A DNA stretch of 64,000 nt from a virus. Below, one piece after another: positions 1 to 64,000 of this stretch. The DNA is taken from IMG/VR virus record IMGVR_UViG_3300037189_023253, positions 1 through 64,000 of that record; one strand, 5' to 3'. The translations under genes and the position numbers were made by a program. Numbering within the stretch: the first letter of the stretch is position 1; each line of letters starts with the position of its first letter. Below the pieces are notes generated by a model. That model saw only the letters and a program-made list of their open reading frames with translations. It ran no database searches and was not told the DNA's origin.

Positions 1-414
1 AATATCTTGCAAACTGTCAGTTGATGTAATGTATTGGTATGCGCCTTTTGAATAGGCTGGTGCTATCCGTTTAGTCTTGGCCTCAGCCTTTTTAAGGGCG
101 GTTTCTTCCCTAGCTGCCATAGATGGATCGTCGTCATACGTCTTTTTCCATTGGCTGTCAAACACACTGTTCTTGGCGCCTGCTGGCGCAAACCCGTTAT
201 TGCACTGTGGGCCAGATCGATCAACTGAAAGATTTAATTGTAGTTTATTTGGTTTTGAGTCCTTGCGCATTGCAAGCTGCTCCGGATGCACTCCCTGGGC
301 ACGCAGCCAAGCATCGTGCTTGGCTGTAACCTGTTGCTGTTTAACAGAAGGCTTTTTCTTGGTCTTTCTGGTATTGAGGGTGGTTAATCCCGGGTGGACC
401 ATATGCATCGTCAT
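1..414 (-). CDS. Conserved phage hypothetical protein, partial (3' end off window)
   Basis: An open frame of 138 codons runs leftward from an ATG at 414 and off the left edge without a stop. The start overlaps the stop of the upstream gene as ATGA (411-414), which argues for translational coupling. The protein begins MTMHMVHPGLTTLNTRKTKK and is basic and hydrophilic, with no membrane segment or catalytic motif that I can see. The style (lysine-rich N-terminus, a segment KHDAWLRAQGVHPEQ, then an acidic/aromatic stretch) resembles small conserved proteins of T4-like marine phages, but I cannot name a function. Confidence 0.75.
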   Translation of the reverse strand, partial: MTMHMVHPGLTTLNTRKTKKKPSVKQQQVTAKHDAWLRAQGVHPEQLAMRKDSKPNKLQLNLSVDRSGPQCNNGFAPAGAKNSVFDSQWKKTYDDDPSMAAREETALKKAEAKTKRIAPAYSKGAYQYITSTDSLQDI

Positions 415-620
415 GTGTTGATTATGTCCATCCGTTTGAGATCGCGCAGGATCTCTAGATTCGGCTCAATAGCAGGGATGGTTAGATACGTCTCAACCTT
501 ACCGTCCCAAGCCATGCATGCGATTCCACTTGATCGCAGCTCTGGACGTGCTTGCAAGCTATCAATCTGCACGTCAGAAAGAGGACCGATGTAAAACTTC
601 GTATCACGCTGGAAAAACAT
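411..620 (-). CDS. Small hypothetical protein (69 aa)
   Basis: The start at 620 is preceded by a good ribosome-binding site (AAGGAGATATAGC before ATG). The product begins MFFQRDTKFYIGPLSDVQID and is a compact soluble protein with no motif I recognise. It is the first gene of a two-gene leftward unit with the partial gene at the window edge (4-base overlap). Function unknown. Confidence 0.75.
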   Translation of the reverse strand: MFFQRDTKFYIGPLSDVQIDSLQARPELRSSGIACMAWDGKVETYLTIPAIEPNLEILRDLKRMDIINT

Positions 621-679
621 GCTATATCTCCTTGCTGAGAATGCTTTTTAACACTATCGCAAGTAGAAATCAAGTGTTC

Positions 680-1327
680 TTAGCTTTTCTTCCAAAACGT
701 AGCAATGCCCATGTCGTTATCGTCGTCGCAAAATCTAGACTTGACAAACAAATCCTCGTCAACCGCATGGAACAATGCAACACACCCGGGATGTGCATTG
801 GTATCATGCAGGATGACCACACCGTGATCACTTAGGAGATTGGTATAAGCCCAATCATTCACGCAGGTATTAACGCTGTGCCAGCCGTCGATCATCAGCA
901 GATCTATCTGCTGAACACCGATTTCCATCAATGCTGCACGGATCTTTTGTTGATCGTGGCTATTGGATCGAATGGTATAAATGCCCGTGGACTGGTCGTT
1001 TAGATAACTTTTATCGTTAATATCCACCCCGATATACGTTGATCCAACTGGTCGATTGTCCATTAATATGTTGGTCATGCTTCGGCCTTCATTTCGATGC
1101 ACACCAATTTCCAGTATCACTCGGCAGCGATTCCCAAGGCGTTTGATCACATCGGAGACCACGGACAGATTACAATCTGAGACCTCTGGTCCGGACGGCC
1201 ATCCAAATGCCGGAGTATCCTGATTATTATCCACGATGGGCTCGAGATTTGGAAAAAATTTCAGCCCGTAGACCATCGTAGGCCTTTCGGTGACGGCCGA
1301 CACCGTTTGATCAAAAAATGATGCCAT
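680..1327 (-). CDS. Class I SAM-dependent methyltransferase-like protein
   Basis: This 215-aa protein carries a Rossmann-type methyltransferase core: VILEIGVHRNEGRS is motif I (SAM-binding loop), YIGVDIND fits the acidic ribose-binding strand, and IDLLMIDGWHSVNTC followed by GVVILHDT matches the central and later strands of the Methyltransf_24 / cephalosporin-hydroxylase-like (CmcI) group, where a DGxHxY-type motif is usual. Such genes in phages often modify sugars or small molecules, but the substrate cannot be told from sequence. It follows the ClpP-like gene by one base with an AAGGA ribosome-binding site inside the end of that gene, so the two are probably one transcript. Confidence 0.75.
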   Translation of the reverse strand: MASFFDQTVSAVTERPTMVYGLKFFPNLEPIVDNNQDTPAFGWPSGPEVSDCNLSVVSDVIKRLGNRCRVILEIGVHRNEGRSMTNILMDNRPVGSTYIGVDINDKSYLNDQSTGIYTIRSNSHDQQKIRAALMEIGVQQIDLLMIDGWHSVNTCVNDWAYTNLLSDHGVVILHDTNAHPGCVALFHAVDEDLFVKSRFCDDDNDMGIATFWKKS

Positions 1328-1328
1328 G

Positions 1329-1883
1329 TTAGATTTCCTTGATTTCGTCAGCTATGCCATACTTAACAGCTTGTTCGGCATCGAGCCAAACATCTTCAGG
1401 AGGCAGCAACAATTTCTTGATGACCTTGTCATCAAGACCGGTACATTTGCGATAGTGTGCCATGAGCCGTTCGCTCGTTAGTTCAAACTCTCGAACCCTA
1501 GCAAATAACTCGTGCTCCTTGCCATAACCGCCCCAGCTATATTGATGGCTGAGTATGCTGGTATTCGGGGTGAGCATTCTTTTGCCCTTTTTGCCGCTCA
1601 TGAATGTCAGCAATCCACAACTGGCAATTTGCCCAATACCAACGGTATGTACCGGAATTGAACTGCCTCGCATGATATCTATTAATGCAAATGCAGCATT
1701 GAGATCGCCACCAGGGCTGTTGATCATCAGGGTTAGATGCTTGGGTCGTTTAGCAGTTGGTAGGAGATTCTTCTGCATGATGAATTCAATGACAGGTTTT
1801 ACGGTTTTGCTGTCAAAGTCATCCATGAAAAGATGTATGTTGTGATCTTCTAGATCCATAGACGACGCGTCTTCCTTGGCCAT
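1329..1883 (-). CDS. clpP: ClpP-like serine protease
   Basis: The 184-aa protein has the ClpP fold signature. The nucleophile serine lies at about residue 88 in GIGQIASCG, the histidine at about 113 in SILSHQYSWGG (family form MIHQPxGG), and the aspartate at about 164 in PPEDVWLDAEQAVKYGIAD, which matches the conserved DxxMSAxEAxxYGLID region. Length is slightly under that of bacterial ClpP (about 195-210). It lacks its own ATPase partner in the window, so it may use host ClpA/ClpX or act in capsid or protein turnover. It has a sigma70-like promoter (1912-1940) and a GGAG site before the ATG, and probably drives the methyltransferase gene downstream. Confidence 0.88.
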   Translation of the reverse strand: MAKEDASSMDLEDHNIHLFMDDFDSKTVKPVIEFIMQKNLLPTAKRPKHLTLMINSPGGDLNAAFALIDIMRGSSIPVHTVGIGQIASCGLLTFMSGKKGKRMLTPNTSILSHQYSWGGYGKEHELFARVREFELTSERLMAHYRKCTGLDDKVIKKLLLPPEDVWLDAEQAVKYGIADEIKEI

Positions 1884-1911
1884 TTATTTCTCCAATGATG
1901 CTGTTGATTTA

Positions 1912-1940
1912 ATTATAAGACCTGAAGATGATTGCATCAA
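1912..1940 (-). promoter_or_regulatory. Sigma70-like promoter of the clpP-like gene
   Basis: On the minus strand TTGATG (1940-1935) is followed by 17 bases and TATAAT (1917-1912), about 30 bases before the clpP ATG. It lies directly after the peroxiredoxin terminator. Confidence 0.7.
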
Positions 1941-1948
1941 CTAATCAA

Positions 1949-1981
1949 AATAAAAGCAGGCAACCACTGCCTGCTTTTATT
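1949..1981 (-). terminator. Terminator after the peroxiredoxin gene
   Basis: A perfect 14-bp inverted repeat (1949-1962 with 1968-1981, loop ACCAC) ends in an A/T-rich arm, giving U-rich ends on the leftward transcript. It separates the peroxiredoxin gene from the clpP promoter. Confidence 0.8.
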
Positions 1982-1999
1982 TAAAAATCAACTAATTGA

Positions 2000-2590
2000 T
2001 CAAAGGGTACAGCCGCCGACGTCTCGATTACAGCCACATAGCTCACCGGTTTGAAGGGCGTCGAGGATTCTCAAGGTTTCCGCCGGATTTCGACCAACGT
2101 TGAGATTGTTAGCACTGACATGCTGGATGACGTTATCCGGATCAACGATATAGGTAACACGCAGGGCCACACCGGCAGTAGGATCCCTGATACCAAGCTG
2201 ATCGATTAGGTTCCCTCGATAAAATCCTTCATCCGTCGGAGCCGATCCATACGGGGGCAGCGTGTCAGCAAAGCTCCAATGCCCTAGACGATTTAGATCT
2301 GGATGTGCCTGTCGCCATGCTAGCTTGCAAAACTCATTATCGGTGCTGCCACCTAGAAGTACGGTATTTCGATCGGCAAAGTCAGCAGCTAGCTGATCAA
2401 ACGCGACGATCTCAGTTGGGCAGACAAAGGTAAAATCCTTTGGGTAATAGTAAATGATCTTCCACTTTCCCGGGAAGCTAGATTCCGTTATGGTTTCAAA
2501 TGCAGATTCGCCGTTTTCCTCATGATTGTTAAACTTTGGCTTTACGCCAACGAATTGGAACGGTGCAATCTTTTCTCCAATACCCTTCAT
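2000..2590 (-). CDS. ahpC: AhpC-type peroxiredoxin
   Basis: The start at 2590 is chosen for its AGGAGACAAC site; the frame stays open further upstream but that extension lacks a ribosome-binding site. The 196-aa product has the AhpC/TSA layout: KDFTFVCPTE with the peroxidatic cysteine at about residue 57, GSTDNEFCKLAW, the arginine-containing strand ALRVTYIVDP, and a C-terminal LCGCNR whose cysteine (about 185) fits the resolving cysteine of mycobacterial-type AhpC. It should reduce H2O2 or organic peroxides using a host thiol donor; no AhpD or AhpF partner is visible here. Together with the superoxide dismutase at 8038 it suggests that the phage protects the infected cell or virion from oxidation. 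Confidence 0.9.
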   Translation of the reverse strand: MKGIGEKIAPFQFVGVKPKFNNHEENGESAFETITESSFPGKWKIIYYYPKDFTFVCPTEIVAFDQLAADFADRNTVLLGGSTDNEFCKLAWRQAHPDLNRLGHWSFADTLPPYGSAPTDEGFYRGNLIDQLGIRDPTAGVALRVTYIVDPDNVIQHVSANNLNVGRNPAETLRILDALQTGELCGCNRDVGGCTL

Positions 2591-2677
2591 GTTGTCTCCT
2601 ATTATGATATGGATGGTGAAATTTATAATATCACAAGATGATCGGTGTAGCAATAAACATCAATCCTCGAGCACGAA

Positions 2678-2971
2678 TCACCAAAATCCGCTTGTTTCAT
2701 CCAAATCAGCAGGCCTAGCCGACTGTTTGTTGTATTCTGCCAGTGCCGATTTATAAAGGCTGTTCGCCTTGTTGAATTCAATATCCGGATCGATGTATTT
2801 TTGTGTTTCGTACATGTTATCAGTGAGGTATGTCGGTACAATGGTGTGCCGGCGCCGTTCGATCTGTTCCATGAATGAATCAACAATGATGGTAATATCC
2901 CCATCAGTTAATCTAGTCCTCCAGCGGAGCTCGTTAAACAACATGGATTTAACAAAACTGTTGGCGCTCAT
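2678..2971 (-). CDS. Hypothetical protein (97 aa)
   Basis: The start at 2971 overlaps the stop of the upstream gene as ATGA. The product begins MSANSFVKSMLFNELRWRTR, looks mainly alpha-helical and hydrophilic, and ends DETSGFW. I recognise no family. It is the last gene of a short leftward unit with the gene at 2968-3192. Confidence 0.65.
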   Translation of the reverse strand: MSANSFVKSMLFNELRWRTRLTDGDITIIVDSFMEQIERRRHTIVPTYLTDNMYETQKYIDPDIEFNKANSLYKSALAEYNKQSARPADLDETSGFW

Positions 2972-3192
2972 CGAGGCGATCCCAGTTCAAGAGGGTCGAT
3001 CTCATCCACATGCAAAATAACACCACCGGTGCTAGTGGTAACAAAGATCCAATCTCCAAACGCTAAATTATCTCTGATATCCTGAAAATAATAGCGTTTT
3101 GATACCGTTGTTGCGGTATCATCGGTTATGTAGCTTAGGATCCTGGGAGATCCTTCGACCAATGTTTTTAATCCTTTTCGTTCAAATGCCAT
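2968..3192 (-). CDS. Hypothetical protein (74 aa)
   Basis: The product begins MAFERKGLKTLVEGSPRILS and contains DWIFVTTSTGGVILHVDEID, a pattern of short beta strands suggesting a small all-beta fold. This style (a small barrel with a buried aromatic and a TGGVILHVDEI end) is frequent among small virion proteins of T4-like marine phages, but that is only resemblance. It overlaps the next gene downstream by 4 bases. No clear ribosome-binding site stronger than GGGAGA upstream. Confidence 0.65.
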   Translation of the reverse strand: MAFERKGLKTLVEGSPRILSYITDDTATTVSKRYYFQDIRDNLAFGDWIFVTTSTGGVILHVDEIDPLELGSPR

Positions 3193-3223
3193 GTTGGTCA
3201 GTTCTCCCTGTGCCTAAACCTGA

Positions 3224-3499
3224 TTATATATCAACTTTAGTAGGGTTAGTTGGTAAACATTTGTATATTCCACGATAATCCATGCTTTCGAGCTCAGAAA
3301 CCGTGCAGCCCCGTGAACGATCAGATATAATTTCAATTCCAGAATAATATATGTATGATCCATTTTGGCAAAAAGAAACCGTTTCATGTGGCGGACCGAT
3401 CGTATAAGATCCATCTGGATCCTCGTGGCAATACCTAACCAATCGTTCAAACGCATCATCTGCCGGACAGTTGGTGATCCAGGTCTGGTAGCTTTCCAT
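3224..3499 (-). CDS. Hypothetical protein (91 aa)
   Basis: ATG at 3499 follows GGAGATTA, a usable ribosome-binding site. The product begins MESYQTWITNCPADDAFERL, is acidic and rich in Tyr and Cys, and shows no known motif. A second frame on the same strand (3214-3459) is open but lacks a ribosome-binding site and is treated as a shadow. The gene sits just downstream of the terminator at 3515-3549 and so needs its own promoter, which I did not identify. Confidence 0.6.
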   Translation of the reverse strand: MESYQTWITNCPADDAFERLVRYCHEDPDGSYTIGPPHETVSFCQNGSYIYYSGIEIISDRSRGCTVSELESMDYRGIYKCLPTNPTKVDI

Positions 3500-3514
3500 T
3501 AATCTCCTCTGATC

Positions 3515-3549
3515 AACAGAATGCCCGGAATTTCTCCGGGCATTCTGTT
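3515..3549 (-). terminator. Strong stem-loop terminator after the HTH gene
   Basis: A perfect 15-bp inverted repeat (3515-3529 with 3535-3549, loop ATTTC) lies 18 bases beyond the stop of the HTH gene, between two leftward genes. Confidence 0.8.
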
Positions 3550-3566
3550 CGATAATGTGTTACCGA

Positions 3567-3803
3567 TTAGGCGCGAGCGCGGACCCGGCGCGTCGGCGCC
3601 AGGCTGTACACTGCACGCTCAATACCATCGCGACCTTCGCGCATCTCGGTGACGATGTTTGCACCATCAGCACGTAGATCAGAAATTCGAGCGGTCGGAT
3701 TGGCAATCTTGAATCGGCTGCGGGCCTGGGCTACGGTCAACGTCTTGCCGTTTTTCAGATAGGACAGCAGACGAGTCTTGGCATTTGCAGTGATTTTGGT
3801 CAT
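3567..3803 (-). CDS. Helix-turn-helix DNA-binding protein
   Basis: The 78-aa protein reads MTKITANAKTRLLSYLKNGK, then LTVAQARSRFKIANPTARIS, then DLRADGANIV: a winged-helix pattern of the HTH_39 type common in phages, in which the alanine/arginine-rich helix is the recognition helix and RADG starts the wing. The tail is very basic (RRVRARA). It likely acts as a small transcription regulator. It has its own sigma70-like promoter (3851-3879), an AGGAGAAT ribosome-binding site and a strong terminator, so it is a single-gene unit. A palindrome at 3898-3913 near the promoter could be its operator, which is speculation. Confidence 0.8.
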   Translation of the reverse strand: MTKITANAKTRLLSYLKNGKTLTVAQARSRFKIANPTARISDLRADGANIVTEMREGRDGIERAVYSLAPTRRVRARA

Positions 3804-3850
3804 GTTATTCTCCTTGTGATTGGGATCGTGGTCCCGTTGCTAAGATCTCC

Positions 3851-3879
3851 ATTGTAGATATCGGAAATCGGTGGGTCAA
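3851..3879 (-). promoter_or_regulatory. Sigma70-like promoter of the HTH gene
   Basis: Minus strand TTGACC (3879-3874), 17 bases, TACAAT (3856-3851). The -35 region lies in a direct repeat (GGGTCAAT twice on the plus strand, 3872-3886). Confidence 0.65.
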
Positions 3880-3897
3880 TGGGTCAATTCAAATATT

Positions 3898-3913
3898 TTG
3901 ATTATACAATCAA
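3898..3913. repeat. Short palindrome, possible operator
   Basis: TTGATT-ATAC-AATCAA is a perfect 6-bp inverted repeat between the leftward HTH promoter and the rightward gene at 3955. Position suggests a regulator site; nothing proves it. Confidence 0.3.
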
Positions 3914-3954
3914 AAAACCTGGATATATAATGGAATACAAGGAGGAGAATACCC

Positions 3955-4254
3955 ATGAATATATTCAAACGACTGCTAAACTGGTTATCCGAAACCCCAG
4001 CTCCGCCGCCGGCTGCCAAGCCAGTCGAAAGCAGCCCAGCACCAGTTGTTGCAGCATCACAACCAGCTACGATCATTGCTGATTCGCGATATGTAGTTCT
4101 TAGTGCTGATCCTGCTCCTGCACCGGTCGCTGAATCAAAAAAGAAATCTCCCAGGACCAAGAAACCCAAGGATCCAACAGCGGTGCCAGCAGAAAAGAAG
4201 GCGAGATCTCCTCGTAAGAGCAAGGCATCAAGTCTGACTAGCACATCGGTCTAA
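3955..4254 (+). CDS. Pro/Ala/Lys-rich low-complexity protein (99 aa)
   Basis: AAGGAGGAGAATACCC precedes the ATG, a very strong ribosome-binding site. After an amphipathic N-terminal helix (MNIFKRLLNWLSE) the protein is made of Ala/Pro/Ser repeats and a lysine-rich tail with KKSPRTKKPK and RSPRKSK, like the tails of histone H1. It may bind nucleic acid or a membrane through the N-terminal helix. No enzyme motif is present. Confidence 0.7.
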   Translation: MNIFKRLLNWLSETPAPPPAAKPVESSPAPVVAASQPATIIADSRYVVLSADPAPAPVAESKKKSPRTKKPKDPTAVPAEKKARSPRKSKASSLTSTSV

Positions 4255-4264
4255 TTATTTTAGT

Positions 4265-4414
4265 TCAAGATTTGACGCTCTGCTGCTTGATCGTCGTAAG
4301 CAGAGCGCCAATTATCGCACACAAAAACACCACAAGGTAGTGGCCAGTTGCTGCTGATACTACCAATTGATGTACCACCACAAGTAACAGCACATAATAA
4401 ATTAGCCCTAGCAT
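4265..4414 (-). CDS. Small membrane protein (49 aa)
   Basis: The start at 4414 (MLGLIYYVLLLVVVHQLVVS) is preferred because GAGGAAT lies at a proper distance; the frame is open 11 codons further up without a site. Two hydrophobic segments (about residues 2-20 and 24-42) make nearly the whole protein membrane-embedded. It is convergent with the gene at 3955. Function unknown. Confidence 0.5.
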   Translation of the reverse strand: MLGLIYYVLLLVVVHQLVVSAATGHYLVVFLCAIIGALLTTIKQQSVKS

Positions 4415-4490
4415 TGTCTTGATTCCTCGATGATAAAAATACAACATTGATCCGTCTCAGTAGTTTGCATTATAGAATCGGCACGTCAAC

Positions 4491-4498
4491 CATAAATA
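4491..4498 (+). promoter_or_regulatory. T4-type late promoter (CATAAATA), leaderless
   Basis: The box ends 7 bases before the ATG at 4506, and the start site expected by analogy with T4 is 4504. No ribosome-binding site fits in between. Confidence 0.7.
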
Positions 4499-4505
4499 CC
4501 ATACG

Positions 4506-4883
4506 ATGAAAATGATGGATCTAATACATGGTGAAAATCCTGCGTCGACCCTGATCGATTTCATTCGATTTGCGTGCGAGCATCTGGAACTCAAAACCGT
4601 ACCAGACGTGCGCCTCATAGATCGTCATATAACCAATAAAGAATCAAACAGCTTTGCAGCTTATAGCCCTGGCAATAAACGAATACATCTGTATCCAAAA
4701 CATCGGCACATATTGGACGTTCTTAGAAGCCTCGCACATGAATTGGTACATTATCGGCAGGATCTAAACGGAGAGCTATCACAGGATTCTGGTAAGACAG
4801 GCAGCCCCCAAGAAGACGAGGCCAATTCTGTTGCTGGTCAAATAATGCGTCTATACAGCAAGAAACATCCAGAGCTATTCTAA
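4506..4883 (+). CDS. Putative zinc metallopeptidase (HExxH), late gene
   Basis: The 125-aa product contains LAHELVHYRQDLNGEL, an HExxH zinc motif (H79-E-L-V-H83 approximately), followed by a second conserved segment QEDEANSVAGQIMR whose acidic residue could be the third ligand. This form, with a downstream EDEAN, is a familiar phage family of unknown biological role; it may process virion or host-wall protein. The gene is read from a late promoter that leaves no leader: the ATG is followed by two more in-frame ATGs, and none has a Shine-Dalgarno site. Confidence 0.75.
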   Translation: MKMMDLIHGENPASTLIDFIRFACEHLELKTVPDVRLIDRHITNKESNSFAAYSPGNKRIHLYPKHRHILDVLRSLAHELVHYRQDLNGELSQDSGKTGSPQEDEANSVAGQIMRLYSKKHPELF

Positions 4884-4902
4884 AGATACCGGTTAACGGG
4901 TC

Positions 4903-4910
4903 GTTAAATA
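4903..4910 (+). promoter_or_regulatory. T4-type late promoter (GTTAAATA)
   Basis: Predicted start about 4916, giving a 16-base leader with a GAGG site before the lytic transglycosylase ATG at 4932. Confidence 0.6.
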
Positions 4911-4931
4911 CCATAAGACCGAGGAAAAATC

Positions 4932-5909
4932 ATGACCGATGTAAATGCTGACAGCATAACCGCCAATCAAATAACCGCTAATCAGGTACAGGCCAATTCG
5001 TTTGGCGGTGTAGGCGGCCAGGGTGCAGTTTTGTATGCTGACAAGATAGTATTAGGCGGTAATTGGGAAATCAGGGCAGGGGACAACGGGATATATGTCA
5101 AAACTCCTGGTGGATTTGAAACCAAGGTCGAGCTAATTGATTACCGAGAAACGCCGGTGCCAGAAACCGCTGCCCTAGAACTTGCACCAAGCCGTGCTGC
5201 TGTGTCGATAGAGCTACCAGGTGGCCCGCAGACCAATCCTCGCGATACCGGGACCGGAAGCTGGTCGGGTGGTGGTGGAATACAAAATGCCACCGCTGGT
5301 AGCCCAGGAGAGCCTGTGTCGACCACACCGGCCAATCGCATTACTCCGGGAGGAGACGGTGTTGGGTACCAACCAATCAGCGATGCGGCGCGCGCCCGAT
5401 TGCCAGAAAACTATCGCAACGATGCTAGATTCATGGAATGCCTTGATAATCTTGCCAAGGAAAAGAATGTTCCAGCCGACAGCATACTTGCGATCATGCA
5501 GATAGAAAGCGGCTTGGGGACCAATTATGCACCTGGCGGTAGAAACGGAGTGACTGCATTGAATCCTGGTACACAGGCTGCCGGATTAATACAGATAATG
5601 CCGAGTACCGCACGAGGCCTGGGGTACAGCACCGAACAAATCCTGCAGATGTCACCTGGGGAACAGATGTGCGGACCGGTCACCCAGTATTACCGCAGCG
5701 TTCGACTACCGGCCAATCCAACCACCGGTGATCTATATCTTTCAACTTTTTATCCAGCCGCAGTTGGTAAGCCAGATGATTATGTCATTGGAAATCATCC
5801 AAATCTCAGCCCCCAGGCGGTAGCGCGAGCTAATCCAATTTTACGAGGACCCGATGGGCTGGTAACAGTTGGCAGCGTTCGGCAATACATTGCCAGCAGA
5901 AGTTCTTGA
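4932..5909 (+). CDS. Virion-associated lytic transglycosylase
   Basis: The 325-aa protein has two parts. Residues 1-80 form a beta-rich start with repeated TANQITANQVQAN and YADKIVLGGNWEI, typical of phage tail or spike adaptor domains. A Gly/Pro-rich linker follows, then an SLT-type lysozyme fold: SILAIMQIESGLGTNY holds the catalytic glutamate and AAGLIQIMPSTARGLGY is the classic second motif. It should cut the glycan backbone of peptidoglycan during DNA injection or at lysis. The late promoter and the adaptor domain argue for a tail-associated enzyme. The lysis genes at 21.7-23.2 kb have no endolysin beside them, so this enzyme could also serve in release. Confidence 0.85.
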   Translation: MTDVNADSITANQITANQVQANSFGGVGGQGAVLYADKIVLGGNWEIRAGDNGIYVKTPGGFETKVELIDYRETPVPETAALELAPSRAAVSIELPGGPQTNPRDTGTGSWSGGGGIQNATAGSPGEPVSTTPANRITPGGDGVGYQPISDAARARLPENYRNDARFMECLDNLAKEKNVPADSILAIMQIESGLGTNYAPGGRNGVTALNPGTQAAGLIQIMPSTARGLGYSTEQILQMSPGEQMCGPVTQYYRSVRLPANPTTGDLYLSTFYPAAVGKPDDYVIGNHPNLSPQAVARANPILRGPDGLVTVGSVRQYIASRSS

Positions 5910-5926
5910 TAAAATCATAAAAGGTT

Positions 5927-5934
5927 GATAAATA
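5927..5934 (+). promoter_or_regulatory. T4-type late promoter (GATAAATA), leaderless
   Basis: The box ends 4 bases before the ATG at 5939; predicted transcription start about 5940. Confidence 0.7.
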
Positions 5935-5938
5935 GATC

Positions 5939-6136
5939 ATGCCAATTGCGATTCCAAACACCGGGTCAGCCATTAGAATGGGCGGAGTGTATAAAGCCTA
6001 TACCAATATCACAGCGTCAGCTGGATCTAATGTCAGCCTACGAGCAACTCTAGGGTCGTATATAGGTGTATCATCCGGAACAATCACGCTGTCATCCACG
6101 TTTGGCGGACGCACCGGCCCGTACGACTACATTTAA
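5939..6136 (+). CDS. Small virion-type protein (65 aa)
   Basis: The product starts MPIAIPNTGSAIRMGGVYKA and is rich in Gly, Ser and Thr with alternating hydrophobic residues, typical of a small beta-structured tail or neck protein of T4-like phages. There is no Shine-Dalgarno site; the ATG coincides with the predicted late transcription start. Exact role unknown. Confidence 0.7.
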   Translation: MPIAIPNTGSAIRMGGVYKAYTNITASAGSNVSLRATLGSYIGVSSGTITLSSTFGGRTGPYDYI

Positions 6137-6186
6137 CTTGATCGTTCAACAGGGTTTCCATACAATTTATTGGAAAGGACCTTATC

Positions 6187-6714
6187 ATGGACATCACCGA
6201 AATTATCAAAATCCTAAATTCTATTCCAACCGGACGATCTGACTACGAATTTGAACATTTCTTTCTAGAGGCTTATCCGACCCCGGCGCGACAAATTGTC
6301 GCGGTGATGAAAGAAATAGAACAGCTACGTGCGCAGATTGATAAATTGGAAGGCTCTTACGATGATAGTCACATAGATACCCGGCGGACCATTACAGAGC
6401 TCAATCAAAAGTATCAACAAGCGGTTGCATGGTACAGCGACATCGACCCTGATATGAGAAACGCTATCATTTCAGAATATTCTGATCAGGAGTCTGAATA
6501 TTGGTCCAATTATCTCGGACGACAGGCAGCGTTAGAACTGATGACCATCGGGCGGACCACCAAAGATACCATGGACAAGATGACATGCTTGCCAGTTGAT
6601 GCATTTGAGGATGCTGCTCGAATCTGCATTCGATATGCAGCATTGATCAAGAATACAACCGCTGAGGTTGAAGAAACGCTTGGCGTAAACACCAACGGTG
6701 TTCCGAACGGTTAA
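6187..6714 (+). CDS. Hypothetical helical protein (175 aa)
   Basis: GGAAAGGACCTTATC precedes the ATG. The product is mostly helical; residues about 35-80 (VMKEIEQLRAQIDKLEG and following) look like a coiled coil. No catalytic motif is seen. It is followed after two bases by a glycosyltransferase gene and probably shares its transcript. Confidence 0.65.
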   Translation: MDITEIIKILNSIPTGRSDYEFEHFFLEAYPTPARQIVAVMKEIEQLRAQIDKLEGSYDDSHIDTRRTITELNQKYQQAVAWYSDIDPDMRNAIISEYSDQESEYWSNYLGRQAALELMTIGRTTKDTMDKMTCLPVDAFEDAARICIRYAALIKNTTAEVEETLGVNTNGVPNG

Positions 6715-6716
6715 CG

Positions 6717-7367
6717 ATGAAACTTAAATTAAACAGCAAGAACAGCAAGAGCAGCAAGATCTCGATATGCGTGCCATGCCGCGACAGCATTCACAGCTTA
6801 TTTGCCTATAATCTGATACAATTGGTCCAATTTTGCAACAGTGTTGGCATCAAGGTCAATGTCCTAATGGAAACGGGCAGCTTGATTTCTAAACAAAGAC
6901 AGCGTCTTGCTGAAACGGCCATATCAAGTGATGCAACGCACATCATGTGGCTTGATAGTGATATGATGTTTCCGGTTAACTGCATCGAGACTCTGTTATC
7001 ACACAACACGGATATTGTTGCTTGCAACTATTCCACCCGAACCTATCCATTCAAGGGTGTAGCATATCGTTCTATCGGCGATTGGGACAGCTGGCTCGGA
7101 TACAATGTCCAAGGTGATCAACTGGTTGAGGTTGAAGGAGTCGGGATGGGATGCATGCTGGTTAAAACCGAAGTACATAAGAGCCTTGACAAGCCATGGT
7201 TTGAAGTGTCGTGGCACGACGAGTTTAATGATCACATAGGTGAGGACTTTTATTTTTGCACCAAGGCCAGGGCTGCTGGCTATACCATACAGATCGACAC
7301 CGATCTAAGCCGAGAGATACGCCATCTTGGGACGACTAAGTTCGACCTAGCTCGAACCATGAAATAA
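6717..7367 (+). CDS. GT-A fold glycosyltransferase
   Basis: The 216-aa protein shows a GT-A (GT2-like) pattern: a first strand ISICVPCRDS for nucleotide binding, then HIMWLDSDMMFP with the DxD metal motif, and EDFYFCTKARAAGY with the acidic residue that usually acts as base. The family transfers a sugar from a nucleotide donor; the acceptor (host surface, virion protein or DNA) cannot be read from sequence. The gene starts two bases after the stop of the upstream gene. Confidence 0.8.
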   Translation: MKLKLNSKNSKSSKISICVPCRDSIHSLFAYNLIQLVQFCNSVGIKVNVLMETGSLISKQRQRLAETAISSDATHIMWLDSDMMFPVNCIETLLSHNTDIVACNYSTRTYPFKGVAYRSIGDWDSWLGYNVQGDQLVEVEGVGMGCMLVKTEVHKSLDKPWFEVSWHDEFNDHIGEDFYFCTKARAAGYTIQIDTDLSREIRHLGTTKFDLARTMK

Positions 7368-7372
7368 CATGG

Positions 7373-7380
7373 CATAAATA
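7373..7380 (+). promoter_or_regulatory. T4-type late promoter (CATAAATA), leaderless
   Basis: The box ends 4 bases before the ATG at 7385; predicted start about 7386. Confidence 0.7.
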
Positions 7381-7384
7381 CGCT

Positions 7385-7735
7385 ATGCCAAAGCAACCGG
7401 TGCTCAAGGAAATCAAGCCAATCGCAGGAATTCCTAGTGTTCTCTATCAGCCAACCACGATACCATCCATGATTGGCCCACCAAAGAATGAAACTGCGAT
7501 CGGCACGATCTTTTGCATGAACCAAGGAACCGAGAATGATACCGTTAGCGTTGCACTTGTAACCAGCGGTAACGTTCTGTCTTCTGAAAGTTACATAGCT
7601 TACCAATCAACGTTGCACTATGGGCATAGCTTGTATCTACAACAGATCTGTATTAATTCCAACGATTCTGTTGTAGTAACAAGCAACAACGGTACCAGCA
7701 ATTTTATTTTTACCGGTCAAATCACACCGATCTAG
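7385..7735 (+). CDS. Small virion-type beta protein (116 aa), ends in TAG
   Basis: The product starts MPKQPVLKEIKPIAGIPSVL and is Ser/Thr/Asn-rich with regular short beta strands, like a tail or head decoration protein. It lacks a Shine-Dalgarno site and relies on the leaderless late promoter. Its stop is one of the few TAG codons in the window; suppression by the CUA tRNAs would add only three residues before TAA. Confidence 0.7.
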   Translation: MPKQPVLKEIKPIAGIPSVLYQPTTIPSMIGPPKNETAIGTIFCMNQGTENDTVSVALVTSGNVLSSESYIAYQSTLHYGHSLYLQQICINSNDSVVVTSNNGTSNFIFTGQITPI

Positions 7736-7740
7736 TGGCT

Positions 7741-7962
7741 CTAAACCACTAACTTGCCGTCCGAGATAAATTCCAACAACCCAGCTTGGAATGCATATAT
7801 TCCCTTGTGATTCCGACGAGTTAATTCCATGACAGCCCCGGTCGGGAGTTCAACGGTCAGCACATTTTCGTCCCTGGATATTATCTGCCCTTTAACTCGA
7901 CGGTAAGCATCGGTACATTCAACATAAACTCTATTTTTTTCAATGGTGCTGCGCCTGCCCAT
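7741..7962 (-). CDS. Hypothetical protein (73 aa), ends in TAG
   Basis: The start at 7962 follows AGGGGGT and a sigma70-like promoter (7990-8019); the open frame upstream is not needed. The product begins MGRRSTIEKNRVYVECTDAY and shows an alternating beta pattern (VKGQIISRDENVLTVELPTG) suggesting a small barrel such as an SH3/OB-like fold. It ends in TAG. Function unknown. Confidence 0.6.
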   Translation of the reverse strand: MGRRSTIEKNRVYVECTDAYRRVKGQIISRDENVLTVELPTGAVMELTRRNHKGIYAFQAGLLEFISDGKLVV

Positions 7963-7989
7963 GCTGTTACCCCCTATAATGGATATCGA

Positions 7990-8019
7990 ATTATATTGGT
8001 AGTTATTAACTCGGGTCAA
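7990..8019 (-). promoter_or_regulatory. Sigma70-like promoter
   Basis: Minus strand TTGACC (8019-8014), 18 bases, TATAAT (7995-7990), 27 bases before the ATG at 7962. It lies back to back with the late promoter of the dismutase gene. Confidence 0.7.
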
Positions 8020-8024
8020 TAATC

Positions 8025-8032
8025 GGTAAATA
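8025..8032 (+). promoter_or_regulatory. T4-type late promoter (GGTAAATA), leaderless
   Basis: The box ends 5 bases before the ATG at 8038, and the start predicted by T4 spacing is 8038 itself. Confidence 0.7.
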
Positions 8033-8037
8033 ATGAC

Positions 8038-8586
8038 ATGAGATTCCAACACATATTAGAAGCCAAGGAAACTCTCTCCCTGGTTGATCTCCCGTACAAG
8101 CACGATGCGCTTGAACCGGTGATGGGTCGAGAAACCGTTAAGCTGCACTACGACGTGTTGAGTCGTGGATACGTTGATAGGTTTAACAAGGGCGAGGGCG
8201 ATCCCGAGTTCAATCGTGCAGGTGCGATGCTGCATAACCTATTTTGGCCACAGCTACAACCACCAAAGGTTAACAATCAAGCCAAGGGAGCTAGCCTCGA
8301 GCTGATTGAAAAAATACACGGCAGCTTTGAAGATTTCAGGGATGCATTGGTAGAAGAAGCTGCTAAGTTCCAGGGCAGTGGATGGGTTTACATGGCCCGA
8401 GATGGGGCGATCAAAACCCTAAAGAATCAAAGCTGGAAGAACGACGTGATCATGCCCTTGGACATCTGGGAGCATGCGTATCTGCTCGATTATCAGGGTG
8501 GTGATGCTAAACGAAAATATATTAGAGGTATTTTACGTTGCATCAATTGGAATGTCATCAATGATCGATTGAATATTTCAATATAA
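8038..8586 (+). CDS. sodA: Fe/Mn-family superoxide dismutase
   Basis: The 182-aa protein carries all four metal ligands of the Fe/Mn SOD family: His37 (VKLHYDV), His66 (AMLHNLFW), Asp142 and His146 (PLDIWEHAY). The residue before the second ligand region is Gly and a Gln sits at about 131 (KNQSW), the pattern usual for the manganese type. Tyr45 is kept, but the second-shell histidine expected four residues before it is Leu. An N-terminal extension of about 17 residues precedes the family start LPYKHDALEP. It converts superoxide to H2O2, which the peroxiredoxin at 2000 could then remove. Late, leaderless expression hints that it may be packaged or needed late. Confidence 0.9.
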   Translation: MRFQHILEAKETLSLVDLPYKHDALEPVMGRETVKLHYDVLSRGYVDRFNKGEGDPEFNRAGAMLHNLFWPQLQPPKVNNQAKGASLELIEKIHGSFEDFRDALVEEAAKFQGSGWVYMARDGAIKTLKNQSWKNDVIMPLDIWEHAYLLDYQGGDAKRKYIRGILRCINWNVINDRLNISI

Positions 8587-8648
8587 ATATTACGTCGATC
8601 GCGATCCTGCCAGATATTGCTCCACCATAAGACATGTGATTTGCCGCA

Positions 8649-8680
8649 TCTCTGCGGTTGATCGCTATCAACCGCAGAGA
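8649..8680. terminator. Bidirectional stem-loop between sod and sigma factor genes
   Basis: A perfect 14-bp inverted repeat (8649-8662 with 8667-8680, loop CGCT) lies between two converging genes. It lacks a long T run. Confidence 0.6.
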
Positions 8681-8695
8681 ATCATGGTCGGACAT

Positions 8696-10153
8696 TTAGT
8701 CCTCGAGTGCCGACTCGAGCTCCTTGAGGCGCTGCGGGGTCTGCAGGCGCTGCAAGGCCTTGGCTTCGATCTGTCGAACCCGCTCACGGGTTACGTTAAA
8801 CCGCTTACCAATCTCCTCCAGGGTGTGCTCGTCCATGGTACCGATACCAAACCGCATGCGGATTACGCGCTCTTCTCGACTGTTTAGCGTGCCGAGTGCT
8901 TCGGCCACCACACGAGCAACATCGTCATCGTTGATCTTTTCAATGGCATCAATTGCGGAATGATCCTCGATATAGTTGCCGATGTTTGAGTCCTCATCAT
9001 CACCGACCGGAGTTTCGAGGCTGATCGGATCCTTGGCAACCTGTAGCATGCGATTGACCTTTTCGGGATCCATGCCAACCAGCTTGCCAAGCTCAGCATC
9101 ACTTGGCTCGTAACCGTGTGAGCTCACATATTCCTTGGCAGCCCGATTGATCTTCTTGATCGCATCAAGAACGTGGCTAGGCACCCGAATGGTCTTGCTG
9201 TGTTCGGTAGTAGCCTTGATGATAGCCTGGCGAATCCACCAAGTAGCATATGTGCTAAACCGATAGCCTAGGCGCCATTTGAACTTTTCAACGGCCTTGA
9301 TCAGGCCGATGTTGCCTTCCTGCACTAGATCGAGCAGGGTTGTTGGGTTGTTTTGATTGTATCGCTTGGCCACGCTAACCACGAGACGCAGATTGGAAGT
9401 AACCATTCGTTGGATAGCGGCTTCCTTGATCTTGGCTTGTACCCGCAAATCCTTGACGGTTTCTCGGAGCTCTCGAAGGCTCATCCCGGTAAGACCGTTG
9501 ATCTCATTGATTCGATCTGCAATGGTGGACATTTTTTCATGATATGTCGTTCGCATTAGTTCGTACGATCGCCCGGCACAAGCCTCGATCCATGAAAGAT
9601 CGTCATTCAACAGATAGTCCTTGAGCCATTCCTCTCGCTTGATCCCGCAGCTTTCGGCCAGGCGCAGCATTTCACCGTCAATGGTTACGACCTGCTTGTT
9701 AAAGCCGATCATCTGCTCCATGAGATGGCCAATGCTAGCAGGATTCAACGGAAGCTCGTTGAACATTTCGACCAACTGGGATCTCAGTTCGATATTCGAC
9801 ACGTCGGTATGATAGCGTTCACAAAGTTCCTTGACCTGATCGAGCTGTATTAGAAAGTCTGGACTAACCGAGTCGGTATCATCCAGTTCAATATCAAACA
9901 CCTCGAGGGCATCCTGTCCATTGATGCGTGCAGCATCAATCCAGGATGTAACGGTAGCAATGGTCAAGGGGATCCCAAGAAGCCGATCAGTGATGGCCTG
10001 CTTCGAAGCTTCGATGGTTTGGCTAATTTCGATCTCTTGCTTATGGGTCAGCAATGGAGCCTTGCCCACATCCTTGAGATAAAGCTTGATTGGATCCTGA
10101 TAGCCCTCGTCGCGACGAATTGAACGAACTTTAGTAGCGGTAGGTGTTGTCAC
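8696..10153 (-). CDS. rpoD-like: RpoD-like primary-type sigma factor
   Basis: This 485-aa protein follows bacterial RpoD almost end to end. Region 1.2 is DPIKLYLKDVGKAPLLTHKQ; a shortened non-conserved region follows; region 2 holds NLRLVVSVAKRY, DLVQEGNIGLIKAVEKF and YRFSTYATWWIRQAI (regions 2.1-2.4); region 3 has TIRVPSHVLD and PISLETPVGDDEDS; region 4 has LNSREERVIRMRFGI and VTRERVRQIEAKALQRL (4.2 helix-turn-helix). Only region 1.1 is missing. The start is GTG at 10153 after AGGAGAACTGCC, overlapping the stop of the phosphoesterase gene as GTGA. A near-complete housekeeping-type sigma factor is unusual for a phage, where gp55-like minimal factors are the rule; it may sustain early TTGACC/TATAAT promoters or redirect host polymerase. 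Confidence 0.93.
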   Translation of the reverse strand: MTTPTATKVRSIRRDEGYQDPIKLYLKDVGKAPLLTHKQEIEISQTIEASKQAITDRLLGIPLTIATVTSWIDAARINGQDALEVFDIELDDTDSVSPDFLIQLDQVKELCERYHTDVSNIELRSQLVEMFNELPLNPASIGHLMEQMIGFNKQVVTIDGEMLRLAESCGIKREEWLKDYLLNDDLSWIEACAGRSYELMRTTYHEKMSTIADRINEINGLTGMSLRELRETVKDLRVQAKIKEAAIQRMVTSNLRLVVSVAKRYNQNNPTTLLDLVQEGNIGLIKAVEKFKWRLGYRFSTYATWWIRQAIIKATTEHSKTIRVPSHVLDAIKKINRAAKEYVSSHGYEPSDAELGKLVGMDPEKVNRMLQVAKDPISLETPVGDDEDSNIGNYIEDHSAIDAIEKINDDDVARVVAEALGTLNSREERVIRMRFGIGTMDEHTLEEIGKRFNVTRERVRQIEAKALQRLQTPQRLKELESALED

Positions 10154-10728
10154 TCGGCAGTTCTCCTATTTTCAATTGGCAAATTAGCATCATTCTGCTG
10201 CATGTCAACCTTATATTTTTCCTGCTTTTCCCTGATTCGAACCCTAGCATCCTCAAGGCTAATCGGCGTGTAGCCGATCATTTCCACGCTGACGTTGAAA
10301 TACTTGCCACTGGGAATATCGTGGGCATGTACATGCCCGTGGATGTTACATTCAGTCCAATGGGCAACTGAGTCAATATGCACCGGTATATGGGTTAGCA
10401 GGAAGTTGTCCAGCTTGTAACTACCGTGCAACCGTTTGAAATGCACGAGATAGTCGCTGTGATCAAAAATATCGTGATTACCGAGTATTAGCCGTTTGTC
10501 TCCGTTGAGCCGGGCAACGGTAGCAAGACATCGGCGGTTCATCACCACGTCACCGAGGTGATAAACCACGTCATTTGGTTTAACCACACCGTTCCATCTT
10601 TCGACCATGGCCTCGTCCATCTCATCGGGATCATCCCATGGACGCAGTGGACTTCCGTCCGGTCCGTTGAACAGACAGATGTTCTTATGACCGAAGTGAG
10701 TGTCGCTGACGAGAAAAATGTTTACCAT
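10150..10728 (-). CDS. Calcineurin-like metallophosphoesterase
   Basis: The 192-aa protein has the ordered metal motifs of the family: VSDTHFGHKNI (D-x-H), HLGDVV (GD), LILGNHD (GNHD), LLTHIPVH and NIHGHVHAHD (GHxH). It is of the short phage type often annotated as phosphoesterase, with phosphodiester or phosphomonoester substrates unknown. It heads a two-gene leftward operon with the sigma factor (4-base overlap) and has a textbook promoter at 10781-10808. No clear Shine-Dalgarno site other than a weak run is seen before the ATG. Confidence 0.85.
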   Translation of the reverse strand: MVNIFLVSDTHFGHKNICLFNGPDGSPLRPWDDPDEMDEAMVERWNGVVKPNDVVYHLGDVVMNRRCLATVARLNGDKRLILGNHDIFDHSDYLVHFKRLHGSYKLDNFLLTHIPVHIDSVAHWTECNIHGHVHAHDIPSGKYFNVSVEMIGYTPISLEDARVRIREKQEKYKVDMQQNDANLPIENRRTAE

Positions 10729-10780
10729 GTTGTTTGATCGGTCCCCGTGAAATCCAGAGAGTTGGTCTGAGAGCTAGGGA

Positions 10781-10808
10781 AATATAGCAGATTGATTGTC
10801 GTTGTCAA
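10781..10808 (-). promoter_or_regulatory. Sigma70-like extended -10 promoter of the phosphoesterase/sigma operon
   Basis: Minus strand TTGACA (10808-10803), 16 bases, TATATT (10786-10781) preceded by TGC. Confidence 0.75.
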
Positions 10809-10817
10809 GACCGGAGT

Positions 10818-11462
10818 TTACCAAACGCCGGACGCTAACACTATCTGAGATATATGCTCCAGGCGTTCTGCGTGCTCAAAGGCCCGCCACGGATCAATAT
10901 CAACCGCAACAACACCATGCCCGACAACGCCCACGATGTCGTATTTTAGCTTGCCGTTCTCATCCGGCGAAAACGCACGGTAAACGGATCTACCGAGATT
11001 TTCGGTCCTAGCATCCAAAAACGGAACATTTGGACCAACACGGGTCAAGCCGTTGAGCTCGGGAAAGTCATTGCGCAGGTTTTGTAGATCAATCCCGCGT
11101 CTTATAGCAGCTACGGTGTAGGTACAATGCAAATGAACCACCACTCGGTTGCTGGTCGACAGCTTGCTTTGCAACAAATAATGGAATGGTAATTCCCCGG
11201 TCGGATTAAGACCGACGATCTTACGCTGATATTCGTCGTCGACCCGGGACATGTGTTCCCACGGCTGTTCTAGCCCGTCGTCAGAATCAGGGAATTGTAA
11301 CTTGAGCATCTGCTCGCTGGTGAGCGATTGCTTTCGCGCACCAGTCGGAGTTACATACATCCACGGCTGGCTGCGACGTCGCAGGCTAGCATTGCCGTCT
11401 CTGGTGGTTATCCATCCACGGGAATATGAGGCCTTTAAGACGTCACAGATTGTATCCAGCAT
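10818..11462 (-). CDS. Class II aldolase/adducin-family protein
   Basis: The 214-aa protein matches the AraD/FucA fold: RDGNASLR near the N-terminus (family GNxSxR), VTPTGARK (TPTG), VVVHLHCTYTVA with the paired zinc histidines (family HxH), and GHGVVAVD with the third region, then EHAERLEHISQI. This group includes fuculose-1-phosphate aldolase, ribulose-5-phosphate 4-epimerase and methylthioribulose-phosphate dehydratase; the exact substrate is unknown. It is the upstream neighbour of the metallophosphoesterase and downstream of the histone-like gene by 3 bases, so it may share the late promoter at 11684-11691. Confidence 0.82.
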   Translation of the reverse strand: MLDTICDVLKASYSRGWITTRDGNASLRRRSQPWMYVTPTGARKQSLTSEQMLKLQFPDSDDGLEQPWEHMSRVDDEYQRKIVGLNPTGELPFHYLLQSKLSTSNRVVVHLHCTYTVAAIRRGIDLQNLRNDFPELNGLTRVGPNVPFLDARTENLGRSVYRAFSPDENGKLKYDIVGVVGHGVVAVDIDPWRAFEHAERLEHISQIVLASGVW

Positions 11463-11465
11463 CGA

Positions 11466-11654
11466 TTACTCCTTTGGAGCAGCAGAATTCTTGGATTCCT
11501 GGATTTCAGCACGGCGTGCCTTGGAAAGCTTGCCAATCTCACCGAGGGCCTTGCGAGCCCGCGCAGCAGATGCCTTTACACCCTTGTCTTCAAACTTGGT
11601 ATGCTCTGATAGATACGCATTGAAATGCGCAACAATTTGATCATGAACGCTCAT
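11466..11654 (-). CDS. Small histone-H1-like protein (62 aa)
   Basis: Start at 11654 follows AAGGAGGATATAATA, an ideal ribosome-binding site. The product begins MSVHDQIVAHFNAYLSEHTK and contains GVKASAARARKALGEIGKLS, the Ala/Arg/Lys pattern of small histone-like (Hc1-type) phage and bacterial proteins. It likely binds DNA. A consensus late promoter TATAAATA (11684-11691) lies 24 bases upstream, overlapping the stop of the carbamoyltransferase gene. Confidence 0.8.
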   Translation of the reverse strand: MSVHDQIVAHFNAYLSEHTKFEDKGVKASAARARKALGEIGKLSKARRAEIQESKNSAAPKE

Positions 11655-11683
11655 TATTATATCCTCCTTTTGGATTAACGTGG

Positions 11684-11691
11684 TATTTATA
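11684..11691 (-). promoter_or_regulatory. Consensus T4-type late promoter (TATAAATA)
   Basis: Minus strand, predicted start about 11678, with a 24-base leader carrying a strong Shine-Dalgarno site before the ATG at 11654. Confidence 0.75.
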
Positions 11692-13180
11692 CCGATATAT
11701 CCCTGGTTAATACAGGGATACCGTATTTTAGGCCGAAATCTTGGGCATGTTGCTCCGTGTTGACCAACGGCTGATTCTTGATGTTTAAGCTGGTATTGAT
11801 CAACATCGGACAACCGGTTTCATTATACCATTCCATCAATAGCTGATAAAATTTCGGATGTTGTTGATGATTAACGGTTTGTATCCTCGAAGTGCCATCA
11901 ACATGCACCATTCCAGGAAACCTGGATCGATCCTTGGCCTCGAACACATATTGCATGTATGGACTTGATGTGTTCTGGGGGATTACAAAGTATTCGTGGG
12001 CTAGATGTTCTGGTATGGCTGCCGCAAATGGCCTAAACTGGTCTCTCTTTTTCAACCAATTCATTTGCAATTTAATGTCAGGTATCCGTGGATCAGCGAG
12101 AATGCTGCGATTTCCCAGTGCTCGGGGACCAAATTCAGCGCGGCCATTGGCCACGGCGGCAATACCACCGGTATTCAATGCTGACAATGCGGATTTTATC
12201 GGATAATCCCCGGTGATTTCGTACCCTAGATACGGGCCATCCCAGATGATCGAACGTCTGGTACGGGCTAACACCGCACCAATCGCACTGCCGGCATCGC
12301 CGGGATTCGGCATGATCCAAACATTGCGCCAACCGTGCCACTTGGAAATATTTGTATTGGCTACGCAGTTTAAGGCACACCCTCCCATGAGGACCAAGTT
12401 AGAGCTGGATAGATTCTGCCATGCCCATGTTAATGCTCGATGCAACGCTAGCTCGTAAACATGCTGGGCACCTGCAGCCAGATCCTCAGGAGAAATATCG
12501 GTTGGTAGCAGATGTCTCGCACCTGCATGTAAGTTGTGTCGAAGTCCAACGATACGCCGATTATTATCAAAATCAAGGAAATTTTCCTGCAAAAAATCAG
12601 ACATCACTGACGGATCTCCATAGGCAGCTTTACCCATGAAAATGTATTCCTCACCGACCGGTTTGAATCCCGCTGCCTCGGTCATGGCACTGTAAAACAG
12701 GCCCAAGCTATGGGGATAATCCTGTTGATATCGGCAGGTTAGTGTCGTGCCAACACCGTCCCAAATGGTTAGTGTTGCTAGCTCACCGATAGCATCAACC
12801 ACAACGATCGTTGCGTTGCTATATCCAGATGTGTAATAACCAGCAGCAGCATGGCTATGATGATGATCAACATAATGTATCGGTGCATCAATACCGAGCT
12901 TAACCATGCTGGTTTTTGGACTATCTTCAAAAATATGCCTAATTTGGCCGCTTGCTAGATATCGCAGCTTCTTTTTCCACGGATTCTCATAATAAAATAT
13001 CTTGTGCGGCAGTCCGTAGGAAGTCACCGCGTGATCAATTAACTCCTGGCAAAGATTAGGATCGTCCTTTCGGCCGGAAAATCTTTCGGAGTGGCTGGCA
13101 AAAACGATACGATCCGTCGCCAGGTCTATCACCGATAGTGCAGCATCATGGCTACCAAAGCTTGTTCCCCAAACGATCAT
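11687..13180 (-). CDS. Carbamoyltransferase (NodU/TobZ family)
   Basis: The 497-aa protein has the two-part family layout. The N-terminal ASKHA-fold domain starts MIVWGTSFGSHDAALSVI and holds HHHSHAAAGYY, the metal/adenylate histidine cluster. The C-terminal YrdC-like part has AEFGPRALGNRSILADPR, the carbamoyl-transfer signature, and ends MLINTSLNIKNQPLV. These enzymes make carbamoyl-adenylate from carbamoyl phosphate and ATP and transfer the carbamoyl group to a sugar or nodulation-factor-like acceptor. It faces away from the rightward biosynthetic run at 13312 and shares the intergenic promoter region, so the two probably form one pathway decorating a glycan. Confidence 0.9.
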   Translation of the reverse strand: MIVWGTSFGSHDAALSVIDLATDRIVFASHSERFSGRKDDPNLCQELIDHAVTSYGLPHKIFYYENPWKKKLRYLASGQIRHIFEDSPKTSMVKLGIDAPIHYVDHHHSHAAAGYYTSGYSNATIVVVDAIGELATLTIWDGVGTTLTCRYQQDYPHSLGLFYSAMTEAAGFKPVGEEYIFMGKAAYGDPSVMSDFLQENFLDFDNNRRIVGLRHNLHAGARHLLPTDISPEDLAAGAQHVYELALHRALTWAWQNLSSSNLVLMGGCALNCVANTNISKWHGWRNVWIMPNPGDAGSAIGAVLARTRRSIIWDGPYLGYEITGDYPIKSALSALNTGGIAAVANGRAEFGPRALGNRSILADPRIPDIKLQMNWLKKRDQFRPFAAAIPEHLAHEYFVIPQNTSSPYMQYVFEAKDRSRFPGMVHVDGTSRIQTVNHQQHPKFYQLLMEWYNETGCPMLINTSLNIKNQPLVNTEQHAQDFGLKYGIPVLTRDISV

Positions 13181-13311
13181 ATCATTCTGCGCTCCTAGAC
13201 GTTAAAAGCATGTTAACGTTGATCATTACGGATGGTCAATCAGAGGAACATTGACGATCGTCCGTCTAGGCCAGTATCATATACTAAATTTATTGAACAG
13301 GTAAGAAATCC

Positions 13312-14706
13312 ATGAGAGACCCAAAAGATGCATATGCAGAGGTTAAGAAGGACTTAAACAACGTGAGCCCTAGCTTTTGTGCGGCAAAATGGACCCAAGT
13401 AACCCTTCATCTCCACAATGGACGGACCCATAGCTGCCACCACCCGAGAACACATCTGGTACCACTTGACGAGCTTGCAAAGGACCCATCTGCCCTGCAC
13501 AACACACAGTTCAAAAAACAGCAAAGAAAAGACATGATCGACGGCAAAAGACCGACCGAATGCCAGTATTGCTGGAATGTCGAGGATCTACCAAACTACG
13601 ACAAGGACGAATTCTTTTCCGATCGCGTAGCCAAGTCAGCTGCTCCATGGAGCGCCGATCGCATGGGAGAAATCGTCAATAATGTTCCCGAGCGTAACAT
13701 CAACCCATCATATGTAGAAGTAAGCTTCAGCAACATTTGCAATTTCAAGTGTTCGTATTGTTCTCCGGTCTATTCAAGCCGTTGGACCGAAGAAATAGAA
13801 CACCACGGACCGTATCCAACTTCCGGCAAATTTAATAATCTCGAGTGGTATCGAGCTAACAAGGAAATGCCGATACATCACAAGGAGCATAATCCCTATG
13901 TTGAAGCGTTCTGGGATTGGTGGCCCTCATTGGTCAAGGATTTGCGAATCTTCCGCATAACAGGTGGTGAGCCGCTGCTGGCCAATGATACTTTCAAGGT
14001 GTTGGATTTCCTAAGTGAACGTCCACAACCACAGCTCGAGCTTGCTGTAAACACCAATGCATGTGTACCGGATTCAAAGCTTAACCCATTCATGGAGAAG
14101 GTGAAGCATCTAATAGTCGAAAAAAAGATCAAGAGCTTTAATCTGTTTACCAGCGTCGATGCTGCCGGAGCGGCAGCAGAATATGGAAGGTTTGGTCTTG
14201 ATTATAAGAGATGGTACGCAACGATAGATCAATTTTTAACCGAAATACCAGATTGTCGCGTGACCATAATGAGCACCGCCAACGTGTTTAGCATCACCAC
14301 ATATACCACGCTGTTATCTGATCTGCTGGGGTTGAAGGCCAAGCATGGTACTACCAGACTAAGCCTCGACATATCCATCCTGCGATACCCACATCATCAG
14401 TGCCTTTCGATATTAACCAACGAGCATAAAAATGATCTTGATCCTGCAATGGAGTTCATGAAGGCCAACACTGATACTTCCAAGGCCGGACATTTCATGC
14501 ACTATGAAATCCTACACCTCGAGCGGCTAATAAACTTTACCAAGGCTCCGCCCCATCGAAATGAAAACATCAGCATCAATGCCGCTAGAAGAGACTTTGC
14601 AGTATTTGTTGATGAGCACGACAAGAGGAGAGGTACCAACTTCATCAGTACATTCCCCGAGCTTGCGCAATTTTATCAACTTTGCAAAACCATTGTTGTG
14701 AAATAA
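13312..14706 (+). CDS. Twitch-domain radical SAM protein
   Basis: The 464-aa protein has a CxxxCxxC cluster in NICNFKCSYCSPVYS (about residue 140) followed by the glycine motif ITGGEPLLA, so it binds a 4Fe-4S cluster and SAM. Extra cysteines before (HSCHH, ECQYCW) may bind an auxiliary cluster, as in twitch/SPASM enzymes. Homologues are known from marine phages and uncultured marine microbes; no substrate is established to my knowledge. It opens the overlapping rightward operon. A TTGACG-N18-TATCAT promoter-like sequence lies at 13252-13281, and the ATG has only a weak site (GGTAAGAAATCC). Confidence 0.88.
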   Translation: MRDPKDAYAEVKKDLNNVSPSFCAAKWTQVTLHLHNGRTHSCHHPRTHLVPLDELAKDPSALHNTQFKKQQRKDMIDGKRPTECQYCWNVEDLPNYDKDEFFSDRVAKSAAPWSADRMGEIVNNVPERNINPSYVEVSFSNICNFKCSYCSPVYSSRWTEEIEHHGPYPTSGKFNNLEWYRANKEMPIHHKEHNPYVEAFWDWWPSLVKDLRIFRITGGEPLLANDTFKVLDFLSERPQPQLELAVNTNACVPDSKLNPFMEKVKHLIVEKKIKSFNLFTSVDAAGAAAEYGRFGLDYKRWYATIDQFLTEIPDCRVTIMSTANVFSITTYTTLLSDLLGLKAKHGTTRLSLDISILRYPHHQCLSILTNEHKNDLDPAMEFMKANTDTSKAGHFMHYEILHLERLINFTKAPPHRNENISINAARRDFAVFVDEHDKRRGTNFISTFPELAQFYQLCKTIVVK

Positions 14707-14720
14707 TACAAGTTGCTCCG

Positions 14721-15524
14721 ATGATCAAGTTTATCTATGCAAATGGTTGCAGCTGGACGGCGGGTAATGGCATCGAATCGGACCCGATGATCGCCGCATC
14801 ATCACCTGATAAGGTAGAAAATGTGCAGCGGCTGTTGTCGTGGCCACAACGACTGGCCGCCCTGATGAATGCCGATCATGTTAATGACGGATATGGAGGC
14901 GGCAGCAACACACGGATGATGCGGCGAACCATCGAATTTATTCGCAACTGGCCAACCGATCAACGACACGAACTATTGGTGGTATTGGGATGGACATCGA
15001 TTGAACGAGATGAGGTATTTGTGTCATATCGAAACACCAGAAACTGGTGTAACATGAATACTTGGCAAAAATTTTCAAATCAGTGGGCTGCTAATTCCTT
15101 TCCATCCTTTCTTAAAAACCAGTTGGATCTGTATCAGAACATCAAAAATCAGTATCTAACTGATGAACGAGAATGCATCAGAAAACATTTGCAAAACGTC
15201 TATGTAATGGCTAATATTCTGGAAAATCTTCAAATTAAATTCTTATTTTTCAATAGCATCGGTGGCATGTGTTTTCCGAATAGCAGTATAGACCATTTGA
15301 AAGAATTTCCCACGGAATTTGCATATCTAAATGATGCTAGATTTGTTGATATGCACGAAAATTCCAGCATGTTAAAATTTTGTGTCGATAACAACATACC
15401 GCTGAGCCAATGCCATCATCCCATGATAAAAGGTCACCAAACTTGGGCTACATATTTGCATCAAGCATACCTAAGGATATACGAACCTGTGCTCACAACA
15501 AAAAATGAGGTAATCCAGTCATGA
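14721..15524 (+). CDS. SGNH-hydrolase-like protein
   Basis: The chosen start at 14721 gives MIKFIYANGCSWTAGNGIES, placing the nucleophile block (family GDS, here GCSW) near the N-terminus as expected; the frame is open further upstream inside the radical SAM gene. A glycine/asparagine block YGGGSNTRMM and a C-terminal block HHPMIKGHQTWATYL (catalytic Asp/His region replaced by HxxxxxH) fit the SGNH layout. It is related in layout to the gene at 20607, and the two bracket the operon. It may remove or add acyl groups on a glycan. It overlaps the cupin gene by 4 bases. Confidence 0.7.
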   Translation: MIKFIYANGCSWTAGNGIESDPMIAASSPDKVENVQRLLSWPQRLAALMNADHVNDGYGGGSNTRMMRRTIEFIRNWPTDQRHELLVVLGWTSIERDEVFVSYRNTRNWCNMNTWQKFSNQWAANSFPSFLKNQLDLYQNIKNQYLTDERECIRKHLQNVYVMANILENLQIKFLFFNSIGGMCFPNSSIDHLKEFPTEFAYLNDARFVDMHENSSMLKFCVDNNIPLSQCHHPMIKGHQTWATYLHQAYLRIYEPVLTTKNEVIQS

Positions 15525-15961
15525 CACCGAAGATAGTTTCAAAACCATGGGGACAAGAGGAATGGATCTCCGACGGTATTAGAATGCCATACGCCCTTAA
15601 GAAAATACTGTTCACCGCTGGTCATCGATCGAGCTTGCAAGTGCATCAACAGAAGAAAGAAACCAACTATGTGCTAAGTGGAGAAGGTATTCTAATTTTA
15701 GGAAATCGTCCATTTCCGATCAACGATTACCTCGGAGGCCGGCTAACTGCTGAAACCCTCGAATGGTATCTAGAAGATGTTACCGCACATGATCTCAAAC
15801 CAGGCATGAGCTTCGACATCAATCCGGGCACCATACATCGGGTTATTGCTATTAGCGACTTGGTATTTATCGAGGCCAGCACACCAGAGCTAGACGATGT
15901 GATCAGGCTGCAAGATGATTCTCGGCGAGGTAATGGGCGGATCGCATCTGAACATGCCTGA
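15521..15961 (+). CDS. Cupin, mannose-6-phosphate isomerase-like
   Basis: The 146-aa protein is a single cupin domain close to the type II mannose-6-phosphate isomerase / ManC C-terminal group: KPWGQEEWI start, HRSSLQVHQQKKETNYVLSGEG with the first metal-binding motif, and DINPGTIHRVIAI with the second. ManC-type cupins interconvert fructose-6-phosphate and mannose-6-phosphate, although short free-standing ones may act on other sugar phosphates. It starts in the stop of the SGNH gene (ATGA) and its end overlaps the nucleotidyltransferase gene. Confidence 0.8.
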   Translation: MTPKIVSKPWGQEEWISDGIRMPYALKKILFTAGHRSSLQVHQQKKETNYVLSGEGILILGNRPFPINDYLGGRLTAETLEWYLEDVTAHDLKPGMSFDINPGTIHRVIAISDLVFIEASTPELDDVIRLQDDSRRGNGRIASEHA

Positions 15962-17486
15962 AACCGTTGTCATACCAACTGCTGGTACGGGATCTAGGAT
16001 GGGCAATCTCGTTGATCGCATGCACAAATGCATGCTACCATATCTCGGTAAGCCAATCATTGCACATATCATTGATGCGTTTCCGCACGATACCAGGTTC
16101 ATAATACCCATTGGTCACTATAACTGGCAAGTGAAATCTCTGATCCAAGCCATGTATCAGGATCGTTCCATTGAATTTGTTGAGATCGAAAATTACAAGG
16201 GAGCAAGTGCAGGTACCGCACACACCTTGCGCGAGTGCCAAGCCAGCATTGCCAGTCCGTTCTGGTATGTTGCATGTGACACGTATTTCAATGACAGCTT
16301 ACCGATCGGTCAATTATCCAAGGATACCTATTTTACCAAATTGGTCCCAACAGATCGATCAGACCTATACACCATGTTTAGGAAATCAAACCACAAACTG
16401 GAAATATCCTTTAAGCAGACGCAAAATGAGGACTGGACCGCATTTACCGGATTGATGTACATTGCCGATCATCGAGGGTTTTTCGATCGATTGATCAAAA
16501 CTGAATCCACGGAATTCATAGATTCGTTGAACACTGGCGGCGAGCTGCATCCGCTGAAAAGCTGGATTGACATGGGGAACAGAGATGACTATCTTACAGC
16601 CGTGAGAAAATCAGAACCCTATGATTTCACCAAGAAGGATGAAATGATATGGATGGTCAACGGTAAGGTATTGAAATGGGCTGCAATCTGGGAACACATG
16701 AAGCAGCGGAAAATCCGTGCCGAAAAGATCGGAGATACTGTGGTACCACAAAACGTCGAATTCGTTGATCAGATGTTGGTGTATGATAAGATCGACGGCG
16801 ACACCGCGTATCACTCAATGTCGCCGGACCTGTTACCTCGCGTGCTCACGTGGCTCAAGACCGACGTGTGGAAATCCGTACCGACCGGTAACTTTCGAGA
16901 TTCTTGCATGGAATTCTATCGAACTAAATCCAGGGATCGAATACTGGTATTTGTTAACGAACACAGGCCGGTGCTACACGCGAAAAGCGTCAATGGTGTG
17001 GTAGTTGGTAATTGGAGCGACTATCTCAGCTCGATAAATTGGGAATATCTCGCTACGGAAAATCGACCCGCATGGATACACGGCGATCTACAGTTTGATA
17101 ACATAATAGTCAAACCAGACGGCGGATTGCGTGCGATCGACTGGCGTCCACGCTTCGGACAGGAAAGCTTTGCCGGTGATATCTATTATGACCTATCCAA
17201 GCTGTTAGGCGGCTGCATCATTGATTATTCGAAAATCAAAAAGAACGAATTTTCAGTTACCAATGACGGAAAAGGCAACTACGAACTCACCGTCCCAAGT
17301 GTTGATATTGAGAATGCCAGGGATACCATTCTAGCTTTTACATCAGATATGGGCATGGATACCAAAAAAGTTGAACAGTTGGTGCCGTTGATTTTCTGGA
17401 ACATGGCACCGTTGCATGCCCCGCCATTTAACGATCTGCTATGGTGCCTAGGTCTAAAGTTATTCAGTGAACTGTCAAATGCATAG
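15954..17486 (+). CDS. Sugar-phosphate nucleotidyltransferase fused to an APH/choline-kinase-like kinase
   Basis: Residues 1-230 form a nucleotidyltransferase: VVIPTAGTGSRMGNLVDRMH is the NTP-binding loop and YVACDTYFND holds the metal aspartate. The C-terminal half is an aminoglycoside phosphotransferase/choline kinase fold: AWIHGDLQFDNIIV (Brenner-type HGDxxxxN) and LRAIDWRPRFG (DW metal motif). A fused kinase/nucleotidyltransferase would phosphorylate a sugar or amino alcohol and load it onto a nucleotide. The start at 15954 is chosen because it gives the family N-terminus; an in-frame ATG at 15915 is also possible. The gene ends in TAG and overlaps both neighbours by 8 bases. Confidence 0.82.
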   Translation: MPETVVIPTAGTGSRMGNLVDRMHKCMLPYLGKPIIAHIIDAFPHDTRFIIPIGHYNWQVKSLIQAMYQDRSIEFVEIENYKGASAGTAHTLRECQASIASPFWYVACDTYFNDSLPIGQLSKDTYFTKLVPTDRSDLYTMFRKSNHKLEISFKQTQNEDWTAFTGLMYIADHRGFFDRLIKTESTEFIDSLNTGGELHPLKSWIDMGNRDDYLTAVRKSEPYDFTKKDEMIWMVNGKVLKWAAIWEHMKQRKIRAEKIGDTVVPQNVEFVDQMLVYDKIDGDTAYHSMSPDLLPRVLTWLKTDVWKSVPTGNFRDSCMEFYRTKSRDRILVFVNEHRPVLHAKSVNGVVVGNWSDYLSSINWEYLATENRPAWIHGDLQFDNIIVKPDGGLRAIDWRPRFGQESFAGDIYYDLSKLLGGCIIDYSKIKKNEFSVTNDGKGNYELTVPSVDIENARDTILAFTSDMGMDTKKVEQLVPLIFWNMAPLHAPPFNDLLWCLGLKLFSELSNA

Positions 17487-18207
17487 ATTCATTAGTCTAG
17501 CATCCCATCCAGGAAAAACCGGAACTTATTTTTACAACAGGTTTTTCAATGACTTCCAACTGACAGGACATCATTACACCGCCCTTGCGTGTGTAGATCT
17601 ACAGTCCACCATTAACACCGAGATTGCACAGGGACATCTGTGCGGTATCAGCATCAGCATGCCGTTCAAGAAAACGATAATACCCTTGCTTAACAAGGTC
17701 GACGATTCTGTCAAGCAGCACAATACTTGCAATACCGTGTTAGTTGATAACGGGAAATTAATTGGATACAACGCTGATCTCGCCGGAGCTGAGCATGTTC
17801 TTTCGATGATTAATGACAATGATCGAGTAACCATACTAGGTAACGGATCCATAGGATCAATGATACATCGGATGATTAATGGCCGAGCAACCATGTTTTC
17901 TAGATCCTTGGGTAACTGGGAAGAAAGACACCAACCGGCCGATGTGATCATAAATGCAACCGCTGCCGGTACATCTATCCCAGAGTCGCCATTAGAAATG
18001 ATACCAGGATCCAGATTGGTCATAGATCTTGCCACCAAGCCCGGATCCCTAGCCAATCAGTGTTTAACAACCGGTACTGATTATGTTGGAGGATTAATCT
18101 TTTATAAATATCAGTTCATACGACAATTTAATATCTATACCGGTATATCAATCGATCCAAACGAATTTGATAGGCTAGAGAAGGAACTTACCCATGGAAC
18201 TACCTAA
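17479..18207 (+). CDS. Shikimate dehydrogenase (AroE)-like oxidoreductase
   Basis: The 242-aa protein follows AroE: GISISMPFKKTIIPLL with the catalytic lysine, NTCNTVLVDNGKLIGYNADLAG with the Asn and Asp that hold the substrate (family NTDG, here NADL), a dinucleotide loop TILGNGSIGSM, and VIINATAAGTS. It should reduce a ring ketone or enol with NAD(P)H. The change of NTDG to NADL and the company of sugar-nucleotide genes suggest a substrate other than shikimate, such as a cyclitol or aminoshikimate-like ring. ATG at 17479 overlaps the upstream stop by 8 bases; the end overlaps the aldolase gene by 14 bases. Confidence 0.78.
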   Translation: MHRFISLASHPGKTGTYFYNRFFNDFQLTGHHYTALACVDLQSTINTEIAQGHLCGISISMPFKKTIIPLLNKVDDSVKQHNTCNTVLVDNGKLIGYNADLAGAEHVLSMINDNDRVTILGNGSIGSMIHRMINGRATMFSRSLGNWEERHQPADVIINATAAGTSIPESPLEMIPGSRLVIDLATKPGSLANQCLTTGTDYVGGLIFYKYQFIRQFNIYTGISIDPNEFDRLEKELTHGTT

Positions 18208-19180
18208 GCTGGGACTTGGTCCGATGAGCCTAGATCTCATCGACATCATCTGTGATTATTCCAAATTGAAAGATCAACCATTTATGATGGTTGCGTCCAG
18301 GAATCAGGTAGATTATCAGGGCGGGTATGTTTGTACTACAGCTGAACTAATCAATAGGGTTCGCAGCTCAGGAGCAAATGTGCTGGTATGCAGAGATCAC
18401 TGCGGACCATATTTCAAGAATGCTGATCAAGGGTTGGATCAGGCCGCAGCCATTGCCCAAGTCATGAGAACCATTGATACTGACATTGATAACGGAATAG
18501 ATCTCATACATGTGGATCCAAGCAAGGTTCTGTATCAGAGAGAACGAACCGCAATATCCTTGATAGAACACATTCTCAAGCAAGCACCACACATGATGCT
18601 TGAATACGGTTCAGAAGAAAACATCGGAGAAGCATGCATCGACGAGACCCTATCCAAGGACCTTGATCTACTAGAACCATACCGGAACAATATCCGATTT
18701 GTGGTCGCACAGACCGGTAGCCTTGTTAAGGATAAGCAGGTCGGGACATTTGATGTTGATCGTGTTAAGAAACTAACAGACATGGTCCATGAGCGTGGGT
18801 TTCTATTCAAGGAACACAACGCTGATTATCTAACCAATGATCAAATAAGATCAAGGGCCAAGGCCGGAGTTGATGCCATGAATATTGCTCCACAACTAGG
18901 TGCCATGCAAACCCGGGTTCTACACACACATTGTTGTCGTAATCAACTGTCGAAACTATGGAATCAATTTTCCAACGAGGTTATTAACGGAGATAAATGG
19001 CAACGATGGCTGTCAAGCACCGATGCTGACAATGCATGGAAGACCATCATTGCCGGCCACTACCATCAGAACTCAAATCTCGTCAACGAAATGTTAAAGA
19101 TCGATCAAACCGGCTATCAATCGATGTTACAAACAACCGTAACTGGATTACTAGACGATTACACGGAGAATTTCCGATGA
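18194..19180 (+). CDS. KbaZ/GatZ-like class II aldolase family protein
   Basis: The 328-aa protein matches the D-tagatose-bisphosphate aldolase Z-subunit family: VASRNQVDYQGGYV (family SNQVxxxGGYTG), VLVCRDHCGPYFKN (family GGDHLGP), and FLFKEHNADYLT (family KVGPxLT region). In enteric bacteria KbaZ/GatZ partners KbaY/GatY, but longer relatives act alone on other sugar phosphates. Here it lies between an AroE-like reductase and a glycosyltransferase-like gene, so it could make or break a C-C bond in the island's sugar precursor. Both ends overlap neighbours (14 and 4 bases), a sign of one operon. Confidence 0.78.
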   Translation: MELPKLGLGPMSLDLIDIICDYSKLKDQPFMMVASRNQVDYQGGYVCTTAELINRVRSSGANVLVCRDHCGPYFKNADQGLDQAAAIAQVMRTIDTDIDNGIDLIHVDPSKVLYQRERTAISLIEHILKQAPHMMLEYGSEENIGEACIDETLSKDLDLLEPYRNNIRFVVAQTGSLVKDKQVGTFDVDRVKKLTDMVHERGFLFKEHNADYLTNDQIRSRAKAGVDAMNIAPQLGAMQTRVLHTHCCRNQLSKLWNQFSNEVINGDKWQRWLSSTDADNAWKTIIAGHYHQNSNLVNEMLKIDQTGYQSMLQTTVTGLLDDYTENFR

Positions 19181-19947
19181 AAATAGCTCTATGTTTAAGT
19201 GGTCAAGCTAGGCAGTGGAAAACCTGTTATCAAAATTGGTTTGATAACCTGTCCCATCTCAATGCAAATATTGATGTTTTCTTTCATTTTTGGGACTACA
19301 ACTCCATGCCAAGGCAGATTTGGACCAGCAATCAAAATGGACATGCATTATCATTTGATCCTGTGTTACTAACAAACGAAGAAAAAGCCGAAATAATACA
19401 AACACTAAAACCAAAATCATTCGTGTTTGAATCAAAGCTATCCGTGCCTAGCGAATTTTATGAGGTCAAAAATCCCATATGCTGTTGGTCATTGGATCAA
19501 TTCAACAGCCTAATGAAATGTGCCCATCTAAAAAGGCAACACGAAATAAGTACCAATACACGGTACGACGTGGTGATAAGGATGCGATCCGATCTATTTT
19601 TCACCATCCCCATTGATATCAAACCACCGCAACCAAATACGGTTTATATCACGCATCCATTTTGGGAGAAGGAATGGAATGCATTTAGGATCAGCGACAT
19701 ATTTTTCTGGGCAGACAGTGCAACTTATGATCAAGCAGCGGCATTTCATGATCATCTACCATTCATTGAAGCTGATTACATAAACAACGATCCGAACAAA
19801 CTAGACTATCCTCCAGAATTAGCCTTATATTATTACTTTAAAAGCTGCGGATTACTCATTCGGTCATCCTGGCCAAATATCAAAGTCATGAGATCAAAAG
19901 ACTATGTCGATCTCAAGGGGCGAATCGACAACTATGAAATCATATAA
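19177..19947 (+). CDS. Glycosyltransferase-like protein (256 aa)
   Basis: The start at 19177 (MKIALCLSGQARQWKTCYQN) overlaps the aldolase stop as ATGA. This N-terminus is typical of a family of viral and marine glycosyltransferase-like proteins; a further segment YDVVIRMRSDLFFTIPI has an acidic strand end (RSD) resembling a DxD-type metal site. No transferase activity is proven for the family as far as I know. Coding sequence here and onwards is somewhat richer in A/T than the left of the island. Confidence 0.65.
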   Translation: MKIALCLSGQARQWKTCYQNWFDNLSHLNANIDVFFHFWDYNSMPRQIWTSNQNGHALSFDPVLLTNEEKAEIIQTLKPKSFVFESKLSVPSEFYEVKNPICCWSLDQFNSLMKCAHLKRQHEISTNTRYDVVIRMRSDLFFTIPIDIKPPQPNTVYITHPFWEKEWNAFRISDIFFWADSATYDQAAAFHDHLPFIEADYINNDPNKLDYPPELALYYYFKSCGLLIRSSWPNIKVMRSKDYVDLKGRIDNYEII

Positions 19948-20614
19948 CAACATTGCTGTATGTATATATGGTGTATCCGACGACTCTCGATCGGAGATCG
20001 AGCCGTTACCACCCGTTGACAATGCGACTATCACCATTTTTACCCATGTTGTTGGTAACGATACTGGGGTTTTCCCGATGAATTTCAATGTTACTAGATC
20101 ATCACCAACGAGAAATCCTCGGCGACATCACCTAGGTGACATCGTTAATCACGGGCCAGGCATCACCGACGCACATCTATATCAACATACCGATCATCTT
20201 CGAGCAATGTATCTTTCAATTCTCAACAAGAAAAACCATGAGATTGAAAACAATCAACGTTTTGATTTAGTTATGGTTAGATCGTTGCAAGGTCTGCGGT
20301 CAACCGAAATGACGTCGAGGATAATGCTCGGTAAGAGAAATTCAGTCGAATGGGGCGGTGTGATACGATCAGCTGTCAAAAAGGACGTATTTGGCAACGG
20401 GCTATGGTCAATTAACGACTCGATGTTTGTTGGCCGGTCAGCTGACATTGATACCATGTCGCGTGTTTCACTGGCATATGACGACGAGTCATTGTGGAAA
20501 ATGGTACAAACCTCTAATCTAGATCCGGCTTATCAAACCGCCAGTCTAGGAGCGTTGTTATGGAAATGGGCCGCAATACGAAACATATCGATCATGGGAG
20601 GTTTACATGCTTAA
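19934..20614 (+). CDS. Hypothetical glycosyltransferase-like protein (226 aa)
   Basis: Start at 19934 (MKSYNNIAVCIYGVSDDSRS) overlaps the upstream gene by 14 bases. The first strand NIAVCIYG parallels the MKIALCLSGQAR start of the previous gene, and FDLVMVRSLQGL parallels its YDVVIRMRSDL, so the two may be distant paralogues; here the acidic residue is replaced. No other motif is seen. Function unknown. Confidence 0.55.
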   Translation: MKSYNNIAVCIYGVSDDSRSEIEPLPPVDNATITIFTHVVGNDTGVFPMNFNVTRSSPTRNPRRHHLGDIVNHGPGITDAHLYQHTDHLRAMYLSILNKKNHEIENNQRFDLVMVRSLQGLRSTEMTSRIMLGKRNSVEWGGVIRSAVKKDVFGNGLWSINDSMFVGRSADIDTMSRVSLAYDDESLWKMVQTSNLDPAYQTASLGALLWKWAAIRNISIMGGLHA

Positions 20615-21563
20615 TACGATCCGAACATTGGTAACCAATGGCGACAGTTGGACATACGGCAGCGAAATCATGGCTCCGGAATTTCTTGCTGGTCCGGGAA
20701 AAAAAGGCTACGGCATGGGCAACCGTTACAAAAAAGGGCGGTTTGATACAGATCAAGAAAATGATTACTATCGGATACCAAGAATTTGGCCGACCATCCT
20801 AGCAGAAAAAATTGGATGCGAAAACGTAAATCTTGGCTGGCCAGCTAGAAGCAACGATGGGATATACGAGTCAACCATTTCATGGTTACTAAAGAACTAT
20901 GTCATACCTGGAAGACCTACTAACGATTTACTGGTAATGATCGGATGGTCAAGCCCTGAACGAAAAAATGTGATCATCGACGAAAATGGTTACACATACA
21001 TGCAAACCATATGGCCGGCCATGCGGGAAACATCCTATTATGTATCTAGTGCAGCCAAGAGCTATTTTAAAATGCATGTTCGACATCTTTGGACCGAAGC
21101 TGAATACATCTCTAGATTTATTGAACAAAATCATAATCTAAAGCTATTTTGTGATCACCACAAGATCAACTATCATTGCTTCAATGCGTTTTACGAAACA
21201 CCATCCGCAAATCCATCGATGTGGAAATCGGTGAACATCAAAGATACCATTGAATCGTGGGATATATCCAAGTTCGGAGGCTGGACTGATCCGTTGAATA
21301 ACTGGGAAAACAAGATCGACATCTTAAAGCTCCAATGGGATATGATCAAGGAACGGTTCATACTCAAGGATCAAGGGTCATTCAAATCATACATCGATCA
21401 ATACGTGGATAAAAATGATCGCATGATCAATTGGCATCCAAGCCCCATCAGTCACGGCGCATGGGCAGAATATCTGCATCAACATCTTTCAAATCAAAAA
21501 AATTCAATTAAAAAGAGAAGATTTAAAGATCTTCTACCGTTAGAAAGGAAGCAACATGTTTAA
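20607..21563 (+). CDS. SGNH-hydrolase-like protein (318 aa)
   Basis: The product starts MLNTIRTLVTNGDSWTYGSE, with the GDSW nucleophile block intact, then VNLGWPARSNDGIYES (Gly/Asn block) and ends with WHPSPISHGAWAEYL, which fits the terminal catalytic histidine region. It has the same layout as the protein at 14721 (NGCSWTAG, HHPMIKGHQTWATYL). Proteins of this kind act as esterases or acyltransferases on glycans. It begins 8 bases before the upstream stop. Confidence 0.72.
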   Translation: MLNTIRTLVTNGDSWTYGSEIMAPEFLAGPGKKGYGMGNRYKKGRFDTDQENDYYRIPRIWPTILAEKIGCENVNLGWPARSNDGIYESTISWLLKNYVIPGRPTNDLLVMIGWSSPERKNVIIDENGYTYMQTIWPAMRETSYYVSSAAKSYFKMHVRHLWTEAEYISRFIEQNHNLKLFCDHHKINYHCFNAFYETPSANPSMWKSVNIKDTIESWDISKFGGWTDPLNNWENKIDILKLQWDMIKERFILKDQGSFKSYIDQYVDKNDRMINWHPSPISHGAWAEYLHQHLSNQKNSIKKRRFKDLLPLERKQHV

Positions 21564-21660
21564 TTTCATAGCTAGATTGTATCAAAAGATCCAGGATCAT
21601 TTTGCTTTTAAGCGTAAACTAAAGGAAATGAGAAAGAGGGATCCGTATATCTACAAGTAA
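21556..21660 (+). CDS. Tiny conserved basic protein (34 aa)
   Basis: AAAGGAAGCAAC precedes the ATG at 21556, which overlaps the end of the SGNH gene by 8 bases. The product begins MFNFIARLYQKIQDHFAFKR and ends MRKRDPYIYK. Very small proteins of this form (basic helix, ending RKRDPxIYK) recur in T4-like marine phages, which supports it as a real gene. Function unknown. Confidence 0.65.
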   Translation: MFNFIARLYQKIQDHFAFKRKLKEMRKRDPYIYK

Positions 21661-21674
21661 CCAATCCTAACACA

Positions 21675-22175
21675 TCATCTAGTACCATTAAGCTTTTCCT
21701 GGCCTCGGCTCCATGCTGTAACACCCAATATCGCACCAAAGGCAACATGGACCAATCCACCGTTGCTTAACGACAGGCTTTGCCATGCGGTATATGGCAT
21801 TGTAATACCAACTCCGGAGAAAAAGGCCGGTAAAAACATGGCCAACGCCGGAAACACCACAAAATCCACAAAACAAATCAACATATACAGCCAGCCCATG
21901 GCAGGTCTCCAATATGATTTGATCCAGTGTTCTTCTTGTATTTTCATGGAATGGTCAATGTTGATCTGGCCTGGCGAATCTGATCGTTGATTTTGGGTAT
22001 AAGACATTGTGGCTCCCGATTGTTGGGCCTCAGACGAAGATTGCACCGAGTTAGAACTTCCCGATAATGTGGTATTATGTGGATCCATCAGATCGATTTC
22101 GTCCTGAGCAGTACGGCGAGGCTGTGGATCAGCCTCATCGATCGGTGGCATATTATTTGTACCGGAAATTGGCAT
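21675..22175 (-). CDS. Holin-like protein (166 aa)
   Basis: A hydrophilic N-terminal half precedes HWIKSYWRPAMGWLYMLICF, then a first transmembrane helix, a second at PALAMFLPAFFSG, and a third short one at VHVAFGAILGVTAWSRGQEK. The WRPxxGWLYxLIC...GxxHxAFGAILG...SRGxEK pattern is that of three-TM holins of T4-like marine phages. It would open the inner membrane at lysis. It is read leftward from a late promoter (22207-22214) and stands with the spanin-like genes upstream, forming a lysis block without an adjacent endolysin. Confidence 0.75.
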   Translation of the reverse strand: MPISGTNNMPPIDEADPQPRRTAQDEIDLMDPHNTTLSGSSNSVQSSSEAQQSGATMSYTQNQRSDSPGQINIDHSMKIQEEHWIKSYWRPAMGWLYMLICFVDFVVFPALAMFLPAFFSGVGITMPYTAWQSLSLSNGGLVHVAFGAILGVTAWSRGQEKLNGTR

Positions 22176-22206
22176 GTTACATCTGGACCTTTTAACTTAA
22201 TAATGA

Positions 22207-22214
22207 TATTTAAA
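22207..22214 (-). promoter_or_regulatory. T4-type late promoter (TTTAAATA)
   Basis: Minus strand, predicted start about 22201 and a 26-base leader before the holin ATG at 22175. Confidence 0.55.
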
Positions 22215-22239
22215 GGTCGGTATGGATATAATTAAATGC

Positions 22240-22602
22240 TCATTGATTACCGGTTGGATTACGTGTTGTCAGCTGTCGATAGTAAATGATTACCGCTTGT
22301 TGTTGCTCGATGTATCGCCGTAAATCTGAAAGATTCAAGCTTAGATTTTCATAATCCCTGGTGGTAATGGCGATAAAAACCGGGGATGAATTTCCCTGGC
22401 TTCTGGACAATTCATCCATAAACGATGCAAGAGTTTCTCGGGTAACCACCCTGAAATTCACCGGAAGCATTTGTATCCCGGTCGGATCAGCGGTCCTAGT
22501 AATATCAATTTCAAGTGGTCTAGAAGTTATTCTGATGTTACCCGACGATGAACATGCGGTTAGAAAAAGAATAGATGCTATGGATATTAGGGATTTCATC
22601 AT
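22240..22602 (-). CDS. Outer-membrane lipoprotein, o-spanin-like
   Basis: The 120-aa protein opens MMKSLISIASILFLTACSSS, a lipoprotein signal with lipobox LTAC, then an 80-residue beta/alpha domain (FIAITTRDYENLSLNLSDLR) ending in a helix with paired glutamines. This domain is common in marine T4-like phages next to a membrane-anchored coiled-coil partner. Sitting 4 bases within the i-spanin-like gene, it is most simply the outer-membrane half of a spanin pair that fuses the outer membrane at lysis. Confidence 0.7.
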   Translation of the reverse strand: MMKSLISIASILFLTACSSSGNIRITSRPLEIDITRTADPTGIQMLPVNFRVVTRETLASFMDELSRSQGNSSPVFIAITTRDYENLSLNLSDLRRYIEQQQAVIIYYRQLTTRNPTGNQ

Positions 22603-23177
22603 GGGTATTGCCTCGGCGGCCTCGGTGGAGGCTGAGGATTGGTTGAACCAGACGGCTGAGACGTTGCCGGAAGGACCGTCGGCTGTGTTATCGCCGCTGG
22701 CGCGATCCGAGGATTGGTTGAACCAGACGGCTGAGACGTTGCCGGCAAGGTTGTGGGCTGCGGCGGTGTTGCTGCCGGCACCGGTCTGTCAGTTGGTCTT
22801 GTTAGATTTTCAATGTCACGGAAGGCTTGCGTTGTTGCTCTATTAATACGCTGTTCGAGATCCGCGCTGTTAGTCCTAGCCATGGCTTCTAAATTTTGGC
22901 TTCTAAGCCTTGTTTCCAGTGTGCGTCGTTGGGTCTCGGCATCAACAAGGCGTCGTTGTAACTGAACGCTTTCGGTATTCTGCCGGCTTGCTGCCTCTTG
23001 TTGAGCGGCGATTGTTGCTTCTTGGGTTTGTACAGCTAGTTCTAGTCGTGTTTTATCAGCCGTTAGACCAGTAATAACCGATTGGCTATGATTAAAATAA
23101 AAATATCCTGCCGTAGCCATGCAAATGATCACTACCATCTGCGCTATTAACAGCTTGCTGGTTAGTCCACTAAACAT
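22599..23177 (-). CDS. Membrane-anchored coiled-coil protein, i-spanin-like
   Basis: From the leaderless ATG at 23177 the product begins MFSGLTSKLLIAQMVVIICM, a signal-anchor helix, then a long coiled coil (LTADKTRLELAVQTQEATIA through ENLTRPTD) and a Pro-rich tail. The tail carries a tandem repeat of about 17 residues (QPTxLPATSQPSGSTNP twice), encoded by a near-identical repeat at 22633-22669 and 22710-22746. One membrane anchor plus a periplasmic coiled coil and proline-rich end is the layout of Rz-type i-spanins. It overlaps the lipoprotein gene by 4 bases. Confidence 0.7.
   Translation of the reverse strand: MFSGLTSKLLIAQMVVIICMATAGYFYFNHSQSVITGLTADKTRLELAVQTQEATIAAQQEAASRQNTESVQLQRRLVDAETQRRTLETRLRSQNLEAMARTNSADLEQRINRATTQAFRDIENLTRPTDRPVPAATPPQPTTLPATSQPSGSTNPRIAPAAITQPTVLPATSQPSGSTNPQPPPRPPRQYP
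22633..22746. repeat. Intragenic direct repeat (37 bp, two copies)
   Basis: Copies at 22633-22669 and 22710-22746, 77 bases apart, encode the repeated Pro/Ser/Thr segment of the i-spanin-like tail. Likely arose by slippage or unequal exchange. Confidence 0.75.
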
Positions 23178-23182
23178 ATTAG

Positions 23183-23190
23183 TATTTATA
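23183..23190 (-). promoter_or_regulatory. Consensus T4-type late promoter (TATAAATA), leaderless
   Basis: Minus strand; the predicted start falls exactly on the ATG at 23177, with 5 bases between box and ATG. Confidence 0.75.
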
Positions 23191-23194
23191 TCTG

Positions 23195-23434
23195 TTAGAC
23201 ATCGTCCATCACTATGCGAAGCATGACCTGATACTGATCCCACGCACTGGCCAATGCTGGGGTGCTGTTACGAAGCTCAATTTCTGCTTCCATTTTCTTG
23301 CGATGTTCTTGCACCCAGCGTATGGCGTCAACAACATCCTGTGCCATGGCTATGCATATCTGCTTTCCATCATTGCCATCCTTAATGCCAGTATGGATCA
23401 TATCAGGGGTAGTTGATAGTATCGTTATCATCAA
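23195..23434 (-). CDS. Hypothetical protein (79 aa)
   Basis: The start at 23434 overlaps the radical SAM stop (ATGA). The product begins MMITILSTTPDMIHTGIKDG; the middle is a helix with QDVVDAIRWVQEHRKKMEAE. No family recognised. It is the last gene of the leftward unit that contains the PfkB kinase and radical SAM genes. Confidence 0.6.
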   Translation of the reverse strand: MMITILSTTPDMIHTGIKDGNDGKQICIAMAQDVVDAIRWVQEHRKKMEAEIELRNSTPALASAWDQYQVMLRIVMDDV

Positions 23435-24282
23435 ATGGTACCCTCTCCGACAAACGTTCCGCAGCTGGCATAAACATCCTCGCCAACCCTAGGGATGATC
23501 TTGCATGGCATGCGCTCGGCGATCAACTGCATGATCTGCTTTAGATACGGACTTTCAACACCCTGATCATCGCTAAATGGATTGTATCTCACGATGTTGA
23601 ATTCCCCAACTATGCCGTGCTGTTGTATGGCTGTGAGCATATTTAATACATCTTTTTCTCGATCATTTTCGTCCTTGATAAACGCGCCGTGAAATTTGAT
23701 GATCTTTTTGCTGAATCTTTGATATTCGGCCAGCATTTTCAGTGATCGATCAATCGGCATTGCTCCGGGTAACCACTTGTTACGGAAGTCCTGGTTAGCC
23801 GAATAGATGCTATAATAAATGGTCGGTGTTATCACGGGGAAGACCTCAACCAACGATTTTCTCATGGTCAACGGCATGATGGTAGATACATTGAACTTGA
23901 TAGGCAGATTCCTGGATCTAGCCATTTGTCCCAATCTAATCAGCAATTCGGTGCCAGTCTCTGTAACAGTAGGATTAGCCAGTGGTTCTCCCCTAGCCAT
24001 CCAGTTTACATGGATGTAATCGGCAGGTAAATCCTTGTCGTAGTGTGCAAACACTGTTTCAAGCTGATCAACAAAATCCTGCAGATCACAATTTGTGGAT
24101 TGCGTTTGCTTAGTAGCGGTGAGATGGCACATCTTGCATCCTCGATTGCAACCGGTCTGGCTGCTGAGATACGCAATGAAATATTCTCGACGCCGCCTGA
24201 CATATCGGCTTTCGATGAACCCAGTTAATTCCTTTTCGATGAAATTTACGCTGGAATCAACGTTGCTGGTTAGGGTTTTCAT
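23431..24282 (-). CDS. RlmN/Cfr-like radical SAM protein
   Basis: The 283-aa protein has SSQTGCNRGCKMCHLTATKQ, a CxxxCxxC cluster in the context typical of RlmN/Cfr (family SSQxGCxxxCxFC), MARGEPLANP in place of the MGMGEPL motif, and a C-terminal cysteine in YASCGTFVG that corresponds to the methylation-relay cysteine. It is shorter than bacterial RlmN, lacking the N-terminal accessory domain. Family members methylate adenine in 23S rRNA or tRNA; a phage copy could alter translation of the infected host. It starts within the stop of the PfkB gene. Confidence 0.8.
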   Translation of the reverse strand: MKTLTSNVDSSVNFIEKELTGFIESRYVRRRREYFIAYLSSQTGCNRGCKMCHLTATKQTQSTNCDLQDFVDQLETVFAHYDKDLPADYIHVNWMARGEPLANPTVTETGTELLIRLGQMARSRNLPIKFNVSTIMPLTMRKSLVEVFPVITPTIYYSIYSANQDFRNKWLPGAMPIDRSLKMLAEYQRFSKKIIKFHGAFIKDENDREKDVLNMLTAIQQHGIVGEFNIVRYNPFSDDQGVESPYLKQIMQLIAERMPCKIIPRVGEDVYASCGTFVGEGTI

Positions 24283-25145
24283 TGGATGGTCCTAGTTAGC
24301 GGTTGTTCGATAATGTGCTCACCTGCGGTTATGCAAGCGGCATTAATCGCATCTTTGACGGATTCGTTCAAGCAAAGCCCAAGAGCTAATCTAGCTCGAA
24401 ACACGTCGCCTGCCCCAAGCGTATTTTTAGCAATAACTTGGGGCGGCTGATGATATCGTATCTTGCCATCTCGATCAATCCAGGTTACCGGACGATCGCC
24501 GTCGGTTACACCAACGATGCCTCCAAATCTAGCCTGTAAATCCGATAATGATATCCGCTGGCATCGCCACGCTTCTTGGCTAAACCATATATGGTCAGCC
24601 GAAGGTAGCAGTCCAATGTCAGGTAACACTCCGTCAACATCAAGCATGGTCGGCACACCCTTGCTTCGAGCCAGGGCAAATATCTGTCGAATCATTGGTA
24701 ATCGATATGCATCGGCAATGACCATTTGATATGGGTCTAGAGATGCCGGTGCTGACACGGCAGATCGTATTTCATCTGCTTGCCAGTTTACGATAGCCCG
24801 TTCACCATTTGGCAATACCATGATGGTTGAATTCGGGCAATCCTGGACCTCGTCAAATCGACAGTAATTGACGCCAACGCATCGTTCCTTTAGCAATGCT
24901 AACAGTATCCGGGTGAAAGGGTGTGAATCCCGACCAAGCACCGTACATAGATCAGCACTAGCTCCTAGATCACACAGTGCAACCGCAGCATTAGCCGCAT
25001 TACCCCCTACCTGTATCTGCACCCTGTCGCTAGCAACCTTGGTGTTTGATTTTGGTATCAGCTGGACGGTATGCACGATATCTAGGCAAGCATGCCCTAC
25101 TGTTAATATCTTTGGTTTCATGACTGTATTTTGCGATGTAAACAT
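24279..25145 (-). CDS. PfkB-family carbohydrate kinase
   Basis: The 288-aa protein begins (after a short extension) MKPKILTVGHACLDIVHTV and shows the two PfkB signatures: VQVGGNAANAAVAL (GGNxxNxA) and KNTLGAGDVFRARLAL, in which the GAGD catalytic aspartate is kept while the preceding residue is Asn rather than Asp. It phosphorylates a sugar or nucleoside. An in-frame ATG at 25121 is an alternative start; neither has a strong ribosome-binding site. It lies between an unknown acidic protein and the RlmN-like gene. Confidence 0.85.
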   Translation of the reverse strand: MFTSQNTVMKPKILTVGHACLDIVHTVQLIPKSNTKVASDRVQIQVGGNAANAAVALCDLGASADLCTVLGRDSHPFTRILLALLKERCVGVNYCRFDEVQDCPNSTIMVLPNGERAIVNWQADEIRSAVSAPASLDPYQMVIADAYRLPMIRQIFALARSKGVPTMLDVDGVLPDIGLLPSADHIWFSQEAWRCQRISLSDLQARFGGIVGVTDGDRPVTWIDRDGKIRYHQPPQVIAKNTLGAGDVFRARLALGLCLNESVKDAINAACITAGEHIIEQPLTRTIQ

Positions 25146-25157
25146 GGCACGGTCTAG

Positions 25158-25742
25158 TTATTCTTCAGAGTCGTCATCATTGTCGCCGTCATAGTAATCG
25201 TCAGCATCGAGGCGAGCAAGAAGATCAGGATCGTCATAGACCTTGTAGTAAACTTCATTTGGTTGAAGGATACGATAACAATCATGGAATGACAGGGATA
25301 ACAGCACCATGTCCGATTTATTCTTGATATCAATCAAATCAAACGAAGATCCGCAGCTACCAGAGACCGGTACGATCTTACCGTGAGAGATGGAGTTTTT
25401 CTTGAGATACTCCTTGATCTCGTCCTTGCGGCTGCTGACAAGGATCCTGGCATAGTTTCTTTTGTTGGCCCGTATCCTTGAAAGATCTCCGTTGGTAAGC
25501 TGTCGAAGCTCGGCGTCGTTGCTGTCGTTGATGATCAGCAGCGCTTTCTTGATCTTGATTGCGCCCTTGGTGCTGGCATTATCAGGTGTTTCCTTGGTGC
25601 TCCAAGGTAAGTTACACTCAACGTGATTCACGTAATAGGTCTTGCCGCCGGTCTTGATGGTCCACGGCGGAGTGGTTGGATCCACTAAATGATGCTTGTT
25701 AAAATGGAAAATAGCGTCCTTGCATGCGATTTCTGTGGTCAT
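25158..25742 (-). CDS. Hypothetical protein with acidic tail (194 aa)
   Basis: Start at 25742 follows AGGAGCGAATGAT. The product begins MTTEIACKDAIFHFNKHHLV, holds an alternating beta/alpha pattern (ARILVSSRKDEIKEYLKKNS), and ends in a run of Asp/Glu with YYDGDNDDDSEE. Acidic tails of this type are seen in DNA mimics and structural scaffolds, but no function can be assigned. It starts one base after the stop of the upstream gene. Confidence 0.65.
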   Translation of the reverse strand: MTTEIACKDAIFHFNKHHLVDPTTPPWTIKTGGKTYYVNHVECNLPWSTKETPDNASTKGAIKIKKALLIINDSNDAELRQLTNGDLSRIRANKRNYARILVSSRKDEIKEYLKKNSISHGKIVPVSGSCGSSFDLIDIKNKSDMVLLSLSFHDCYRILQPNEVYYKVYDDPDLLARLDADDYYDGDNDDDSEE

Positions 25743-25743
25743 A

Positions 25744-26130
25744 TCATTCGCTCCTGTTGTGGTTAGCAATGGTTGTTAGTATTTTAACCGCGGGGTGATT
25801 TAGCTTTTCTTGTATGGATCCCAAATCCTCAATTGGCAGTCGCCACGGTGGATATCCCGTGTAATTGTGAAGATCCGTTAGAACCCCAATGATCGTTGTT
25901 CTAGACTGGAACGATAATGAGAAGGTTTGCTTGAGCTCACGACTGGACCAGTAAATCGTTATTGCACCGTCATCTGGATCAATTTCAATCTCATCAGGAT
26001 TTCGAACCGAATGAAGATGCCTTGCAATAATGGTTTCAAAATTCTCCACTATCCAAGGGTTCGGTGCTTTGGTAGTTGGCCCGGCCCAGCCCGGTGCTAT
26101 ACCGCGTATTTCCTCGAGTATTTCCTCCAT
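25744..26130 (-). CDS. Hypothetical protein (128 aa)
   Basis: Start at 26130 is chosen for its AAAGGAGAAACAA site; the frame extends further up through the tRNA terminator, which argues against a longer protein. The product begins MEEILEEIRGIAPGWAGPTT and continues with an alpha/beta domain resembling small bacterial proteins of unknown role that also begin with a GWAGPxx segment. It lies just downstream of the tRNA terminator. Confidence 0.6.
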   Translation of the reverse strand: MEEILEEIRGIAPGWAGPTTKAPNPWIVENFETIIARHLHSVRNPDEIEIDPDDGAITIYWSSRELKQTFSLSFQSRTTIIGVLTDLHNYTGYPPWRLPIEDLGSIQEKLNHPAVKILTTIANHNRSE

Positions 26131-26154
26131 TTGTTTCTCCTTTGGATTTGAGGT

Positions 26155-26190
26155 CAAGAAAAAACCTGCATGACAGAAGCCATGCAGGTT
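26155..26190 (-). terminator. Terminator of the tRNA unit
   Basis: Minus strand stem of 10 bp (26190-26181 with 26172-26163, loop of 8) followed by a T run (26162-26155). It closes the tandem tRNA transcript. Confidence 0.85.
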
Positions 26191-26247
26191 CAAGGTTAAA
26201 TCGATGTGTGTCTTAAGGTGGTTCTACAGCTCGCTCATCATCGTTCC

Positions 26248-26255
26248 TATTTATG
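26248..26255 (-). promoter_or_regulatory. Possible T4-type late promoter (CATAAATA)
   Basis: Minus strand box just after the CCA end of the second tRNA. A terminator lies between it and the next gene (26130), so its role is doubtful. Confidence 0.3.
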
Positions 26256-26256
26256 T

Positions 26257-26332
26257 TGGCGCTTCCAGCAGGATTCGAACCTGCGACAAGAGAATTTAGA
26301 GGTCTCCGTTCTGACCACTGAACTATGGAAGC
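26257..26332 (-). tRNA. tRNA with anticodon CUA (amber suppressor type)
   Basis: A 76-base cloverleaf including an encoded CCA. Acceptor stem GCTTCCA/TGGAAGC is perfect (7 bp); D arm GTTC-AGTGGTCA-GAAC; anticodon arm GAGAC-CTCTAAA-TTCTC with anticodon CTA at 26299-26297 and one mismatch (C31/T39); variable loop TTGTC; T arm GCAGG-TTCGAAT-CCTGC; discriminator G. The conserved T33 and the A37 fix the reading as CUA, which decodes UAG. Its body resembles an Asn-type tRNA, which is only a guess at the charged amino acid. It is co-transcribed with the tRNA at 26338. Confidence 0.82.
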
Positions 26333-26337
26333 AAACT

Positions 26338-26407
26338 TGGTGCTCTGCGACGGAATTGAACCATCACTGCGAGGTTTTAGAGGCCTCCGGCTGTCCACCA
26401 GCACAGC
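26338..26407 (-). tRNA. Second tRNA with anticodon CUA, reduced D arm
   Basis: A 70-base cloverleaf with encoded CCA and discriminator A. Acceptor GCTGTGC/GCAGAGC has one G-G mismatch. Only one base (T) separates acceptor and D stem; the D arm is short (GGT-GGACA-GCC). Anticodon arm GAGGC-CTCTAAA-ACCTC gives anticodon CTA (26380-26378) with a mismatched last pair; variable loop GCAGT; T arm GATGG-TTCAATT-CCGTC. The seven-base anticodon loop is identical to that of its neighbour. The small D loop and single linker base recall pyrrolysyl tRNA, but the normal T loop and variable loop do not. Amino acid identity unknown. Confidence 0.72.
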
Positions 26408-26420
26408 AAAGCATTTAGTG

Positions 26421-26449
26421 AATTTAACACATCATCAGCGGAGTGTCAA
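26421..26449 (-). promoter_or_regulatory. Sigma70-like promoter of the tRNA pair
   Basis: Minus strand TTGACA (26449-26444), 17 bases, TAAATT (26426-26421), 14 bases before the first tRNA. Confidence 0.7.
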
Positions 26450-26691
26450 TCCCATGTTAGATTGAACCACGCCATGTCTTGTTGACTTTTAAAGAAAGTC
26501 ACCACTCGTGCCGAGTCGTATGTCATTTTAGCCGGTGTTACATACATGATCCACTGTCCAGATTTGGAGGATTCTCCAAACTTTTCCACGCACCATTGTT
26601 TCGCATGATGGATCCAATAGCGATTTTTACCATAGAATTGACAGTTAACCCATCGGGCGGTTAGCCCCAGGTTGTCTTGATCACACTGCAT
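26446..26691 (-). CDS. Small protein of a paralogous family (81 aa)
   Basis: ATG at 26691 after GGGACGAACT; it overlaps the end of the upstream gene by 31 bases. The product begins MQCDQDNLGLTARWVNCQFY and ends FFKSQQDMAWFNLTWD. The same C-terminal pattern (aromatic-Phe-x-S-x-x-D-x-x-x-F-x-hydrophobic-x-W) recurs in the small proteins at 37289, 39862 and, less well, 34812 and 37611, so they appear to be a scattered family. The stop lies inside the tRNA promoter. Function unknown. Confidence 0.6.
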   Translation of the reverse strand: MQCDQDNLGLTARWVNCQFYGKNRYWIHHAKQWCVEKFGESSKSGQWIMYVTPAKMTYDSARVVTFFKSQQDMAWFNLTWD

Positions 26692-27131
26692 AGTTCGTCC
26701 CAACCGGGAGCAGCATGGATGATCTGCTTTTTCATGCCCATGAGTGAAATCTGGACCTGCAAATCAAACGCACGGGCATACTCGGGATGCCATCCGATAG
26801 CCAGCTTGATGATGGGATCCTTTCGTGCCTTTTCAAGCATCTTTCCAAGCTCAAACAGGGTTATAGGACACAGTGTTTCTTTTGGAAACCAAAAGATGCA
26901 GTTTTCCACGTGGGCAAGTGCCGAATGTTCCCATTTAATCTGCTCCTCGGCCGTGGCCCCGGTCTTATCAAACCCGCCAATCCTTCGTGGATTAACCACG
27001 TCATGCTTGTCGGTATCCATCATGGATACCAGTTCGGTTTGCCAGTCCGGGCAATCACTGATACCTCCAGCGATGAAGATCGATGAGGCTTGGAAAACCC
27101 AGGGAAGGGCGTCTGGAGATCTATACAACAT
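26661..27131 (-). CDS. Nucleoside 2-deoxyribosyltransferase-like protein
   Basis: The 156-aa protein matches the Nuc_deoxyrib_tr family used by phages: SSIFIAGGISDCPDWQTELV (substrate-binding loop), DVVNPRR, EEQIKWEHSALAHVENCIFW and a conserved acidic segment CPITLFELGKML with the candidate catalytic glutamate. Such proteins cleave or exchange N-glycosidic bonds of deoxynucleosides or of NAD-like nucleotides. ATG at 27131 is preferred over a TTG two codons upstream; no clear ribosome-binding site. It overlaps the small gene downstream. Confidence 0.75.
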   Translation of the reverse strand: MLYRSPDALPWVFQASSIFIAGGISDCPDWQTELVSMMDTDKHDVVNPRRIGGFDKTGATAEEQIKWEHSALAHVENCIFWFPKETLCPITLFELGKMLEKARKDPIIKLAIGWHPEYARAFDLQVQISLMGMKKQIIHAAPGWDELCSVIKTTWG

Positions 27132-27162
27132 GATCAAAGCGTATCACAAGGCGTCGAAAAGG

Positions 27163-27981
27163 TCAACTCCTACAGCGTGCTCGCCTAGCTGCCATCAGAG
27201 GTGCCATTTCGACCGGCCATACACCGTGGCGAATCGCTTTGTCATCTGGCACGAAAAATCGAATGCCTGACAAAGTTTCAACATCGGCTACCGTAGATTG
27301 CACGGTTCGAAAATCGTTGATATCTTGGTGCGGAAAAACAAATGCAAGGCTTTGGCGCGTTGCGTTATTAATCACTATCTTGTAAAATGCCCGAGGAACG
27401 ACAACCCCATTTGGCCCAATCCTGCGACCGTTTAGATCATATATCGATCCGGTGTAAATGGTCAAGCTATGATTGCTGTTAAACGCCCATCCCCTGATGG
27501 CTGATTCAAGCTGTCTCCATGCCCCGCGATTGAGGGCTGGTATCTGCGGGGCCATGTTGCTGAGTATGAAGCTTTCGCGAGCAACCTGCTGATTCCAGCT
27601 CATATCAGCGTTATTAGCCATGTGCCCGGTATCAAAACCGCTGTTCGCATAGTCAACCAACTCTGCCCGCTGTCCACGATGCAGGCTTTGATCCGGAGAA
27701 AACGCATTAACCCGAGGTTCACATCCAAGCACATTCTCAGCCGTAAGCGTGTATGCTACCCACGGTGCAACACGCGCATCGTTATCATGAAGAAGAATAT
27801 ATGCGGTTCTGCATATCAGCGACGAATTTGGGCGCATAACCTGAGGAAATCCGTAAGGTGCTTGCTCAGCGCACAATGCTGGCTGCCTTGGGGGCAACTG
27901 TTGTGCGGCGACCACAGGTATTACCGCCATTGTTAGCATTGCTGCTAACAAAAATCTCATCATCATTAGATGTTTCTCCAT
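27163..27981 (-). CDS. Secreted DNA/RNA non-specific endonuclease
   Basis: The 272-aa protein starts with a signal peptide (RFLLAAMLTMAVIPVVAAQ, cleavage likely after AAA-type VAA) and carries the beta-beta-alpha metal nuclease motif GFDTGHMANNADM, where the family has DRGH; His is kept but Arg is Thr. FILSNMAPQIPALNRGAW provides the conserved Asn and the region that binds the metal. It would degrade DNA or RNA in the periplasm or outside, for example host DNA debris or incoming phage DNA. Expected start is about codon 1 or the ATG run at codons 6-8; late box ACTAAATA lies 15 bases upstream. Confidence 0.82.
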   Translation of the reverse strand: MEKHLMMMRFLLAAMLTMAVIPVVAAQQLPPRQPALCAEQAPYGFPQVMRPNSSLICRTAYILLHDNDARVAPWVAYTLTAENVLGCEPRVNAFSPDQSLHRGQRAELVDYANSGFDTGHMANNADMSWNQQVARESFILSNMAPQIPALNRGAWRQLESAIRGWAFNSNHSLTIYTGSIYDLNGRRIGPNGVVVPRAFYKIVINNATRQSLAFVFPHQDINDFRTVQSTVADVETLSGIRFFVPDDKAIRHGVWPVEMAPLMAARRARCRS

Positions 27982-27996
27982 GCTAATAGAACACGA

Positions 27997-28004
27997 TATT
28001 TAGT
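27997..28004 (-). promoter_or_regulatory. T4-type late promoter (ACTAAATA)
   Basis: Minus strand; predicted start about 27991 and a 10-base leader to the ATG at 27981. It is divergent from the late promoter at 28017-28024. Confidence 0.5.
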
Positions 28005-28016
28005 GGTAGCAAAACC

Positions 28017-28024
28017 AATAAATA
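28017..28024 (+). promoter_or_regulatory. T4-type late promoter (AATAAATA), leaderless
   Basis: The box ends 7 bases before the ATG at 28032; predicted start 28030. Confidence 0.7.
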
Positions 28025-28031
28025 GATCACA

Positions 28032-28664
28032 ATGACAGCATTTCCTTCGAGTCCATCTGACGGTCAGATATATTCCCTTGGTAGCCGAAGCTGGACATAC
28101 AGCGAAGCACAAGAAGCATGGATCATGAGCCGTACTGGGCCAACCGGACCGTCTGGTCCAACTGGGTCACAAGGTCCGGCTGGAGTTCTCTTAACAGCAC
28201 TCACGGTTGACACCTTCTTAGGCAACGGTATAACGTCCACATTTACCATGAGCCTAACTCCGGTTAGCGTTTACAACATGATCGTAAACGTTGATGGTCT
28301 TGTCCAGACCGCAGTGACCAACTATTCAATCATTGGCAATCAAATAAACTTTAGCACGGCACCGATAGAAAACGCTACCATAGATATAGTGCATTTCTTA
28401 ACAGGATCAGCCATTACTGGTCCAGCTGGTACACCAGGTTCTCTTGGGCCGACCGGACCACGGGGTAATCCCGGTGGCCCAACCGGGCCAACCGGGCCAG
28501 CGTCGGTGTTCGTTGCATCGGTGCCATCATCATCCGTCGGGCAACCGGGCGACGTGCTAAACAAGATCGCTTTCAGCGTTGGGTATTTTTATTGGTGTTC
28601 AGGCACATATGACGGAATTACCAATATTTGGAAAAGGGTCGGCTGGGACGGCACCACTTGGTAA
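28032..28664 (+). CDS. Collagen-like virion protein (tail fibre/decoration)
   Basis: The 210-aa protein holds two collagen-type Gly-X-Y tracts, TGPTGPSGPTGSQGPAG (about residues 37-53) and GPAGTPGSLGPTGPRG onwards (about 132-157), on either side of a beta domain (TALTVDTFLGNGITSTFTMS). This is the design of trimeric phage fibre or head decoration proteins. It lacks a ribosome-binding site and has a late promoter directly at the ATG, which fits a structural role. Confidence 0.8.
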   Translation: MTAFPSSPSDGQIYSLGSRSWTYSEAQEAWIMSRTGPTGPSGPTGSQGPAGVLLTALTVDTFLGNGITSTFTMSLTPVSVYNMIVNVDGLVQTAVTNYSIIGNQINFSTAPIENATIDIVHFLTGSAITGPAGTPGSLGPTGPRGNPGGPTGPTGPASVFVASVPSSSVGQPGDVLNKIAFSVGYFYWCSGTYDGITNIWKRVGWDGTTW

Positions 28665-28671
28665 ATAAAGG

Positions 28672-29235
28672 ATGTTCAACCATCCGTACATCTGCCTCGA
28701 TACTAATTACGAATTGCCCGATGAATCGCTAATATGCTGGATTCGCTGCATTAGCGACGCTGGTCCTCCCGGAATTTCAGCCTCAACGGAAACCATGCCA
28801 ACCGACGGACAGATATCTTTTTATCGAAGAAAGGACGGTAAAACCAATCATTATGTTGCGGTGCTCGCCAGGGATCTCACCGCTGAGGAAGCAACCGATA
28901 TCGCTAAAAGCTATAGTGATCGCAACCCAGACGGTGATTTTACCATACACTGGAGCCAAGAGCCGGTGGCTGATACTCGGTCTAATGAGATAGCCGAGGA
29001 TTTGGTCAAGGCCATTGCTCTCGAAGCTGCTAAGATGAACCATAACCATTGGTTGCGGAAACGAACCGACGAAGGTTGGCGATATGGACAAAAACACAGC
29101 CATCGAGACAAGACCAGCCCAACATGCAAGGACTGGGATTCTCTACCAGAAAGCTACAAAAAGGTAGAGTATCAGCGCATGGTCACTTTAATGGAAATTC
29201 TTGACAGAATGAACTTGAAATTATCCAAGAAATGA
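28672..29235 (+). CDS. RyR-domain protein (187 aa)
   Basis: The C-terminal 70 residues match the RyR domain first named from ryanodine receptors and common in phages: GWRYGQKHSHRDKTSPTCKD then WDSLPESYKKVEYQ with a helical end. The N-terminal half (MFNHPYICLDTNYELPDESL) is a separate domain of unknown type. RyR domains in phage genomes are thought to bind nucleotide-like ligands; no activity is established here. Its end overlaps the heme oxygenase gene by 4 bases. Confidence 0.75.
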   Translation: MFNHPYICLDTNYELPDESLICWIRCISDAGPPGISASTETMPTDGQISFYRRKDGKTNHYVAVLARDLTAEEATDIAKSYSDRNPDGDFTIHWSQEPVADTRSNEIAEDLVKAIALEAAKMNHNHWLRKRTDEGWRYGQKHSHRDKTSPTCKDWDSLPESYKKVEYQRMVTLMEILDRMNLKLSKK

Positions 29236-29798
29236 AAACATTATTTTGGATGGAATCTATCTCACAACAAGACCTGCGCAGCTCGTGCGCCGATCTACAC
29301 GATCAAGCTGAGCACACTCGGCTTGCACAGGACTTGCTCAACGCGTCAATAGATCCTCTAATCTACAAGAACTATTGTTATCAGCTATATTTGATTGCCG
29401 ATGCCATTGAAACCAAGATGCAGTTCCCAAGCGATCTCAATCGCCGACATCTTCTGGTTCAAGATATTGCCAACGGTCCTGCATGCAGCGTCACTGCATG
29501 CCCGTCCACATTGGAATATGCCAGGTATCTGAATACCCATTATCTTCCACATCTACATGGACAACTCAACGGGCATATCTATACACATTATCTTGGTTGG
29601 TTATATGGCGGACAGATGATTGCAAAGAAGCTGCAATTCCTCCCAAAAAAGCATCTTGAATTCCGAGATCCCCGAGCATGTGTTGATTATGTTCGAAAAA
29701 CCGTGCTAAACATGGTTTGGGATCGAGATGCGGTCGAAGCCAAAAAAGCATTCGAATATTCCATCAAGATCTATAACGAGCTCTATGAGCTGCATTGA
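29232..29798 (+). CDS. ho1: Biliverdin-forming heme oxygenase
   Basis: The 188-aa protein fits the HO-1 family: LHDQAEHTRLAQDLLNASID carries the proximal histidine, and YTHYLGWLYGGQMIAKKL is the distal helix with the G-x-x-x-G kink (family YLGDLSGGQ). Overall length is near that of bacterial enzymes. It opens heme to biliverdin IX-alpha, CO and Fe2+ using reduced ferredoxin. The next gene encodes a ferredoxin-dependent bilin reductase and overlaps it by 14 bases, so the two form a bilin pathway. It starts in the stop of the RyR gene. Confidence 0.88.
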   Translation: MKTLFWMESISQQDLRSSCADLHDQAEHTRLAQDLLNASIDPLIYKNYCYQLYLIADAIETKMQFPSDLNRRHLLVQDIANGPACSVTACPSTLEYARYLNTHYLPHLHGQLNGHIYTHYLGWLYGGQMIAKKLQFLPKKHLEFRDPRACVDYVRKTVLNMVWDRDAVEAKKAFEYSIKIYNELYELH

Positions 29799-30402
29799 TC
29801 TCGTCGAGATAATAGCTCGACGATTGCTCAAGGTCATTGAGCATCAGCATGGTGCTGTTCCAATACCAACACCGGATTATGGCTGGGAAAACCATAGATT
29901 CCGCAGCCCTCGATTTAGGCTAGCACATGTCGAAATCTTCAACCAAGATCGTTTCTGCGTGGTGCATTGCTGCGTGTTTCCCCATGCAAACGACCCGTCA
30001 CCGATCTACGGTTTTGATGTGATCGCCGGTGAAAACAAGATCACCGGCGTGTTTATGGATCTCAGTCCGGTGGCGGCACCGACCAACCCTTTTTTAGAAA
30101 TCGATGTTGGTCGCGCACGCGAACGGCCCGACTGGGGAGACATCTTTTCTCCGCACTGGCTAGCATGTCGACCGTCGCCCGACGAGATGCGGTTGATCGG
30201 CGACGAAGCCGTTCGAGTGCTGGTCCATTATCTACCAACCCTGGGCAGCTTGGGAGATCGTACGGCGATCGTTGCTGGACAGAATAGATATTGTCTACAA
30301 CAGCGTCGAAATGAACATACCCGCAAGGCATTGGTCAATCTCCTTGGGACCGAACGTGCAGACGAATTCATGAATGAGATACTTTTTCCAACAATAGGTT
30401 GA
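29785..30402 (+). CDS. Ferredoxin-dependent bilin reductase (PcyX/PcyA/PebS family)
   Basis: Start at 29785 gives MSCIDLVEIIARRLLKVIEH and a 205-aa protein. Family marks are SPIYGFDVIAGENKITGVFM with the conserved Asp in the GxD strand, DLSPV, and the C-terminal YCLQQRRNEHTRKALVNLLG followed by FMNEILFP. These enzymes reduce biliverdin to phycocyanobilin or phycoerythrobilin. PcyX, a clade from uncultured oceanic viruses, makes phycoerythrobilin and also sits beside heme oxygenase, so PcyX is the most likely subtype; deciding it needs a tree. No phycobiliprotein gene is present in the window. Confidence 0.83.
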   Translation: MSCIDLVEIIARRLLKVIEHQHGAVPIPTPDYGWENHRFRSPRFRLAHVEIFNQDRFCVVHCCVFPHANDPSPIYGFDVIAGENKITGVFMDLSPVAAPTNPFLEIDVGRARERPDWGDIFSPHWLACRPSPDEMRLIGDEAVRVLVHYLPTLGSLGDRTAIVAGQNRYCLQQRRNEHTRKALVNLLGTERADEFMNEILFPTIG

Positions 30403-30726
30403 TCTTAGATCTTGGTTTTGCCCTTACCTAAAATCCAACCATCCCCGGGATCCGTTGCAAATTGTTTTCTTAATCCATCATGCTTGATCAACTATTTGAT
30501 AATACCATTTAGAATACTTGTTTGATAAATATGGATTAGCATCCATTTGCTGTAACTCCTATCAAGTTATAGAGCGATTAGGGACTGCCATCCCGTGAAT
30601 CGCATCAATATTTATTGAAAGTTAACCTACATTTGTGCATAATATTATGTGAGCAATGGTGCTCACATATCTGAGGCAGAAAGACCGAGAGGTGATTCTC
30701 GGCAGTAAAGCCCTCGAAGGTAAAAC
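30403..30726 (+). other. Gene-free stretch with several stem-loops (possible structured leader)
   Basis: 324 bases without a convincing gene. I see three hairpins: 30574-30603 (GCGATT/AATCGC around GGGA/TCCC), 30646-30669 (perfect 10 bp, loop ATGG) and 30685-30702 (CCGAGA/TCTCGG), then GAAGGTAAAAC and the ATG of the VWA gene at 30727. There is a TAAATA-like box at 30524-30531 without a gene start near it. The series of hairpins just before an ATG suggests a structured 5' leader or small RNA. Confidence 0.4.
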
Positions 30727-31491
30727 ATGAACTTACCAAATCCTTTTCCTGGCCTTGCCGTCAATGTTAATGCCGCAGTCCAGATCTCAACCCCCGATGC
30801 ACAATCAAATCCGATCAAGTTCAAGAAGGCCGGCAAGAACGGTACCTTGATCGCCATCGTTCTTGACGAAAGCGGCAGCATGGGGATCTGCCGAGACACC
30901 ACCATCGTCGGATTCAACGAATTCGTCCAAGGGCAAAAGGCCGCTGAAGCAACTGCCGGAGCTGGTTATCTTACGTTGGTGAAATTCGAAGGCTATAAGG
31001 TTAATACCGTTTATCAAGGACGACCTCTTTCAGAAGTTCCAATGCTTGATCATGCCGGTTATACCCCAGCGGGCGGCACCAATCTGTTGGATGCCATTGG
31101 CGAAACCATCAACAGCGTCAATGCGGTGCTTGCTGCTAGCAAAAAGAAGGACCGCCCCGGTGTGATCATCACCATAATGACCGATGGTGAGGAAAACAGT
31201 TCTCGCAGGTTCAACAACCAACAGATCAAGGACATGGTTGCTGCGGCCGAAAAGGCTGACTGGACCTTTACGTTCCTCGGTGCCAACATCGACGCATTCA
31301 GCGTTGGTAGCAGGTTTGGCATGAGCGCGGCGAACAGCGTTAACTACTCTACCGCCAACATGGGTGCAACGATGGCCTCGGTCAGTGCTAGCACCTCGCG
31401 CATGCGCATGGCAAAGTCAGCAGGCGTTTCAACGGCAGAGCTTTACAGCACTGGTCTCTACACCACCGACGAACTGAAGTCGATGAAGTAA
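30727..31491 (+). CDS. VWA-domain protein
   Basis: The 254-aa protein has a complete metal-ion-dependent adhesion site: VLDESGSMG (DxSxS), GGTNLLDAIGET (Thr) and IMTDGEENSS (Asp). VWA domains bind partner proteins through a Mg2+ ion, often next to ATPases or in surface adhesion. It heads a short unit with the next gene (11 bases apart) and shares the neighbourhood with the DUF350/DUF1190/ATP-grasp set, where VWA proteins are frequent companions in bacteria. The ribosome-binding site is GAAGGTAAAAC. Confidence 0.85.
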   Translation: MNLPNPFPGLAVNVNAAVQISTPDAQSNPIKFKKAGKNGTLIAIVLDESGSMGICRDTTIVGFNEFVQGQKAAEATAGAGYLTLVKFEGYKVNTVYQGRPLSEVPMLDHAGYTPAGGTNLLDAIGETINSVNAVLAASKKKDRPGVIITIMTDGEENSSRRFNNQQIKDMVAAAEKADWTFTFLGANIDAFSVGSRFGMSAANSVNYSTANMGATMASVSASTSRMRMAKSAGVSTAELYSTGLYTTDELKSMK

Positions 31492-31502
31492 GGAGCAGCA
31501 AC

Positions 31503-32372
31503 ATGCTAGACAACGCAAGGCGCTACGAGATGATCGTGCGTCCTAGGGGTCGGACCCCTGCCGATGAATACTATCACAATGGTGCTGTCTGGATCGAAGG
31601 CAGGGAAGGCAACAACTATACCATCGATATCAGGAACAACACGCAATCGCGTGCATTGTTCATACTGAGTGTTGACGGACTTGACATACTGGAAGGCAAG
31701 CCTGCCGGTCCAAGCAGCCAAGGATACGTTGTCAATGCACAGGATACCATCAGCATTCCTGGGTGGAAGATCAGCAACCAAGAAGCTGCGGAGTTCTTCT
31801 TCAGCCGCAGCAGGGACAGCTATGTTAATGCCATAGGCGGCAGCACTTCCAATACCGGGGTCATTGGTGCGATGGTATTTTCGGAATATGTCGAACCAAC
31901 ACGGCACGAAGACTACTACATGACGCGAGGACTTATAGGTTACGGGTCACAGATATCATCCATCAATAACACATGGGTGGGCGCAGCGTTAACCGAATCA
32001 AGCGATCGGCGCATCAATGCCAGCATGGTAAAATCTGCTGCTGCGGCAATGCCCATGAATTCTGCCGAGGTCAAGACCAGTGGCGGCATCATCGGCGCCG
32101 CAATGCAGCAAAGCCTAACCAGCAGCCCGGTAACACAGGATGTTGGCACCGGATTCGGCAATGCCACGACGTGGCAAACGCAGACCACGCAGTTCAGCAG
32201 GGCTAATCCAAACCAACCGGATGCTGTGCTGGCCATGTATTACAACACGGCCAAGAACCTGGAGAAAATGGGCATCAGGCTTCGAAAGAAGCGTGATGTG
32301 TCATACCAGGCTAATCCATTTCCTGCATATGATGCCAGCGGATGCAAACCTCCATCCGACTGGAAAGGATAA
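31503..32372 (+). CDS. Hypothetical protein of a phage/bacterial family (289 aa)
   Basis: AAGGAGCAGCAAC precedes the ATG. The N-terminal 110 residues (RYEMIVRPRGRTPADEYYHN, then YTIDIRNNTQSRALFILSVD and SIPGWKISNQEAAEFFFSR) match a family of unknown function found in phage and bacterial genomes, likely a beta-sandwich. The rest is Ser/Thr/Ala/Gln-rich, with a short basic segment LRKKRDVSYQANPFPAYD at the end. It may be secreted or a structural protein. A strong terminator follows. Confidence 0.7.
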   Translation: MLDNARRYEMIVRPRGRTPADEYYHNGAVWIEGREGNNYTIDIRNNTQSRALFILSVDGLDILEGKPAGPSSQGYVVNAQDTISIPGWKISNQEAAEFFFSRSRDSYVNAIGGSTSNTGVIGAMVFSEYVEPTRHEDYYMTRGLIGYGSQISSINNTWVGAALTESSDRRINASMVKSAAAAMPMNSAEVKTSGGIIGAAMQQSLTSSPVTQDVGTGFGNATTWQTQTTQFSRANPNQPDAVLAMYYNTAKNLEKMGIRLRKKRDVSYQANPFPAYDASGCKPPSDWKG

Positions 32373-32378
32373 ACCAAA

Positions 32379-32406
32379 AGAAAGCGGGCCTTTTGGCCCG
32401 CTTTCT
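32379..32406 (+). terminator. Terminator after the VWA operon
   Basis: Perfect 12-bp stem (32379-32390 with 32395-32406, loop TTTT) followed by ATTTTATC. Confidence 0.85.
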
Positions 32407-33021
32407 ATTTTATCATTTGTAACCAAACCTCAAATGCCGGTAACATCACAAACTTCATATAGCAGACATGACATGGTGGTACTGAATCCACTCGCGGAAG
32501 GGACGGTTACCGTCAGGAACGCGAACAAATGCCCGCTGCGGGCGACCGAGAAGCACGGCTGTGCCAACGTATAAATCTCCCCAGCCCGAGCTCGGTATAG
32601 TTGATCAAGGCGGCATCGAGGTCACGAAATTATCTTCTCCGGTGAAGCCGGCTGACAAAACGGATCGCTCTAACTGACGTTGTTAACGATCAAGCGCAAG
32701 CAGGTTGATCGAATACCCTGCTTTGCTCCCCCGCTGTTGGATTAAAAAAAATCCAAGATGTGCATGTGATTCTGGTACCGGACAACCGCCAGACGCTTTA
32801 ATAAGCAGCATGAAAATTCGGTCTGTGGAAACTGCCTGTACGCAGCCACGATACATCTCCCCCATTTAACCGCGGGGGAGATATGGTCTATGACCCCAGC
32901 CAACCGCAAACACAGCGTAATCCATCCAACGGATCCATGCGGTGCCGCACCATCCAGGATTAAATCGCTTGACCATGCTGCAATCCGTGCTATAATCTAG
33001 CAACGCAACAAGGAGAATAAC
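32407..33021. other. Gene-poor stretch before the ligase gene
   Basis: 615 bases between the terminator and the ligase ATG. It contains a 33-codon open frame at 32473-32574 (MVVLNPLAEGTVTVRNANKC...), which lacks a ribosome-binding site, several hairpins (for example ATCTCCCCC/GGGGGAGAT around 32855-32883 and TTGGATT/AATCCAA around 32739-32757), and the ligase promoter at its end. I see no protein gene that I would defend and no tRNA. Confidence 0.35.
32969..32996 (+). promoter_or_regulatory. Sigma70-like extended -10 promoter of the ligase gene
   Basis: TTGACC (32969-32974), 16 bases, TGC-TATAAT (TATAAT 32991-32996), 25 bases before the ATG at 33022. Confidence 0.8.
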
Positions 33022-34425
33022 ATGGCCGATGCCCATTCCGACGACGACTTTGATCCATCCTCGCTAAATCTGCTCACCGCTGCCGATGTAATCTACGCGC
33101 TGGAATCGGTCTCTGCTCGTGGTCACAAGGAGCACATCATCCAAGCAGCTTGGGATGCAGGATTGATTGAGTTCTTTGAAGGAGCTCTCATGGCGTATGA
33201 TGCGCTGCGCACATATGGCGTGCGAAAGGCCCCGTTGATCACCGATGAGGACGATGCGCCACAACCAGCCAGCACATTCACCTGGAATGATTTCAAGGCG
33301 ATCGCGGCCAAGCTAGAAACCCGTGAGCTCAGCGGCAATGCCGCTCGAGATGCATTGCGTGCCGCATCTGATACCGCCAACGTTCGGGATTGGAACGGGT
33401 TTTATCGCCGCGTTTTGCTGAAGGATTTCAAATGCGGCTGCACTGACAGCACCATCAACAAGGTCTTGGGCAAAAACGGCGCCGCAGCTGAACCCTATAT
33501 CATCCCGGAGTTCAGCTGCCAGTTGGCTAAGAACGGCGAAGACCATCCCAAGAAAATGATCGGCTCCAAGCTGATTGATATCAAGCTCGACGGTGTGCGG
33601 GTGTTGAGCTTCCTCGACAAGGAGCGCAACGAGGTCACACACTACACTCGAGAAGGGCGCATCAACACCAATTTTGAGCATATCGCAGCCATGCAAGCCA
33701 AGCTGTTACCTAGCCTCAAGTGTAGCATGGTATTAGACGGCGAGATGACCAGCCGCAGCTTCCAGGCCCTGATGAAGCAGCTCAATCGAGGCAAGGGCAA
33801 GGCCGATACCAAGGATGCCAAGCTCGCGCTGTTTGATTGCTTACCCATGGCGGATTTCCTTGCCGGAGAGTGCAATCTTACGCAAACACAACGGCATGAA
33901 GCGTTGGTGGAATTCCAGCCATTACTGGATGAGATTTCTAGCGGTGCTATCTACGTGGTACCCAAGCTTAGGGTTGATCTCAATACCAAGGAAGGCCAAC
34001 AGGCCCTCAAGGAGTTCAACGCTGAGACCATCGAGGCTGGCTATGAGGGCGTGATGATCAAGGACCCGTCGTCCACATATCGAACCAAGCGCACCGATGC
34101 ATGGCTAAAGATCAAGCCATGGATCACCGTTGATCTAGAAGTGATTGGATTTGAACCCGGCAAGCCTGAAAGCAAGTTTGCCAACACTTTGGGCGGATTG
34201 ATTTGCCGAGGCACAGATCAAGGCAAGCTGGTCGAGGTAACGGTTGGCGGCGGTTATAGTGAAGAGCTGCGAGATGCGATCTGGGCTGATCGCAACGCCG
34301 TCTTGGGCCGTATCGTTGAAATCAAGGGAGATGCACTAACCAAGAGCCAAAAGGGCGATAGCTGGAGCCTGCGGTTTCCGGTGTTCATGCAATTCCGTGG
34401 CTGGGAACCGGGGGAGAAGATCTGA
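33022..34425 (+). CDS. ATP-dependent DNA ligase (T4 gp30-like)
   Basis: The 467-aa protein has the nucleotidyltransferase motifs: IDIKLDGVRVLSFLD with the AMP-accepting lysine (motif I, KxDGxR), LDGEMTSRSF (motif III), YEGVMIKDPS (motif IV) and DAWLKIKPW (motif V), then an OB-fold end. Length and the helical N-terminal domain fit T4 gp30, which seals nicks in phage DNA. It is driven by a strong sigma70-like promoter and AAGGAGAATAAC, so it is probably an early gene. Confidence 0.92.
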   Translation: MADAHSDDDFDPSSLNLLTAADVIYALESVSARGHKEHIIQAAWDAGLIEFFEGALMAYDALRTYGVRKAPLITDEDDAPQPASTFTWNDFKAIAAKLETRELSGNAARDALRAASDTANVRDWNGFYRRVLLKDFKCGCTDSTINKVLGKNGAAAEPYIIPEFSCQLAKNGEDHPKKMIGSKLIDIKLDGVRVLSFLDKERNEVTHYTREGRINTNFEHIAAMQAKLLPSLKCSMVLDGEMTSRSFQALMKQLNRGKGKADTKDAKLALFDCLPMADFLAGECNLTQTQRHEALVEFQPLLDEISSGAIYVVPKLRVDLNTKEGQQALKEFNAETIEAGYEGVMIKDPSSTYRTKRTDAWLKIKPWITVDLEVIGFEPGKPESKFANTLGGLICRGTDQGKLVEVTVGGGYSEELRDAIWADRNAVLGRIVEIKGDALTKSQKGDSWSLRFPVFMQFRGWEPGEKI

Positions 34426-34643
34426 TGCTTAATGGATGGCTGCTAGCCATGTCAGATGATGATCTAGGTCGGGCAATTGATGCGGTCTACGACAGCAAGG
34501 TAGCCGGCAATCTCGAGACGACTCGACCGGAGTTGCTGTGCCTGATTTATGACCAAAATTTGAGAAAGCAAGCCGAGCACTTTGCCATGTGTGATTTTGA
34601 TCGCACCCTAGCAATACTCAGATGGAATGACAGCCATGACTAA
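34425..34643 (+). CDS. Hypothetical protein (72 aa)
   Basis: ATG overlaps the ligase stop (TGATG) and is preceded by GGGGGAGAAGATC inside the ligase gene. The product begins MLNGWLLAMSDDDLGRAIDA and is helical and acidic. No known motif. It is part of the ligase transcript. Confidence 0.65.
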   Translation: MLNGWLLAMSDDDLGRAIDAVYDSKVAGNLETTRPELLCLIYDQNLRKQAEHFAMCDFDRTLAILRWNDSHD

Positions 34644-34815
34644 TTGGTTGTTAATGGCGATGTTTTTAGCGATGCCGCCGTTGCTTGGCATGGCGATCGG
34701 TATGATGTGGATGGGAAGCCGTGCTTTTGGTCAAACCCTTGGACGATTTCGCCGATGGGTTGACCGTAAATTCCGCGGGAAACTGCCGACGCAGCGCCGA
34801 GAGCCGTTCTTTTGA
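34636..34815 (+). CDS. Small membrane protein (59 aa)
   Basis: The ATG at 34636 lies inside the upstream gene; an in-frame ATG at 34627 is an alternative. Residues 3-28 (NWLLMAMFLAMPPLLGMAIG and on) form one or two hydrophobic helices, and the tail is strongly basic (RRWVDRKFRGKLPTQRRE), so the C-terminus is probably cytoplasmic. Function unknown. Confidence 0.6.
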   Translation: MTNWLLMAMFLAMPPLLGMAIGMMWMGSRAFGQTLGRFRRWVDRKFRGKLPTQRREPFF

Positions 34816-35054
34816 AAAGCTATTCGGACACTTATCAAGGGTTGCCGGTGCTGGTCTTTCGTCCGGATGATCGTGATGAATTGCAAGCATTGAAAACCTG
34901 GTGTCGAGCTAACATAGGTCGTAGCCACGGCCCGGGCGTTCGATCATGGTGGATCAGGCGTGTTAGTTCATCAAAGCTAGGCATGAAACCCTATGACGAA
35001 CTGTTGATGACCACTGGACCGTACATTTTTCTAGCCCAGCTAACCTGGGCATAA
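34812..35054 (+). CDS. Small protein with TTG start (80 aa)
   Basis: The frame has no upstream ATG; TTG at 34812 overlaps the previous stop by 4 bases. The product begins KSYSDTYQGLPVLVFRPDDR after the start and ends PYIFLAQLTWA, the same sort of ending (hydrophobic-x-LTW) seen in the small proteins at 26446 and 37289. Four-base overlap and operon position support it, the start codon is less certain. Confidence 0.55.
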   Translation: MKSYSDTYQGLPVLVFRPDDRDELQALKTWCRANIGRSHGPGVRSWWIRRVSSSKLGMKPYDELLMTTGPYIFLAQLTWA

Positions 35055-35076
35055 AACGAGCACAAAGGAGACAATC

Positions 35077-35472
35077 ATGCTCAGCACACTGCCAAATTTC
35101 CTCATTTATTTCCTTTCCAGCATTGCCATGTTGGCACTGGCACTTTACGCATACAAGCTGGTCACGCCGTATGACGAGATCAAGCTGATCCGCGAGGGCA
35201 ACACCGCGGCGGCCATCAGCTATCTAGGCACTGCCGTGGGCATGGTGATCGCCATGAGCAGCGTGATCATCCACAGCACCGGATGGACGGACAAGCTCGT
35301 TTGGTGCGCCATCAGCCTGGTAGTTCAGCTAGGCATGTGGGAACTGCTGAACTTTGTGTTTGGTAACCTGCAAAAGAAGATCGCATCGGACGAGTGCATG
35401 GCCAATGCCGTGATGCTGGGTGGTGGCAGCATGGCCATTGGGATCCTGCAAGCTGCTTGTTTGGTCTATTAA
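35077..35472 (+). CDS. DUF350-family membrane protein (YjfL-like)
   Basis: The 131-aa protein has four transmembrane helices; the second pair repeats the first, with charged residues at helix ends (TPYDEIKLIREGNTAAAISY is the conserved loop, NTAAAI being the family mark). DUF350 proteins such as E. coli YjfL occur in operons with a DUF1190 lipoprotein (YjfM) and a glutathionylspermidine-synthase-like ATP-grasp enzyme (YjfC), the same three genes found here in the same order. AAAGGAGACAATC precedes the ATG. Function of the family is unknown. Confidence 0.82.
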   Translation: MLSTLPNFLIYFLSSIAMLALALYAYKLVTPYDEIKLIREGNTAAAISYLGTAVGMVIAMSSVIIHSTGWTDKLVWCAISLVVQLGMWELLNFVFGNLQKKIASDECMANAVMLGGGSMAIGILQAACLVY

Positions 35473-35476
35473 ACCA

Positions 35477-35504
35477 TTGACCGAAAGCAGGAACCTGCTA
35501 TAAT
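35477..35504 (+). promoter_or_regulatory. Sigma70-like extended -10 promoter
   Basis: TTGACC (35477-35482), 16 bases, TGC-TATAAT (35499-35504), 17 bases before the DUF1190 ATG. Same architecture as the ligase promoter. Confidence 0.78.
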
Positions 35505-35521
35505 AGCACTACGGAGACAAC

Positions 35522-36139
35522 ATGAAACATTCAAGACAGATTGCCTTGGTACTTCTTGGGACTGTCAGTGCGGTTGCCCTTGCGGCATGCAATGACGACA
35601 CCCCTCGAGAAGGACAGGCCATTTATGAATCCATCGAACAGTGTCGATCGTCAGGCGGCACTGATTGCGATACACGATATGCCCAAGCCCTTGGAAATCA
35701 CATCGCAACTGGTCCACGATATTCCAGCCAGGAATCCTGCATGGACCGCGGACATGAGCGCTGCAACAATGTCAGCACCGGTTCAACTGACGTTTGGCTT
35801 CCCGCCATGGTCGGTTTCATGGTTGGCCGCGCATTAGACACCACGAGGCCTGTGTACCTGCAGGGATATCAAAATCCTGCCACGGATCGTGAACGCGACG
35901 GTCGCCAGGTGGTAGCAGGTGGTACACGGTCGGGCGGATCAGCGGTGTTTGTCGGCAGCTTCCACGGCGGTGGCGTTCCTTACTCCTCTGGCAGCCTTGG
36001 TAGCGGTATGAGCTCAGGTGCAGCGCGATCAGGCATCAGTTCACCCGCACCTGCAGCAGGTAGAGCAGCGGTAGCAGCGCCGAGCGCAGCCGCACGTGGT
36101 GGATTTGGCAGAGCAGGCTCGGGAGCAGCAGGAGCATAA
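35522..36139 (+). CDS. DUF1190-family lipoprotein (YjfM/YgiB-like)
   Basis: The 205-aa protein opens MKHSRQIALVLLGTVSAVAL followed by AACNDD: a lipoprotein signal with lipobox LAAC. The next 80 residues hold the DUF1190 pattern of paired cysteines (SIEQCRSSGGTDCDTRYAQA and SSQESCMDRGHERC), and the C-terminal half is Gly/Ser/Ala-rich low complexity, as in YgiB. In bacteria this gene pairs with YgiC/YjfC ATP-grasp enzymes, as it does here 1 base away. Confidence 0.85.
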   Translation: MKHSRQIALVLLGTVSAVALAACNDDTPREGQAIYESIEQCRSSGGTDCDTRYAQALGNHIATGPRYSSQESCMDRGHERCNNVSTGSTDVWLPAMVGFMVGRALDTTRPVYLQGYQNPATDRERDGRQVVAGGTRSGGSAVFVGSFHGGGVPYSSGSLGSGMSSGAARSGISSPAPAAGRAAVAAPSAAARGGFGRAGSGAAGA

Positions 36140-36140
36140 C

Positions 36141-37289
36141 ATGAAGCGACATGTGGTTAAGCCTCGGGCTAATTGGACCGAGCGGGCTGAAGAAATCGGG
36201 TTTACCTACCACACGGCTGGATTGCCAGCCGACGGTGGCGATGGCACCTATTGGGACGAAAGCGTGGCCTATGAGTTCACCGCTGCTGAAGTGGACGAGC
36301 TTGAAGCTGCCACGGAAGAGTGCCATGATCGCTGCATCGAAGCCGTGGATCGTGTGTTCAAGGACACCGACCTCATGAAAAAGATGGGCATTCCCGTGCT
36401 CTATCACGATTACATCCAGTGGAGCTGGGCTCGTCAGGATCCGAGCCTGTATGGGCGTTTTGACTTTGCCTACGATGGCAAGTCGCCGCCCAAGATGCTG
36501 GAATACAACGCCGATACGCCCACTATGGTGATTGAAAGCGCGCTGATGCAGTGGTTCTGGTTGCAGGACACCCACAAGGGCTGCGATCAGTTCAACAGCC
36601 TGCACGAAAAGCTACAGGAACGATTTGGTGAGCTTCGCACCATCATGACCCCGGGTGAGCGCTTTTACTTTGCTGGCTACGAGGAAAACGAGGAGGAGCG
36701 CCAAACCTGTCGGTATCTACAAGACCTGGCCACGCAGGCCGGCATGGACACGGATTTCATCGATCTTGCCAAGATCGGCTGGCTGGATGGCAAGTTCGTG
36801 GACCTAGAGGATCGTCAGATCAAGTATTGGTTCAAGCTCTATCCCTGGGAGTGGATGACGGACGATGACTTCGGCAGCTATACACGCAACGACGTCAGCG
36901 GTATCGTTGAGCCCGTTTGGAAGATGATCCTTAGCAACAAGGGCATCCTGCCAATCCTACATGAGATGTTCCCGGACCACCCCAACATCCTGCCGGCCAA
37001 GTGGACCGCCGAGGAGATGACCACGGATTACGTTGCCAAGCCTCTGCTGAGCCGCGAGGGCGCAAACATTGACATTGTTAGCTCTGGGCAAGTAGTGGAC
37101 AAGACCGATGGCATTTACCAGGGCCGCAGGATCTATCAGCAGCGTGCCAACCTGTTCAAGCAGGACGGTAATCATGCGGTGATTGGTAGCTGGGTGGTAG
37201 GTAACAAATCCGCCGGCATGATCGTTCGTGATCATGATCGGGAGATCGTTCGTGATCGCAGCCGCGTGGTACCGCACTGGTTCCTGTGA
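36141..37289 (+). CDS. Glutathionylspermidine-synthase-like ATP-grasp ligase (YjfC/YgiC family)
   Basis: AGGAGCATAAC precedes the ATG at 36141. The 382-aa protein is the C-terminal, ligase-type half of glutathionylspermidine synthase without the amidase half: KMLEYNADTPTMVIESALMQ is the substrate/Mg loop, IKYWFKLYPWEWM and YVAKPLLSREGANI are ATP-grasp segments, and it ends DRSRVVPHWF. The family joins a carboxyl group to an amine with ATP; in YjfC/YgiC the true substrates are not established. A SAM decarboxylase (speD) for polyamine supply is encoded at 43953. It overlaps the next gene as TGATG. Confidence 0.88.
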   Translation: MKRHVVKPRANWTERAEEIGFTYHTAGLPADGGDGTYWDESVAYEFTAAEVDELEAATEECHDRCIEAVDRVFKDTDLMKKMGIPVLYHDYIQWSWARQDPSLYGRFDFAYDGKSPPKMLEYNADTPTMVIESALMQWFWLQDTHKGCDQFNSLHEKLQERFGELRTIMTPGERFYFAGYEENEEERQTCRYLQDLATQAGMDTDFIDLAKIGWLDGKFVDLEDRQIKYWFKLYPWEWMTDDDFGSYTRNDVSGIVEPVWKMILSNKGILPILHEMFPDHPNILPAKWTAEEMTTDYVAKPLLSREGANIDIVSSGQVVDKTDGIYQGRRIYQQRANLFKQDGNHAVIGSWVVGNKSAGMIVRDHDREIVRDRSRVVPHWFL

Positions 37290-37591
37290 TGCAAACCGAA
37301 CGGGACGATTTCACCGGGTATTCCCGGCCAGATCTCATTCGATATGTGTTGGGACATTGCGTGTCGATCCCCAAGGAACGCATGACGCAGATCGGAGACA
37401 TGCGAGCATGGTGCAGGGAGAGGTTTGGTGATGATCGTCCTGGATCCATCCTGTTTGAGGCCATGGAAGGCTGGCTTGATTATTTTGACGGCGATTGGGG
37501 TGATTTTCCCGACGAGCTTAATTCTGGACAGTATCTTTTTTGGTTCTCAAACTCTGGTGATCGCGCACTTTTCACATTGACATGGTTGTAA
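37289..37591 (+). CDS. Small protein of the paralogous family (100 aa)
   Basis: ATG at 37289 overlaps the ATP-grasp stop. The product begins MQTERDDFTGYSRPDLIRYV and ends FWFSNSGDRALFTLTWL, the same C-terminal signature as the proteins at 26446 and 39862. No ribosome-binding site other than one inside the upstream gene. Function unknown. Confidence 0.6.
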   Translation: MQTERDDFTGYSRPDLIRYVLGHCVSIPKERMTQIGDMRAWCRERFGDDRPGSILFEAMEGWLDYFDGDWGDFPDELNSGQYLFWFSNSGDRALFTLTWL

Positions 37592-37605
37592 AAACCTGCT
37601 AGGAT
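37577..37605 (+). promoter_or_regulatory. Sigma70-like promoter
   Basis: TTGACA (37577-37582), 17 bases, TGC-TAGGAT (37600-37605). The ATG at 37611 would lie at the start of the transcript, although AGGA in the -10 box could also serve as a ribosome-binding site for longer transcripts. Confidence 0.55.
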
Positions 37606-37610
37606 ATGAC

Positions 37611-37946
37611 ATGGGAAGATTCATTAGGCTTGATCAACTATCATATTTGGACGACGACTGGATCTTGCCAGGGTATCTACAACGATACGACCAGCGACAT
37701 AAGCCATGGCCCAACGATTTGTTCCCATACGATGTCGTCGTATATGATTTTCCAATACAGGGATTGGCAAAAATCCTCATTAGGCGCTGTATTGAGCAGG
37801 AATGCCGCGGCGATGTTGCTATCGAGAAAAGCTACGATCCTGCTAGGTTGACATGGCACCTTTGGTTCCAGTTTGACAGCGACCAAGCATTGGTTACAAA
37901 TCTTGTTGAAACTCTCATTAGAAATCAGAAAGCAAACAACGGTTAA
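37611..37946 (+). CDS. Hypothetical protein (111 aa)
   Basis: The product begins MGRFIRLDQLSYLDDDWILP and ends with LTWHLWFQFDSDQALVTNLV, a loose match to the small-protein family ending. A second frame from 37606 overlaps it for 80 codons but lacks any family match, so 37611 is preferred. Its stop overlaps the convergent GIY-YIG gene by 4 bases. Confidence 0.5.
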   Translation: MGRFIRLDQLSYLDDDWILPGYLQRYDQRHKPWPNDLFPYDVVVYDFPIQGLAKILIRRCIEQECRGDVAIEKSYDPARLTWHLWFQFDSDQALVTNLVETLIRNQKANNG

Positions 37947-38737
37947 GACGAACTTCTATTTTTATGATTTTGAATAGATCCTCGACTCCATCCGTTTAAC
38001 ATCCAAGAATTTAATTGATCTATTAATATTCTCTTGTTTTGATATCCGTTGTTTATCCAGCATGATTTACCTTTTTCAATCGGAGACCATTTTTTCTTAA
38101 TCCATCCCTGTTTTAATTTTATAGGTAATTCACTAGGCTCACAGAGAGAATATTCGTTAGTTAATGGGAAATATATCCAATTTTTTCCAAGCGTTGGAGA
38201 TTTTGGAAGTCCTATTGTCCATCCATTGGAGATATACTTTTCTGCAACAGTTGGGCTGACCATCTTCTTATCTTCATTCAAATGTATCCATACAGTATTA
38301 GTAGTTGATGACATATTTCGACCTACAATCCAACCTTCTTCGATCATCCTACTGATAACGACCGGATGGACAGCAATTCGTTCATTAGTTGACGGGTTGT
38401 GCATGTGCTTTAACCCTTTAGAGCCTTTGTTAAATCCGCCATAGCCGCCTTCCACAATATTGTAAACGTCTGATCTGGATATGAACTCTAAATTTACAAT
38501 TTCTTTTTCTTTTTCAAACATTTCCAATGGATTATCGTAAACGTGTAGTATTTCTTTGCAAAATGCATCTATCCCGTACTTTTTAATGGCTAAAATAAGG
38601 TTTGATCCGGATCCATAATAATCGTCATTGATATTATCCGTCGAATGAGCACCAACGTAAAACTTGTTGTTAATCAAATTGACGGTTTTATAGACTATAT
38701 GATATTTTCGTTTGAGTTGTAATGTTGTGTTTGCCAT
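37943..38737 (-). CDS. GIY-YIG homing endonuclease
   Basis: The 264-aa protein begins with a SegA/B-type GIY-YIG domain: YHIVYKTVNLINNKFYVGAH has the two conserved tyrosine strands, followed by YGSGSNLILAIKKYGID and the metal glutamate in EKEIVNLEFI. The rest contains four repeats of a W-hydrophobic-containing module (for example RMIEEGWIVGRNMSS and KYISNGWTIGLPKSP), likely DNA-contacting. It is more A/T-rich than its neighbours, inserted between unrelated genes, and read from a late-type box (38773-38780) with an AAAGGTC site. Confidence 0.88.
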   Translation of the reverse strand: MANTTLQLKRKYHIVYKTVNLINNKFYVGAHSTDNINDDYYGSGSNLILAIKKYGIDAFCKEILHVYDNPLEMFEKEKEIVNLEFISRSDVYNIVEGGYGGFNKGSKGLKHMHNPSTNERIAVHPVVISRMIEEGWIVGRNMSSTTNTVWIHLNEDKKMVSPTVAEKYISNGWTIGLPKSPTLGKNWIYFPLTNEYSLCEPSELPIKLKQGWIKKKWSPIEKGKSCWINNGYQNKRILIDQLNSWMLNGWSRGSIQNHKNRSSS

Positions 38738-38744
38738 TGACTAG

Positions 38745-38772
38745 TTGACCTTTAAAATGCGTGTGCTATAAG
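38745..38772 (+). promoter_or_regulatory. Sigma70-like extended -10 promoter of uvsE
   Basis: TTGACC (38745-38750), 16 bases, TGC-TATAAG (38767-38772), 28 bases before the ATG at 38801. Confidence 0.75.
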
Positions 38773-38780
38773 TATTTATG
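38773..38780 (-). promoter_or_regulatory. T4-type late promoter (CATAAATA) of the GIY-YIG gene
   Basis: Minus strand, predicted start about 38767, leader about 30 bases to the ATG at 38737. It overlaps the uvsE -10 region on the other strand. Confidence 0.6.
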
Positions 38781-38800
38781 TATTTGCTTGCAAAAGGTGT

Positions 38801-39829
38801 ATGATGATTAATCAAAGAATTGGATTTTGTTGCAAATGGCTGAATTCCACCACTGAAAGCAAGGACAAGAAGATCCGTGCGGCGGAACGGGAACTCAACA
38901 CCTCCAGTACCACAGTAGCATGGCTCAATCGACAACCGGTATCAGTAGCCGAGGATCGCCTGTGGGAGGTGATGCAGCACAATCTGCAAAGCGTGAAGAA
39001 CGTTCTTGCCCGCGTTGCAACCTTGGACAAAAGGTTGCACATGATGCGATTGTCCTCAGACCTCTTGCCGATGTACACCGAATCCACATGGGGATATTTT
39101 TGGAAGAAATCTGATGTTCGATCATTTTATGAAAAACAATTTGCCGAGATTGGTGAATTCGCACGTGCCAATGACATCCGGTTGAGTTTCCATCCTGGAC
39201 AGTTCTGCGTGCTAGCATCAAGTGATCTGCAGATCGTCATGCGCAGCATCGAGGAATTTGAATACCATGTAGACATGGCACGCATGATGGGATATGGATC
39301 CTCCTGGCATGACCACGGATTCAAGATCAACGTCCACATCAGCGGGCGCGAAGGACCATTTGGTATCCGTGGTGCATTGCATGCCATGTCTCCCGAGGCT
39401 CGCAATCTCATCACCATCGAAAACGAGGAAATGAAGTGGGGCATCGATGACTGCCTCGAGCTAGAAAAGGATGTTGCGCTGGTGCTTGACATCCATCATC
39501 ACCTGATCCATACCGGCGGAGAATACATGGATCCCAAGGATGATCGATGGAAGCGTGTAGTTGCCAGCTGGCGCGGTGTTCGCCCTACGATCCATTACAG
39601 CCTCAGCCGAGAAGATGTTTTGGTAAATCACTGTGTCAATACCCTGCCAGATGTTAACACTCTGCTGGAAAACAAGATATCCAACAAGTCTAGATTGCGT
39701 GCCCATAGTGATGATGCTTGGAACACCGCCGTAAATACATGGGCATTGGGATTCTGGCCCGATGCGGACATCATGCTGGAGGCTAAGTGGAAGAACATGG
39801 CAGCAAAAACCCTGCTCGAACAGATTTGA
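38801..39829 (+). CDS. uvsE: UV damage endonuclease (UvsE/UvdE)
   Basis: The 342-aa protein begins MMINQRIGFCCKWLNSTTES, contains IRLSFHPGQFCVLASS (the family HPGQ block), NVHISGREGPFG, ITIENEEMKWG with the metal glutamate, VALVLDIHHHLIH and RPTIHYSLSRE, all TIM-barrel metal ligand blocks of UvdE. It nicks DNA 5' of UV photoproducts, a useful function for a phage of sunlit water. Early-type promoter at 38745-38772. Confidence 0.92.
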   Translation: MMINQRIGFCCKWLNSTTESKDKKIRAAERELNTSSTTVAWLNRQPVSVAEDRLWEVMQHNLQSVKNVLARVATLDKRLHMMRLSSDLLPMYTESTWGYFWKKSDVRSFYEKQFAEIGEFARANDIRLSFHPGQFCVLASSDLQIVMRSIEEFEYHVDMARMMGYGSSWHDHGFKINVHISGREGPFGIRGALHAMSPEARNLITIENEEMKWGIDDCLELEKDVALVLDIHHHLIHTGGEYMDPKDDRWKRVVASWRGVRPTIHYSLSREDVLVNHCVNTLPDVNTLLENKISNKSRLRAHSDDAWNTAVNTWALGFWPDADIMLEAKWKNMAAKTLLEQI

Positions 39830-39861
39830 GATATCGTACCACCGATATATCAAAGCTGACC

Positions 39862-40062
39862 ATGAGCAACTGGAATCCGGTATGGGTCAGCAGAGTCTAC
39901 GATCCATTGGTCAACAACCAATGGATCGAACATCGACAAATGGCAGAATGGTGTGAGAGAAACTGCTCCGATGAGTGGTCAGAGGGCTGGTGGCAAGAAG
40001 ATCTAGCATTTTGGTTCAAGTCACAATTTGATGCAATCCTCTTCAGGATGGTATGGCGATAA
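39862..40062 (+). CDS. Small protein of the paralogous family (66 aa)
   Basis: The ATG at 39862 starts MSNWNPVWVSRVYDPLVNNQ and the protein ends FWFKSQFDAILFRMVWR, matching the C-termini at 26446 (FFKSQQDMAWFNLTWD) and 37289 (FWFSNSGDRALFTLTWL). It is Trp-rich (nine residues). No strong ribosome-binding site. Function unknown. Confidence 0.6.
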   Translation: MSNWNPVWVSRVYDPLVNNQWIEHRQMAEWCERNCSDEWSEGWWQEDLAFWFKSQFDAILFRMVWR

Positions 40063-40065
40063 ATA
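40058..40065 (+). promoter_or_regulatory. T4-type late promoter (GATAAATA)
   Basis: Predicted start about 40071 and a 25-base leader with TTGGAG before the ATG at 40096. The box overlaps the stop of the upstream gene. Confidence 0.6.
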
Positions 40066-40095
40066 TCGCAAACATATTAATTGGAGTGTAGCTCA

Positions 40096-41034
40096 ATGAA
40101 GCTCAGCACGATTTCTACCCGATCAAATCCACTGATTGATCGGTCCAGGATTGACATCGACGTGACATCTAGATTGGGCCCTGCGATACAGCAGCATTTA
40201 TCAGGGCTAGAAGAGCTATGCAAGATACTGCCAAACTGCGCAGATCTACAAGAAAAGCTCAATGAACTCAAAGCGTTGTTTTCTTCGGTCGTAACCTTGG
40301 GCACCAATGTATTAGAAGCAGATAATACCGCACCCCGGGTGTATAATTATGACGAATCAAAGCCGTTCAGCCAACAGATGGTGAGAACCGGTGCCGGTGC
40401 TGAACGCATTGGATACCTGCCAACCAAGATCATAAACGAAGCTGGTCGCGTTGAGAGCCTTGTCAAGGATGTCGACATGATTGAACGCATGTCAAGGGAA
40501 AATAAGGGCATGCAAGCCGACGATGTGCAGGACTCGATCGACAAACTTTTGCATTTTAACAAGCAGCTGATCAACAGCGTGCAGGTATTCAACGAAGCCG
40601 TAACCGAGATGAAAACCATGCTTGGTCCAAAGACCGAGATCGGAGAAGGATCAACGCTGCTTGACAACAGCGTAACCAAGCTCGAAAATAGGTTACATAC
40701 AATGGTTAAAAACGGATCAACCTTGGATTACAAGGCCATTGATGAGATAATGCAGCAGATCTGCCGAGAAGACGGTTGTGCTCCGAGCGATCTACACAAT
40801 CATTTCTCTGAGAAGAACAACAGCAGTCCAGATGCCTGGGTTCGAAACTTGGAAGAAGGGTTAATGTCGGTGATCAAGGAGTCACATGTGATGGAGCTCT
40901 ATCAAACCATGAAAATCGGTCTTGGAGAAAAAGCCTGGGTTGCAATTTCCAAGAGATTGAGGGCACAAGGGATGGAACCTAAAATAATTGAACAGATCAT
41001 TAATCGCGCCGTGATCAATAGCCAATCATTATAG
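40096..41034 (+). CDS. Hypothetical helical protein, probable virion component (312 aa), ends in TAG
   Basis: The product begins MKLSTISTRSNPLIDRSRID and is almost wholly alpha-helical with several heptad-like stretches (LEELCKILPNCADLQEKLNE, SIDKLLHFNKQLINSVQVFN). A late promoter and TTGGAG site precede it, which suits a structural or scaffold protein. It ends in TAG; suppression would add five residues before another TAG. It converges with the 2OG oxygenase gene, overlapping by 6 bases. Confidence 0.65.
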   Translation: MKLSTISTRSNPLIDRSRIDIDVTSRLGPAIQQHLSGLEELCKILPNCADLQEKLNELKALFSSVVTLGTNVLEADNTAPRVYNYDESKPFSQQMVRTGAGAERIGYLPTKIINEAGRVESLVKDVDMIERMSRENKGMQADDVQDSIDKLLHFNKQLINSVQVFNEAVTEMKTMLGPKTEIGEGSTLLDNSVTKLENRLHTMVKNGSTLDYKAIDEIMQQICREDGCAPSDLHNHFSEKNNSSPDAWVRNLEEGLMSVIKESHVMELYQTMKIGLGEKAWVAISKRLRAQGMEPKIIEQIINRAVINSQSL

Positions 41035-41718
41035 GTCAACGAGATCAAATAGCTCAAGTGGATGGATTTTTTCAAAGAATGGATTTGGTTTCCATTCGCC
41101 GTCCACTTGATCAAACCAGGTAACAAAGCTTAGAATCAAATGCGTTCGATCGAGATCACTTGCATCGTTTGAATATACCCGATGAAATCGGCTTTGATCA
41201 AACGCATATGCGTGCCCCGGTATCAATGACATGGGGGCAGAATTGTCCATTTGGAATTGATAGGTAAGGTCACTTGACAGGGGTATTACCACCCTGAGAA
41301 CCTCAAACGGTGATTCATCTCGATGCCAATCGAGATGACCTCGTATCCGTGCTCCCAGGCTTTTTCCGGATAGCTGCGTGATCTTGCATCGTACCATCGG
41401 AAATGATCCAAATCCATCTAACAGCCCGGGTACAACTTCTTGATCATAGGACAGTGTATCCTGATAATCGGCCCGATTATCACTATTACCACAAAGCTGT
41501 TTTGAATACGGTATGATACCACAGCTTTGGCTATAATGCAATCCTGTGCCGGTGTACCAGGGTTGATTCGGCCATTCGTGCCGATCAGCATCTTGCCAAT
41601 ACTTTAAAAATCTTTCCAGGATGCTGGTACGGTTAATAGGTCTCGATCTAATTGTTGATCCACGTAATTTAATTGGTTTGAAACTATATTTCTTTCGAAG
41701 CTGCTCAAACACCGGCAT
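41029..41718 (-). CDS. 2OG-Fe(II) dioxygenase (Asp/Asn hydroxylase-like)
   Basis: The 229-aa protein has a cupin-type hydroxylase core: RGHLDWHRDESPFEVLRVVI contains the HxD-type iron site, LIPGHAYAFDQSRFHRVYSN the distal histidine, and DRTHLILSF the arginine for 2-oxoglutarate. This is the aspartyl/asparaginyl beta-hydroxylase pattern frequent in marine phages. The substrate may be a protein, or a modified base or small molecule. It starts 3 bases from the start-proximal gene at 41722 and has no visible strong promoter of its own. Confidence 0.8.
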   Translation of the reverse strand: MPVFEQLRKKYSFKPIKLRGSTIRSRPINRTSILERFLKYWQDADRHEWPNQPWYTGTGLHYSQSCGIIPYSKQLCGNSDNRADYQDTLSYDQEVVPGLLDGFGSFPMVRCKITQLSGKSLGARIRGHLDWHRDESPFEVLRVVIPLSSDLTYQFQMDNSAPMSLIPGHAYAFDQSRFHRVYSNDASDLDRTHLILSFVTWFDQVDGEWKPNPFFEKIHPLELFDLVDL

Positions 41719-41721
41719 GGA

Positions 41722-42258
41722 TCACCAATAACCACCCTTGACCTTTGAACTTGGTGCTCGGCAGCTCCAGTACCTTGCGGTCTTTGGATCTTTTGCGGTT
41801 GCGCAATGATGACGCGCGGCAAAACTCTTGCGGCGTTTAGCATCTCCCTTGCGGACGCGCAGCTTGCTGCCCTTTTCACTGCCAAATTCAACCTTTTTAG
41901 CCACCGTTCGACCTTGGGCATCTTTGCGGCCACTGTTAACATAGACCTTGTGACGCTTGACACTGCCCTTCATGACTTTTCTCAAAGGCACCGTTTTACC
42001 TTGGTAAACGGCTTCTTCAATCACATCAGAATCCTCAATCCATCCGTACCTAAGGAAGAAATGCTCATCGTCCTCATAGCTTTCCTCAAGTATTTCGCTC
42101 CAGTTATCATCGTAGAATCCCTCTTGCCATCCGGTGATCCATAGCGTTTCGGCTAGGCTGTCAGGACGGTAGGGACAATGTATAAGCTCAGACTTAGTAC
42201 TGTATGCTGAACGGCCTTCGGATATGATGTGATCGGTGTTGATGTCGTCGTACTTCAT
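41722..42258 (-). CDS. Late hypothetical protein with basic Cys/Trp C-terminal domain (178 aa)
   Basis: The ATG at 42258 coincides with the predicted start of a consensus late promoter (TATAAATA, 42264-42271). The N-terminus is acidic (MKYDDINTDHIISEGRSAYS). The C-terminal 60 residues, KKVEFGSEKGSKLRVRKGDA followed by RRKSFAARHHC and ARYWSCRAP, match a domain seen in many T4-like phage virion or prohead proteins (KVxFGDxxMxxRKxxPxRRxSFxARHxC, YWSCR), probably a zinc- or DNA-binding module. Confidence 0.75.
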   Translation of the reverse strand: MKYDDINTDHIISEGRSAYSTKSELIHCPYRPDSLAETLWITGWQEGFYDDNWSEILEESYEDDEHFFLRYGWIEDSDVIEEAVYQGKTVPLRKVMKGSVKRHKVYVNSGRKDAQGRTVAKKVEFGSEKGSKLRVRKGDAKRRKSFAARHHCATAKDPKTARYWSCRAPSSKVKGGYW

Positions 42259-42263
42259 GTTGA

Positions 42264-42271
42264 TATTTATA
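42264..42271 (-). promoter_or_regulatory. Consensus T4-type late promoter (TATAAATA), leaderless
   Basis: Minus strand; predicted start 42258 is the first base of the ATG. It is divergent from the box at 42283-42290, with 11 bases between the two. Confidence 0.75.
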
Positions 42272-42282
42272 TCCGTGCAGGC

Positions 42283-42290
42283 CATAAATA
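42283..42290 (+). promoter_or_regulatory. T4-type late promoter (CATAAATA)
   Basis: Predicted start 42296. An ATG at 42298 opens only a 4-codon frame (MEKP then TAA); the real gene starts at 42317. Confidence 0.65.
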
Positions 42291-42316
42291 CACCACGATG
42301 GAGAAACCGTAAGACA

Positions 42317-42673
42317 ATGCTGATCAAAGATCTTGTTGAATCCACACATAGGGTCGACTTTCCAAAAACCGCAACGGATGCGATGCCAAACGCCATCACA
42401 TCTCCTGGCATGGATCAGTATTACGAATACTATCGATTCCTCGTGGCGGTTGCTGGTTTTCCATCCAGCAACATACCTACCGATGGTCCGATACATAACG
42501 GTCCATTGATGGTACCATATACCGACGTTGAGCGCGAGCACTCGATAAACGTTTTGAAAAAAATGGGAAAAAATGTCAAGCATTTGGTCAATCAACCGAG
42601 CAAAGAATCTAAAAATCGAAATGTTGTGAGCCCAGTGAGAAAATTTATTGATCCAGATGGAGACAACCGATGA
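42317..42673 (+). CDS. Virion-type protein, first of a paralogous pair (118 aa)
   Basis: The product begins MLIKDLVESTHRVDFPKTAT and contains YYEYYRFLVAVAG and a C-terminal VVSPVRKFIDPDG. The next protein has AYRQYRHLVALAA and VASPVRKFVD at matching places, so the two are paralogues. This xYYxxYRFxxAxAG...SPVxK layout is widespread in T4-like phages as a small capsid-associated protein of unknown role. No good ribosome-binding site; the mini-frame MEKP upstream may help initiation. Confidence 0.7.
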   Translation: MLIKDLVESTHRVDFPKTATDAMPNAITSPGMDQYYEYYRFLVAVAGFPSSNIPTDGPIHNGPLMVPYTDVEREHSINVLKKMGKNVKHLVNQPSKESKNRNVVSPVRKFIDPDGDNR

Positions 42674-43053
42674 AAATCAAGGACATATTAGAAGGTTACG
42701 AGATACGAAACGGTCTAAAATTTACCTTGCCCCCGACTTATATCATGACAGATCTTCCAAATAATGATGCATATCGCCAATATAGGCATCTCGTAGCATT
42801 GGCTGCTGCTAGGGCAAATTCAGAAAAGGATACTGATACTCCAATGACCGATGAAAGTGCTTGGGGAGAAAATCAAACCGTGGTATGCTACGTGCCAGAG
42901 GATTATGAAACACTGGTGCTTGCTAATAAGATCATGGGTGTTGACAAAAAGGCATTAACAGCAACACCGAGCCAAGAAGCTCCGTGGAGAGATGTTGCTA
43001 GTCCGGTTCGAAAGTTTGTCGACATAATCGAAGCGGCACAAAAACAAAAATAA
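42670..43053 (+). CDS. Virion-type protein, second of the paralogous pair (127 aa)
   Basis: ATG overlaps the stop of the first copy (ATGA). The product begins MKIKDILEGYEIRNGLKFTL and shares the central AYRQYRHLVALAA helix and the terminal ASPVRKFVD with it, after which it adds a short helix EAAQKQK. Role unknown, probably a head component. Confidence 0.7.
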   Translation: MKIKDILEGYEIRNGLKFTLPPTYIMTDLPNNDAYRQYRHLVALAAARANSEKDTDTPMTDESAWGENQTVVCYVPEDYETLVLANKIMGVDKKALTATPSQEAPWRDVASPVRKFVDIIEAAQKQK

Positions 43054-43090
43054 TGACCATTTTTAGAAAATCAACCATAATATAACGATC

Positions 43091-43555
43091 ATGGGACAGC
43101 AACTATATGAAAATCACGCGCACGGTACAATAGCCAAGTTATGTCTCAGTGATGCAAGCGCGACAAACTTATCACAGTGGTGCTTTGAAAACGGTGTACC
43201 GTGCATCGATGAAAGAAAGCTACATTGCACGGTGCTGTTCAGTAAAAAACCGGTTATCCATCTAACGAGATTAAACGACGCTAGACTGATGGTTCCGGCA
43301 AAAATCATTGGATGGAAAAAGCTTGGCCCGGCCCTAACGCTGGAATTGTATGCACCAAAGGCCACAAGGTTACATAAGTGGATGATCGAGCAAGGCGGTA
43401 CCCATGAATATCCGGATTTTATTGCCCACACGTCAGTGACGTACGATTGGCCAGTTGATACAACTCCGCGGCGATTTCCCGAAATGGTTCTCGAATTTAC
43501 CAAATTGGCTGTGCAAGGCATAGATCCAGAATTTTCTCCAAACACATCATCGTAA
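43091..43555 (+). CDS. acb1: 2H phosphoesterase, Acb1-like anti-CBASS candidate
   Basis: The 154-aa protein has two His-x-Thr/Ser motifs: DERKLHCTVLFSKKPV (about residue 44) and DFIAHTSVTYDWP (about residue 118), the pair that defines 2H phosphoesterases. Length and spacing fit T4 Acb1 (gp57B), which cleaves cyclic nucleotides made by the bacterial CBASS defence. The wider family also holds RNA 2',3'-cyclic phosphodiesterases, so the activity needs testing. It is placed among virion-type genes, without a clear promoter of its own. Confidence 0.75.
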   Translation: MGQQLYENHAHGTIAKLCLSDASATNLSQWCFENGVPCIDERKLHCTVLFSKKPVIHLTRLNDARLMVPAKIIGWKKLGPALTLELYAPKATRLHKWMIEQGGTHEYPDFIAHTSVTYDWPVDTTPRRFPEMVLEFTKLAVQGIDPEFSPNTSS

Positions 43556-43573
43556 TTCAAAAGGATTAATTTA

Positions 43574-43900
43574 ATGACGGTAACATATACATGGATTTTT
43601 AGCCAATTTGATACCAAGCCGAGCTACGACGGTTTAACCGATGTTGTATCGGTGGTACACTGGAGATATACAGGTGTCGATGACACGGGAGTTTCGGCGT
43701 CGAACTACGGAACAACTTCTATGCCGGATCCGAATCCGACCGAATTTGTTCCGTATGCAGACATTACCGAGGAAATGACCGAGCAGTGGATGGAATCTAC
43801 AATGGATGTACCGGCACTGCAAGCTAATATCGCGTCTCAGATCGAATACATCAAAAATCCGCCGATCGTTGCGATGACGCCGCCGTTCGAAGCGGCTTAA
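43574..43900 (+). CDS. Small virion-type protein (108 aa)
   Basis: AAAAGGATTAATTTA precedes the ATG. The product begins MTVTYTWIFSQFDTKPSYDG and continues VVSVVHWRYTGVDDTG; this start, with VVxxVHWRYxG, is a frequent small phage protein of unknown role, thought to be tail-associated. It is followed by a strong stem-loop. Confidence 0.7.
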   Translation: MTVTYTWIFSQFDTKPSYDGLTDVVSVVHWRYTGVDDTGVSASNYGTTSMPDPNPTEFVPYADITEEMTEQWMESTMDVPALQANIASQIEYIKNPPIVAMTPPFEAA

Positions 43901-43911
43901 TATTACTAGGG

Positions 43912-43946
43912 CTGGATCTTCTGCCTATTCTTGGCAGAAGATCCAG
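43912..43946. terminator. Bidirectional stem-loop terminator
   Basis: Perfect 14-bp stem (43912-43925 with 43933-43946, loop TATTCTT) between converging genes. Confidence 0.75.
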
Positions 43947-43952
43947 AAGACG

Positions 43953-44315
43953 TTAAGCCTGCCTGGTTAGGTAGGTAACCCGGACCGATTGGGCTCCGAA
44001 GAACTCCTTAACCGTGTCTATGACGGTTTGATTGTCGTAAGGTTTACAGCTGAACACATCAAGATACATGGTATTGTCTAGTTCGACAAAATGTGCAGCA
44101 ATGTTAGAGGTTTCTATAAGCTGCATCATCGAATAACCGGCTTTAGCCGGGTCGTGCGTAGCAAAATGCTCGATAATAGTATCACCGTATGCTACCATAT
44201 CGATTCGTTTGATCAGTTCGTCAGTAAACGCCTTGATGTTTTCGCGGCTGGATATCTTTTGGTGATCGCAACCGCCGCAGTCTAAAACTAGGTGATAACC
44301 CCAATACTTGCTCAT
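43953..44315 (-). CDS. speD: S-adenosylmethionine decarboxylase proenzyme
   Basis: The 120-aa protein starts MSKYWGYHLVLDCGGCDHQK and holds LIETSNIAAHFVELDNTMYL then DVFSCKPYDNQTVID, the SpeD pattern in which the serine of the E-x-S segment becomes the pyruvoyl group after self-cleavage and the cysteine of FSC is the acid. It makes decarboxylated SAM for spermidine. Phage SpeD genes are known from T4-like cyanophages. Sigma70-like promoter at 44346-44375. Confidence 0.88.
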   Translation of the reverse strand: MSKYWGYHLVLDCGGCDHQKISSRENIKAFTDELIKRIDMVAYGDTIIEHFATHDPAKAGYSMMQLIETSNIAAHFVELDNTMYLDVFSCKPYDNQTVIDTVKEFFGAQSVRVTYLTRQA

Positions 44316-44345
44316 TTGTCCTCCAATTTAAATACACGAGCACAT

Positions 44346-44375
44346 ATTATAAACGTCTACAACCTTTGGTGCCAA
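44346..44375 (-). promoter_or_regulatory. Sigma70-like promoter of speD
   Basis: Minus strand TTGGCA (44375-44370), 18 bases, TATAAT (44351-44346), about 30 bases before the ATG at 44315. Confidence 0.6.
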
Positions 44376-44378
44376 TAT

Positions 44379-44386
44379 CATAAATA
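44379..44386 (+). promoter_or_regulatory. T4-type late promoter (CATAAATA)
   Basis: Predicted start 44392, which is the first base of an ATG opening a 12-codon frame (MIRKHARMANQF). The next large gene starts at 44478. Confidence 0.6.
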
Positions 44387-44477
44387 TCAGCATGATCCGC
44401 AAACATGCTCGAATGGCCAACCAATTTTGACATTCAACGCATGGGTGTTGGGACCTTTAAACTGATGAGAGAACAAA

Positions 44478-45026
44478 ATGAAGTTATCAGAATTCATTGA
44501 TCAACCGAGCCTCGATCAAAAGACCCCGTCTCCCGAAGGATTGGCATACCGGTACGGACTCTCGTTGGATGAGATGTTTGATAAAACGTTTGTTGGGATA
44601 ATAGTCGAGCTAGAACACACCAGCAACGTCATGATTGCAATGGAAATTGCGCTTGATCATCTCGGCGAACGCATCGACTATTACGACGAGCTATCAAAAA
44701 TGGAAGTCGGGCCATCCTCAGAAGTTGATGGTCCAACAACTCCGCTGACCACCGATGATGATGACGATGTTGACGAAGCTCGCACTAGAATGGGCGAGCC
44801 GGGTAAGAAACGCCGAAAGGTATATCCTGGACAAAGCTCTGCAACCTTGGCAAACTATGTTGCACGGAAATACGGTGGTGAAATTGGATGCGGTCGAGCA
44901 GCCCAGATAATCAATGACCCAGACGTTAACAACAACATTAAAAAGAGGGCCGTTTGGTACAAGAGCTTGCACTGCCGGGGGCGCAAGCAGGTTCGAGAAG
45001 AAGATCCAAATTCCCGCGAAATCTAG
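44478..45026 (+). CDS. DUF5661-like protein with basic C-terminal domain (182 aa), ends in TAG
   Basis: The product has three parts: an N-terminal helix (MKLSEFIDQPSLDQKTPSPE), a segment IIVELEHTSNVMIAMEIALD followed by HLGERIDYYDELSKME that fits DUF5661 (HTxxxxxAxEIAxDHLxExxxYY), and a C-terminal basic part (TRMGEPGKKRRKVYPGQSSA to YKSLHCRGRK). The last part is like the Lys/Arg/Cys domain of the gene at 41722. Both are late and probably virion-associated. It ends in TAG; suppression would add ten residues. Confidence 0.7.
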   Translation: MKLSEFIDQPSLDQKTPSPEGLAYRYGLSLDEMFDKTFVGIIVELEHTSNVMIAMEIALDHLGERIDYYDELSKMEVGPSSEVDGPTTPLTTDDDDDVDEARTRMGEPGKKRRKVYPGQSSATLANYVARKYGGEIGCGRAAQIINDPDVNNNIKKRAVWYKSLHCRGRKQVREEDPNSREI

Positions 45027-45051
45027 GGTTGCATACCAAGACATAGACACT

Positions 45052-45059
45052 ATTAAATA
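45052..45059 (+). promoter_or_regulatory. T4-type late promoter (ATTAAATA), leaderless
   Basis: The box ends 4 bases before the ATG at 45064; predicted start 45065. Confidence 0.65.
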
Positions 45060-45063
45060 GTGT

Positions 45064-45666
45064 ATGGATCTAAATTTACCGTCCCAGGGATCAACATTGA
45101 CCATATGGGATATCGACGATACCTTGTTTAAAACCACAGCCAGGGTTATAGTTCGTAAAAAACACGGACCTCCCATCGAACTGACCGGATCTGAGTTTAA
45201 TAGCTATGAGTTAGCACCGGATGAGGAATTCGATTTCTGCCAATTCGATGACGCTCGGTTGTTTTATGCCACCAGCATACCAATAGAAAACATTTGGAAA
45301 ACCGCCCAAAATACCCTGGATAACATCGGCAAGCATCCGGGATCAAGAATGGTCATAGTCACAGCTAGGCGCGATCTAGACGATAGGGATCTATTCCTTG
45401 ATACCTTTAGAAGACACGGTCTTAACATGGACAAGGTACATGTGTTTCGTGCTGGTAATCTCAACCACGGTAGCTCAGCTGCCAACAAGCAGGTCATAAT
45501 CAGGGATCTTTTAATCAATAGTGATTATACCGAAGCAAGATTGTTTGATGACCATTTGGATAATCTCCGTGCATTCTTGGAACTAAAACAGGAATTCCCG
45601 CACATCACGTTCAAGGCATTTCCGGTCGGCCATGCAGGTAAGATTGGAAACGCAATTATTGTTTGA
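45064..45666 (+). CDS. HAD-superfamily phosphatase/hydrolase
   Basis: The 200-aa protein has all HAD motifs: LTIWDIDDTLFKTTA (DxDxT nucleophile), MVIVTARRDLDDRD (motif II Thr), NKQVIIRDLL (motif III Lys) and ARLFDDHLDNLRAF (motif IV DD). It resembles the phosphatase domain of polynucleotide kinase-type HADs, so it may act on nucleic acid or nucleotide ends, though the substrate is unknown. It has no ribosome-binding site and is expected to be leaderless. Confidence 0.8.
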   Translation: MDLNLPSQGSTLTIWDIDDTLFKTTARVIVRKKHGPPIELTGSEFNSYELAPDEEFDFCQFDDARLFYATSIPIENIWKTAQNTLDNIGKHPGSRMVIVTARRDLDDRDLFLDTFRRHGLNMDKVHVFRAGNLNHGSSAANKQVIIRDLLINSDYTEARLFDDHLDNLRAFLELKQEFPHITFKAFPVGHAGKIGNAIIV

Positions 45667-45716
45667 TTGCCTAATAGGAGCTATTCTTTGGTATCTTTCC
45701 AAAGGAGGAAATCCCT

Positions 45717-46205
45717 ATGACAATATTGATCGCACATCGTGGATTGATAACCGGTCCAGATCCCAGCATTGAAAATCATCCAGAAACCATTCAACTGGCT
45801 AGATCACTTGGCTACGACGTTGAGATAGATCTGTGGTTTTCAAACCAAAATTGGTACTTAGGCCACGACGGCCAGCAACATGAAATCAGCATTGATTGGT
45901 TAGCATCGGTTGATCGCAACAACTACTTGGATAGACACCATTTATGGATTCATGCTAAAAATATCGAAGCGTTGTATCAACTGAAAAAGCTAAAATGGGA
46001 AGGCCATTTATTTTATCATCAAACCGATGATGTTGTTATAACCAGCACCGGCTATCTGTGGACCTATCCGGGCAAGCTTTTAACACCGCTGTCAGTATGC
46101 GTGATGCCGGAATGGTGTGGTCAGTTAGAGAATGCCGGATCGATCAGCGTTTATGGATATTGCACCGATTATGTGGAGCTCTTAGCTGGCACGAGTTCTA
46201 GCTGA
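45717..46205 (+). CDS. Glycerophosphodiester phosphodiesterase-like protein (162 aa)
   Basis: AAAGGAGGAAATCCCT precedes the ATG, one of the best sites in the window. MTILIAHRGL and ENHPETIQLARSLGYDVEID match the GDPD TIM-barrel start with the catalytic histidine (AHRG) and metal acids (E-N, EID), and WYLGHDGQQHEI the second histidine. The C-terminal half is shortened, so it may be a minimal form acting on a phosphodiester in glycan or lipid. Confidence 0.75.
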   Translation: MTILIAHRGLITGPDPSIENHPETIQLARSLGYDVEIDLWFSNQNWYLGHDGQQHEISIDWLASVDRNNYLDRHHLWIHAKNIEALYQLKKLKWEGHLFYHQTDDVVITSTGYLWTYPGKLLTPLSVCVMPEWCGQLENAGSISVYGYCTDYVELLAGTSSS

Positions 46206-46213
46206 GCACCGTC

Positions 46214-46221
46214 GGTAAATA
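46214..46221 (+). promoter_or_regulatory. T4-type late promoter (GGTAAATA), leaderless
   Basis: The box ends 7 bases before the ATG at 46229; predicted start 46227. Confidence 0.7.
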
Positions 46222-46228
46222 TCACATC

Positions 46229-47206
46229 ATGAAGAAAACGCTCATCACCGGAGTTTTATACCAACCGTTTAGAAGTTGGCCAGCCGTTAGCCAAAGCGAC
46301 GACGGGGTTATCTGGGATACCCCCTCCTCGCCGTTTGAGGTTGGTGATGCACCGACCGGTATCGCAACTAACGGCACCATAGTTGCGGTGTCAAATGGAC
46401 GAGGTTATGTTGCAACCTCGTATGACATGCTGAATTATTCAGCCAATGAGGTCAGTGACGGATTTGGAATACAGGATATTTCCCATAAAAATGGTCGATG
46501 GTTAGCCGTCGGCCAGCGCATATACACGTCTTCGTATGGTCCATACGGTGCCATGAGCGAAGTGTCGCAGATCCACCTAGCAACCGCAGCGGACGGTGCG
46601 TGGTCAATGGCATGGAGCAATCCAGAGGTTAATAGCCAGCTGTATCAAGTAAGGTGGTTTCAATCGGCGCCGATATCCAACACCGTGTTGTCAAACGTGT
46701 GGGTGACGGTCGGTGCCGTTGGTTCATCCGCAAATGCATGGTATAGCCTAGATAGCGGTAACAGTTGGACCCAAGTGATAATTCCGGCTGGTATTGGTCG
46801 TATTTTCAGCGTCGGTCTGGTAACCATCGGTACAATTGATTACTGGTATTGGGGAAGCTCTGGCAAAATATTTAAATCAGCTACATTGAACTCTTCCGAG
46901 TGGAATCAGGTTTCCATTGACGGCACCGGTCCGATAACCGATATCAATTATCAAAATGGGTCACTGGTTATCGCAGGCACTGATAGGATCTACAGCAGCC
47001 AGGATAGTTTATATCTCAACTCGTGGTCATATCCCGGCTATGTGTTTGATCGCATCGGTTACATTGAAAACGATGGCGGCGGACAATGGATGGCATTTGC
47101 CAAAAGCAATCTAACCCAGTACACCCAATGGACCAGCACTGACTTGATTTCATGGACACCGTCCAATAACGGTCTACACGTTTCCGGATTCGCCGGCAAC
47201 GCATAA
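46229..47206 (+). CDS. Beta-propeller virion protein (tail fibre/receptor-binding candidate)
   Basis: The 325-aa protein is all-beta with repeated blades of the form S-x-D-G-x-x-W (SQSDDGVIWDT, SLDSGNSWTQV, SSQDSLYLNSW, STDLISWTP), the sialidase/BNR-type repeat. Seven blades are plausible but not counted with certainty. Such propellers serve as receptor-binding or adhesin modules of phage tails. Leaderless late start at 46229. Confidence 0.75.
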   Translation: MKKTLITGVLYQPFRSWPAVSQSDDGVIWDTPSSPFEVGDAPTGIATNGTIVAVSNGRGYVATSYDMLNYSANEVSDGFGIQDISHKNGRWLAVGQRIYTSSYGPYGAMSEVSQIHLATAADGAWSMAWSNPEVNSQLYQVRWFQSAPISNTVLSNVWVTVGAVGSSANAWYSLDSGNSWTQVIIPAGIGRIFSVGLVTIGTIDYWYWGSSGKIFKSATLNSSEWNQVSIDGTGPITDINYQNGSLVIAGTDRIYSSQDSLYLNSWSYPGYVFDRIGYIENDGGGQWMAFAKSNLTQYTQWTSTDLISWTPSNNGLHVSGFAGNA

Positions 47207-47270
47207 TTTGACAGCACTCGACTGGAGCAACAATGCTAGTTTTGCATAAACGCTTAAAGGAGCATGTTAA

Positions 47271-47543
47271 ATGTCAATTGGTTCACTTTCCACTGCTGAC
47301 AAAGCCCGTCTAAAGATGTTGCTAGACGACGGGGTTCAGACACTTACTGATATCTCCACGATGAGAGAAGGTCTCAAGGAAACCATTGAAGGCATTGCCG
47401 AAGAGATGGAACTAAAGAAGACCGTGCTTAACAAGGCCCTTCAGATCGCCTATAAGAACAGCCAAAACAAGGACAAGCTAACGGAAAGCCGAGAGGAGCT
47501 TGACGAAGTTGAGCAGGTACTGATGGCTGCAGGACGCGCGTAA
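47271..47543 (+). CDS. DsbA-like small helical DNA-binding protein (90 aa)
   Basis: TTAAAGGAGCATGTTAA precedes the ATG. The product (MSIGSLSTADKARLKMLLDD, then TIEGIAEEMELKKTVLNKAL and a charged end) is a helical protein with the layout of T4 DsbA, a double-stranded DNA-binding protein linked to late transcription. The assignment rests on length, charge and the conserved KDLxEELxLxKKxxxKxxRxxxK-like centre, so it is only a suggestion. Confidence 0.5.
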   Translation: MSIGSLSTADKARLKMLLDDGVQTLTDISTMREGLKETIEGIAEEMELKKTVLNKALQIAYKNSQNKDKLTESREELDEVEQVLMAAGRA

Positions 47544-47544
47544 C

Positions 47545-47820
47545 ATGGCTAACCGCCTGATCGATCAATGGATCATCGATTGGCGCTGTAATAAAACACT
47601 ATTTTGTTTTGAATTGATCGGGACCGCAAGCAGCATCTGTGCTTCGGTCCTGGTTAGCTTTTGGCCAAACGTGATCGACCTTTCTTGGGTCTTTATTTTT
47701 TGGATGATCGGCAGCGTGTTCTTAGCCACCAGCGCATGGATGAGAGCAACAGCGTGGCCGATGTTTTTAATGGTAACTTATACGATTTTTAACGCGGTTG
47801 GGTTGTATAATACCTTATGA
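47545..47820 (+). CDS. Small membrane protein (91 aa)
   Basis: Begins two bases after the upstream stop. It has three hydrophobic helices (FELIGTASSICASVLVSFWP, SWVFIFWMIGSVFLATSAWM, MFLMVTYTIFNAVGLYN). Small multi-helix proteins with this arrangement are recurrent in T4-like marine phages. Function unknown. Its stop overlaps the epimerase start as ATGA. Confidence 0.65.
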   Translation: MANRLIDQWIIDWRCNKTLFCFELIGTASSICASVLVSFWPNVIDLSWVFIFWMIGSVFLATSAWMRATAWPMFLMVTYTIFNAVGLYNTL

Positions 47821-48821
47821 CCAAATGGATCTTCATAACCGGAGGGTGTGGCTATATTGGTAGCCACATTGCTGCCCATCTAAAAAGCACCACCGATCAC
47901 AGCGTGATGCTGATCGACAAAAAAGCAGCGGTGTTACCGCATATTACAAAATACTGTGATTTGTTTGCCGACGAAGATCTAACCAGCAATGTGGTATTAC
48001 AGGCCATAAGCAGCTATCGACCGGATACCATCATACACTGTGCGGAGGAGTTAGGCCCGACAAAATCCCTGCTTGATCCAATATCGATCTGGGAAAACAA
48101 CGTTATCAAATCGGTTGAGCTGTTAAAATACGCAGCAGAATTTGGTATCAATAAATTCATATTCTTCAGCACCGCCGATGTATATGCTAATTTAGATTCT
48201 CCTAAAAATGAAAATTGTCAGCTCTTACCGTTGAAATCAAACAGCCGATCAAAGCTCAGCATCGAATATCTACTGCGCGATTGTTACATTGCGCATGGAA
48301 TTAGCAGCATAAGTTTTAGAACTTTTAATGTTTCCGGTTCTCACAATCTGTACGATCTAGGTCACCTACAGAACGCACCGTTTTTGGTACCAAAAATGAT
48401 GGAAAGTGCAGCATTTGGTAAGAAACTTGAGATCTTTGGAAATGATTTCAACACAAAGGATGGCACAGCAATTCGAGATTATCTCCATGTCATGGATCTT
48501 GCCGAAGCCGTTGAGCAATCCATAGATTGGTTAGATTCCAATCCAGGTGCCTATGCAATGAATCTCGGTAGCGGCGCTGGCACTAGCGTGCAGGAAATGG
48601 TCGATCTATCGGAATCACTGCTGGGAAAAAATCTACCATACTTTTATGGTGATTGGCGCACCGGTGATCCTCCGATTAGCATTGCTGATATTTCTGCCAT
48701 CGGTGATTCAATTGGATGGAAACCAAAAAGAACCAATACTGATATAATATTAGATTCATATAAATGGTACAGCAGCAGAACCTATCAGGAAACGATAGCA
48801 GCTGGTCTCCATTACCATTGA
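47817..48821 (+). CDS. UDP-glucose 4-epimerase-like SDR protein with altered active site
   Basis: The 334-aa protein starts with TGGCGYIGSHIAAHL (GxxGxxG NAD loop), continues IIHCAEELGPTKSLLDPISI and has the C-terminal SDR block RDYLHVMDLAEAV and NLGSGAGTSVQEM, all typical of GalE. The catalytic YxxxK region reads KSNSRSKLSIEYLL, so the tyrosine is replaced by Asn (or Ser) while the lysine stays. The serine/threonine block FFSTADVY is intact. This may be a non-epimerising or inactive relative. Confidence 0.82.
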   Translation: MTKWIFITGGCGYIGSHIAAHLKSTTDHSVMLIDKKAAVLPHITKYCDLFADEDLTSNVVLQAISSYRPDTIIHCAEELGPTKSLLDPISIWENNVIKSVELLKYAAEFGINKFIFFSTADVYANLDSPKNENCQLLPLKSNSRSKLSIEYLLRDCYIAHGISSISFRTFNVSGSHNLYDLGHLQNAPFLVPKMMESAAFGKKLEIFGNDFNTKDGTAIRDYLHVMDLAEAVEQSIDWLDSNPGAYAMNLGSGAGTSVQEMVDLSESLLGKNLPYFYGDWRTGDPPISIADISAIGDSIGWKPKRTNTDIILDSYKWYSSRTYQETIAAGLHYH

Positions 48822-48896
48822 TCAGAAGACCCTTAGTGGTCTTATTGATGATATCAAACAAAACAAGTATTTTAAACTCATTATAGGAGTTATCCA

Positions 48897-51143
48897 ATGT
48901 ATGTAGATGCGTTCTTGGAACGAGAAAAAAATCAGATACTTGTTGCCGAACGGGACAAGAACGGGAATCGCCAGTTTCGTGAATACCCGGCAAAATACAT
49001 AGCATATTGGCCCAGCCCACGGGGGAAGATTCCCAATATACATGGACAGCTTTGCGATAAATTCCAGACCAACAAGCTCAAGGAATTCCAGCGCGAAACC
49101 AGCATGCTGGCAAAAAGCCAGTTACATGAGAGCGACATCAATCCAATATTCCGCTGCTTGTATGACAACTACAAGGGAGCACCAAGTCCCGATCTGCATC
49201 TTGCATTTTTCGACATTGAGGTTGACTTTGACCCGGAGCGCGGCTTCTCAAGCCCTGATGATGCATTTGCACCGATCACGGCTATCTCCGTGTATTTGAA
49301 CTGGTTTGATCGCAACTTCACCATGGTGCTCAAGCCGAAAGGATTAAGCGTTGAGGATGCCCAGGAAATCGTTAGCAACTTTGACGACACGGTTTTGTGT
49401 GCCACAGAAAAGGAGATGTTGGAAGTATTCCTCAACTTGATTGAGGATGCTGACATCCTATCGGGCTGGAACTCCGAGGGCTTTGATATCCCTTACATAC
49501 ACAATCGAATCGTTCAACTGCTTGGTAAGGAAGAAACCCGCAAGCTGTGCCTGTGGAACAAACTTCCAAAGCGACGTGAGTACGAAAGCTACGGGCGAGA
49601 TACCATTACATATGATCTCGTCGGTCGGATACACATGGATTATCTACAGCTTTACCGCAAGAACACCTATCACGAGATGCATAGTTATCGGCTTGATTTC
49701 GTGGGAGAATATGAGGTCGGTGATAAGAAAATACACTATGAAGGTAGCTTAGATAAGCTTTATAACAATGATTTTGCAAAGTTTATCGAATACAATCGGC
49801 AGGATGTCATGCTGCTGGTTAAAATTGACCGAAAAAACAAATTCATTGAGCTCAGCAGCAACCTCGCACATGAAAATTGTGTGTTGTTAGGAACTACCAT
49901 GGGTGCCGTAGCATTGATCGATCAGGCCATTGTTAATGAAGCACATGATCTAGGAATGGTGGTACCAAATCGCAAGAGAGACGAGTCTGAACGAGAAACG
50001 TATGGCGGTGGCGACGACGATGATAATGACGACAGTGACGTTGGCATTACCGGTGTGGCCGGCGCATACGTTGCCGATCCCAAGGAAGGCATGCACGACT
50101 GGATCGGTGGTGTTGATATCAACTCACTGTATCCGTCGGCGATTCGTGCCCTAAACATGAGCCCTGAAACAGTGATCGGCCATATACGTCCAGAATACAC
50201 CGATAAGCTGATCTACAAGCGCATGAAGCAGGAAAAGAAAAGCTTTGCTGATGCATGGAGCGGTATGTTTGGCACATTGGAATACAACCAGGTGATGAAC
50301 CAGGATCTCACGCCAATAACCGTGGATTTTGAGGACGGGTCAACATCCACGGTTTCGGCAAGTGAGCTGTATGATTTGGTATTTAAAAGCGGCAAGAGGC
50401 TGATCATATCAGCAAATGGCACGCTGTTTACGCTTGATAAAAAGGGCATCATACCCGGATTGTTGGCTAGATGGTATGCTGAGAGAAAGCAGCTACAGGC
50501 TGAAATGAAGAAATACGCCAAGATGGCAGACGAGGAGACCGATCCAGACAAGCGAGCGGAGTATAAAAAGCTTACGGATTTCTATGACCAACGACAGCTG
50601 ATCAAGAAGATCCTGCTGAACAGCCTCTACGGCGCTATCGGTAATCCCGGTAGTCGATGGTATGATCCTAGAGTTGCACAAAGCGTTACGCTAAGTGGAC
50701 GTTGCATCGTCAAGCACATGCAGGGTAAGATCAACGAGATCATCACCGGTGATTACAACCATGTTGGTATTTCCTGCATCTATGGAGACACTGACTCGGT
50801 TGATTCTGCGTCAATCATCGAAACCTCAGTCGGAAAAAGAACCATCGAAGATCTGTTTCTGAATGGTAGTTTATTCTGGAATGACGGAGACAAAGAGTAT
50901 TCTGTTAATGACCAAATCAAATTAATTGGATATGATCATTCCTCGAAAACCACCGATTGGACCACGTATAATTACGTATATCGTCATAAGGTATCTAAAA
51001 AGAAATATCGAGTTAATACCTCAGATGGCAAAAGCGTGATCGTCACTGCTGACCATTCGATCATGGTAGTCACCGACGATGGTCGGCTTGTTAGCAAGAA
51101 GCCAACGGAACTTTCGGTCGGTGATAAAATAATTTCGTTGTGA
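48897..51143 (+). CDS. Family B DNA polymerase, N-terminal part, with N-intein
   Basis: This is the first half of a T4 gp43-like polymerase. LAFFDIEVDF begins the 3'-5' exonuclease, VDINSLYPSAIRALNMSP is motif A, KKILLNSLYGAIGNPGSRW motif B, and CIYGDTD the start of motif C. At codon 634 (50796) the frame passes into an intein: SVDSASIIETSVGKRTIEDL is block A with Ser at position 1, and VIVTADHSIMVV is block B (T-x-x-H). The protein stops after 115 intein residues. The C-terminal half is encoded at 52222; splicing in trans would rebuild YGDTD-SGYF. Confidence 0.93.
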   Translation: MYVDAFLEREKNQILVAERDKNGNRQFREYPAKYIAYWPSPRGKIPNIHGQLCDKFQTNKLKEFQRETSMLAKSQLHESDINPIFRCLYDNYKGAPSPDLHLAFFDIEVDFDPERGFSSPDDAFAPITAISVYLNWFDRNFTMVLKPKGLSVEDAQEIVSNFDDTVLCATEKEMLEVFLNLIEDADILSGWNSEGFDIPYIHNRIVQLLGKEETRKLCLWNKLPKRREYESYGRDTITYDLVGRIHMDYLQLYRKNTYHEMHSYRLDFVGEYEVGDKKIHYEGSLDKLYNNDFAKFIEYNRQDVMLLVKIDRKNKFIELSSNLAHENCVLLGTTMGAVALIDQAIVNEAHDLGMVVPNRKRDESERETYGGGDDDDNDDSDVGITGVAGAYVADPKEGMHDWIGGVDINSLYPSAIRALNMSPETVIGHIRPEYTDKLIYKRMKQEKKSFADAWSGMFGTLEYNQVMNQDLTPITVDFEDGSTSTVSASELYDLVFKSGKRLIISANGTLFTLDKKGIIPGLLARWYAERKQLQAEMKKYAKMADEETDPDKRAEYKKLTDFYDQRQLIKKILLNSLYGAIGNPGSRWYDPRVAQSVTLSGRCIVKHMQGKINEIITGDYNHVGISCIYGDTDSVDSASIIETSVGKRTIEDLFLNGSLFWNDGDKEYSVNDQIKLIGYDHSSKTTDWTTYNYVYRHKVSKKKYRVNTSDGKSVIVTADHSIMVVTDDGRLVSKKPTELSVGDKIISL
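50796..51140 (+). other. N-half of a split intein
   Basis: 115 codons from Ser (expected first intein residue) to the stop at 51141-51143. Block A and block B are present, no endonuclease domain is inserted. Confidence 0.85.
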
Positions 51144-51154
51144 GTCACAATACA

Positions 51155-51189
51155 GCTTCTATTGTGAATAAATAACTCATAATAGGAGC
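51155..51189 (+). promoter_or_regulatory. Hairpin that can hide the endonuclease ribosome-binding site, with late promoter inside
   Basis: GCTTCTATT (51155-51163) can pair with AATAGGAGC (51181-51189), which contains the Shine-Dalgarno site of the gene at 51197. The late box AATAAATA (51167-51174) lies in the loop with predicted start 51180, so late transcripts would lack the 5' arm. Confidence 0.6.
51167..51174 (+). promoter_or_regulatory. T4-type late promoter (AATAAATA) of the free-standing endonuclease
   Basis: Predicted start 51180, leader of 17 bases carrying AATAGGAGC. Confidence 0.65.
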
Positions 51190-51196
51190 GCACAAC

Positions 51197-52240
51197 ATGC
51201 CAAAGAAAATTGATAACATCAACGATGTAATAAACTCGGCTAGGTTTAGAGCGGCTACAAATCAACGATCATATTCTCAATGTGAGGTAGAAAAAATACA
51301 TCTGTTGTATGATCATATGATATCAAACGGAGTGTCGTTGATTAACGGCTACTATAATACATTTTGTCATCTCGTATCATACGACTTAACTGACCTTGTT
51401 AAGAGATTTGAGTTTCTACGACAAAACAGTACCAGACGGACAAAAGAAACATATCTAGCTAGATATGGCAACGAAATTGGCCTACAGAAATGGGAATCTT
51501 ATCGAGAAAAACAAAGAGTCAAAAATCTTTATGAAACCAAGAAAGAAAAATACGGTTGGTCTGTTGAGGAATTTAACGAATTCAACCGGTCTCGTGCCGT
51601 AACTGAGGAAAAATGTATAGCTCGTCATGGAGAGCAGGTTGGCTTGCAAATATGGGAAAATTATGTTGAGAAACAACGATACACTAATAGTTTAGATTAT
51701 TTTGAAAAGAAATATGGACTAGATGGATACCAAAAATGGATCGACTACAATCGAGAAAAAGGTAAATCTTCTAACATAGATTGGATAATGTCAAAATATT
51801 CAGTAGATAAACCAACAGCTTTAGAGATTTTATCCAAAAGAAACAATAGAGGATATACTTCTAAAGCCGAACTCGCATTTATTGAATATGTAGAAAGTAG
51901 TCTCGGTGCATCACTTCAATATACAGTAAAGACCAATCAGTTTTGTATATGGAGCGATGTATTACAATCTCCATGTTTTTATGATATAACAGATAGCCAA
52001 CGTATGAAAATTATCGAATTCAATGGCGATTATTGGCATTGTAACCCATTGATGTATGAATCTTCATTTTATCATCCTCATCTCAAAATGACAGCTAACA
52101 ATATTTGGGCATATGATTATGCTAAGATAAAAGCTGCGACTACCAGGGGGTTTTCGTTAAAAATAATCTGGGAAACTGACTTTATAAAAGATGCAAACAC
52201 TGTAATAAAAGAGGTTGTAAAATGGTGGAACATTACCTAA
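51197..52240 (+). CDS. Free-standing homing endonuclease, EDxHD/Vsr-like type
   Basis: The 347-aa protein lies between the two polymerase gene halves. The N-terminal part has repeated ARYGNEIGLQKWESYREKQR, ARHGEQVGLQIWENYVEKQR and KYGLDGYQKWIDYN modules, likely DNA-contacting. The C-terminal part, KIIEFNGDYWHCNP and WAYDYAKIKAATTRGFSLKI, matches the PD-(D/E)xK (Vsr-like) nuclease fold of the EDxHD family known from fractured genes with split inteins in marine phage data. It is A/T-rich and ends inside the coding region of the polymerase C-terminal gene (19-base overlap). Confidence 0.8.
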   Translation: MPKKIDNINDVINSARFRAATNQRSYSQCEVEKIHLLYDHMISNGVSLINGYYNTFCHLVSYDLTDLVKRFEFLRQNSTRRTKETYLARYGNEIGLQKWESYREKQRVKNLYETKKEKYGWSVEEFNEFNRSRAVTEEKCIARHGEQVGLQIWENYVEKQRYTNSLDYFEKKYGLDGYQKWIDYNREKGKSSNIDWIMSKYSVDKPTALEILSKRNNRGYTSKAELAFIEYVESSLGASLQYTVKTNQFCIWSDVLQSPCFYDITDSQRMKIIEFNGDYWHCNPLMYESSFYHPHLKMTANNIWAYDYAKIKAATTRGFSLKIIWETDFIKDANTVIKEVVKWWNIT

Positions 52241-52353
52241 CAGAGATATCATCTGTTGAGGATCTTGGAGAATTTGAAGACGAATATGTATATGATGTAG
52301 GAATGGATACGAATCATCCATATTTTTTTGCTAACGGATTACTAGTCCATAAT
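52222..52353 (+). other. C-half of a split intein
   Basis: 44 codons ending His-Asn, directly followed by TCT (Ser +1). No block A or B is present, confirming that splicing must act in trans with the product of 48897. Confidence 0.85.
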
Positions 52354-53235
52354 TCTGGGTATTTCAGCGCATATCCAGTGATGAAGGATCAGCCAGAGTT
52401 CAAGGACTTTGAGTGGACCAAGGAAAATGTCAGCAAGCTGTATGATAACATCGGCGACATGACCAACGACAGCTTTCCTGAGTTTATGAACCAAGCATTC
52501 AATTGTCCAGAAGAAAACGGTGCCATCATCCGTGCTGCTCGAGAATTGTGTGCATACAAGGGATTATTCATCACCAAGAAGCGTTATGCGGTGCTGATTT
52601 ATGACAAGGAAGGCAAGCGCAAGGATCTCAACGGCAAGCCTGGCGAGATCAAGGCCATGGGATTGGATCTCAAGCGCAGTGATACTCCTAAGATCGTGCA
52701 AGACTTTCTCAGTGATATATTAACGGCAGTATTGACCGGATCGACAGAAGGTGACATTCATGAGAAGATACTGGCATTCCGTAAGGAATTCCGTAGCTGG
52801 CCTGGATGGTTGAAAGGTTCACCGAAACGTGCTAACAAGATAACCCATTATCAAAACGTGATGGACTTACAGGGAAAGGTTGATTGGAAGGGCGGAGACC
52901 CAGGCAAGAAATCCATGATACCCGGGCATGTTCTTGCATCCATTAATTGGAACAGGCTCAAAAAAATCCATAATGATCATTACTCCATGCCAATCCAAGA
53001 TGGATTTAAGGTTATCGTTTGCAAGCTTCGGCCAAATCCCAGCGGGTTAACTTCGGTGGCATATCCGGTCGATGAGCTTACCTTGCCAGAATGGTTCAAG
53101 CAGTTACCATTTGATGATGAGGCCATGGAAGCCGCATTGATAGACAAGAAGGTAAAAAACCTCCTCGGCGTGCTGCGCTGGGATTTAGATTCAAACAAAG
53201 AAGCCAACAGTTTTGGTGATCTATTCAGTTTTTAA
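52222..53235 (+). CDS. C-intein and C-terminal part of family B DNA polymerase
   Basis: The first 44 residues are a C-intein: EYVYDVGMDTNHPYFFANGL is block F and LVHN the terminal His-Asn. Ser45 is the first residue of the C-extein, which starts SGYFSAYPVMKDQPEFKDFE and continues with the polymerase thumb (KRYAVLIYDKEGKRKDLNG, then the clamp-binding-like end NSFGDLFSF). Trans-splicing with the 48897 product gives a polymerase of about 926 aa, close to T4 gp43. The ribosome-binding site GAGGTTGTAAA lies in the endonuclease gene. Confidence 0.92.
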   Translation: MVEHYLTEISSVEDLGEFEDEYVYDVGMDTNHPYFFANGLLVHNSGYFSAYPVMKDQPEFKDFEWTKENVSKLYDNIGDMTNDSFPEFMNQAFNCPEENGAIIRAARELCAYKGLFITKKRYAVLIYDKEGKRKDLNGKPGEIKAMGLDLKRSDTPKIVQDFLSDILTAVLTGSTEGDIHEKILAFRKEFRSWPGWLKGSPKRANKITHYQNVMDLQGKVDWKGGDPGKKSMIPGHVLASINWNRLKKIHNDHYSMPIQDGFKVIVCKLRPNPSGLTSVAYPVDELTLPEWFKQLPFDDEAMEAALIDKKVKNLLGVLRWDLDSNKEANSFGDLFSF

Positions 53236-53245
53236 TGGAGTCAAC

Positions 53246-53428
53246 ATGACCGACCTTGTAATGTTTTATCGTGTAGATCAGGGCTTTAGCGGCACGCTAC
53301 TTAATACCAAGATGACGGATCATCCAGATCTGTCATACGTACTTGTCCGTGATGCTGATATCGGAAAACTCATAGTCTACAGGGTATTAAAGAATAACCT
53401 GATATACCTAAGAAAGGAACCCAAATGA
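53246..53428 (+). CDS. Small hypothetical protein (60 aa)
   Basis: ATG at 53246 follows AATGGAGTCAAC. The product begins MTDLVMFYRVDQGFSGTLLN and is a small beta-type protein without a known motif. It overlaps the next gene by 4 bases and lies between polymerase and clamp genes. Confidence 0.65.
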   Translation: MTDLVMFYRVDQGFSGTLLNTKMTDHPDLSYVLVRDADIGKLIVYRVLKNNLIYLRKEPK

Positions 53429-53637
53429 CCGCAAAAAATGTATCCAGGCCTCCGAAATATACTCCAGAGGAGCTCAAGATCCTGGTTGACGCGCTCAACG
53501 GAGCACCGTCATATTTGTCTAAACGCTTCATACTCAAGTATCTCTGCGGATGGAGCGACGAGCTCGTAGAAGAGAACATGAAACTGAAGATGCAAGAAGA
53601 ACAACAGAAGAAGATCGGAGATATACAATGGCGTTAA
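53425..53637 (+). CDS. Small hypothetical protein (70 aa)
   Basis: The product begins MTAKNVSRPPKYTPEELKIL and has KYLCGWSDELVEENMKLKMQ, which resembles the helical C-termini of T4-type portal proteins (an Ile/Leu-Gly-x-S/T-D-E pattern), a weak likeness. It overlaps both neighbours. Role unknown. Confidence 0.6.
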   Translation: MTAKNVSRPPKYTPEELKILVDALNGAPSYLSKRFILKYLCGWSDELVEENMKLKMQEEQQKKIGDIQWR

Positions 53638-54371
53638 AAGATTACTTTAAGGATCTCACCACTTACGTTGCAACGGCTGGATTTTTTGAAAAGATCAAGG
53701 TTACCGCAACCGCAAAGGAGATTTCCGTTGAGGCGATGGAAAAGGAAAAGGAAGTTATCCTCAAGGGCAAATTCAGTAAGCCATTGGTGGATCTCGAGGG
53801 CGAGTTTGGCCTGAGCAATCTCAGCCTGTTGCAAACCATTTGCAATGACCCGGAATTTACCGCCAAGGAAAGCGTGATGACCGTGGTATATGAAACCAAG
53901 AATGCCGAACGCATACCAACCGAGCTGGCCTATGAGAATCGAAGCAAAAGCTACATCAACTATCGTTTCATGAGCAAGACCTTGGTTCCTGAGCAGCCTA
54001 AGTTCTTGGAACCCAAGTGGGACGTGGTCGTTACACCGACCAAGGCTAATGTTCAGCAGTTTGCATGGGCTGCTAATGGTCTCGCTGCGTATGAACAGTA
54101 TTTCATTCCGAAGATCGTTGATGGCGATCTCAAGTTCTTCATTGGCGAGGACAATGCAGCCACCCAGCGAGGAGGTGTTGTGTTTGCTAGCGAACGTGCT
54201 GAAACGTTTGAAAGCCAGCACAAGTGGAAGATCCAGCAGGTCCTGGGAGTTCTCAAGGCAGCCGATACTTGTGATTGTGAAATGGCGTTTTCAACCAAAG
54301 GAGCCATCCAGATCACGCTGAACACCGGTGTTGGTACCTATCGATACATCTTCCCGGCCAAGGTTCGCTGA
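53628..54371 (+). CDS. Sliding clamp (gp45-like)
   Basis: ATG at 53628 follows CGGAGATATACA. The 247-aa protein has the two-domain clamp layout: KGKFSKPLVDLEGEFGLSNL with LLQTICNDPEF corresponds to the T4 gp45 loop that reads DLNGFLxILSLVNDDAE, and the end PAKVR follows a last strand GTYRYIFP. Its place after the DNA polymerase halves supports the call. In T4, gp45 also activates late transcription, which would fit the late promoters here. Confidence 0.72.
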   Translation: MALKDYFKDLTTYVATAGFFEKIKVTATAKEISVEAMEKEKEVILKGKFSKPLVDLEGEFGLSNLSLLQTICNDPEFTAKESVMTVVYETKNAERIPTELAYENRSKSYINYRFMSKTLVPEQPKFLEPKWDVVVTPTKANVQQFAWAANGLAAYEQYFIPKIVDGDLKFFIGEDNAATQRGGVVFASERAETFESQHKWKIQQVLGVLKAADTCDCEMAFSTKGAIQITLNTGVGTYRYIFPAKVR

Positions 54372-54401
54372 TTAACCACAGGTTTATTCCCATCGCCCAA
54401 G

Positions 54402-54409
54402 CCTAAATA
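54402..54409 (+). promoter_or_regulatory. T4-type late promoter (CCTAAATA) of a possible small RNA
   Basis: Predicted start 54415, then about 70 bases to the terminator at 54460-54485. Confidence 0.5.
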
Positions 54410-54414
54410 ACACG

Positions 54415-54486
54415 CATGGGCGAGAGTATATTAGACGTTATATTTGGTAGTCTAAAAAACGCCTGCTATATCGGCAGGCGTTTTTA
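54415..54486 (+). ncRNA. Candidate small RNA with two stem-loops
   Basis: Between a late box and a Rho-independent terminator lie 70 bases with a hairpin TTAGAC/GTCTAA (54431-54436 with 54450-54455) and the terminator stem itself. An ATG at 54416 also opens a 49-codon frame (MGESILDVIFGSLKNACYIG...) that runs through the terminator stem; I favour RNA over protein because the terminator would cut such a message. Confidence 0.4.
54460..54485 (+). terminator. Rho-independent terminator
   Basis: CGCCTGC (54460-54466) pairs with GCAGGCG (54474-54480), with A run before and T run after, so it could act in both directions. Confidence 0.85.
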
Positions 54487-54586
54487 CCATCCAAACTGCA
54501 ATAAGCATTCAATGGTGCAAATATACCGATCTCTCTGCGTCAATGATAGGTATGATTGTTGTTGACATAATCAAGACCGCTGTTGG

Positions 54587-55363
54587 ATGGGAAAAATGCA
54601 ATATAGATCAATCTGGATATCAGACATACATCTTGGTACGAAAGGTTGCAAAGCCGACCAGCTTTGCAACTTCCTCAAGAACAACAATTCGGATACATTA
54701 TATCTTGTTGGGGATATCGTCGACGGGTGGAAGCTCTCAAGGGGGTGGCATTGGCCGCAAGAACACAGCAATGTTGTTCGCCGGCTTCTAACCAAAGCCA
54801 AGAGAGGCACAAAGATCCACTACATCATCGGAAACCATGACGAGTTCCTTCGTCCGTGGTTGAAGCATGGTCTTAAGACCGGAAATATCACCATATCAAA
54901 TCAAATCACACATGTTGATTTACATGGTAGAAAATGGCTTGTCACACACGGTGATCTATTCGATCAGGTAACACGGCATTGGAAATGGGTGAGCATTCTA
55001 GGTGATCGTGCATATACTGCCCTGTTGATGTGCAACGGTCTAATACATCGTATGAGAAAACTAGTTGGTCTTGGTTATTGGAGCCTCAGCAAATATGTCA
55101 AAGGTAGAACCAAGCAAGCACTTAATTTCATTTACAAATTTGAAGAACATTTGGCTGCACATGCCAAGAGCAATGGATTCCACGGTGTCATATGCGGACA
55201 CATACATACTCCTGCCATAAAAGCAATAAATGGCGTGATTTATGCCAACGACGGCGATTGGGTAGAAACATGCTCGGTTCTTGTCGAAACGCATGATGGC
55301 GAATTTCAGCTATTATTGTTGGAAGAGGACGGATCAATGAAGATCTATGAAACATACAAATGA
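54587..55363 (+). CDS. plcP: PlcP-like metallophosphoesterase (phospholipase C type)
   Basis: The 258-aa protein shows all metallophosphoesterase motifs: SIWISDIHLGTKGCKADQL, LYLVGDIVDGW, YIIGNHDEFLRPWL, WLVTHGDLFDQVTRH and GVICGHIHTPA, then ANDGDWVETCSVLVE. The segment GLGYWSLSKYVK is the mark of the PlcP subgroup rather than LpxH. PlcP of rhizobia and marine bacteria cleaves phosphatidyl lipids to diacylglycerol in phosphate starvation. Its downstream neighbour is a glycosyltransferase (overlap 4 bases), the usual partner. An in-frame ATG at 54596 is an alternative start. Confidence 0.85.
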   Translation: MGKMQYRSIWISDIHLGTKGCKADQLCNFLKNNNSDTLYLVGDIVDGWKLSRGWHWPQEHSNVVRRLLTKAKRGTKIHYIIGNHDEFLRPWLKHGLKTGNITISNQITHVDLHGRKWLVTHGDLFDQVTRHWKWVSILGDRAYTALLMCNGLIHRMRKLVGLGYWSLSKYVKGRTKQALNFIYKFEEHLAAHAKSNGFHGVICGHIHTPAIKAINGVIYANDGDWVETCSVLVETHDGEFQLLLLEEDGSMKIYETYK

Positions 55364-56367
55364 AACTAACAGTGGTAACAGACACCTGGGATAACGTAAA
55401 CGGGGTGGTCACTACCTTGCGGGCCACTGTATTAGAAATGCAACAACGCGGATATGAGGTACAGGTCATAGAACCGGGACTTTTCCGTACCATTCCGATG
55501 CCAGGATATCCTGAGGTTAGATTATCATGGGATATTTGGAAAATTGGCAGATTGATAGAGAATTTTAATCCTGACTTCATACACATAGCCACTGAAGGGC
55601 CACTAGGTATCGCCGCAAGGTGGTATTGCAAGGTCAGGCACAGGAAGATACCGCACAATACCAGCTATCACACCAAGTTTCCCGAATATCTCAAGATACA
55701 CCACGGAATACCAGTCAGGGTGGGCTATTTTTTCATGCGAGTCTTCCACAAGTTCAGTCATCGAGTTTTAGTAACAACTGCTACCATGGAACAAGAGCTA
55801 CGCAGCAAAGGATTCAACAATCTTGTGATATGGAGCCGAGGCGTCGATCATAACACTTTTAACACGGATCAGCGCAAAACAAATCTTGCTGGAAAACCGG
55901 TTCTACTTTGTGTTAGCCGCGCTAGTCCCGAAAAAGGACTTGATGACTTTTGCTCGATCAAAACACCGGGAACAAAGATACTAGTAGGTGATGGTCCGTA
56001 TCTTGAAACTCTTAAATCTAAATATCCCGATGTTATATTCGCTGGTTATAAAAAAGGGGCCAGCCTAGCGCGATATTATGCCAATGCAGACGTGTTTGTA
56101 TTTCCCAGCCGATCCGACACATTCGGCGTGGTGATGCTTGAAAGCATGGCATGTGGCACCCCGGTAGCAGCATATCCGGTAACAGGTCCGATCGATATCA
56201 TCACACCCGGAGTGGACGGGTGTATAGCTGACGATCTTTCCGAAGCCATAAACGTGTGCTTAAATCTTGATCGAAAGATGGTGGAGGAAAGCAGCAGGCG
56301 TTTCACATGGAAAGCCTGCACTGATATCTTTGAAAAAAATCTAGTTTCGGTGCGTGCCAACAAGTAA
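55360..56367 (+). CDS. agt: GT4 glycosyltransferase, Agt-like (diacylglycerol glycosylation)
   Basis: The 335-aa protein is a GT-B enzyme of family 4: MKLTVVTDTWDNVNGVVTTL is the N-terminal strand and acceptor loop, VLLCVSRASPEKGLDDFCSI and VGDGPYLETLKSKYP follow, and FPSRSDTFGVVMLESMACGT is the EX7E donor-binding block. Its position next to PlcP matches Agt of marine alphaproteobacteria, which transfers glucose or glucuronate to diacylglycerol to make glycolipid. The stop-start overlap (ATGA) indicates coupled translation. Confidence 0.83.
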   Translation: MKLTVVTDTWDNVNGVVTTLRATVLEMQQRGYEVQVIEPGLFRTIPMPGYPEVRLSWDIWKIGRLIENFNPDFIHIATEGPLGIAARWYCKVRHRKIPHNTSYHTKFPEYLKIHHGIPVRVGYFFMRVFHKFSHRVLVTTATMEQELRSKGFNNLVIWSRGVDHNTFNTDQRKTNLAGKPVLLCVSRASPEKGLDDFCSIKTPGTKILVGDGPYLETLKSKYPDVIFAGYKKGASLARYYANADVFVFPSRSDTFGVVMLESMACGTPVAAYPVTGPIDIITPGVDGCIADDLSEAINVCLNLDRKMVEESSRRFTWKACTDIFEKNLVSVRANK

Positions 56368-56425
56368 GTTGATAACCTCAGCTATGATACTCTATCATCA
56401 TTAAACACGATAAGGAGCATTATAG

Positions 56426-56818
56426 ATGTCTATTGAACCTACCAGCCGTATGGTGTATGTGAAATTTAGCAAGGAAGGCATCCACAAGTATCCAGTGGCA
56501 TTGACCGATCCTGCGTTGGCAACTGGCGACGAATATGATGTCAGCTATCTTGGTTATCCCCATCGTCATATGTTTCATTTCAAGGTATGGATCAGTGTCG
56601 AGCATAATGATCGAGATGTGGAATTTATTCAGGCAAAACGATACCTCGAGAAATTGTATTCTGATAAGGTATTGCAACTAGACTATCGTAGCTGCGAAAT
56701 GATAGCTGAAGATCTATATGAAAAGATATCGGCTAAGTGGCCAAATAGAGACGTATGGATCGATGTGTCTGAAGACGACGAAAACGGAGCACTCATGAAG
56801 TGGGAGCACTCTCGATAA
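56426..56818 (+). CDS. Conserved phage protein, possible 6-pyruvoyl-tetrahydropterin-like fold (130 aa)
   Basis: AAGGAGCATTATAG precedes the ATG. YLGYPHRHMFHFKVWISVEH and NDRDVEFIQAKRYLEKLYSD are a widespread phage signature (PHRHxFxFKVxxxVxHxDRDIEFIxxKRxL) with histidines spaced like the zinc ligands of QueD-type enzymes. It sits within 10 kb of folE, dpdA-like and queD-like genes, so a link to the 7-deazaguanine path is possible. The 3' end overlaps the convergent HNH gene by 26 bases. Confidence 0.7.
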   Translation: MSIEPTSRMVYVKFSKEGIHKYPVALTDPALATGDEYDVSYLGYPHRHMFHFKVWISVEHNDRDVEFIQAKRYLEKLYSDKVLQLDYRSCEMIAEDLYEKISAKWPNRDVWIDVSEDDENGALMKWEHSR

Positions 56819-57533
56819 GAGAGTGAAGTTCATCTAAGGTGATAGAACATCTTATCCTTTTTGATCGATTAGATGATTTTGCAATCAAAGCTAGGTTAGC
56901 ATGATGTCCTATCACCGTTGGATCAACTCCATGTATAAATCCATTATGCTTACTATATTTGTGATCTAGTTCATAATCGCTACCTCTAGTATATCCATTT
57001 GGATTGATTAATGATTGATGTTTGATCCAAGAATTTCTAGTAATTTGGTCAACCTCTTCTTCGTAGAGCTCATATGCTGATTTTAGATCCTTTGAAATTG
57101 CGTTGCCGTTTGATATCTTTGTGTTAGTGGCTTTTTCATATGCGATATGATCTCTAGATGATGCCGCGGCCTTTAACTTATCAATGGTTCCAGATGAATG
57201 TTTCTTTCCATACATTGGATTATTTTTACCAATGTGACCGCCGCGTAGCTTAACCGCTTCTGAAATTTTTGATGATCTACGTTCTTTCCATTGTGGATCT
57301 TCACTGAGGTTCTTAATAGTTTCGTTAGCTTTTTGATTCATTCTCTTCATATGATCTCGTCTGTCATCGATTGACATTCTTGATTTCCGAGTTGCTTCAG
57401 CCTTAGCAGAAATGCCAGGACATTTGGTTATACTGCTAACACATCGATATTTCTTAGCGTTAACGCTCAAAAAATTAGCCGGTCTGTGACACCAGTTACA
57501 AACATGATTATGTGGTTGAATCAATTCAGGCAT
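56793..57533 (-). CDS. HNH homing endonuclease with NUMOD3-like motif
   Basis: The 246-aa protein has a zinc-finger-like N-terminus (HVCNWCHRPANFLSVNAKKY, RCVSS), a NUMOD3-type element GKNNPMYGKKHSSGTI, and near the end YELDHKYSKHNGF with NLALIAKSSNRSKR, fitting an HNH nuclease (D-H and N-x-x-x-L-x-x-x-N-x-x-K). It is a mobile-gene type, A/T-rich, inserted leftward among rightward genes. A late box (57556-57563) precedes it, with the predicted start between two pairing arms. Confidence 0.82.
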   Translation of the reverse strand: MPELIQPHNHVCNWCHRPANFLSVNAKKYRCVSSITKCPGISAKAEATRKSRMSIDDRRDHMKRMNQKANETIKNLSEDPQWKERRSSKISEAVKLRGGHIGKNNPMYGKKHSSGTIDKLKAAASSRDHIAYEKATNTKISNGNAISKDLKSAYELYEEEVDQITRNSWIKHQSLINPNGYTRGSDYELDHKYSKHNGFIHGVDPTVIGHHANLALIAKSSNRSKRIRCSITLDELHSLIESAPTS

Positions 57534-57540
57534 AGCCTAT

Positions 57541-57585
57541 CTCCCTATCGTTGTGTATTTACATTGACAGTCAGCCCGTAGGAAA
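57541..57585 (-). promoter_or_regulatory. Late promoter between arms of a possible RBS-hiding stem
   Basis: Minus strand: TTTCCTA (57585-57579) can pair with TAGGGAG (57547-57541, the ribosome-binding site) with two G-U pairs; late box TGTAAATA (57563-57556), predicted start 57550. The 7-bp stem is weaker than at 51155. Confidence 0.4.
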
Positions 57586-57598
57586 GGTATCATAAGAA

Positions 57599-58720
57599 AT
57601 GACACGAATATATATCGTACCAATTGAACCGATTGACACCAGATATACCAGGCAATGGTATGAACATATCCCTGTTTCCCTCGAGAAACAGGCCGCGGTC
57701 ATGGGAAAGAAAATTGATATCATCGTCGTTGACGGTGAGCAAGTACCACCGGTTCCAACGCCCGGTGCATTTCTTGATTTTGGTGCAACAAACATCTACA
57801 AGAGCTCTCAGCTAGGTGCTATAGCTGCTGAATTCCAGCATGGTCGCGTTAAACCAGGTGATCGATTCCTCTTTACCGATGCGTGGAATCCATCGGTAAT
57901 TTCGGTTCGATACATGAGCGAACTATTGAACATACCGGTTGAAATCCATGGTATGTGGCATGCTGGTAGTTATGATCCACAGGATTTCCTAGGTAGACTG
58001 ATCGGTAACGCACCCTGGGTTCGACATTCCGAAAAAGCCATGATGGCAGCGTATGATACCAATTGGTTTGCAACCAATTTTCATTTAGACATGTTCATAG
58101 AAAATCTATGGGGACCATTCTACAATGAAGCATTTGCTCCGACGTTCGATGAGGTTAAGGCCAATTGGATCGTAAATCGCAAGGTCGATATCACCGGCTG
58201 GCCGATGGATTATCTAAAGAGCGTTCTAGAGCCATACACGGCCATGGAAAAGAAGAATCAAATCGCGTTTCCACATCGTCTTGCTCCAGAGAAGCAACTT
58301 GATATCTTTAAGGATCTTGCTAACCACATGCCAGAGTATGAATGGGTGGTATGCCAGGAACGCGAGCTATCCAAGCACGAATATCATACCATGCTCGGGC
58401 AAAGCAAGATGGTATTTTCTGCCAATCTGCAGGAAACGTATGGCATCAGCATGATAGAAGGTTTGATATGCGGCGCAATACCGTTGGTACCAAATCGACT
58501 GAGCTATACCGAGATGTATGATGCCGGGTTAAAATATCCAGAAGAATGGACCAAGGATTTTGCCAGCTACGAGCAGAATCGAGAAAAACTCATGGGAAAG
58601 ATACGCAGCCTCATGGAGCATTCTGATAGCAATTTCATCAGAACTAGCATGTTAAGCCAGCTAGCAATGCTGGATAGATACATCAGGGCAACTCCGTTGA
58701 TGAACGCCTTGTTATCTTAA
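57599..58720 (+). CDS. T4-like phage glycosyltransferase (373 aa)
   Basis: The product begins MTRIYIVPIEPIDTRYTRQW and has FPHRLAPEKQLDIFKDLANH and LQETYGISMIEGLICGAIPL, the donor-binding and EX7E-like blocks of a GT-B transferase of the T4-like phage family. Homologues in marine T4-like phages also begin xYVVPIEPIETRYTxxWYE. It may glycosylate DNA bases or a surface glycan; its neighbours (DpdA-like, FolE, QueD-like) suggest base modification, but that is inference. No obvious ribosome-binding site except GGAAAGG some distance away. Confidence 0.78.
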   Translation: MTRIYIVPIEPIDTRYTRQWYEHIPVSLEKQAAVMGKKIDIIVVDGEQVPPVPTPGAFLDFGATNIYKSSQLGAIAAEFQHGRVKPGDRFLFTDAWNPSVISVRYMSELLNIPVEIHGMWHAGSYDPQDFLGRLIGNAPWVRHSEKAMMAAYDTNWFATNFHLDMFIENLWGPFYNEAFAPTFDEVKANWIVNRKVDITGWPMDYLKSVLEPYTAMEKKNQIAFPHRLAPEKQLDIFKDLANHMPEYEWVVCQERELSKHEYHTMLGQSKMVFSANLQETYGISMIEGLICGAIPLVPNRLSYTEMYDAGLKYPEEWTKDFASYEQNREKLMGKIRSLMEHSDSNFIRTSMLSQLAMLDRYIRATPLMNALLS

Positions 58721-58770
58721 AATTGACTCAGACCACCTAGATGATCATACTAGGTACAAGGTAGAAAAAC

Positions 58771-60411
58771 ATGAATTTATTTTCCAAACAACTAGACTTG
58801 CATCCACAAGCGTTGAACTTAGCCGAGTCACAAAAGGACTATGCCGTATTCCTTCCAAGCATCAGTGCGATCTATGCCAAGATCGTCAGCATGCCTGAAT
58901 ACACCGTTCGAGACCGGTTACCAGACGGACTTAATAACGATCGCATTGATTTGGACTTTTTAAACCAAAAGAACAGCCTGATGTATTATCCGGCGGCACT
59001 TTACTCAGCTGGTCATGCGTATCTTGATCCAGCAGACAGTGACATTTATGAAAGCATGGTGCAAAAGAGGGATAGATCCAACACGGTTATATTAGGAGAC
59101 TCGGGCGGATTCCAAATTGCCACGGGTGTGTTGAAATGGCCGTGGACCAAAAAAGGCAAGCAAACAGATCAGGACTGGGAGCAGGACAAGGATAAGATGC
59201 GCATGAAAATCCTTCGGTGGCTCGAACACACCGCGGATTATTCCATGGTGCTCGATGTCCCTACATACGGTCTGGTTAAGTTTGGATTCGATCCGGTAAC
59301 CGGGGAAAGCCTGCATCCTGGTATGAAGACCTTCAGGGACTGTTTGAACGTGTCGCTTGAAAACTACGATTTTTTCATCAAGCATCGCAAGGAAGGTGCT
59401 ACCAAATTCCTCAACGTGTTGCAGGGAAGAAACGAAGCCGAAGGCGACATTTGGTGGGATGCGGTCAAGGACCTTCCGTTTGAAACCTGGGCATTCTCCA
59501 ACGTGCAAGCTTCGAACTTTGCCATCAATCTGCGTAGGTTGATCATCATGCGAGACGGCAAATATCTTGATGGCAGGGATTGGCTGCATTATCTAGGTAA
59601 TGGCAAGATCAAGGCCGGTTGCGCACTAACCACGCTGCAAAGAAACATCAGGCAGTTCATTAATCCAAACATCACCCTGAGCTTTGATGCAGCATCGCCG
59701 TTCGTGATGACAGCCAAGGGTCAGATGTATTATGGATATGAAAACAGCCATCGCAACATGCGTTTCAAGGGCGGTTCAATCGTGGATGACAAGTCCCTAA
59801 AGAACAGCCAAATGCTGATCAATGATTGGGTCATTGCAAATGATCGCAAGGGTGTGATCATGCCCACGGAAATAGGCCGCCGTTGCACGGTTGGCGATAT
59901 CTGTGTTCGAGGATACGACGATTTGGATTACAAGAAAATACCATTCTCCAAGAAGGAAATTGAAAGTGATTGGTATCCCTCCACTCCGGAAGGTCGATGC
60001 GGTGACAAGTTTCGATGGACGGACGCATACAAGGAGTACCTCGCACACGATCGAGGTAACGGGGGTCTATTTGATTTTGGAGGATCGTTTGATAAGGAAT
60101 ACGAAAAGTACCAGGTTAAATGGCCCAGCTCGATGGATGGATTCTCGTATTTGATCGCAATGCATCATAATGTTGAGCTGCATATACGGGCCATACAGGA
60201 TGCTTGCCGATGGCAAGACCAACCGCTGTTAGAAGCGAATAACCATGTTACTCCCGATCTTCTTGAGTTTAAGGATTTGTGTCCAGAAATACTAACATCG
60301 GAGCGTCCAATGGATCTCATCAACAAGCATGAGAAGCTTCTGCGTAATATTACCGGGATGGATGCCGATAACAACGTCAGCATGGAAATGGAGGATTTTG
60401 ATGAAGCGTGA
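58771..60411 (+). CDS. dpdA: DpdA-like tRNA-guanine-transglycosylase family protein
   Basis: The 546-aa protein has a TGT TIM-barrel: VILGDSGGFQIATGVLKWP carries the DSGGF nucleophile region, FLNVLQGRNEAEGDIWWDAV a middle block, and ITLSFDAASPFVM the second aspartate. Phage members of this family (DpdA) insert 7-deazaguanine bases such as preQ0 into DNA to resist restriction. The length, much over that of bacterial Tgt, fits the phage subgroup. FolE (61456) and the QueD-like start (63834) supply the pathway. It is followed by a gene overlapping by 11 bases. Confidence 0.82.
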   Translation: MNLFSKQLDLHPQALNLAESQKDYAVFLPSISAIYAKIVSMPEYTVRDRLPDGLNNDRIDLDFLNQKNSLMYYPAALYSAGHAYLDPADSDIYESMVQKRDRSNTVILGDSGGFQIATGVLKWPWTKKGKQTDQDWEQDKDKMRMKILRWLEHTADYSMVLDVPTYGLVKFGFDPVTGESLHPGMKTFRDCLNVSLENYDFFIKHRKEGATKFLNVLQGRNEAEGDIWWDAVKDLPFETWAFSNVQASNFAINLRRLIIMRDGKYLDGRDWLHYLGNGKIKAGCALTTLQRNIRQFINPNITLSFDAASPFVMTAKGQMYYGYENSHRNMRFKGGSIVDDKSLKNSQMLINDWVIANDRKGVIMPTEIGRRCTVGDICVRGYDDLDYKKIPFSKKEIESDWYPSTPEGRCGDKFRWTDAYKEYLAHDRGNGGLFDFGGSFDKEYEKYQVKWPSSMDGFSYLIAMHHNVELHIRAIQDACRWQDQPLLEANNHVTPDLLEFKDLCPEILTSERPMDLINKHEKLLRNITGMDADNNVSMEMEDFDEA

Positions 60412-60931
60412 ATATGATACTGGTATTAGAAATGACGTGGAATTTTTCACCGGCATTGAGGTTGAACATACACCGGCATATGCAATGAAAACACTATTCG
60501 TTGTCGGTATCCACGATATCGGTTCGATCAAAGATCATGTTACAGCATCTGGATGTGATCATATCTATCTCGGTGCTAATCAAAGTTTCAATCCAGGAAA
60601 TTGGCATGACGGTACCAGTCTTGAAAGTGCAAGCTGGGACAAGATGATCAACGACGTGCTTGATCTTGGTTGCATGGTGACCCTTGATTTTGATGTCAAG
60701 CACGTCGATTGGGTGTGCGAAGGTGGATACAGTGAAAAGACCAATTTCATTCCACAGATCTCGGTAAAAATACCCTACATTGGATTGCTTGGCTATAATG
60801 CCACATTGAAGATCGACGACAAAGATTTCAATGCTACCAATCCCGGTGTTTGGTGCCACGATCTCCATACGTTACAGGATCGAAAAGTCTTTACACCATG
60901 GAGAAAATACTCGGAGGATACGCCACTATGA
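60401..60931 (+). CDS. Conserved T4-like phage protein of unknown function (176 aa)
   Basis: ATG at 60401 follows GGAGGATTTTG. The product begins MKREYDTGIRNDVEFFTGIE and has LLGYNATLKIDDKDFNATNP and GVWCHDLHTLQDR. This protein is strongly conserved in cyanophages and pelagic T4-like phages, often near 7-deazaguanine or nucleotide genes; no function is established to my knowledge. It overlaps both neighbours. Confidence 0.75.
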   Translation: MKREYDTGIRNDVEFFTGIEVEHTPAYAMKTLFVVGIHDIGSIKDHVTASGCDHIYLGANQSFNPGNWHDGTSLESASWDKMINDVLDLGCMVTLDFDVKHVDWVCEGGYSEKTNFIPQISVKIPYIGLLGYNATLKIDDKDFNATNPGVWCHDLHTLQDRKVFTPWRKYSEDTPL

Positions 60932-61395
60932 ATGACGCAATTTTAGACTACTTTAAAGAATATCGGCAAACACGACAGGACTTGGATGACATTTCACGGC
61001 AAATGAAAACCGTGCGTGCTTCCATGGATGAGCTAACGGCCAAAGCACATGCCGTGCAGAAAGAACTTGACGGCATGCGAAAGATCATCACGGTGATGGT
61101 CGAAACCGGAATGGATCCCGTGGAGGCCAAGCTAAAGAATGATGTATCTGATCTATCATCGAGCTTATGGGTAGATACCCTTACGGACTCCATGACAATG
61201 GCCAGCATTGCTCTAGCTCCAACGACCATCACATGGACGGGTGGCGGCGCTTCAGGTGGTTACACACCGTTGACCATCGGAGCAACCGGGGCAACCGGGG
61301 CAATCGGGGCAAGCATTGCAACGATGACATCCATTAGTACGTCATATCCGAACAGCAAGCCAATGCGAGTCCCTGGTGCAAACGGAACCGTCTAG
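60928..61395 (+). CDS. Hypothetical protein with short collagen-like tract (155 aa), ends in TAG
   Basis: ATG at 60928 follows CGGAGGATACGCC and overlaps the upstream stop (ATGA). The N-terminal half is a coiled coil (DDISRQMKTVRASMDELTAK), then a Ser/Thr-rich part and IGATGATGAIGASI, a short Gly-X-Y run. It ends in TAG; reading through would stay in frame for 20 codons to the FolE ATG at 61456. Function unknown. Confidence 0.65.
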   Translation: MNDAILDYFKEYRQTRQDLDDISRQMKTVRASMDELTAKAHAVQKELDGMRKIITVMVETGMDPVEAKLKNDVSDLSSSLWVDTLTDSMTMASIALAPTTITWTGGGASGGYTPLTIGATGATGAIGASIATMTSISTSYPNSKPMRVPGANGTV

Positions 61396-61455
61396 GAAAG
61401 ATCTTGTGCTTACCAGCACGCTTTTAGCTATACTCCCTATAGAAAGGATACCAAC

Positions 61456-62127
61456 ATGACAACACCTAGCGAAACGATCCGTAATCGGCTCAAGGAAAGC
61501 GATAGCAGGTTTTACTGCAATGACAACATCAGCGAAGCGGTTGGGGACATTGATTTTGATGCCCTGATCGATGAGGTTACCGGAAAGATGCAGGGCGTGC
61601 TCGAAAGCCTCGTGATTGACACGGACAACGATCACAACACCCACGACACAGCAAGGCGTGTGGCAAAGATGTTTGTTCTAGAAACATTTGCCGGCCGCTA
61701 CCTACCAAAGCCAAAGATCACCGCGTTTCCTAACGCCAATCAATATGATGAGGTGTATGTTACCGGTCCGATCAGCATACGCAGCACCTGTGCTCACCAT
61801 TTCCAGGGTATCAGAGGCAAGTGCTACATCGGAGTCTTTCCAGGAAAGAACGTGATCGGGCTCAGCAAGTTTAACCGTTTGGTACATTGGATTTCAGCCC
61901 GGCCACAGATCCAAGAAGAAATGTCCGTACAGATTGCCGATGCAATAGTGGAAGCAACAGAAGCTGAAGGAATTGCAGTATTGGTACAAGCTGAGCACAT
62001 GTGCATGACCATGCGCGGTGTTATGGAGCACGATTCTGCGATGACCACATCTGTCATGAGAGGCGTGTTTAGGGAAGATCCTAGCCTAAAGCAGGAATTT
62101 TTCAACATAGTGTCTAAGATGCCATAA
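61456..62127 (+). CDS. folE: GTP cyclohydrolase I
   Basis: The 223-aa protein has the full FolE set: DHNTHDTARRVAKMFV, GPISIRSTCAHHFQGIRGK with the Cys and His zinc ligands, VIGLSKFNRLVHWI and AEHMCMTMRGVMEHDSAM with the second cysteine. It makes dihydroneopterin triphosphate, the first step of queuosine/7-deazaguanine and folate synthesis. Its end, VMRGVFREDPSLKQEFFNIV, is repeated in a small frame at 63030 beyond a homing endonuclease. The ribosome-binding site is AGAAAGGATACC. Confidence 0.92.
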   Translation: MTTPSETIRNRLKESDSRFYCNDNISEAVGDIDFDALIDEVTGKMQGVLESLVIDTDNDHNTHDTARRVAKMFVLETFAGRYLPKPKITAFPNANQYDEVYVTGPISIRSTCAHHFQGIRGKCYIGVFPGKNVIGLSKFNRLVHWISARPQIQEEMSVQIADAIVEATEAEGIAVLVQAEHMCMTMRGVMEHDSAMTTSVMRGVFREDPSLKQEFFNIVSKMP

Positions 62128-62144
62128 AACTGGATAAGCGACAT

Positions 62145-62178
62145 GAGAACTAAATACCTTAAAAGGTATGAGGTTCTC
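62145..62178 (+). promoter_or_regulatory. Hairpin over the endonuclease ribosome-binding site, with late promoter in its 5' arm
   Basis: GAGAAC (62145-62150) pairs with GTTCTC (62173-62178), and ATACCT (62154-62159) with AGGTAT (62164-62169). The 3' arm contains the GAGG site for the ATG at 62179. The late box ACTAAATA (62149-62156) lies in the 5' arm, predicted start 62162, so late transcripts would lack that arm. Confidence 0.65.
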
Positions 62179-63033
62179 ATGGTTGCGTATGTTTATAGTC
62201 TTCGATTTAAGATTACCGGACAATGGTATATTGGATGCAGATACGCAAAACATCTTACCGATGAAACAATTTCAAAAGATCTATGGATTCGATATTTTAC
62301 ATCGTCAAAGTTAGTTCGAACCTTGATAAAGGCATATGGTCACAATTCATTTGAACCAAAAATTAGACGGATATTTAATACTGCCGACGATGCCAAATCA
62401 TACGAAATTTCAGTTCTCAATCGGGTCAATGCTCGTATCAATCCGTTATTTTTAAATCAATGTAATTCGGTATTTGAAAATGCACCATCACTTTCTTGGA
62501 TCACAAATGGTGTTATAGATACCATGATAGCAAGTAATAAACCGTTAATACCAGGATTTTGGTATGGAAGATCGCAGAATAATAAAAATCGTAAGTACCA
62601 AGGATCTCCGTTGAGAGGTCGAATTCACGTGCTGGATTCAAATCTAGGACTACACCAAATGATACATGCTTTAGAGTATGATCCGTCTAAGCATGTAAGA
62701 TTAAGCAATGATTTCAATAGGGGACGTAGGTGGGTGCATAATCCATTTACTAATGAATGTAGGTTGATTAAAGACGGTGAAATGATTCCAAATGGCTGGA
62801 AGCATGGAAACCCACATAGATGTGCATCTTCATGGTTTTACAATCCGATTACCGGTGAACAAAAGCAAATACCTAAAAAGTCAAACCCGCCTCCTAATTT
62901 TATCAAAGGTAGACCGGTAACTCATGTATGGTTCACAAATCAAGATACTGGAAAGAATTTACTTTGCAAAATAGACGAACCCACTCCAACTGGTTATATT
63001 CGAGGAAGAACAATAAAAGGACGAAAAATATGA
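62179..63033 (+). CDS. GIY-YIG homing endonuclease inserted at the 3' end of folE
   Basis: Start at 62179 is chosen for its GAGG site; an in-frame ATG at 62143 is upstream. VYSLRFKITGQWYIGCRYAK and IRYFTSSKLVRTLIKAYGH form a GIY-YIG domain, with the metal glutamate in SYEISVLNRVN. C-terminal modules with W-x-x-N-P-x-T-N (WVHNPFTNECRLI and WFYNPITGEQKQI) are like those of the gene at 37943. It starts 51 bases after the folE stop and ends by overlapping the FolE-like remnant as ATGA. Confidence 0.85.
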   Translation: MVAYVYSLRFKITGQWYIGCRYAKHLTDETISKDLWIRYFTSSKLVRTLIKAYGHNSFEPKIRRIFNTADDAKSYEISVLNRVNARINPLFLNQCNSVFENAPSLSWITNGVIDTMIASNKPLIPGFWYGRSQNNKNRKYQGSPLRGRIHVLDSNLGLHQMIHALEYDPSKHVRLSNDFNRGRRWVHNPFTNECRLIKDGEMIPNGWKHGNPHRCASSWFYNPITGEQKQIPKKSNPPPNFIKGRPVTHVWFTNQDTGKNLLCKIDEPTPTGYIRGRTIKGRKI

Positions 63034-63116
63034 ATGCGTTGGGCATGCGCGGTAAGTTTCGAGAAGATCCGCATCTCAAGCAAGAATTCTTCAACATCGT
63101 TGCTAGAATGAAGTGA
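63030..63116 (+). pseudogene. Remnant of the FolE C-terminus (28 codons)
   Basis: The frame reads MNALGMRGKFREDPHLKQEF then FNIVARMK. This corresponds to the last 24 residues of the intact folE (MRGVFREDPSLKQEFFNIVSKMP) with clear nucleotide divergence, so it is the displaced original 3' end, and the upstream endonuclease brought a replacement. Its ATG overlaps the endonuclease stop. It may or may not be translated. Confidence 0.8.
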
Positions 63117-63123
63117 TGACTCT

Positions 63124-63576
63124 ATGACCAAAGGAATTGGCTACCAAGAATATCGCAGCAATCGTATCATCAACGAAGGGCTGCGATCCGGGGATATAGA
63201 AAAACCTGGCAAGGAAAGATATCTTCTTTACTTTGGAAGAGCGCATGTTGTCGATCACGAAAGTAACAAAGAAGCACGTGGACCTCTCAAGATAGGTCGA
63301 GGTAAGTTTGCAACAGCGCTGATGCGGGGACGAAACCAACCTGGCATAGATTTTAGAATTTATGCTGAGATCATACTTGATACCAATGATGCTACATCTG
63401 ACGCTGAGGAAATATCAAAAAATCTTCTCAGTAAATCTAGGATGGCGATGAATCAGAATCAACAAGAATGCTATGCTATCGAAGACCACGAGTTGATCAA
63501 AACAGTTGACATGGTTGCTGATCAAATAAGAAACAACACTGCTCACAAAATACACGAATTGAATATTTTCATTTGA
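63124..63576 (+). CDS. Hypothetical protein, possibly GIY-YIG-like (150 aa)
   Basis: The product begins MTKGIGYQEYRSNRIINEGL and has ERYLLYFGRAHVVDHE and GPLKIGRGKFATALMRGRNQ, then an ELD-type helix. A KIGR-x-x-x-A-x-x-R-x-x-Q segment after a YxxGR strand resembles T5orf172/GIY-YIG relatives, but the first tyrosine strand is incomplete. No ribosome-binding site stronger than AGTGATGAC. Confidence 0.6.
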   Translation: MTKGIGYQEYRSNRIINEGLRSGDIEKPGKERYLLYFGRAHVVDHESNKEARGPLKIGRGKFATALMRGRNQPGIDFRIYAEIILDTNDATSDAEEISKNLLSKSRMAMNQNQQECYAIEDHELIKTVDMVADQIRNNTAHKIHELNIFI

Positions 63577-63676
63577 CGGAGGTTCCGTAAATACTATCCA
63601 AGTGGACTATGGACTGTCTCAACCCACTTTAAACATTCTGCACAGTCATCAAACATCGCTCAACAGGAGACAAGAG

Positions 63677-63844
63677 ATGACACGAGTAATTAAGATACCA
63701 ATTGTCAATGATGCTGGTAAGCAGGCCAATATCGTTTTCCAGCAAAATGGAGACCAGTCATGGACTTCTATCGTATCCAATAGTATGATGCAAGATCTGT
63801 TTACATTTGGATATCTGCAAGGAAATCTTAACAATGACAACTGA
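63677..63844 (+). CDS. Small hypothetical protein (55 aa)
   Basis: ATG follows AGGAGACAAGAG. The product begins MTRVIKIPIVNDAGKQANIV and has a beta-type pattern. A TAAATA box at 63588-63593 lies about 84 bases upstream. It overlaps the start of the QueD-like gene by 11 bases. Confidence 0.65.
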   Translation: MTRVIKIPIVNDAGKQANIVFQQNGDQSWTSIVSNSMMQDLFTFGYLQGNLNNDN

Positions 63845-64000
63845 ACCAACCACATACAAATACGTTTCGACTAAAGAATATCACAATTCGTTCCCCTGTG
63901 CATATCGGCAATGGCGTGCCGACAGTCATTGCAATATGATTCACGGTTATGCATTTTCGATGAAGTTTTATTTTGGCACCAATGATCTAGATGTTAGAAA
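63834..64000 (+). CDS. queD: QueD-like 6-carboxytetrahydropterin synthase, partial (right edge)
   Basis: From ATG 63834 the open frame runs off the window end after 55 codons. It reads MTTEPTTYKYVSTKEYHNSF then PCAYRQWRADSHCNMIHGYA and FSMKFYFGTNDLDVR. The segment WRADSHCNMIHGYAFS matches the QueD zinc site (H-x-x-x-H-G-Y/H) of marine phage homologues. It would convert the FolE product to 6-carboxytetrahydropterin in the preQ0 path used with DpdA. Confidence 0.8.
   Translation, partial: MTTEPTTYKYVSTKEYHNSFPCAYRQWRADSHCNMIHGYAFSMKFYFGTNDLDVR

Follow-up and report, generated by a model that had tools for sequence, protein, structure and literature searches.

Can a phage carry a complete route for exchanging the phospholipid of its host for glycolipid, and if so, is the benefit phosphate? 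The question is raised by two adjacent genes in the window, the 64,000-nucleotide stretch of DNA analysed here, which makes up positions 1 to 64,000 of a 102,607-b IMG/VR virus record (IMGVR_UViG_3300037189_023253, hereafter G000). The first gene (54587..55363, plus strand, 258 aa) encodes a PlcP-type metallophosphoesterase, a predicted phospholipase C identified by Pfam domains, profiles, a tree and a motif. The second (55360..56367, plus strand, 335 aa) encodes an Agt-type GT4 glycosyltransferase, a predicted diacylglycerol glycosyltransferase identified by domains, a tree and a structure model. They are joined by an ATGA overlap (55360..55363, plus strand), in which the transferase start ATG (55360-55362) and the esterase stop TGA (55361-55363) share bases, a join found likewise in the P. 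aeruginosa pair. Both products match their Pfam domains above cut-off: Metallophos (37.6 bits, cut-off 21.5) and Metallophos_2 (39.4, cut-off 27) in the esterase, and Glyco_trans_1_4 (79.8 bits, cut-off 27), Glycos_transf_1 (75.6, cut-off 26.4) and Glyco_transf_4 (71.7, cut-off 28.5) in the transferase. A metallophosphoesterase bearing GLGYWSLS and a GT4 gene starting in its stop codon were what the original prediction, made from the sequence alone, had described; the open reading frames, the overlap and the domains bear it out, and the motif is present. The gene order is thus shown directly. We consider it likely, with a probability of roughly 0.72, that the pair is a phage-borne plcP-agt operon that saves membrane phosphorus, its activity, the lipid change, its timing and the host being inferred.

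The identity of the esterase is the first point at which this reading could fail. According to a rival explanation, it is an LpxH-like enzyme of lipid A synthesis, the transferase is a separate envelope sugar transferase, and their adjacency reflects no pathway. Public records do label such genes UDP-2,3-diacylglucosamine hydrolase or diphosphatase. Moreover, the solved structures nearest to the AlphaFold model of the esterase (pLDDT 84.8, weak at 127-182) are those of LpxH, and a PDB search with the esterase sequence profile returned LpxH entries only. Against this stand profile scores, the GNHD motif, the trees and the repeated co-occurrence with Agt. On the NCBIfam LpxH model TIGR01854 the esterase reaches 49.9 bits against a cut-off of 190.35. 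When 18 bacterial genomes, picked among 80 bacterial Agt loci, were searched with the same model, six proteins scored 221-289 bits and nine PlcP-type proteins 33-53, with one intermediate (L189, 81.7 bits); five of the 18 genomes contained both kinds. A profile of the phage esterases gave 319-380 bits for 54 bacterial PlcP-type proteins and 349 and 367 bits for the S. meliloti and P. aeruginosa reference records, respectively, as against 37-47 bits for the LpxH-side proteins L183, L184, L188 and L189 and 21-26 for L185-L187. The motif reads GNHD in the window; phage and PlcP rows have either GNHD or GNHE, whereas 6/6 LpxH proteins have GNRD. GNHE is also seen in L189, an outlier that the tree places on the LpxH side. 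Many but not all phage and bacterial PlcP rows share a YWSLS-type core, which none of the 6 LpxH rows has. Seven residues which we take to form the metallophosphoesterase metal site (D13, H15, D43, N83, H121, H205 and H207) are invariant in all 27 phage rows and all 45 bacterial PlcP rows.

The branching pattern agrees with these scores. In both trees the rows were thinned at 75-85% identity, and the HTCC7211 and A. tumefaciens reference proteins are not included. In the esterase tree (79 rows), 25 of the 27 thinned phage rows form one clade (95/92) within PlcP and the LpxH side is separate (100/99), while the two remaining phage rows, L014 and L022, fall elsewhere on long branches. The neighbours of the phage clade (99/94) are the S. 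meliloti record, Phyllobacterium and a second copy in a Nisaea genome. The esterase is 50.8% identical to the P. aeruginosa protein and 44.4% to its S. meliloti homologue; we take the P. aeruginosa comparison proteins to be PlcP and Agt1. The S. meliloti and P. aeruginosa esterase records are 46.6% identical to each other, in line with the 46% reported between PA3219 and S. meliloti PlcP (PMC8528852), from which we infer that they are the published PlcP proteins. Family placement as PlcP-type is consequently well supported by homology; phospholipase C activity on phosphatidylethanolamine and phosphatidylglycerol is inferred. An LpxH identity is rejected on the TIGR01854 score, the phage-profile scores, GNHD and the tree, and the rival as a whole seems very unlikely.

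The transferase can be compared with a characterised relative. The products of Agt/GTcp are glucosyl-, galactosyl- or glucuronosyl-diacylglycerol, and residues of its active site and of its donor and diacylglycerol sites have been mutated (PMC8231724). We placed these residues from the published list by order, motif and alignment, without the GTcp sequence itself, and mapped 13 of them in the window: G15, G80, G83, H104, R160, R187, K192, D253, T254, F255, G256, E261 and W317. Twelve are invariant across 37/37 thinned phage rows. The thirteenth, D253 (GTcp D256), is Asp in 31 rows, the window included, and Glu in 6 (L060, L061, L067, L085, L088 and L092); in GTcp the D256E change costs >90% of activity (PMC8231724). 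A docking residue called crucial, GTcp Thr162, corresponds to Ser159 in the window, and this position is variable in phages (26 T, 7 N, 4 S) as well as in bacteria. In the transferase tree, the 37/37 thinned phage rows form one clade (99/99) inside the Agt group and apart from other GT4 enzymes. This tree has only 3 other-GT4 outgroup rows and an unsettled bootstrap, and the place of the phage clade within Agt is unresolved. A GT with an internal stop (L205) was excluded, and L204, which we take to be P. aeruginosa Agt2 (inferred from its neighbours), falls outside the Agt group with one outgroup row. Identity to the P. aeruginosa Agt1-type protein is 43.4%, and the AlphaFold model (pLDDT 90.5) matches GT4 structures such as BshA.

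Could the transferase instead modify phage DNA or surface sugars, for example in the role of a T4-type DNA glucosyltransferase? A DNA polymerase gene and FolE and QueE-like genes (7-deazaguanine-type) do lie near the pair, and the fold is common to many GT4 enzymes. Both the clade and the diacylglycerol-binding residues retained in the window (H104, R160, W317) match Agt, however, and plcP is a constant neighbour; we regard this alternative as very improbable. The Agt-type assignment is thus well supported by homology, whereas the synthesis of MGDG or GADG from diacylglycerol is inferred. Placement of the esterase with LpxH, or of the transferase with other GT4 enzymes, had been named beforehand as what would refute the prediction; the trees did neither. 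The enzyme identities behind the predicted route from phospholipid through diacylglycerol to glycolipid have therefore held, by homology. A specific link to marine alphaproteobacteria has not: the transferase clade is unresolved within Agt, and the neighbours of the PlcP clade are of rhizobial type.

Is the pair truly viral? Bacterial contamination, or a bacterial contig mis-called as viral, might be suspected, since IMG/VR calls are made computationally and the contigs include many short fragments. A 452,799-b IMG/VR contig (G019) bears on this: it matches window bases 1-12000 at 100%, encodes the pair and seven neighbouring test proteins, all at 100% identity, and also carries a Gp23 capsid gene. 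A Gp23 search of G000 gave no match, this record being itself only a part. Since the 452.8-kb contig holds the pair, its neighbours and Gp23 together, we assign the pair to a very large T4-like phage. Gp23 was found on 9/48 of the relatives' contigs searched, including 6/6 of the pair-bearing contigs over 300 kb. The window also holds a phage DNA polymerase and other phage families, and the thinned viral transferases (37/37) group apart from bacterial rows. On the strength of Gp23 on long pair contigs and the separate phage transferase clade we reject contamination, which is all but excluded.

The surroundings of the pair, all on the plus strand, include replication genes. DNA polymerase B is represented by an N-terminal part running into an intein (48897..51143, from family searches) and a presumed C-terminal part after it (52222..53235, inferred from position; this reading frame is kept near the pair), with an open reading frame at 51197-52240 between the two. 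Immediately before plcP lies a gene of unknown function assigned to PHROG family phrog_12062 (53625..54371, 248 aa), without Pfam match and kept next to the pair in the closer relatives of the window; it is conceivably sliding-clamp-like, a guess from position only. Between it and plcP, folding revealed a terminator-like hairpin of 13 bp, flanked by runs of A and T (54455..54485; -19.7 kcal/mol, z -6.4, 0/200 shuffles equally stable). A terminator scan did not list this hairpin, and the corresponding stretch of the relative L003 folds no better than shuffles (z +0.6). Neither did a sigma-70 promoter scan around the pair give a signal (5 matches vs 7.7 in shuffles). Upstream, a GalE-like nucleotide-sugar epimerase (47817..48821) scores just under threshold on the galE model (243.3 bits, cut-off 262.3); it might supply a UDP-sugar to the pair, a link that is no more than an inference. 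UDP-sugar dehydrogenase (PF03721) gave partial matches in 6/14 records, none of them G000 or G019. As to timing, the original prediction placed an envelope change late in infection; this is unsupported, there being no expression data and the pair lying near the DNA polymerase gene.

Both genes are under purifying selection. Between the window and L003, dN/dS (Nei-Gojobori counts, Jukes-Cantor) is 0.053 for the esterase and 0.048 for the transferase, and across all sequence pairs close enough to measure it ranges over 0.013-0.19. Together with a gene order that recurs in dozens of contigs, these low values show that the pair is not a chance arrangement.

This recurrence was examined from either gene. 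Viral contigs yielded 251 relatives of the window transferase, and among the 80 kept, 78 have plcP upstream, in 3 cases 651-956 nt away from agt; the two without it start within the transferase gene, where they are cut. A human-faecal record, H2 (L208), was excluded as bacterial on our reading of its gene content. Scans centred on plcP gave 109 and at least 532 relatives, and the two lists, each capped at 80, made up 159 loci (L214-L372). This second set shares at least 4 contigs with the first (L294/L010, L314/L073, L317/L067, L319/L075) and contains one contig twice (L217/L353); the overlapping loci were kept in the gene-order counts. Among the 132 loci with >=1,300 nt downstream, the gene following phage plcP is Agt in 65 and a GT2 transferase in 47, the GT2 family being confirmed by Pfam in 5/5 proteins tried. 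The 20/132 with neither transferase next count against the pair reading. In bacteria, a PlcP-type gene is present at 54/80 Agt loci, and plcP before other transferases has also been described (types 3 and 5; PMC4796936). The spread of the pair in viral contigs is thus shown, and its presumed rarity finds no support, with hundreds of relatives. That no phage had been described with the pair agrees with our searches, limited as these were to the open-licence literature and one phage collection. A search of 50,697 annotated phage records returned 5 that match the esterase and 15 that match the transferase (best 36% identity), with no record in both lists. No description of a phage with a plcP-agt pair was found in the literature searched, and the relevant passages of PMC9804370, PMC9938194 and PMC9457565 report no phage-borne plcP. 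In an ocean survey of viral auxiliary genes (PMC11360552), the terms plcP, lpxH, phospholipase, glycolipid and lipid remodel are absent from the main text.

Is the module linked to phosphate? The clearest clues come from the relatives. We found pstS in 4/18 phage records, in three of them directly beside plcP or agt (Mosig, G054 and G063); in phage Mosig it is divergent and beside plcP. In L070, L082, L084, L085, L094 and L095 (L094 and L095 being identical in both genes) it lies on the same strand as agt, 17-88 nt downstream, and in L008/L034 (one contig) and L092 it is within 10 kb of the pair. In the plcP-centred set it occurs in 12/159 loci. These pstS neighbours are shown, and pstS is found near agt in some bacteria as well. 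PhoH matches were obtained in 12/18 phage records; PhoH is common in phages generally. Searches for pstS and PhoH in G000 and in the 452.8-kb contig gave no match, although either may be incomplete.

An upstream repeat is likewise shown in a part of the relatives. The direct repeat TGTMA-N6-TGTMA precedes plcP on the plus strand in 12/56 distinct phage regions (shuffle mean 0.085), in 11 of the 12 at 38-55 nt before the start codon. Its spacing is that of the E. coli Pho box. In this first set a minus-strand repeat occurred in one region, and other spacings gave 0 except spacer 10 (3). In held-out regions, from which upstreams >=70% alike to those of the first set had been dropped, the repeat was found in 19/95 (other spacings <=1; shuffle mean 0.15), with 18/19 at 38-59 nt from the start and 0/94 in the next 200 nt out. 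It also lies 60-72 nt before 3/4 phage pstS genes, Mosig being the exception. The repeat is absent from plcP-agt gaps >40 nt (0/33), and in its strict form from bacterial plcP upstreams (0/54), so that it is no general mark of plcP; a looser scan did pick up sites upstream of plcP in P. aeruginosa and S. meliloti. Some cautions apply. The regions are related to one another, ungapped identity having been the only criterion for thinning them; counted over whole contigs, the repeat does not exceed a reversed-pattern control; and the held-out repeat is not tied to Agt (5/38 with Agt next vs 11/42 without). Moreover, PhoB binds phage promoters, but Pho-box prediction in phages has been called unreliable (PMC10976474). 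In the window, no strict repeat lies upstream of plcP, and the best match of the loose scan is on the minus strand (p 0.02, uncorrected) and not credible. A search for a pho box at this locus, suggested at the outset, thus came out negative for the window and positive for some relatives. Without repeat, pstS or phoH, the phosphate role of the window's own phage rests on homology, and support for a phosphate purpose is indirect, coming from the relatives' pstS neighbours and repeats.

The mechanism that we put forward comprises three steps. From homology, a metal-dependent PlcP-family phospholipase C would cut host phosphatidylglycerol and phosphatidylethanolamine into diacylglycerol and a phosphorylated head group. 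The GT4 enzyme would then use a UDP-sugar to place glucose, galactose or glucuronate on the diacylglycerol; the product, a glycolipid without phosphorus, would keep the membrane intact. Finally, host enzymes would reclaim phosphate from the head groups, making membrane phosphorus available to a phosphate-limited infected cell. Transcription would apparently be tied to the host PhoB response through the Pho-box-like repeat in a sizeable minority of relatives; in the window's phage no such tie is seen, and we can only guess that the pair is expressed along with the neighbouring replication genes.

How much phosphorus might be gained in this way? One 452.8-kb genome contains 905,598 P atoms. For comparison, two marine bacteria lost ~0.27 and 0.91 million P per cell from their phospholipids on remodelling (PMC4796936). 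Lipids would therefore fund ~0.3 to 1 genome in such cells; larger hosts would yield more. With so small a yield, the pathway may be a supplement, may sustain the membrane when phospholipid synthesis stops, or may alter the envelope. It also counts against the phosphate reading that PlcP yields phosphorylated head groups and not phosphate. Altered phospholipid handling at low phosphate has been reported in infected cells without such genes, in a paper where the term plcP does not occur (PMC12282109). The idea that phosphate is pulled from host membranes has therefore held only in part, with indirect support from relatives and a gain of doubtful size.

In an alternative scenario the enzymes are the same and the benefit is a changed envelope, through surface charge, receptors, fluidity or stability, for instance by impeding a second phage or by giving the infected cell protection. 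The small yield relative to a genome of 0.9 million P favours this possibility, as does the lack of repeat, pstS and PhoH matches in the window's phage. Loss of aminolipid cut phage attachment ~fourfold in Ruegeria, by a PlcP-independent route (PMC9938194), and unpublished adsorption data are cited in PMC9804370. In infected Pseudoalteromonas, virus-specific phospholipid changes were observed, and membrane composition and phage fitness discussed (PMC12282109). Against it, the relatives' pstS neighbours and Pho-box-like repeats point to phosphate. The envelope scenario remains possible, and we retain the phosphorus-saving operon as the preferred reading.

A bolder version of this preferred reading is that large T4-like phages widely carry a pathway of PlcP with an Agt-type GT4 or a GT2 transferase that replaces phospholipid by glycolipid, in some lineages wired to host PhoB and bundled with pstS, so that infected membranes change on the phage's order. 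We lean toward this view, if only by a modest margin. Should it be true, a phage able to take phospholipids apart and to remake the membrane with glycolipid would represent a new control point over the infected cell. Infection would thereby be connected with phosphorus recycling and with the chemistry of the membrane, and glycolipids in infected cells and PhoB binding would be expected. Both the bacterial pathway and phage phosphate genes were already known; what is new is a host pathway as a phage module with clades of its own, two alternative transferases and, in some relatives, signs of PhoB control.

Among known systems, LpxH of the lipid A pathway has the calcineurin-like fold in common with the window esterase, but carries GNRD instead of GNHD, occupies a separate side of the tree and scores far higher on the LpxH model. 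Pelagibacter phage Mosig EXVC030M, which is cultured, encodes a PlcP-type esterase of 53.6% identity annotated as 'putative UDP-2,3-diacylglucosamine hydrolase', whose gene adjoins a 'putative phosphate ABC transporter' gene and, unlike that of the window, has no glycosyltransferase beside it; passages on this phage in PMC9004378 do not mention lipids. Entries of 'lpxH' among viral auxiliary genes, such as K03269 listed for Lake Baikal viruses (PMC9611531), may possibly be mis-named plcP, which we offer as a suggestion only. The usual phage phosphate genes, pstS, phoA and phoH, act on uptake or stress (see also PMC10976474). Cyanophage pstS under host PhoB (PMC10976474) is likewise a phosphate-linked auxiliary gene, and some relatives of the window's phage share with it a Pho-box-like site or have pstS adjacent; in contrast, the pair would tap the phosphorus of the membrane rather than serve uptake, through two sequential enzymes, and the window's phage has no Pho-box-like site. 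The closest parallel is the bacterial PlcP-Agt operon of Candidatus Pelagibacter HTCC7211 and of P. aeruginosa (PA3219-PA3218; PMC4796936, PMC8231724, PMC8528852), with which the phage pair shares gene order, family placement and key residues and, in P. aeruginosa, the ATGA join. It differs from that operon in residing in very large T4-like phages, in proteins only ~43-51% identical to the bacterial ones compared, and in transferases that form a clade of their own.

The pairing of PlcP with Agt may not have been inherited as a fixed unit within the phage family. In two phage contigs, L025 and L029, the Agt is 70% identical to that of the window, whereas the PlcP shares only about 50% identity with its counterpart, which suggests a possible exchange of partners. 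PlcP is also found with other neighbours. In seven contigs of 181-256 kb (L014-L020) the gene for a distant phage PlcP overlaps one for a GT2 transferase. In the tree, the row for this PlcP falls outside the main phage clade, which suggests that it was acquired separately. In the phage contig L011, a cytidylyltransferase/mannose-6-phosphate isomerase fusion (9992-11502) follows PlcP, with no glycosyltransferase in that place.

The window encodes a 373-aa protein (57599-58720) with a weak local match to Agt1 of P. aeruginosa (30.5% over 95 aa). Pfam, NCBIfam and PHROG all return no match for it, and it may be another transferase. A Nol-like carbamoyltransferase gene (phrog_1601) lies on the minus strand at 11687-13180.

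Three genes, DSGGFQ-motif, FolE-type and QueE-like, are located at 58771-60411 and 61456-62127 of the window and at 1375-2202 of L199. By our own reading, the DSGGFQ motif resembles tRNA-guanine transglycosylase/DpdA; its gene is without match in Pfam, NCBIfam or PHROG. Given the accompanying FolE-type GTP cyclohydrolase and QueE-like genes, the set might represent 7-deazaguanine DNA modification.

Two adjoining minus-strand tRNA genes with anticodon CTA (26257-26332 and 26338-26412), of amber-suppressor type and both assigned to tRNA-Pyl by ARAGORN, hint at possible TAG recoding in this phage. A DNA polymerase B gene (48897-53235, presumed second half included) continues into an intein; the ORF at 51197-52240, ahead of that presumed half, has no Pfam family.

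Finally, pstS, the phosphate-uptake gene, lies near agt in seven bacterial loci (L112, L124, L126, L135, L136, L137 and L167), from Brevundimonas, Phenylobacterium, Maricaulis, Robiginitomaculum and one Caulobacteraceae MAG, similarly to some phages, in which pstS is also close to agt.
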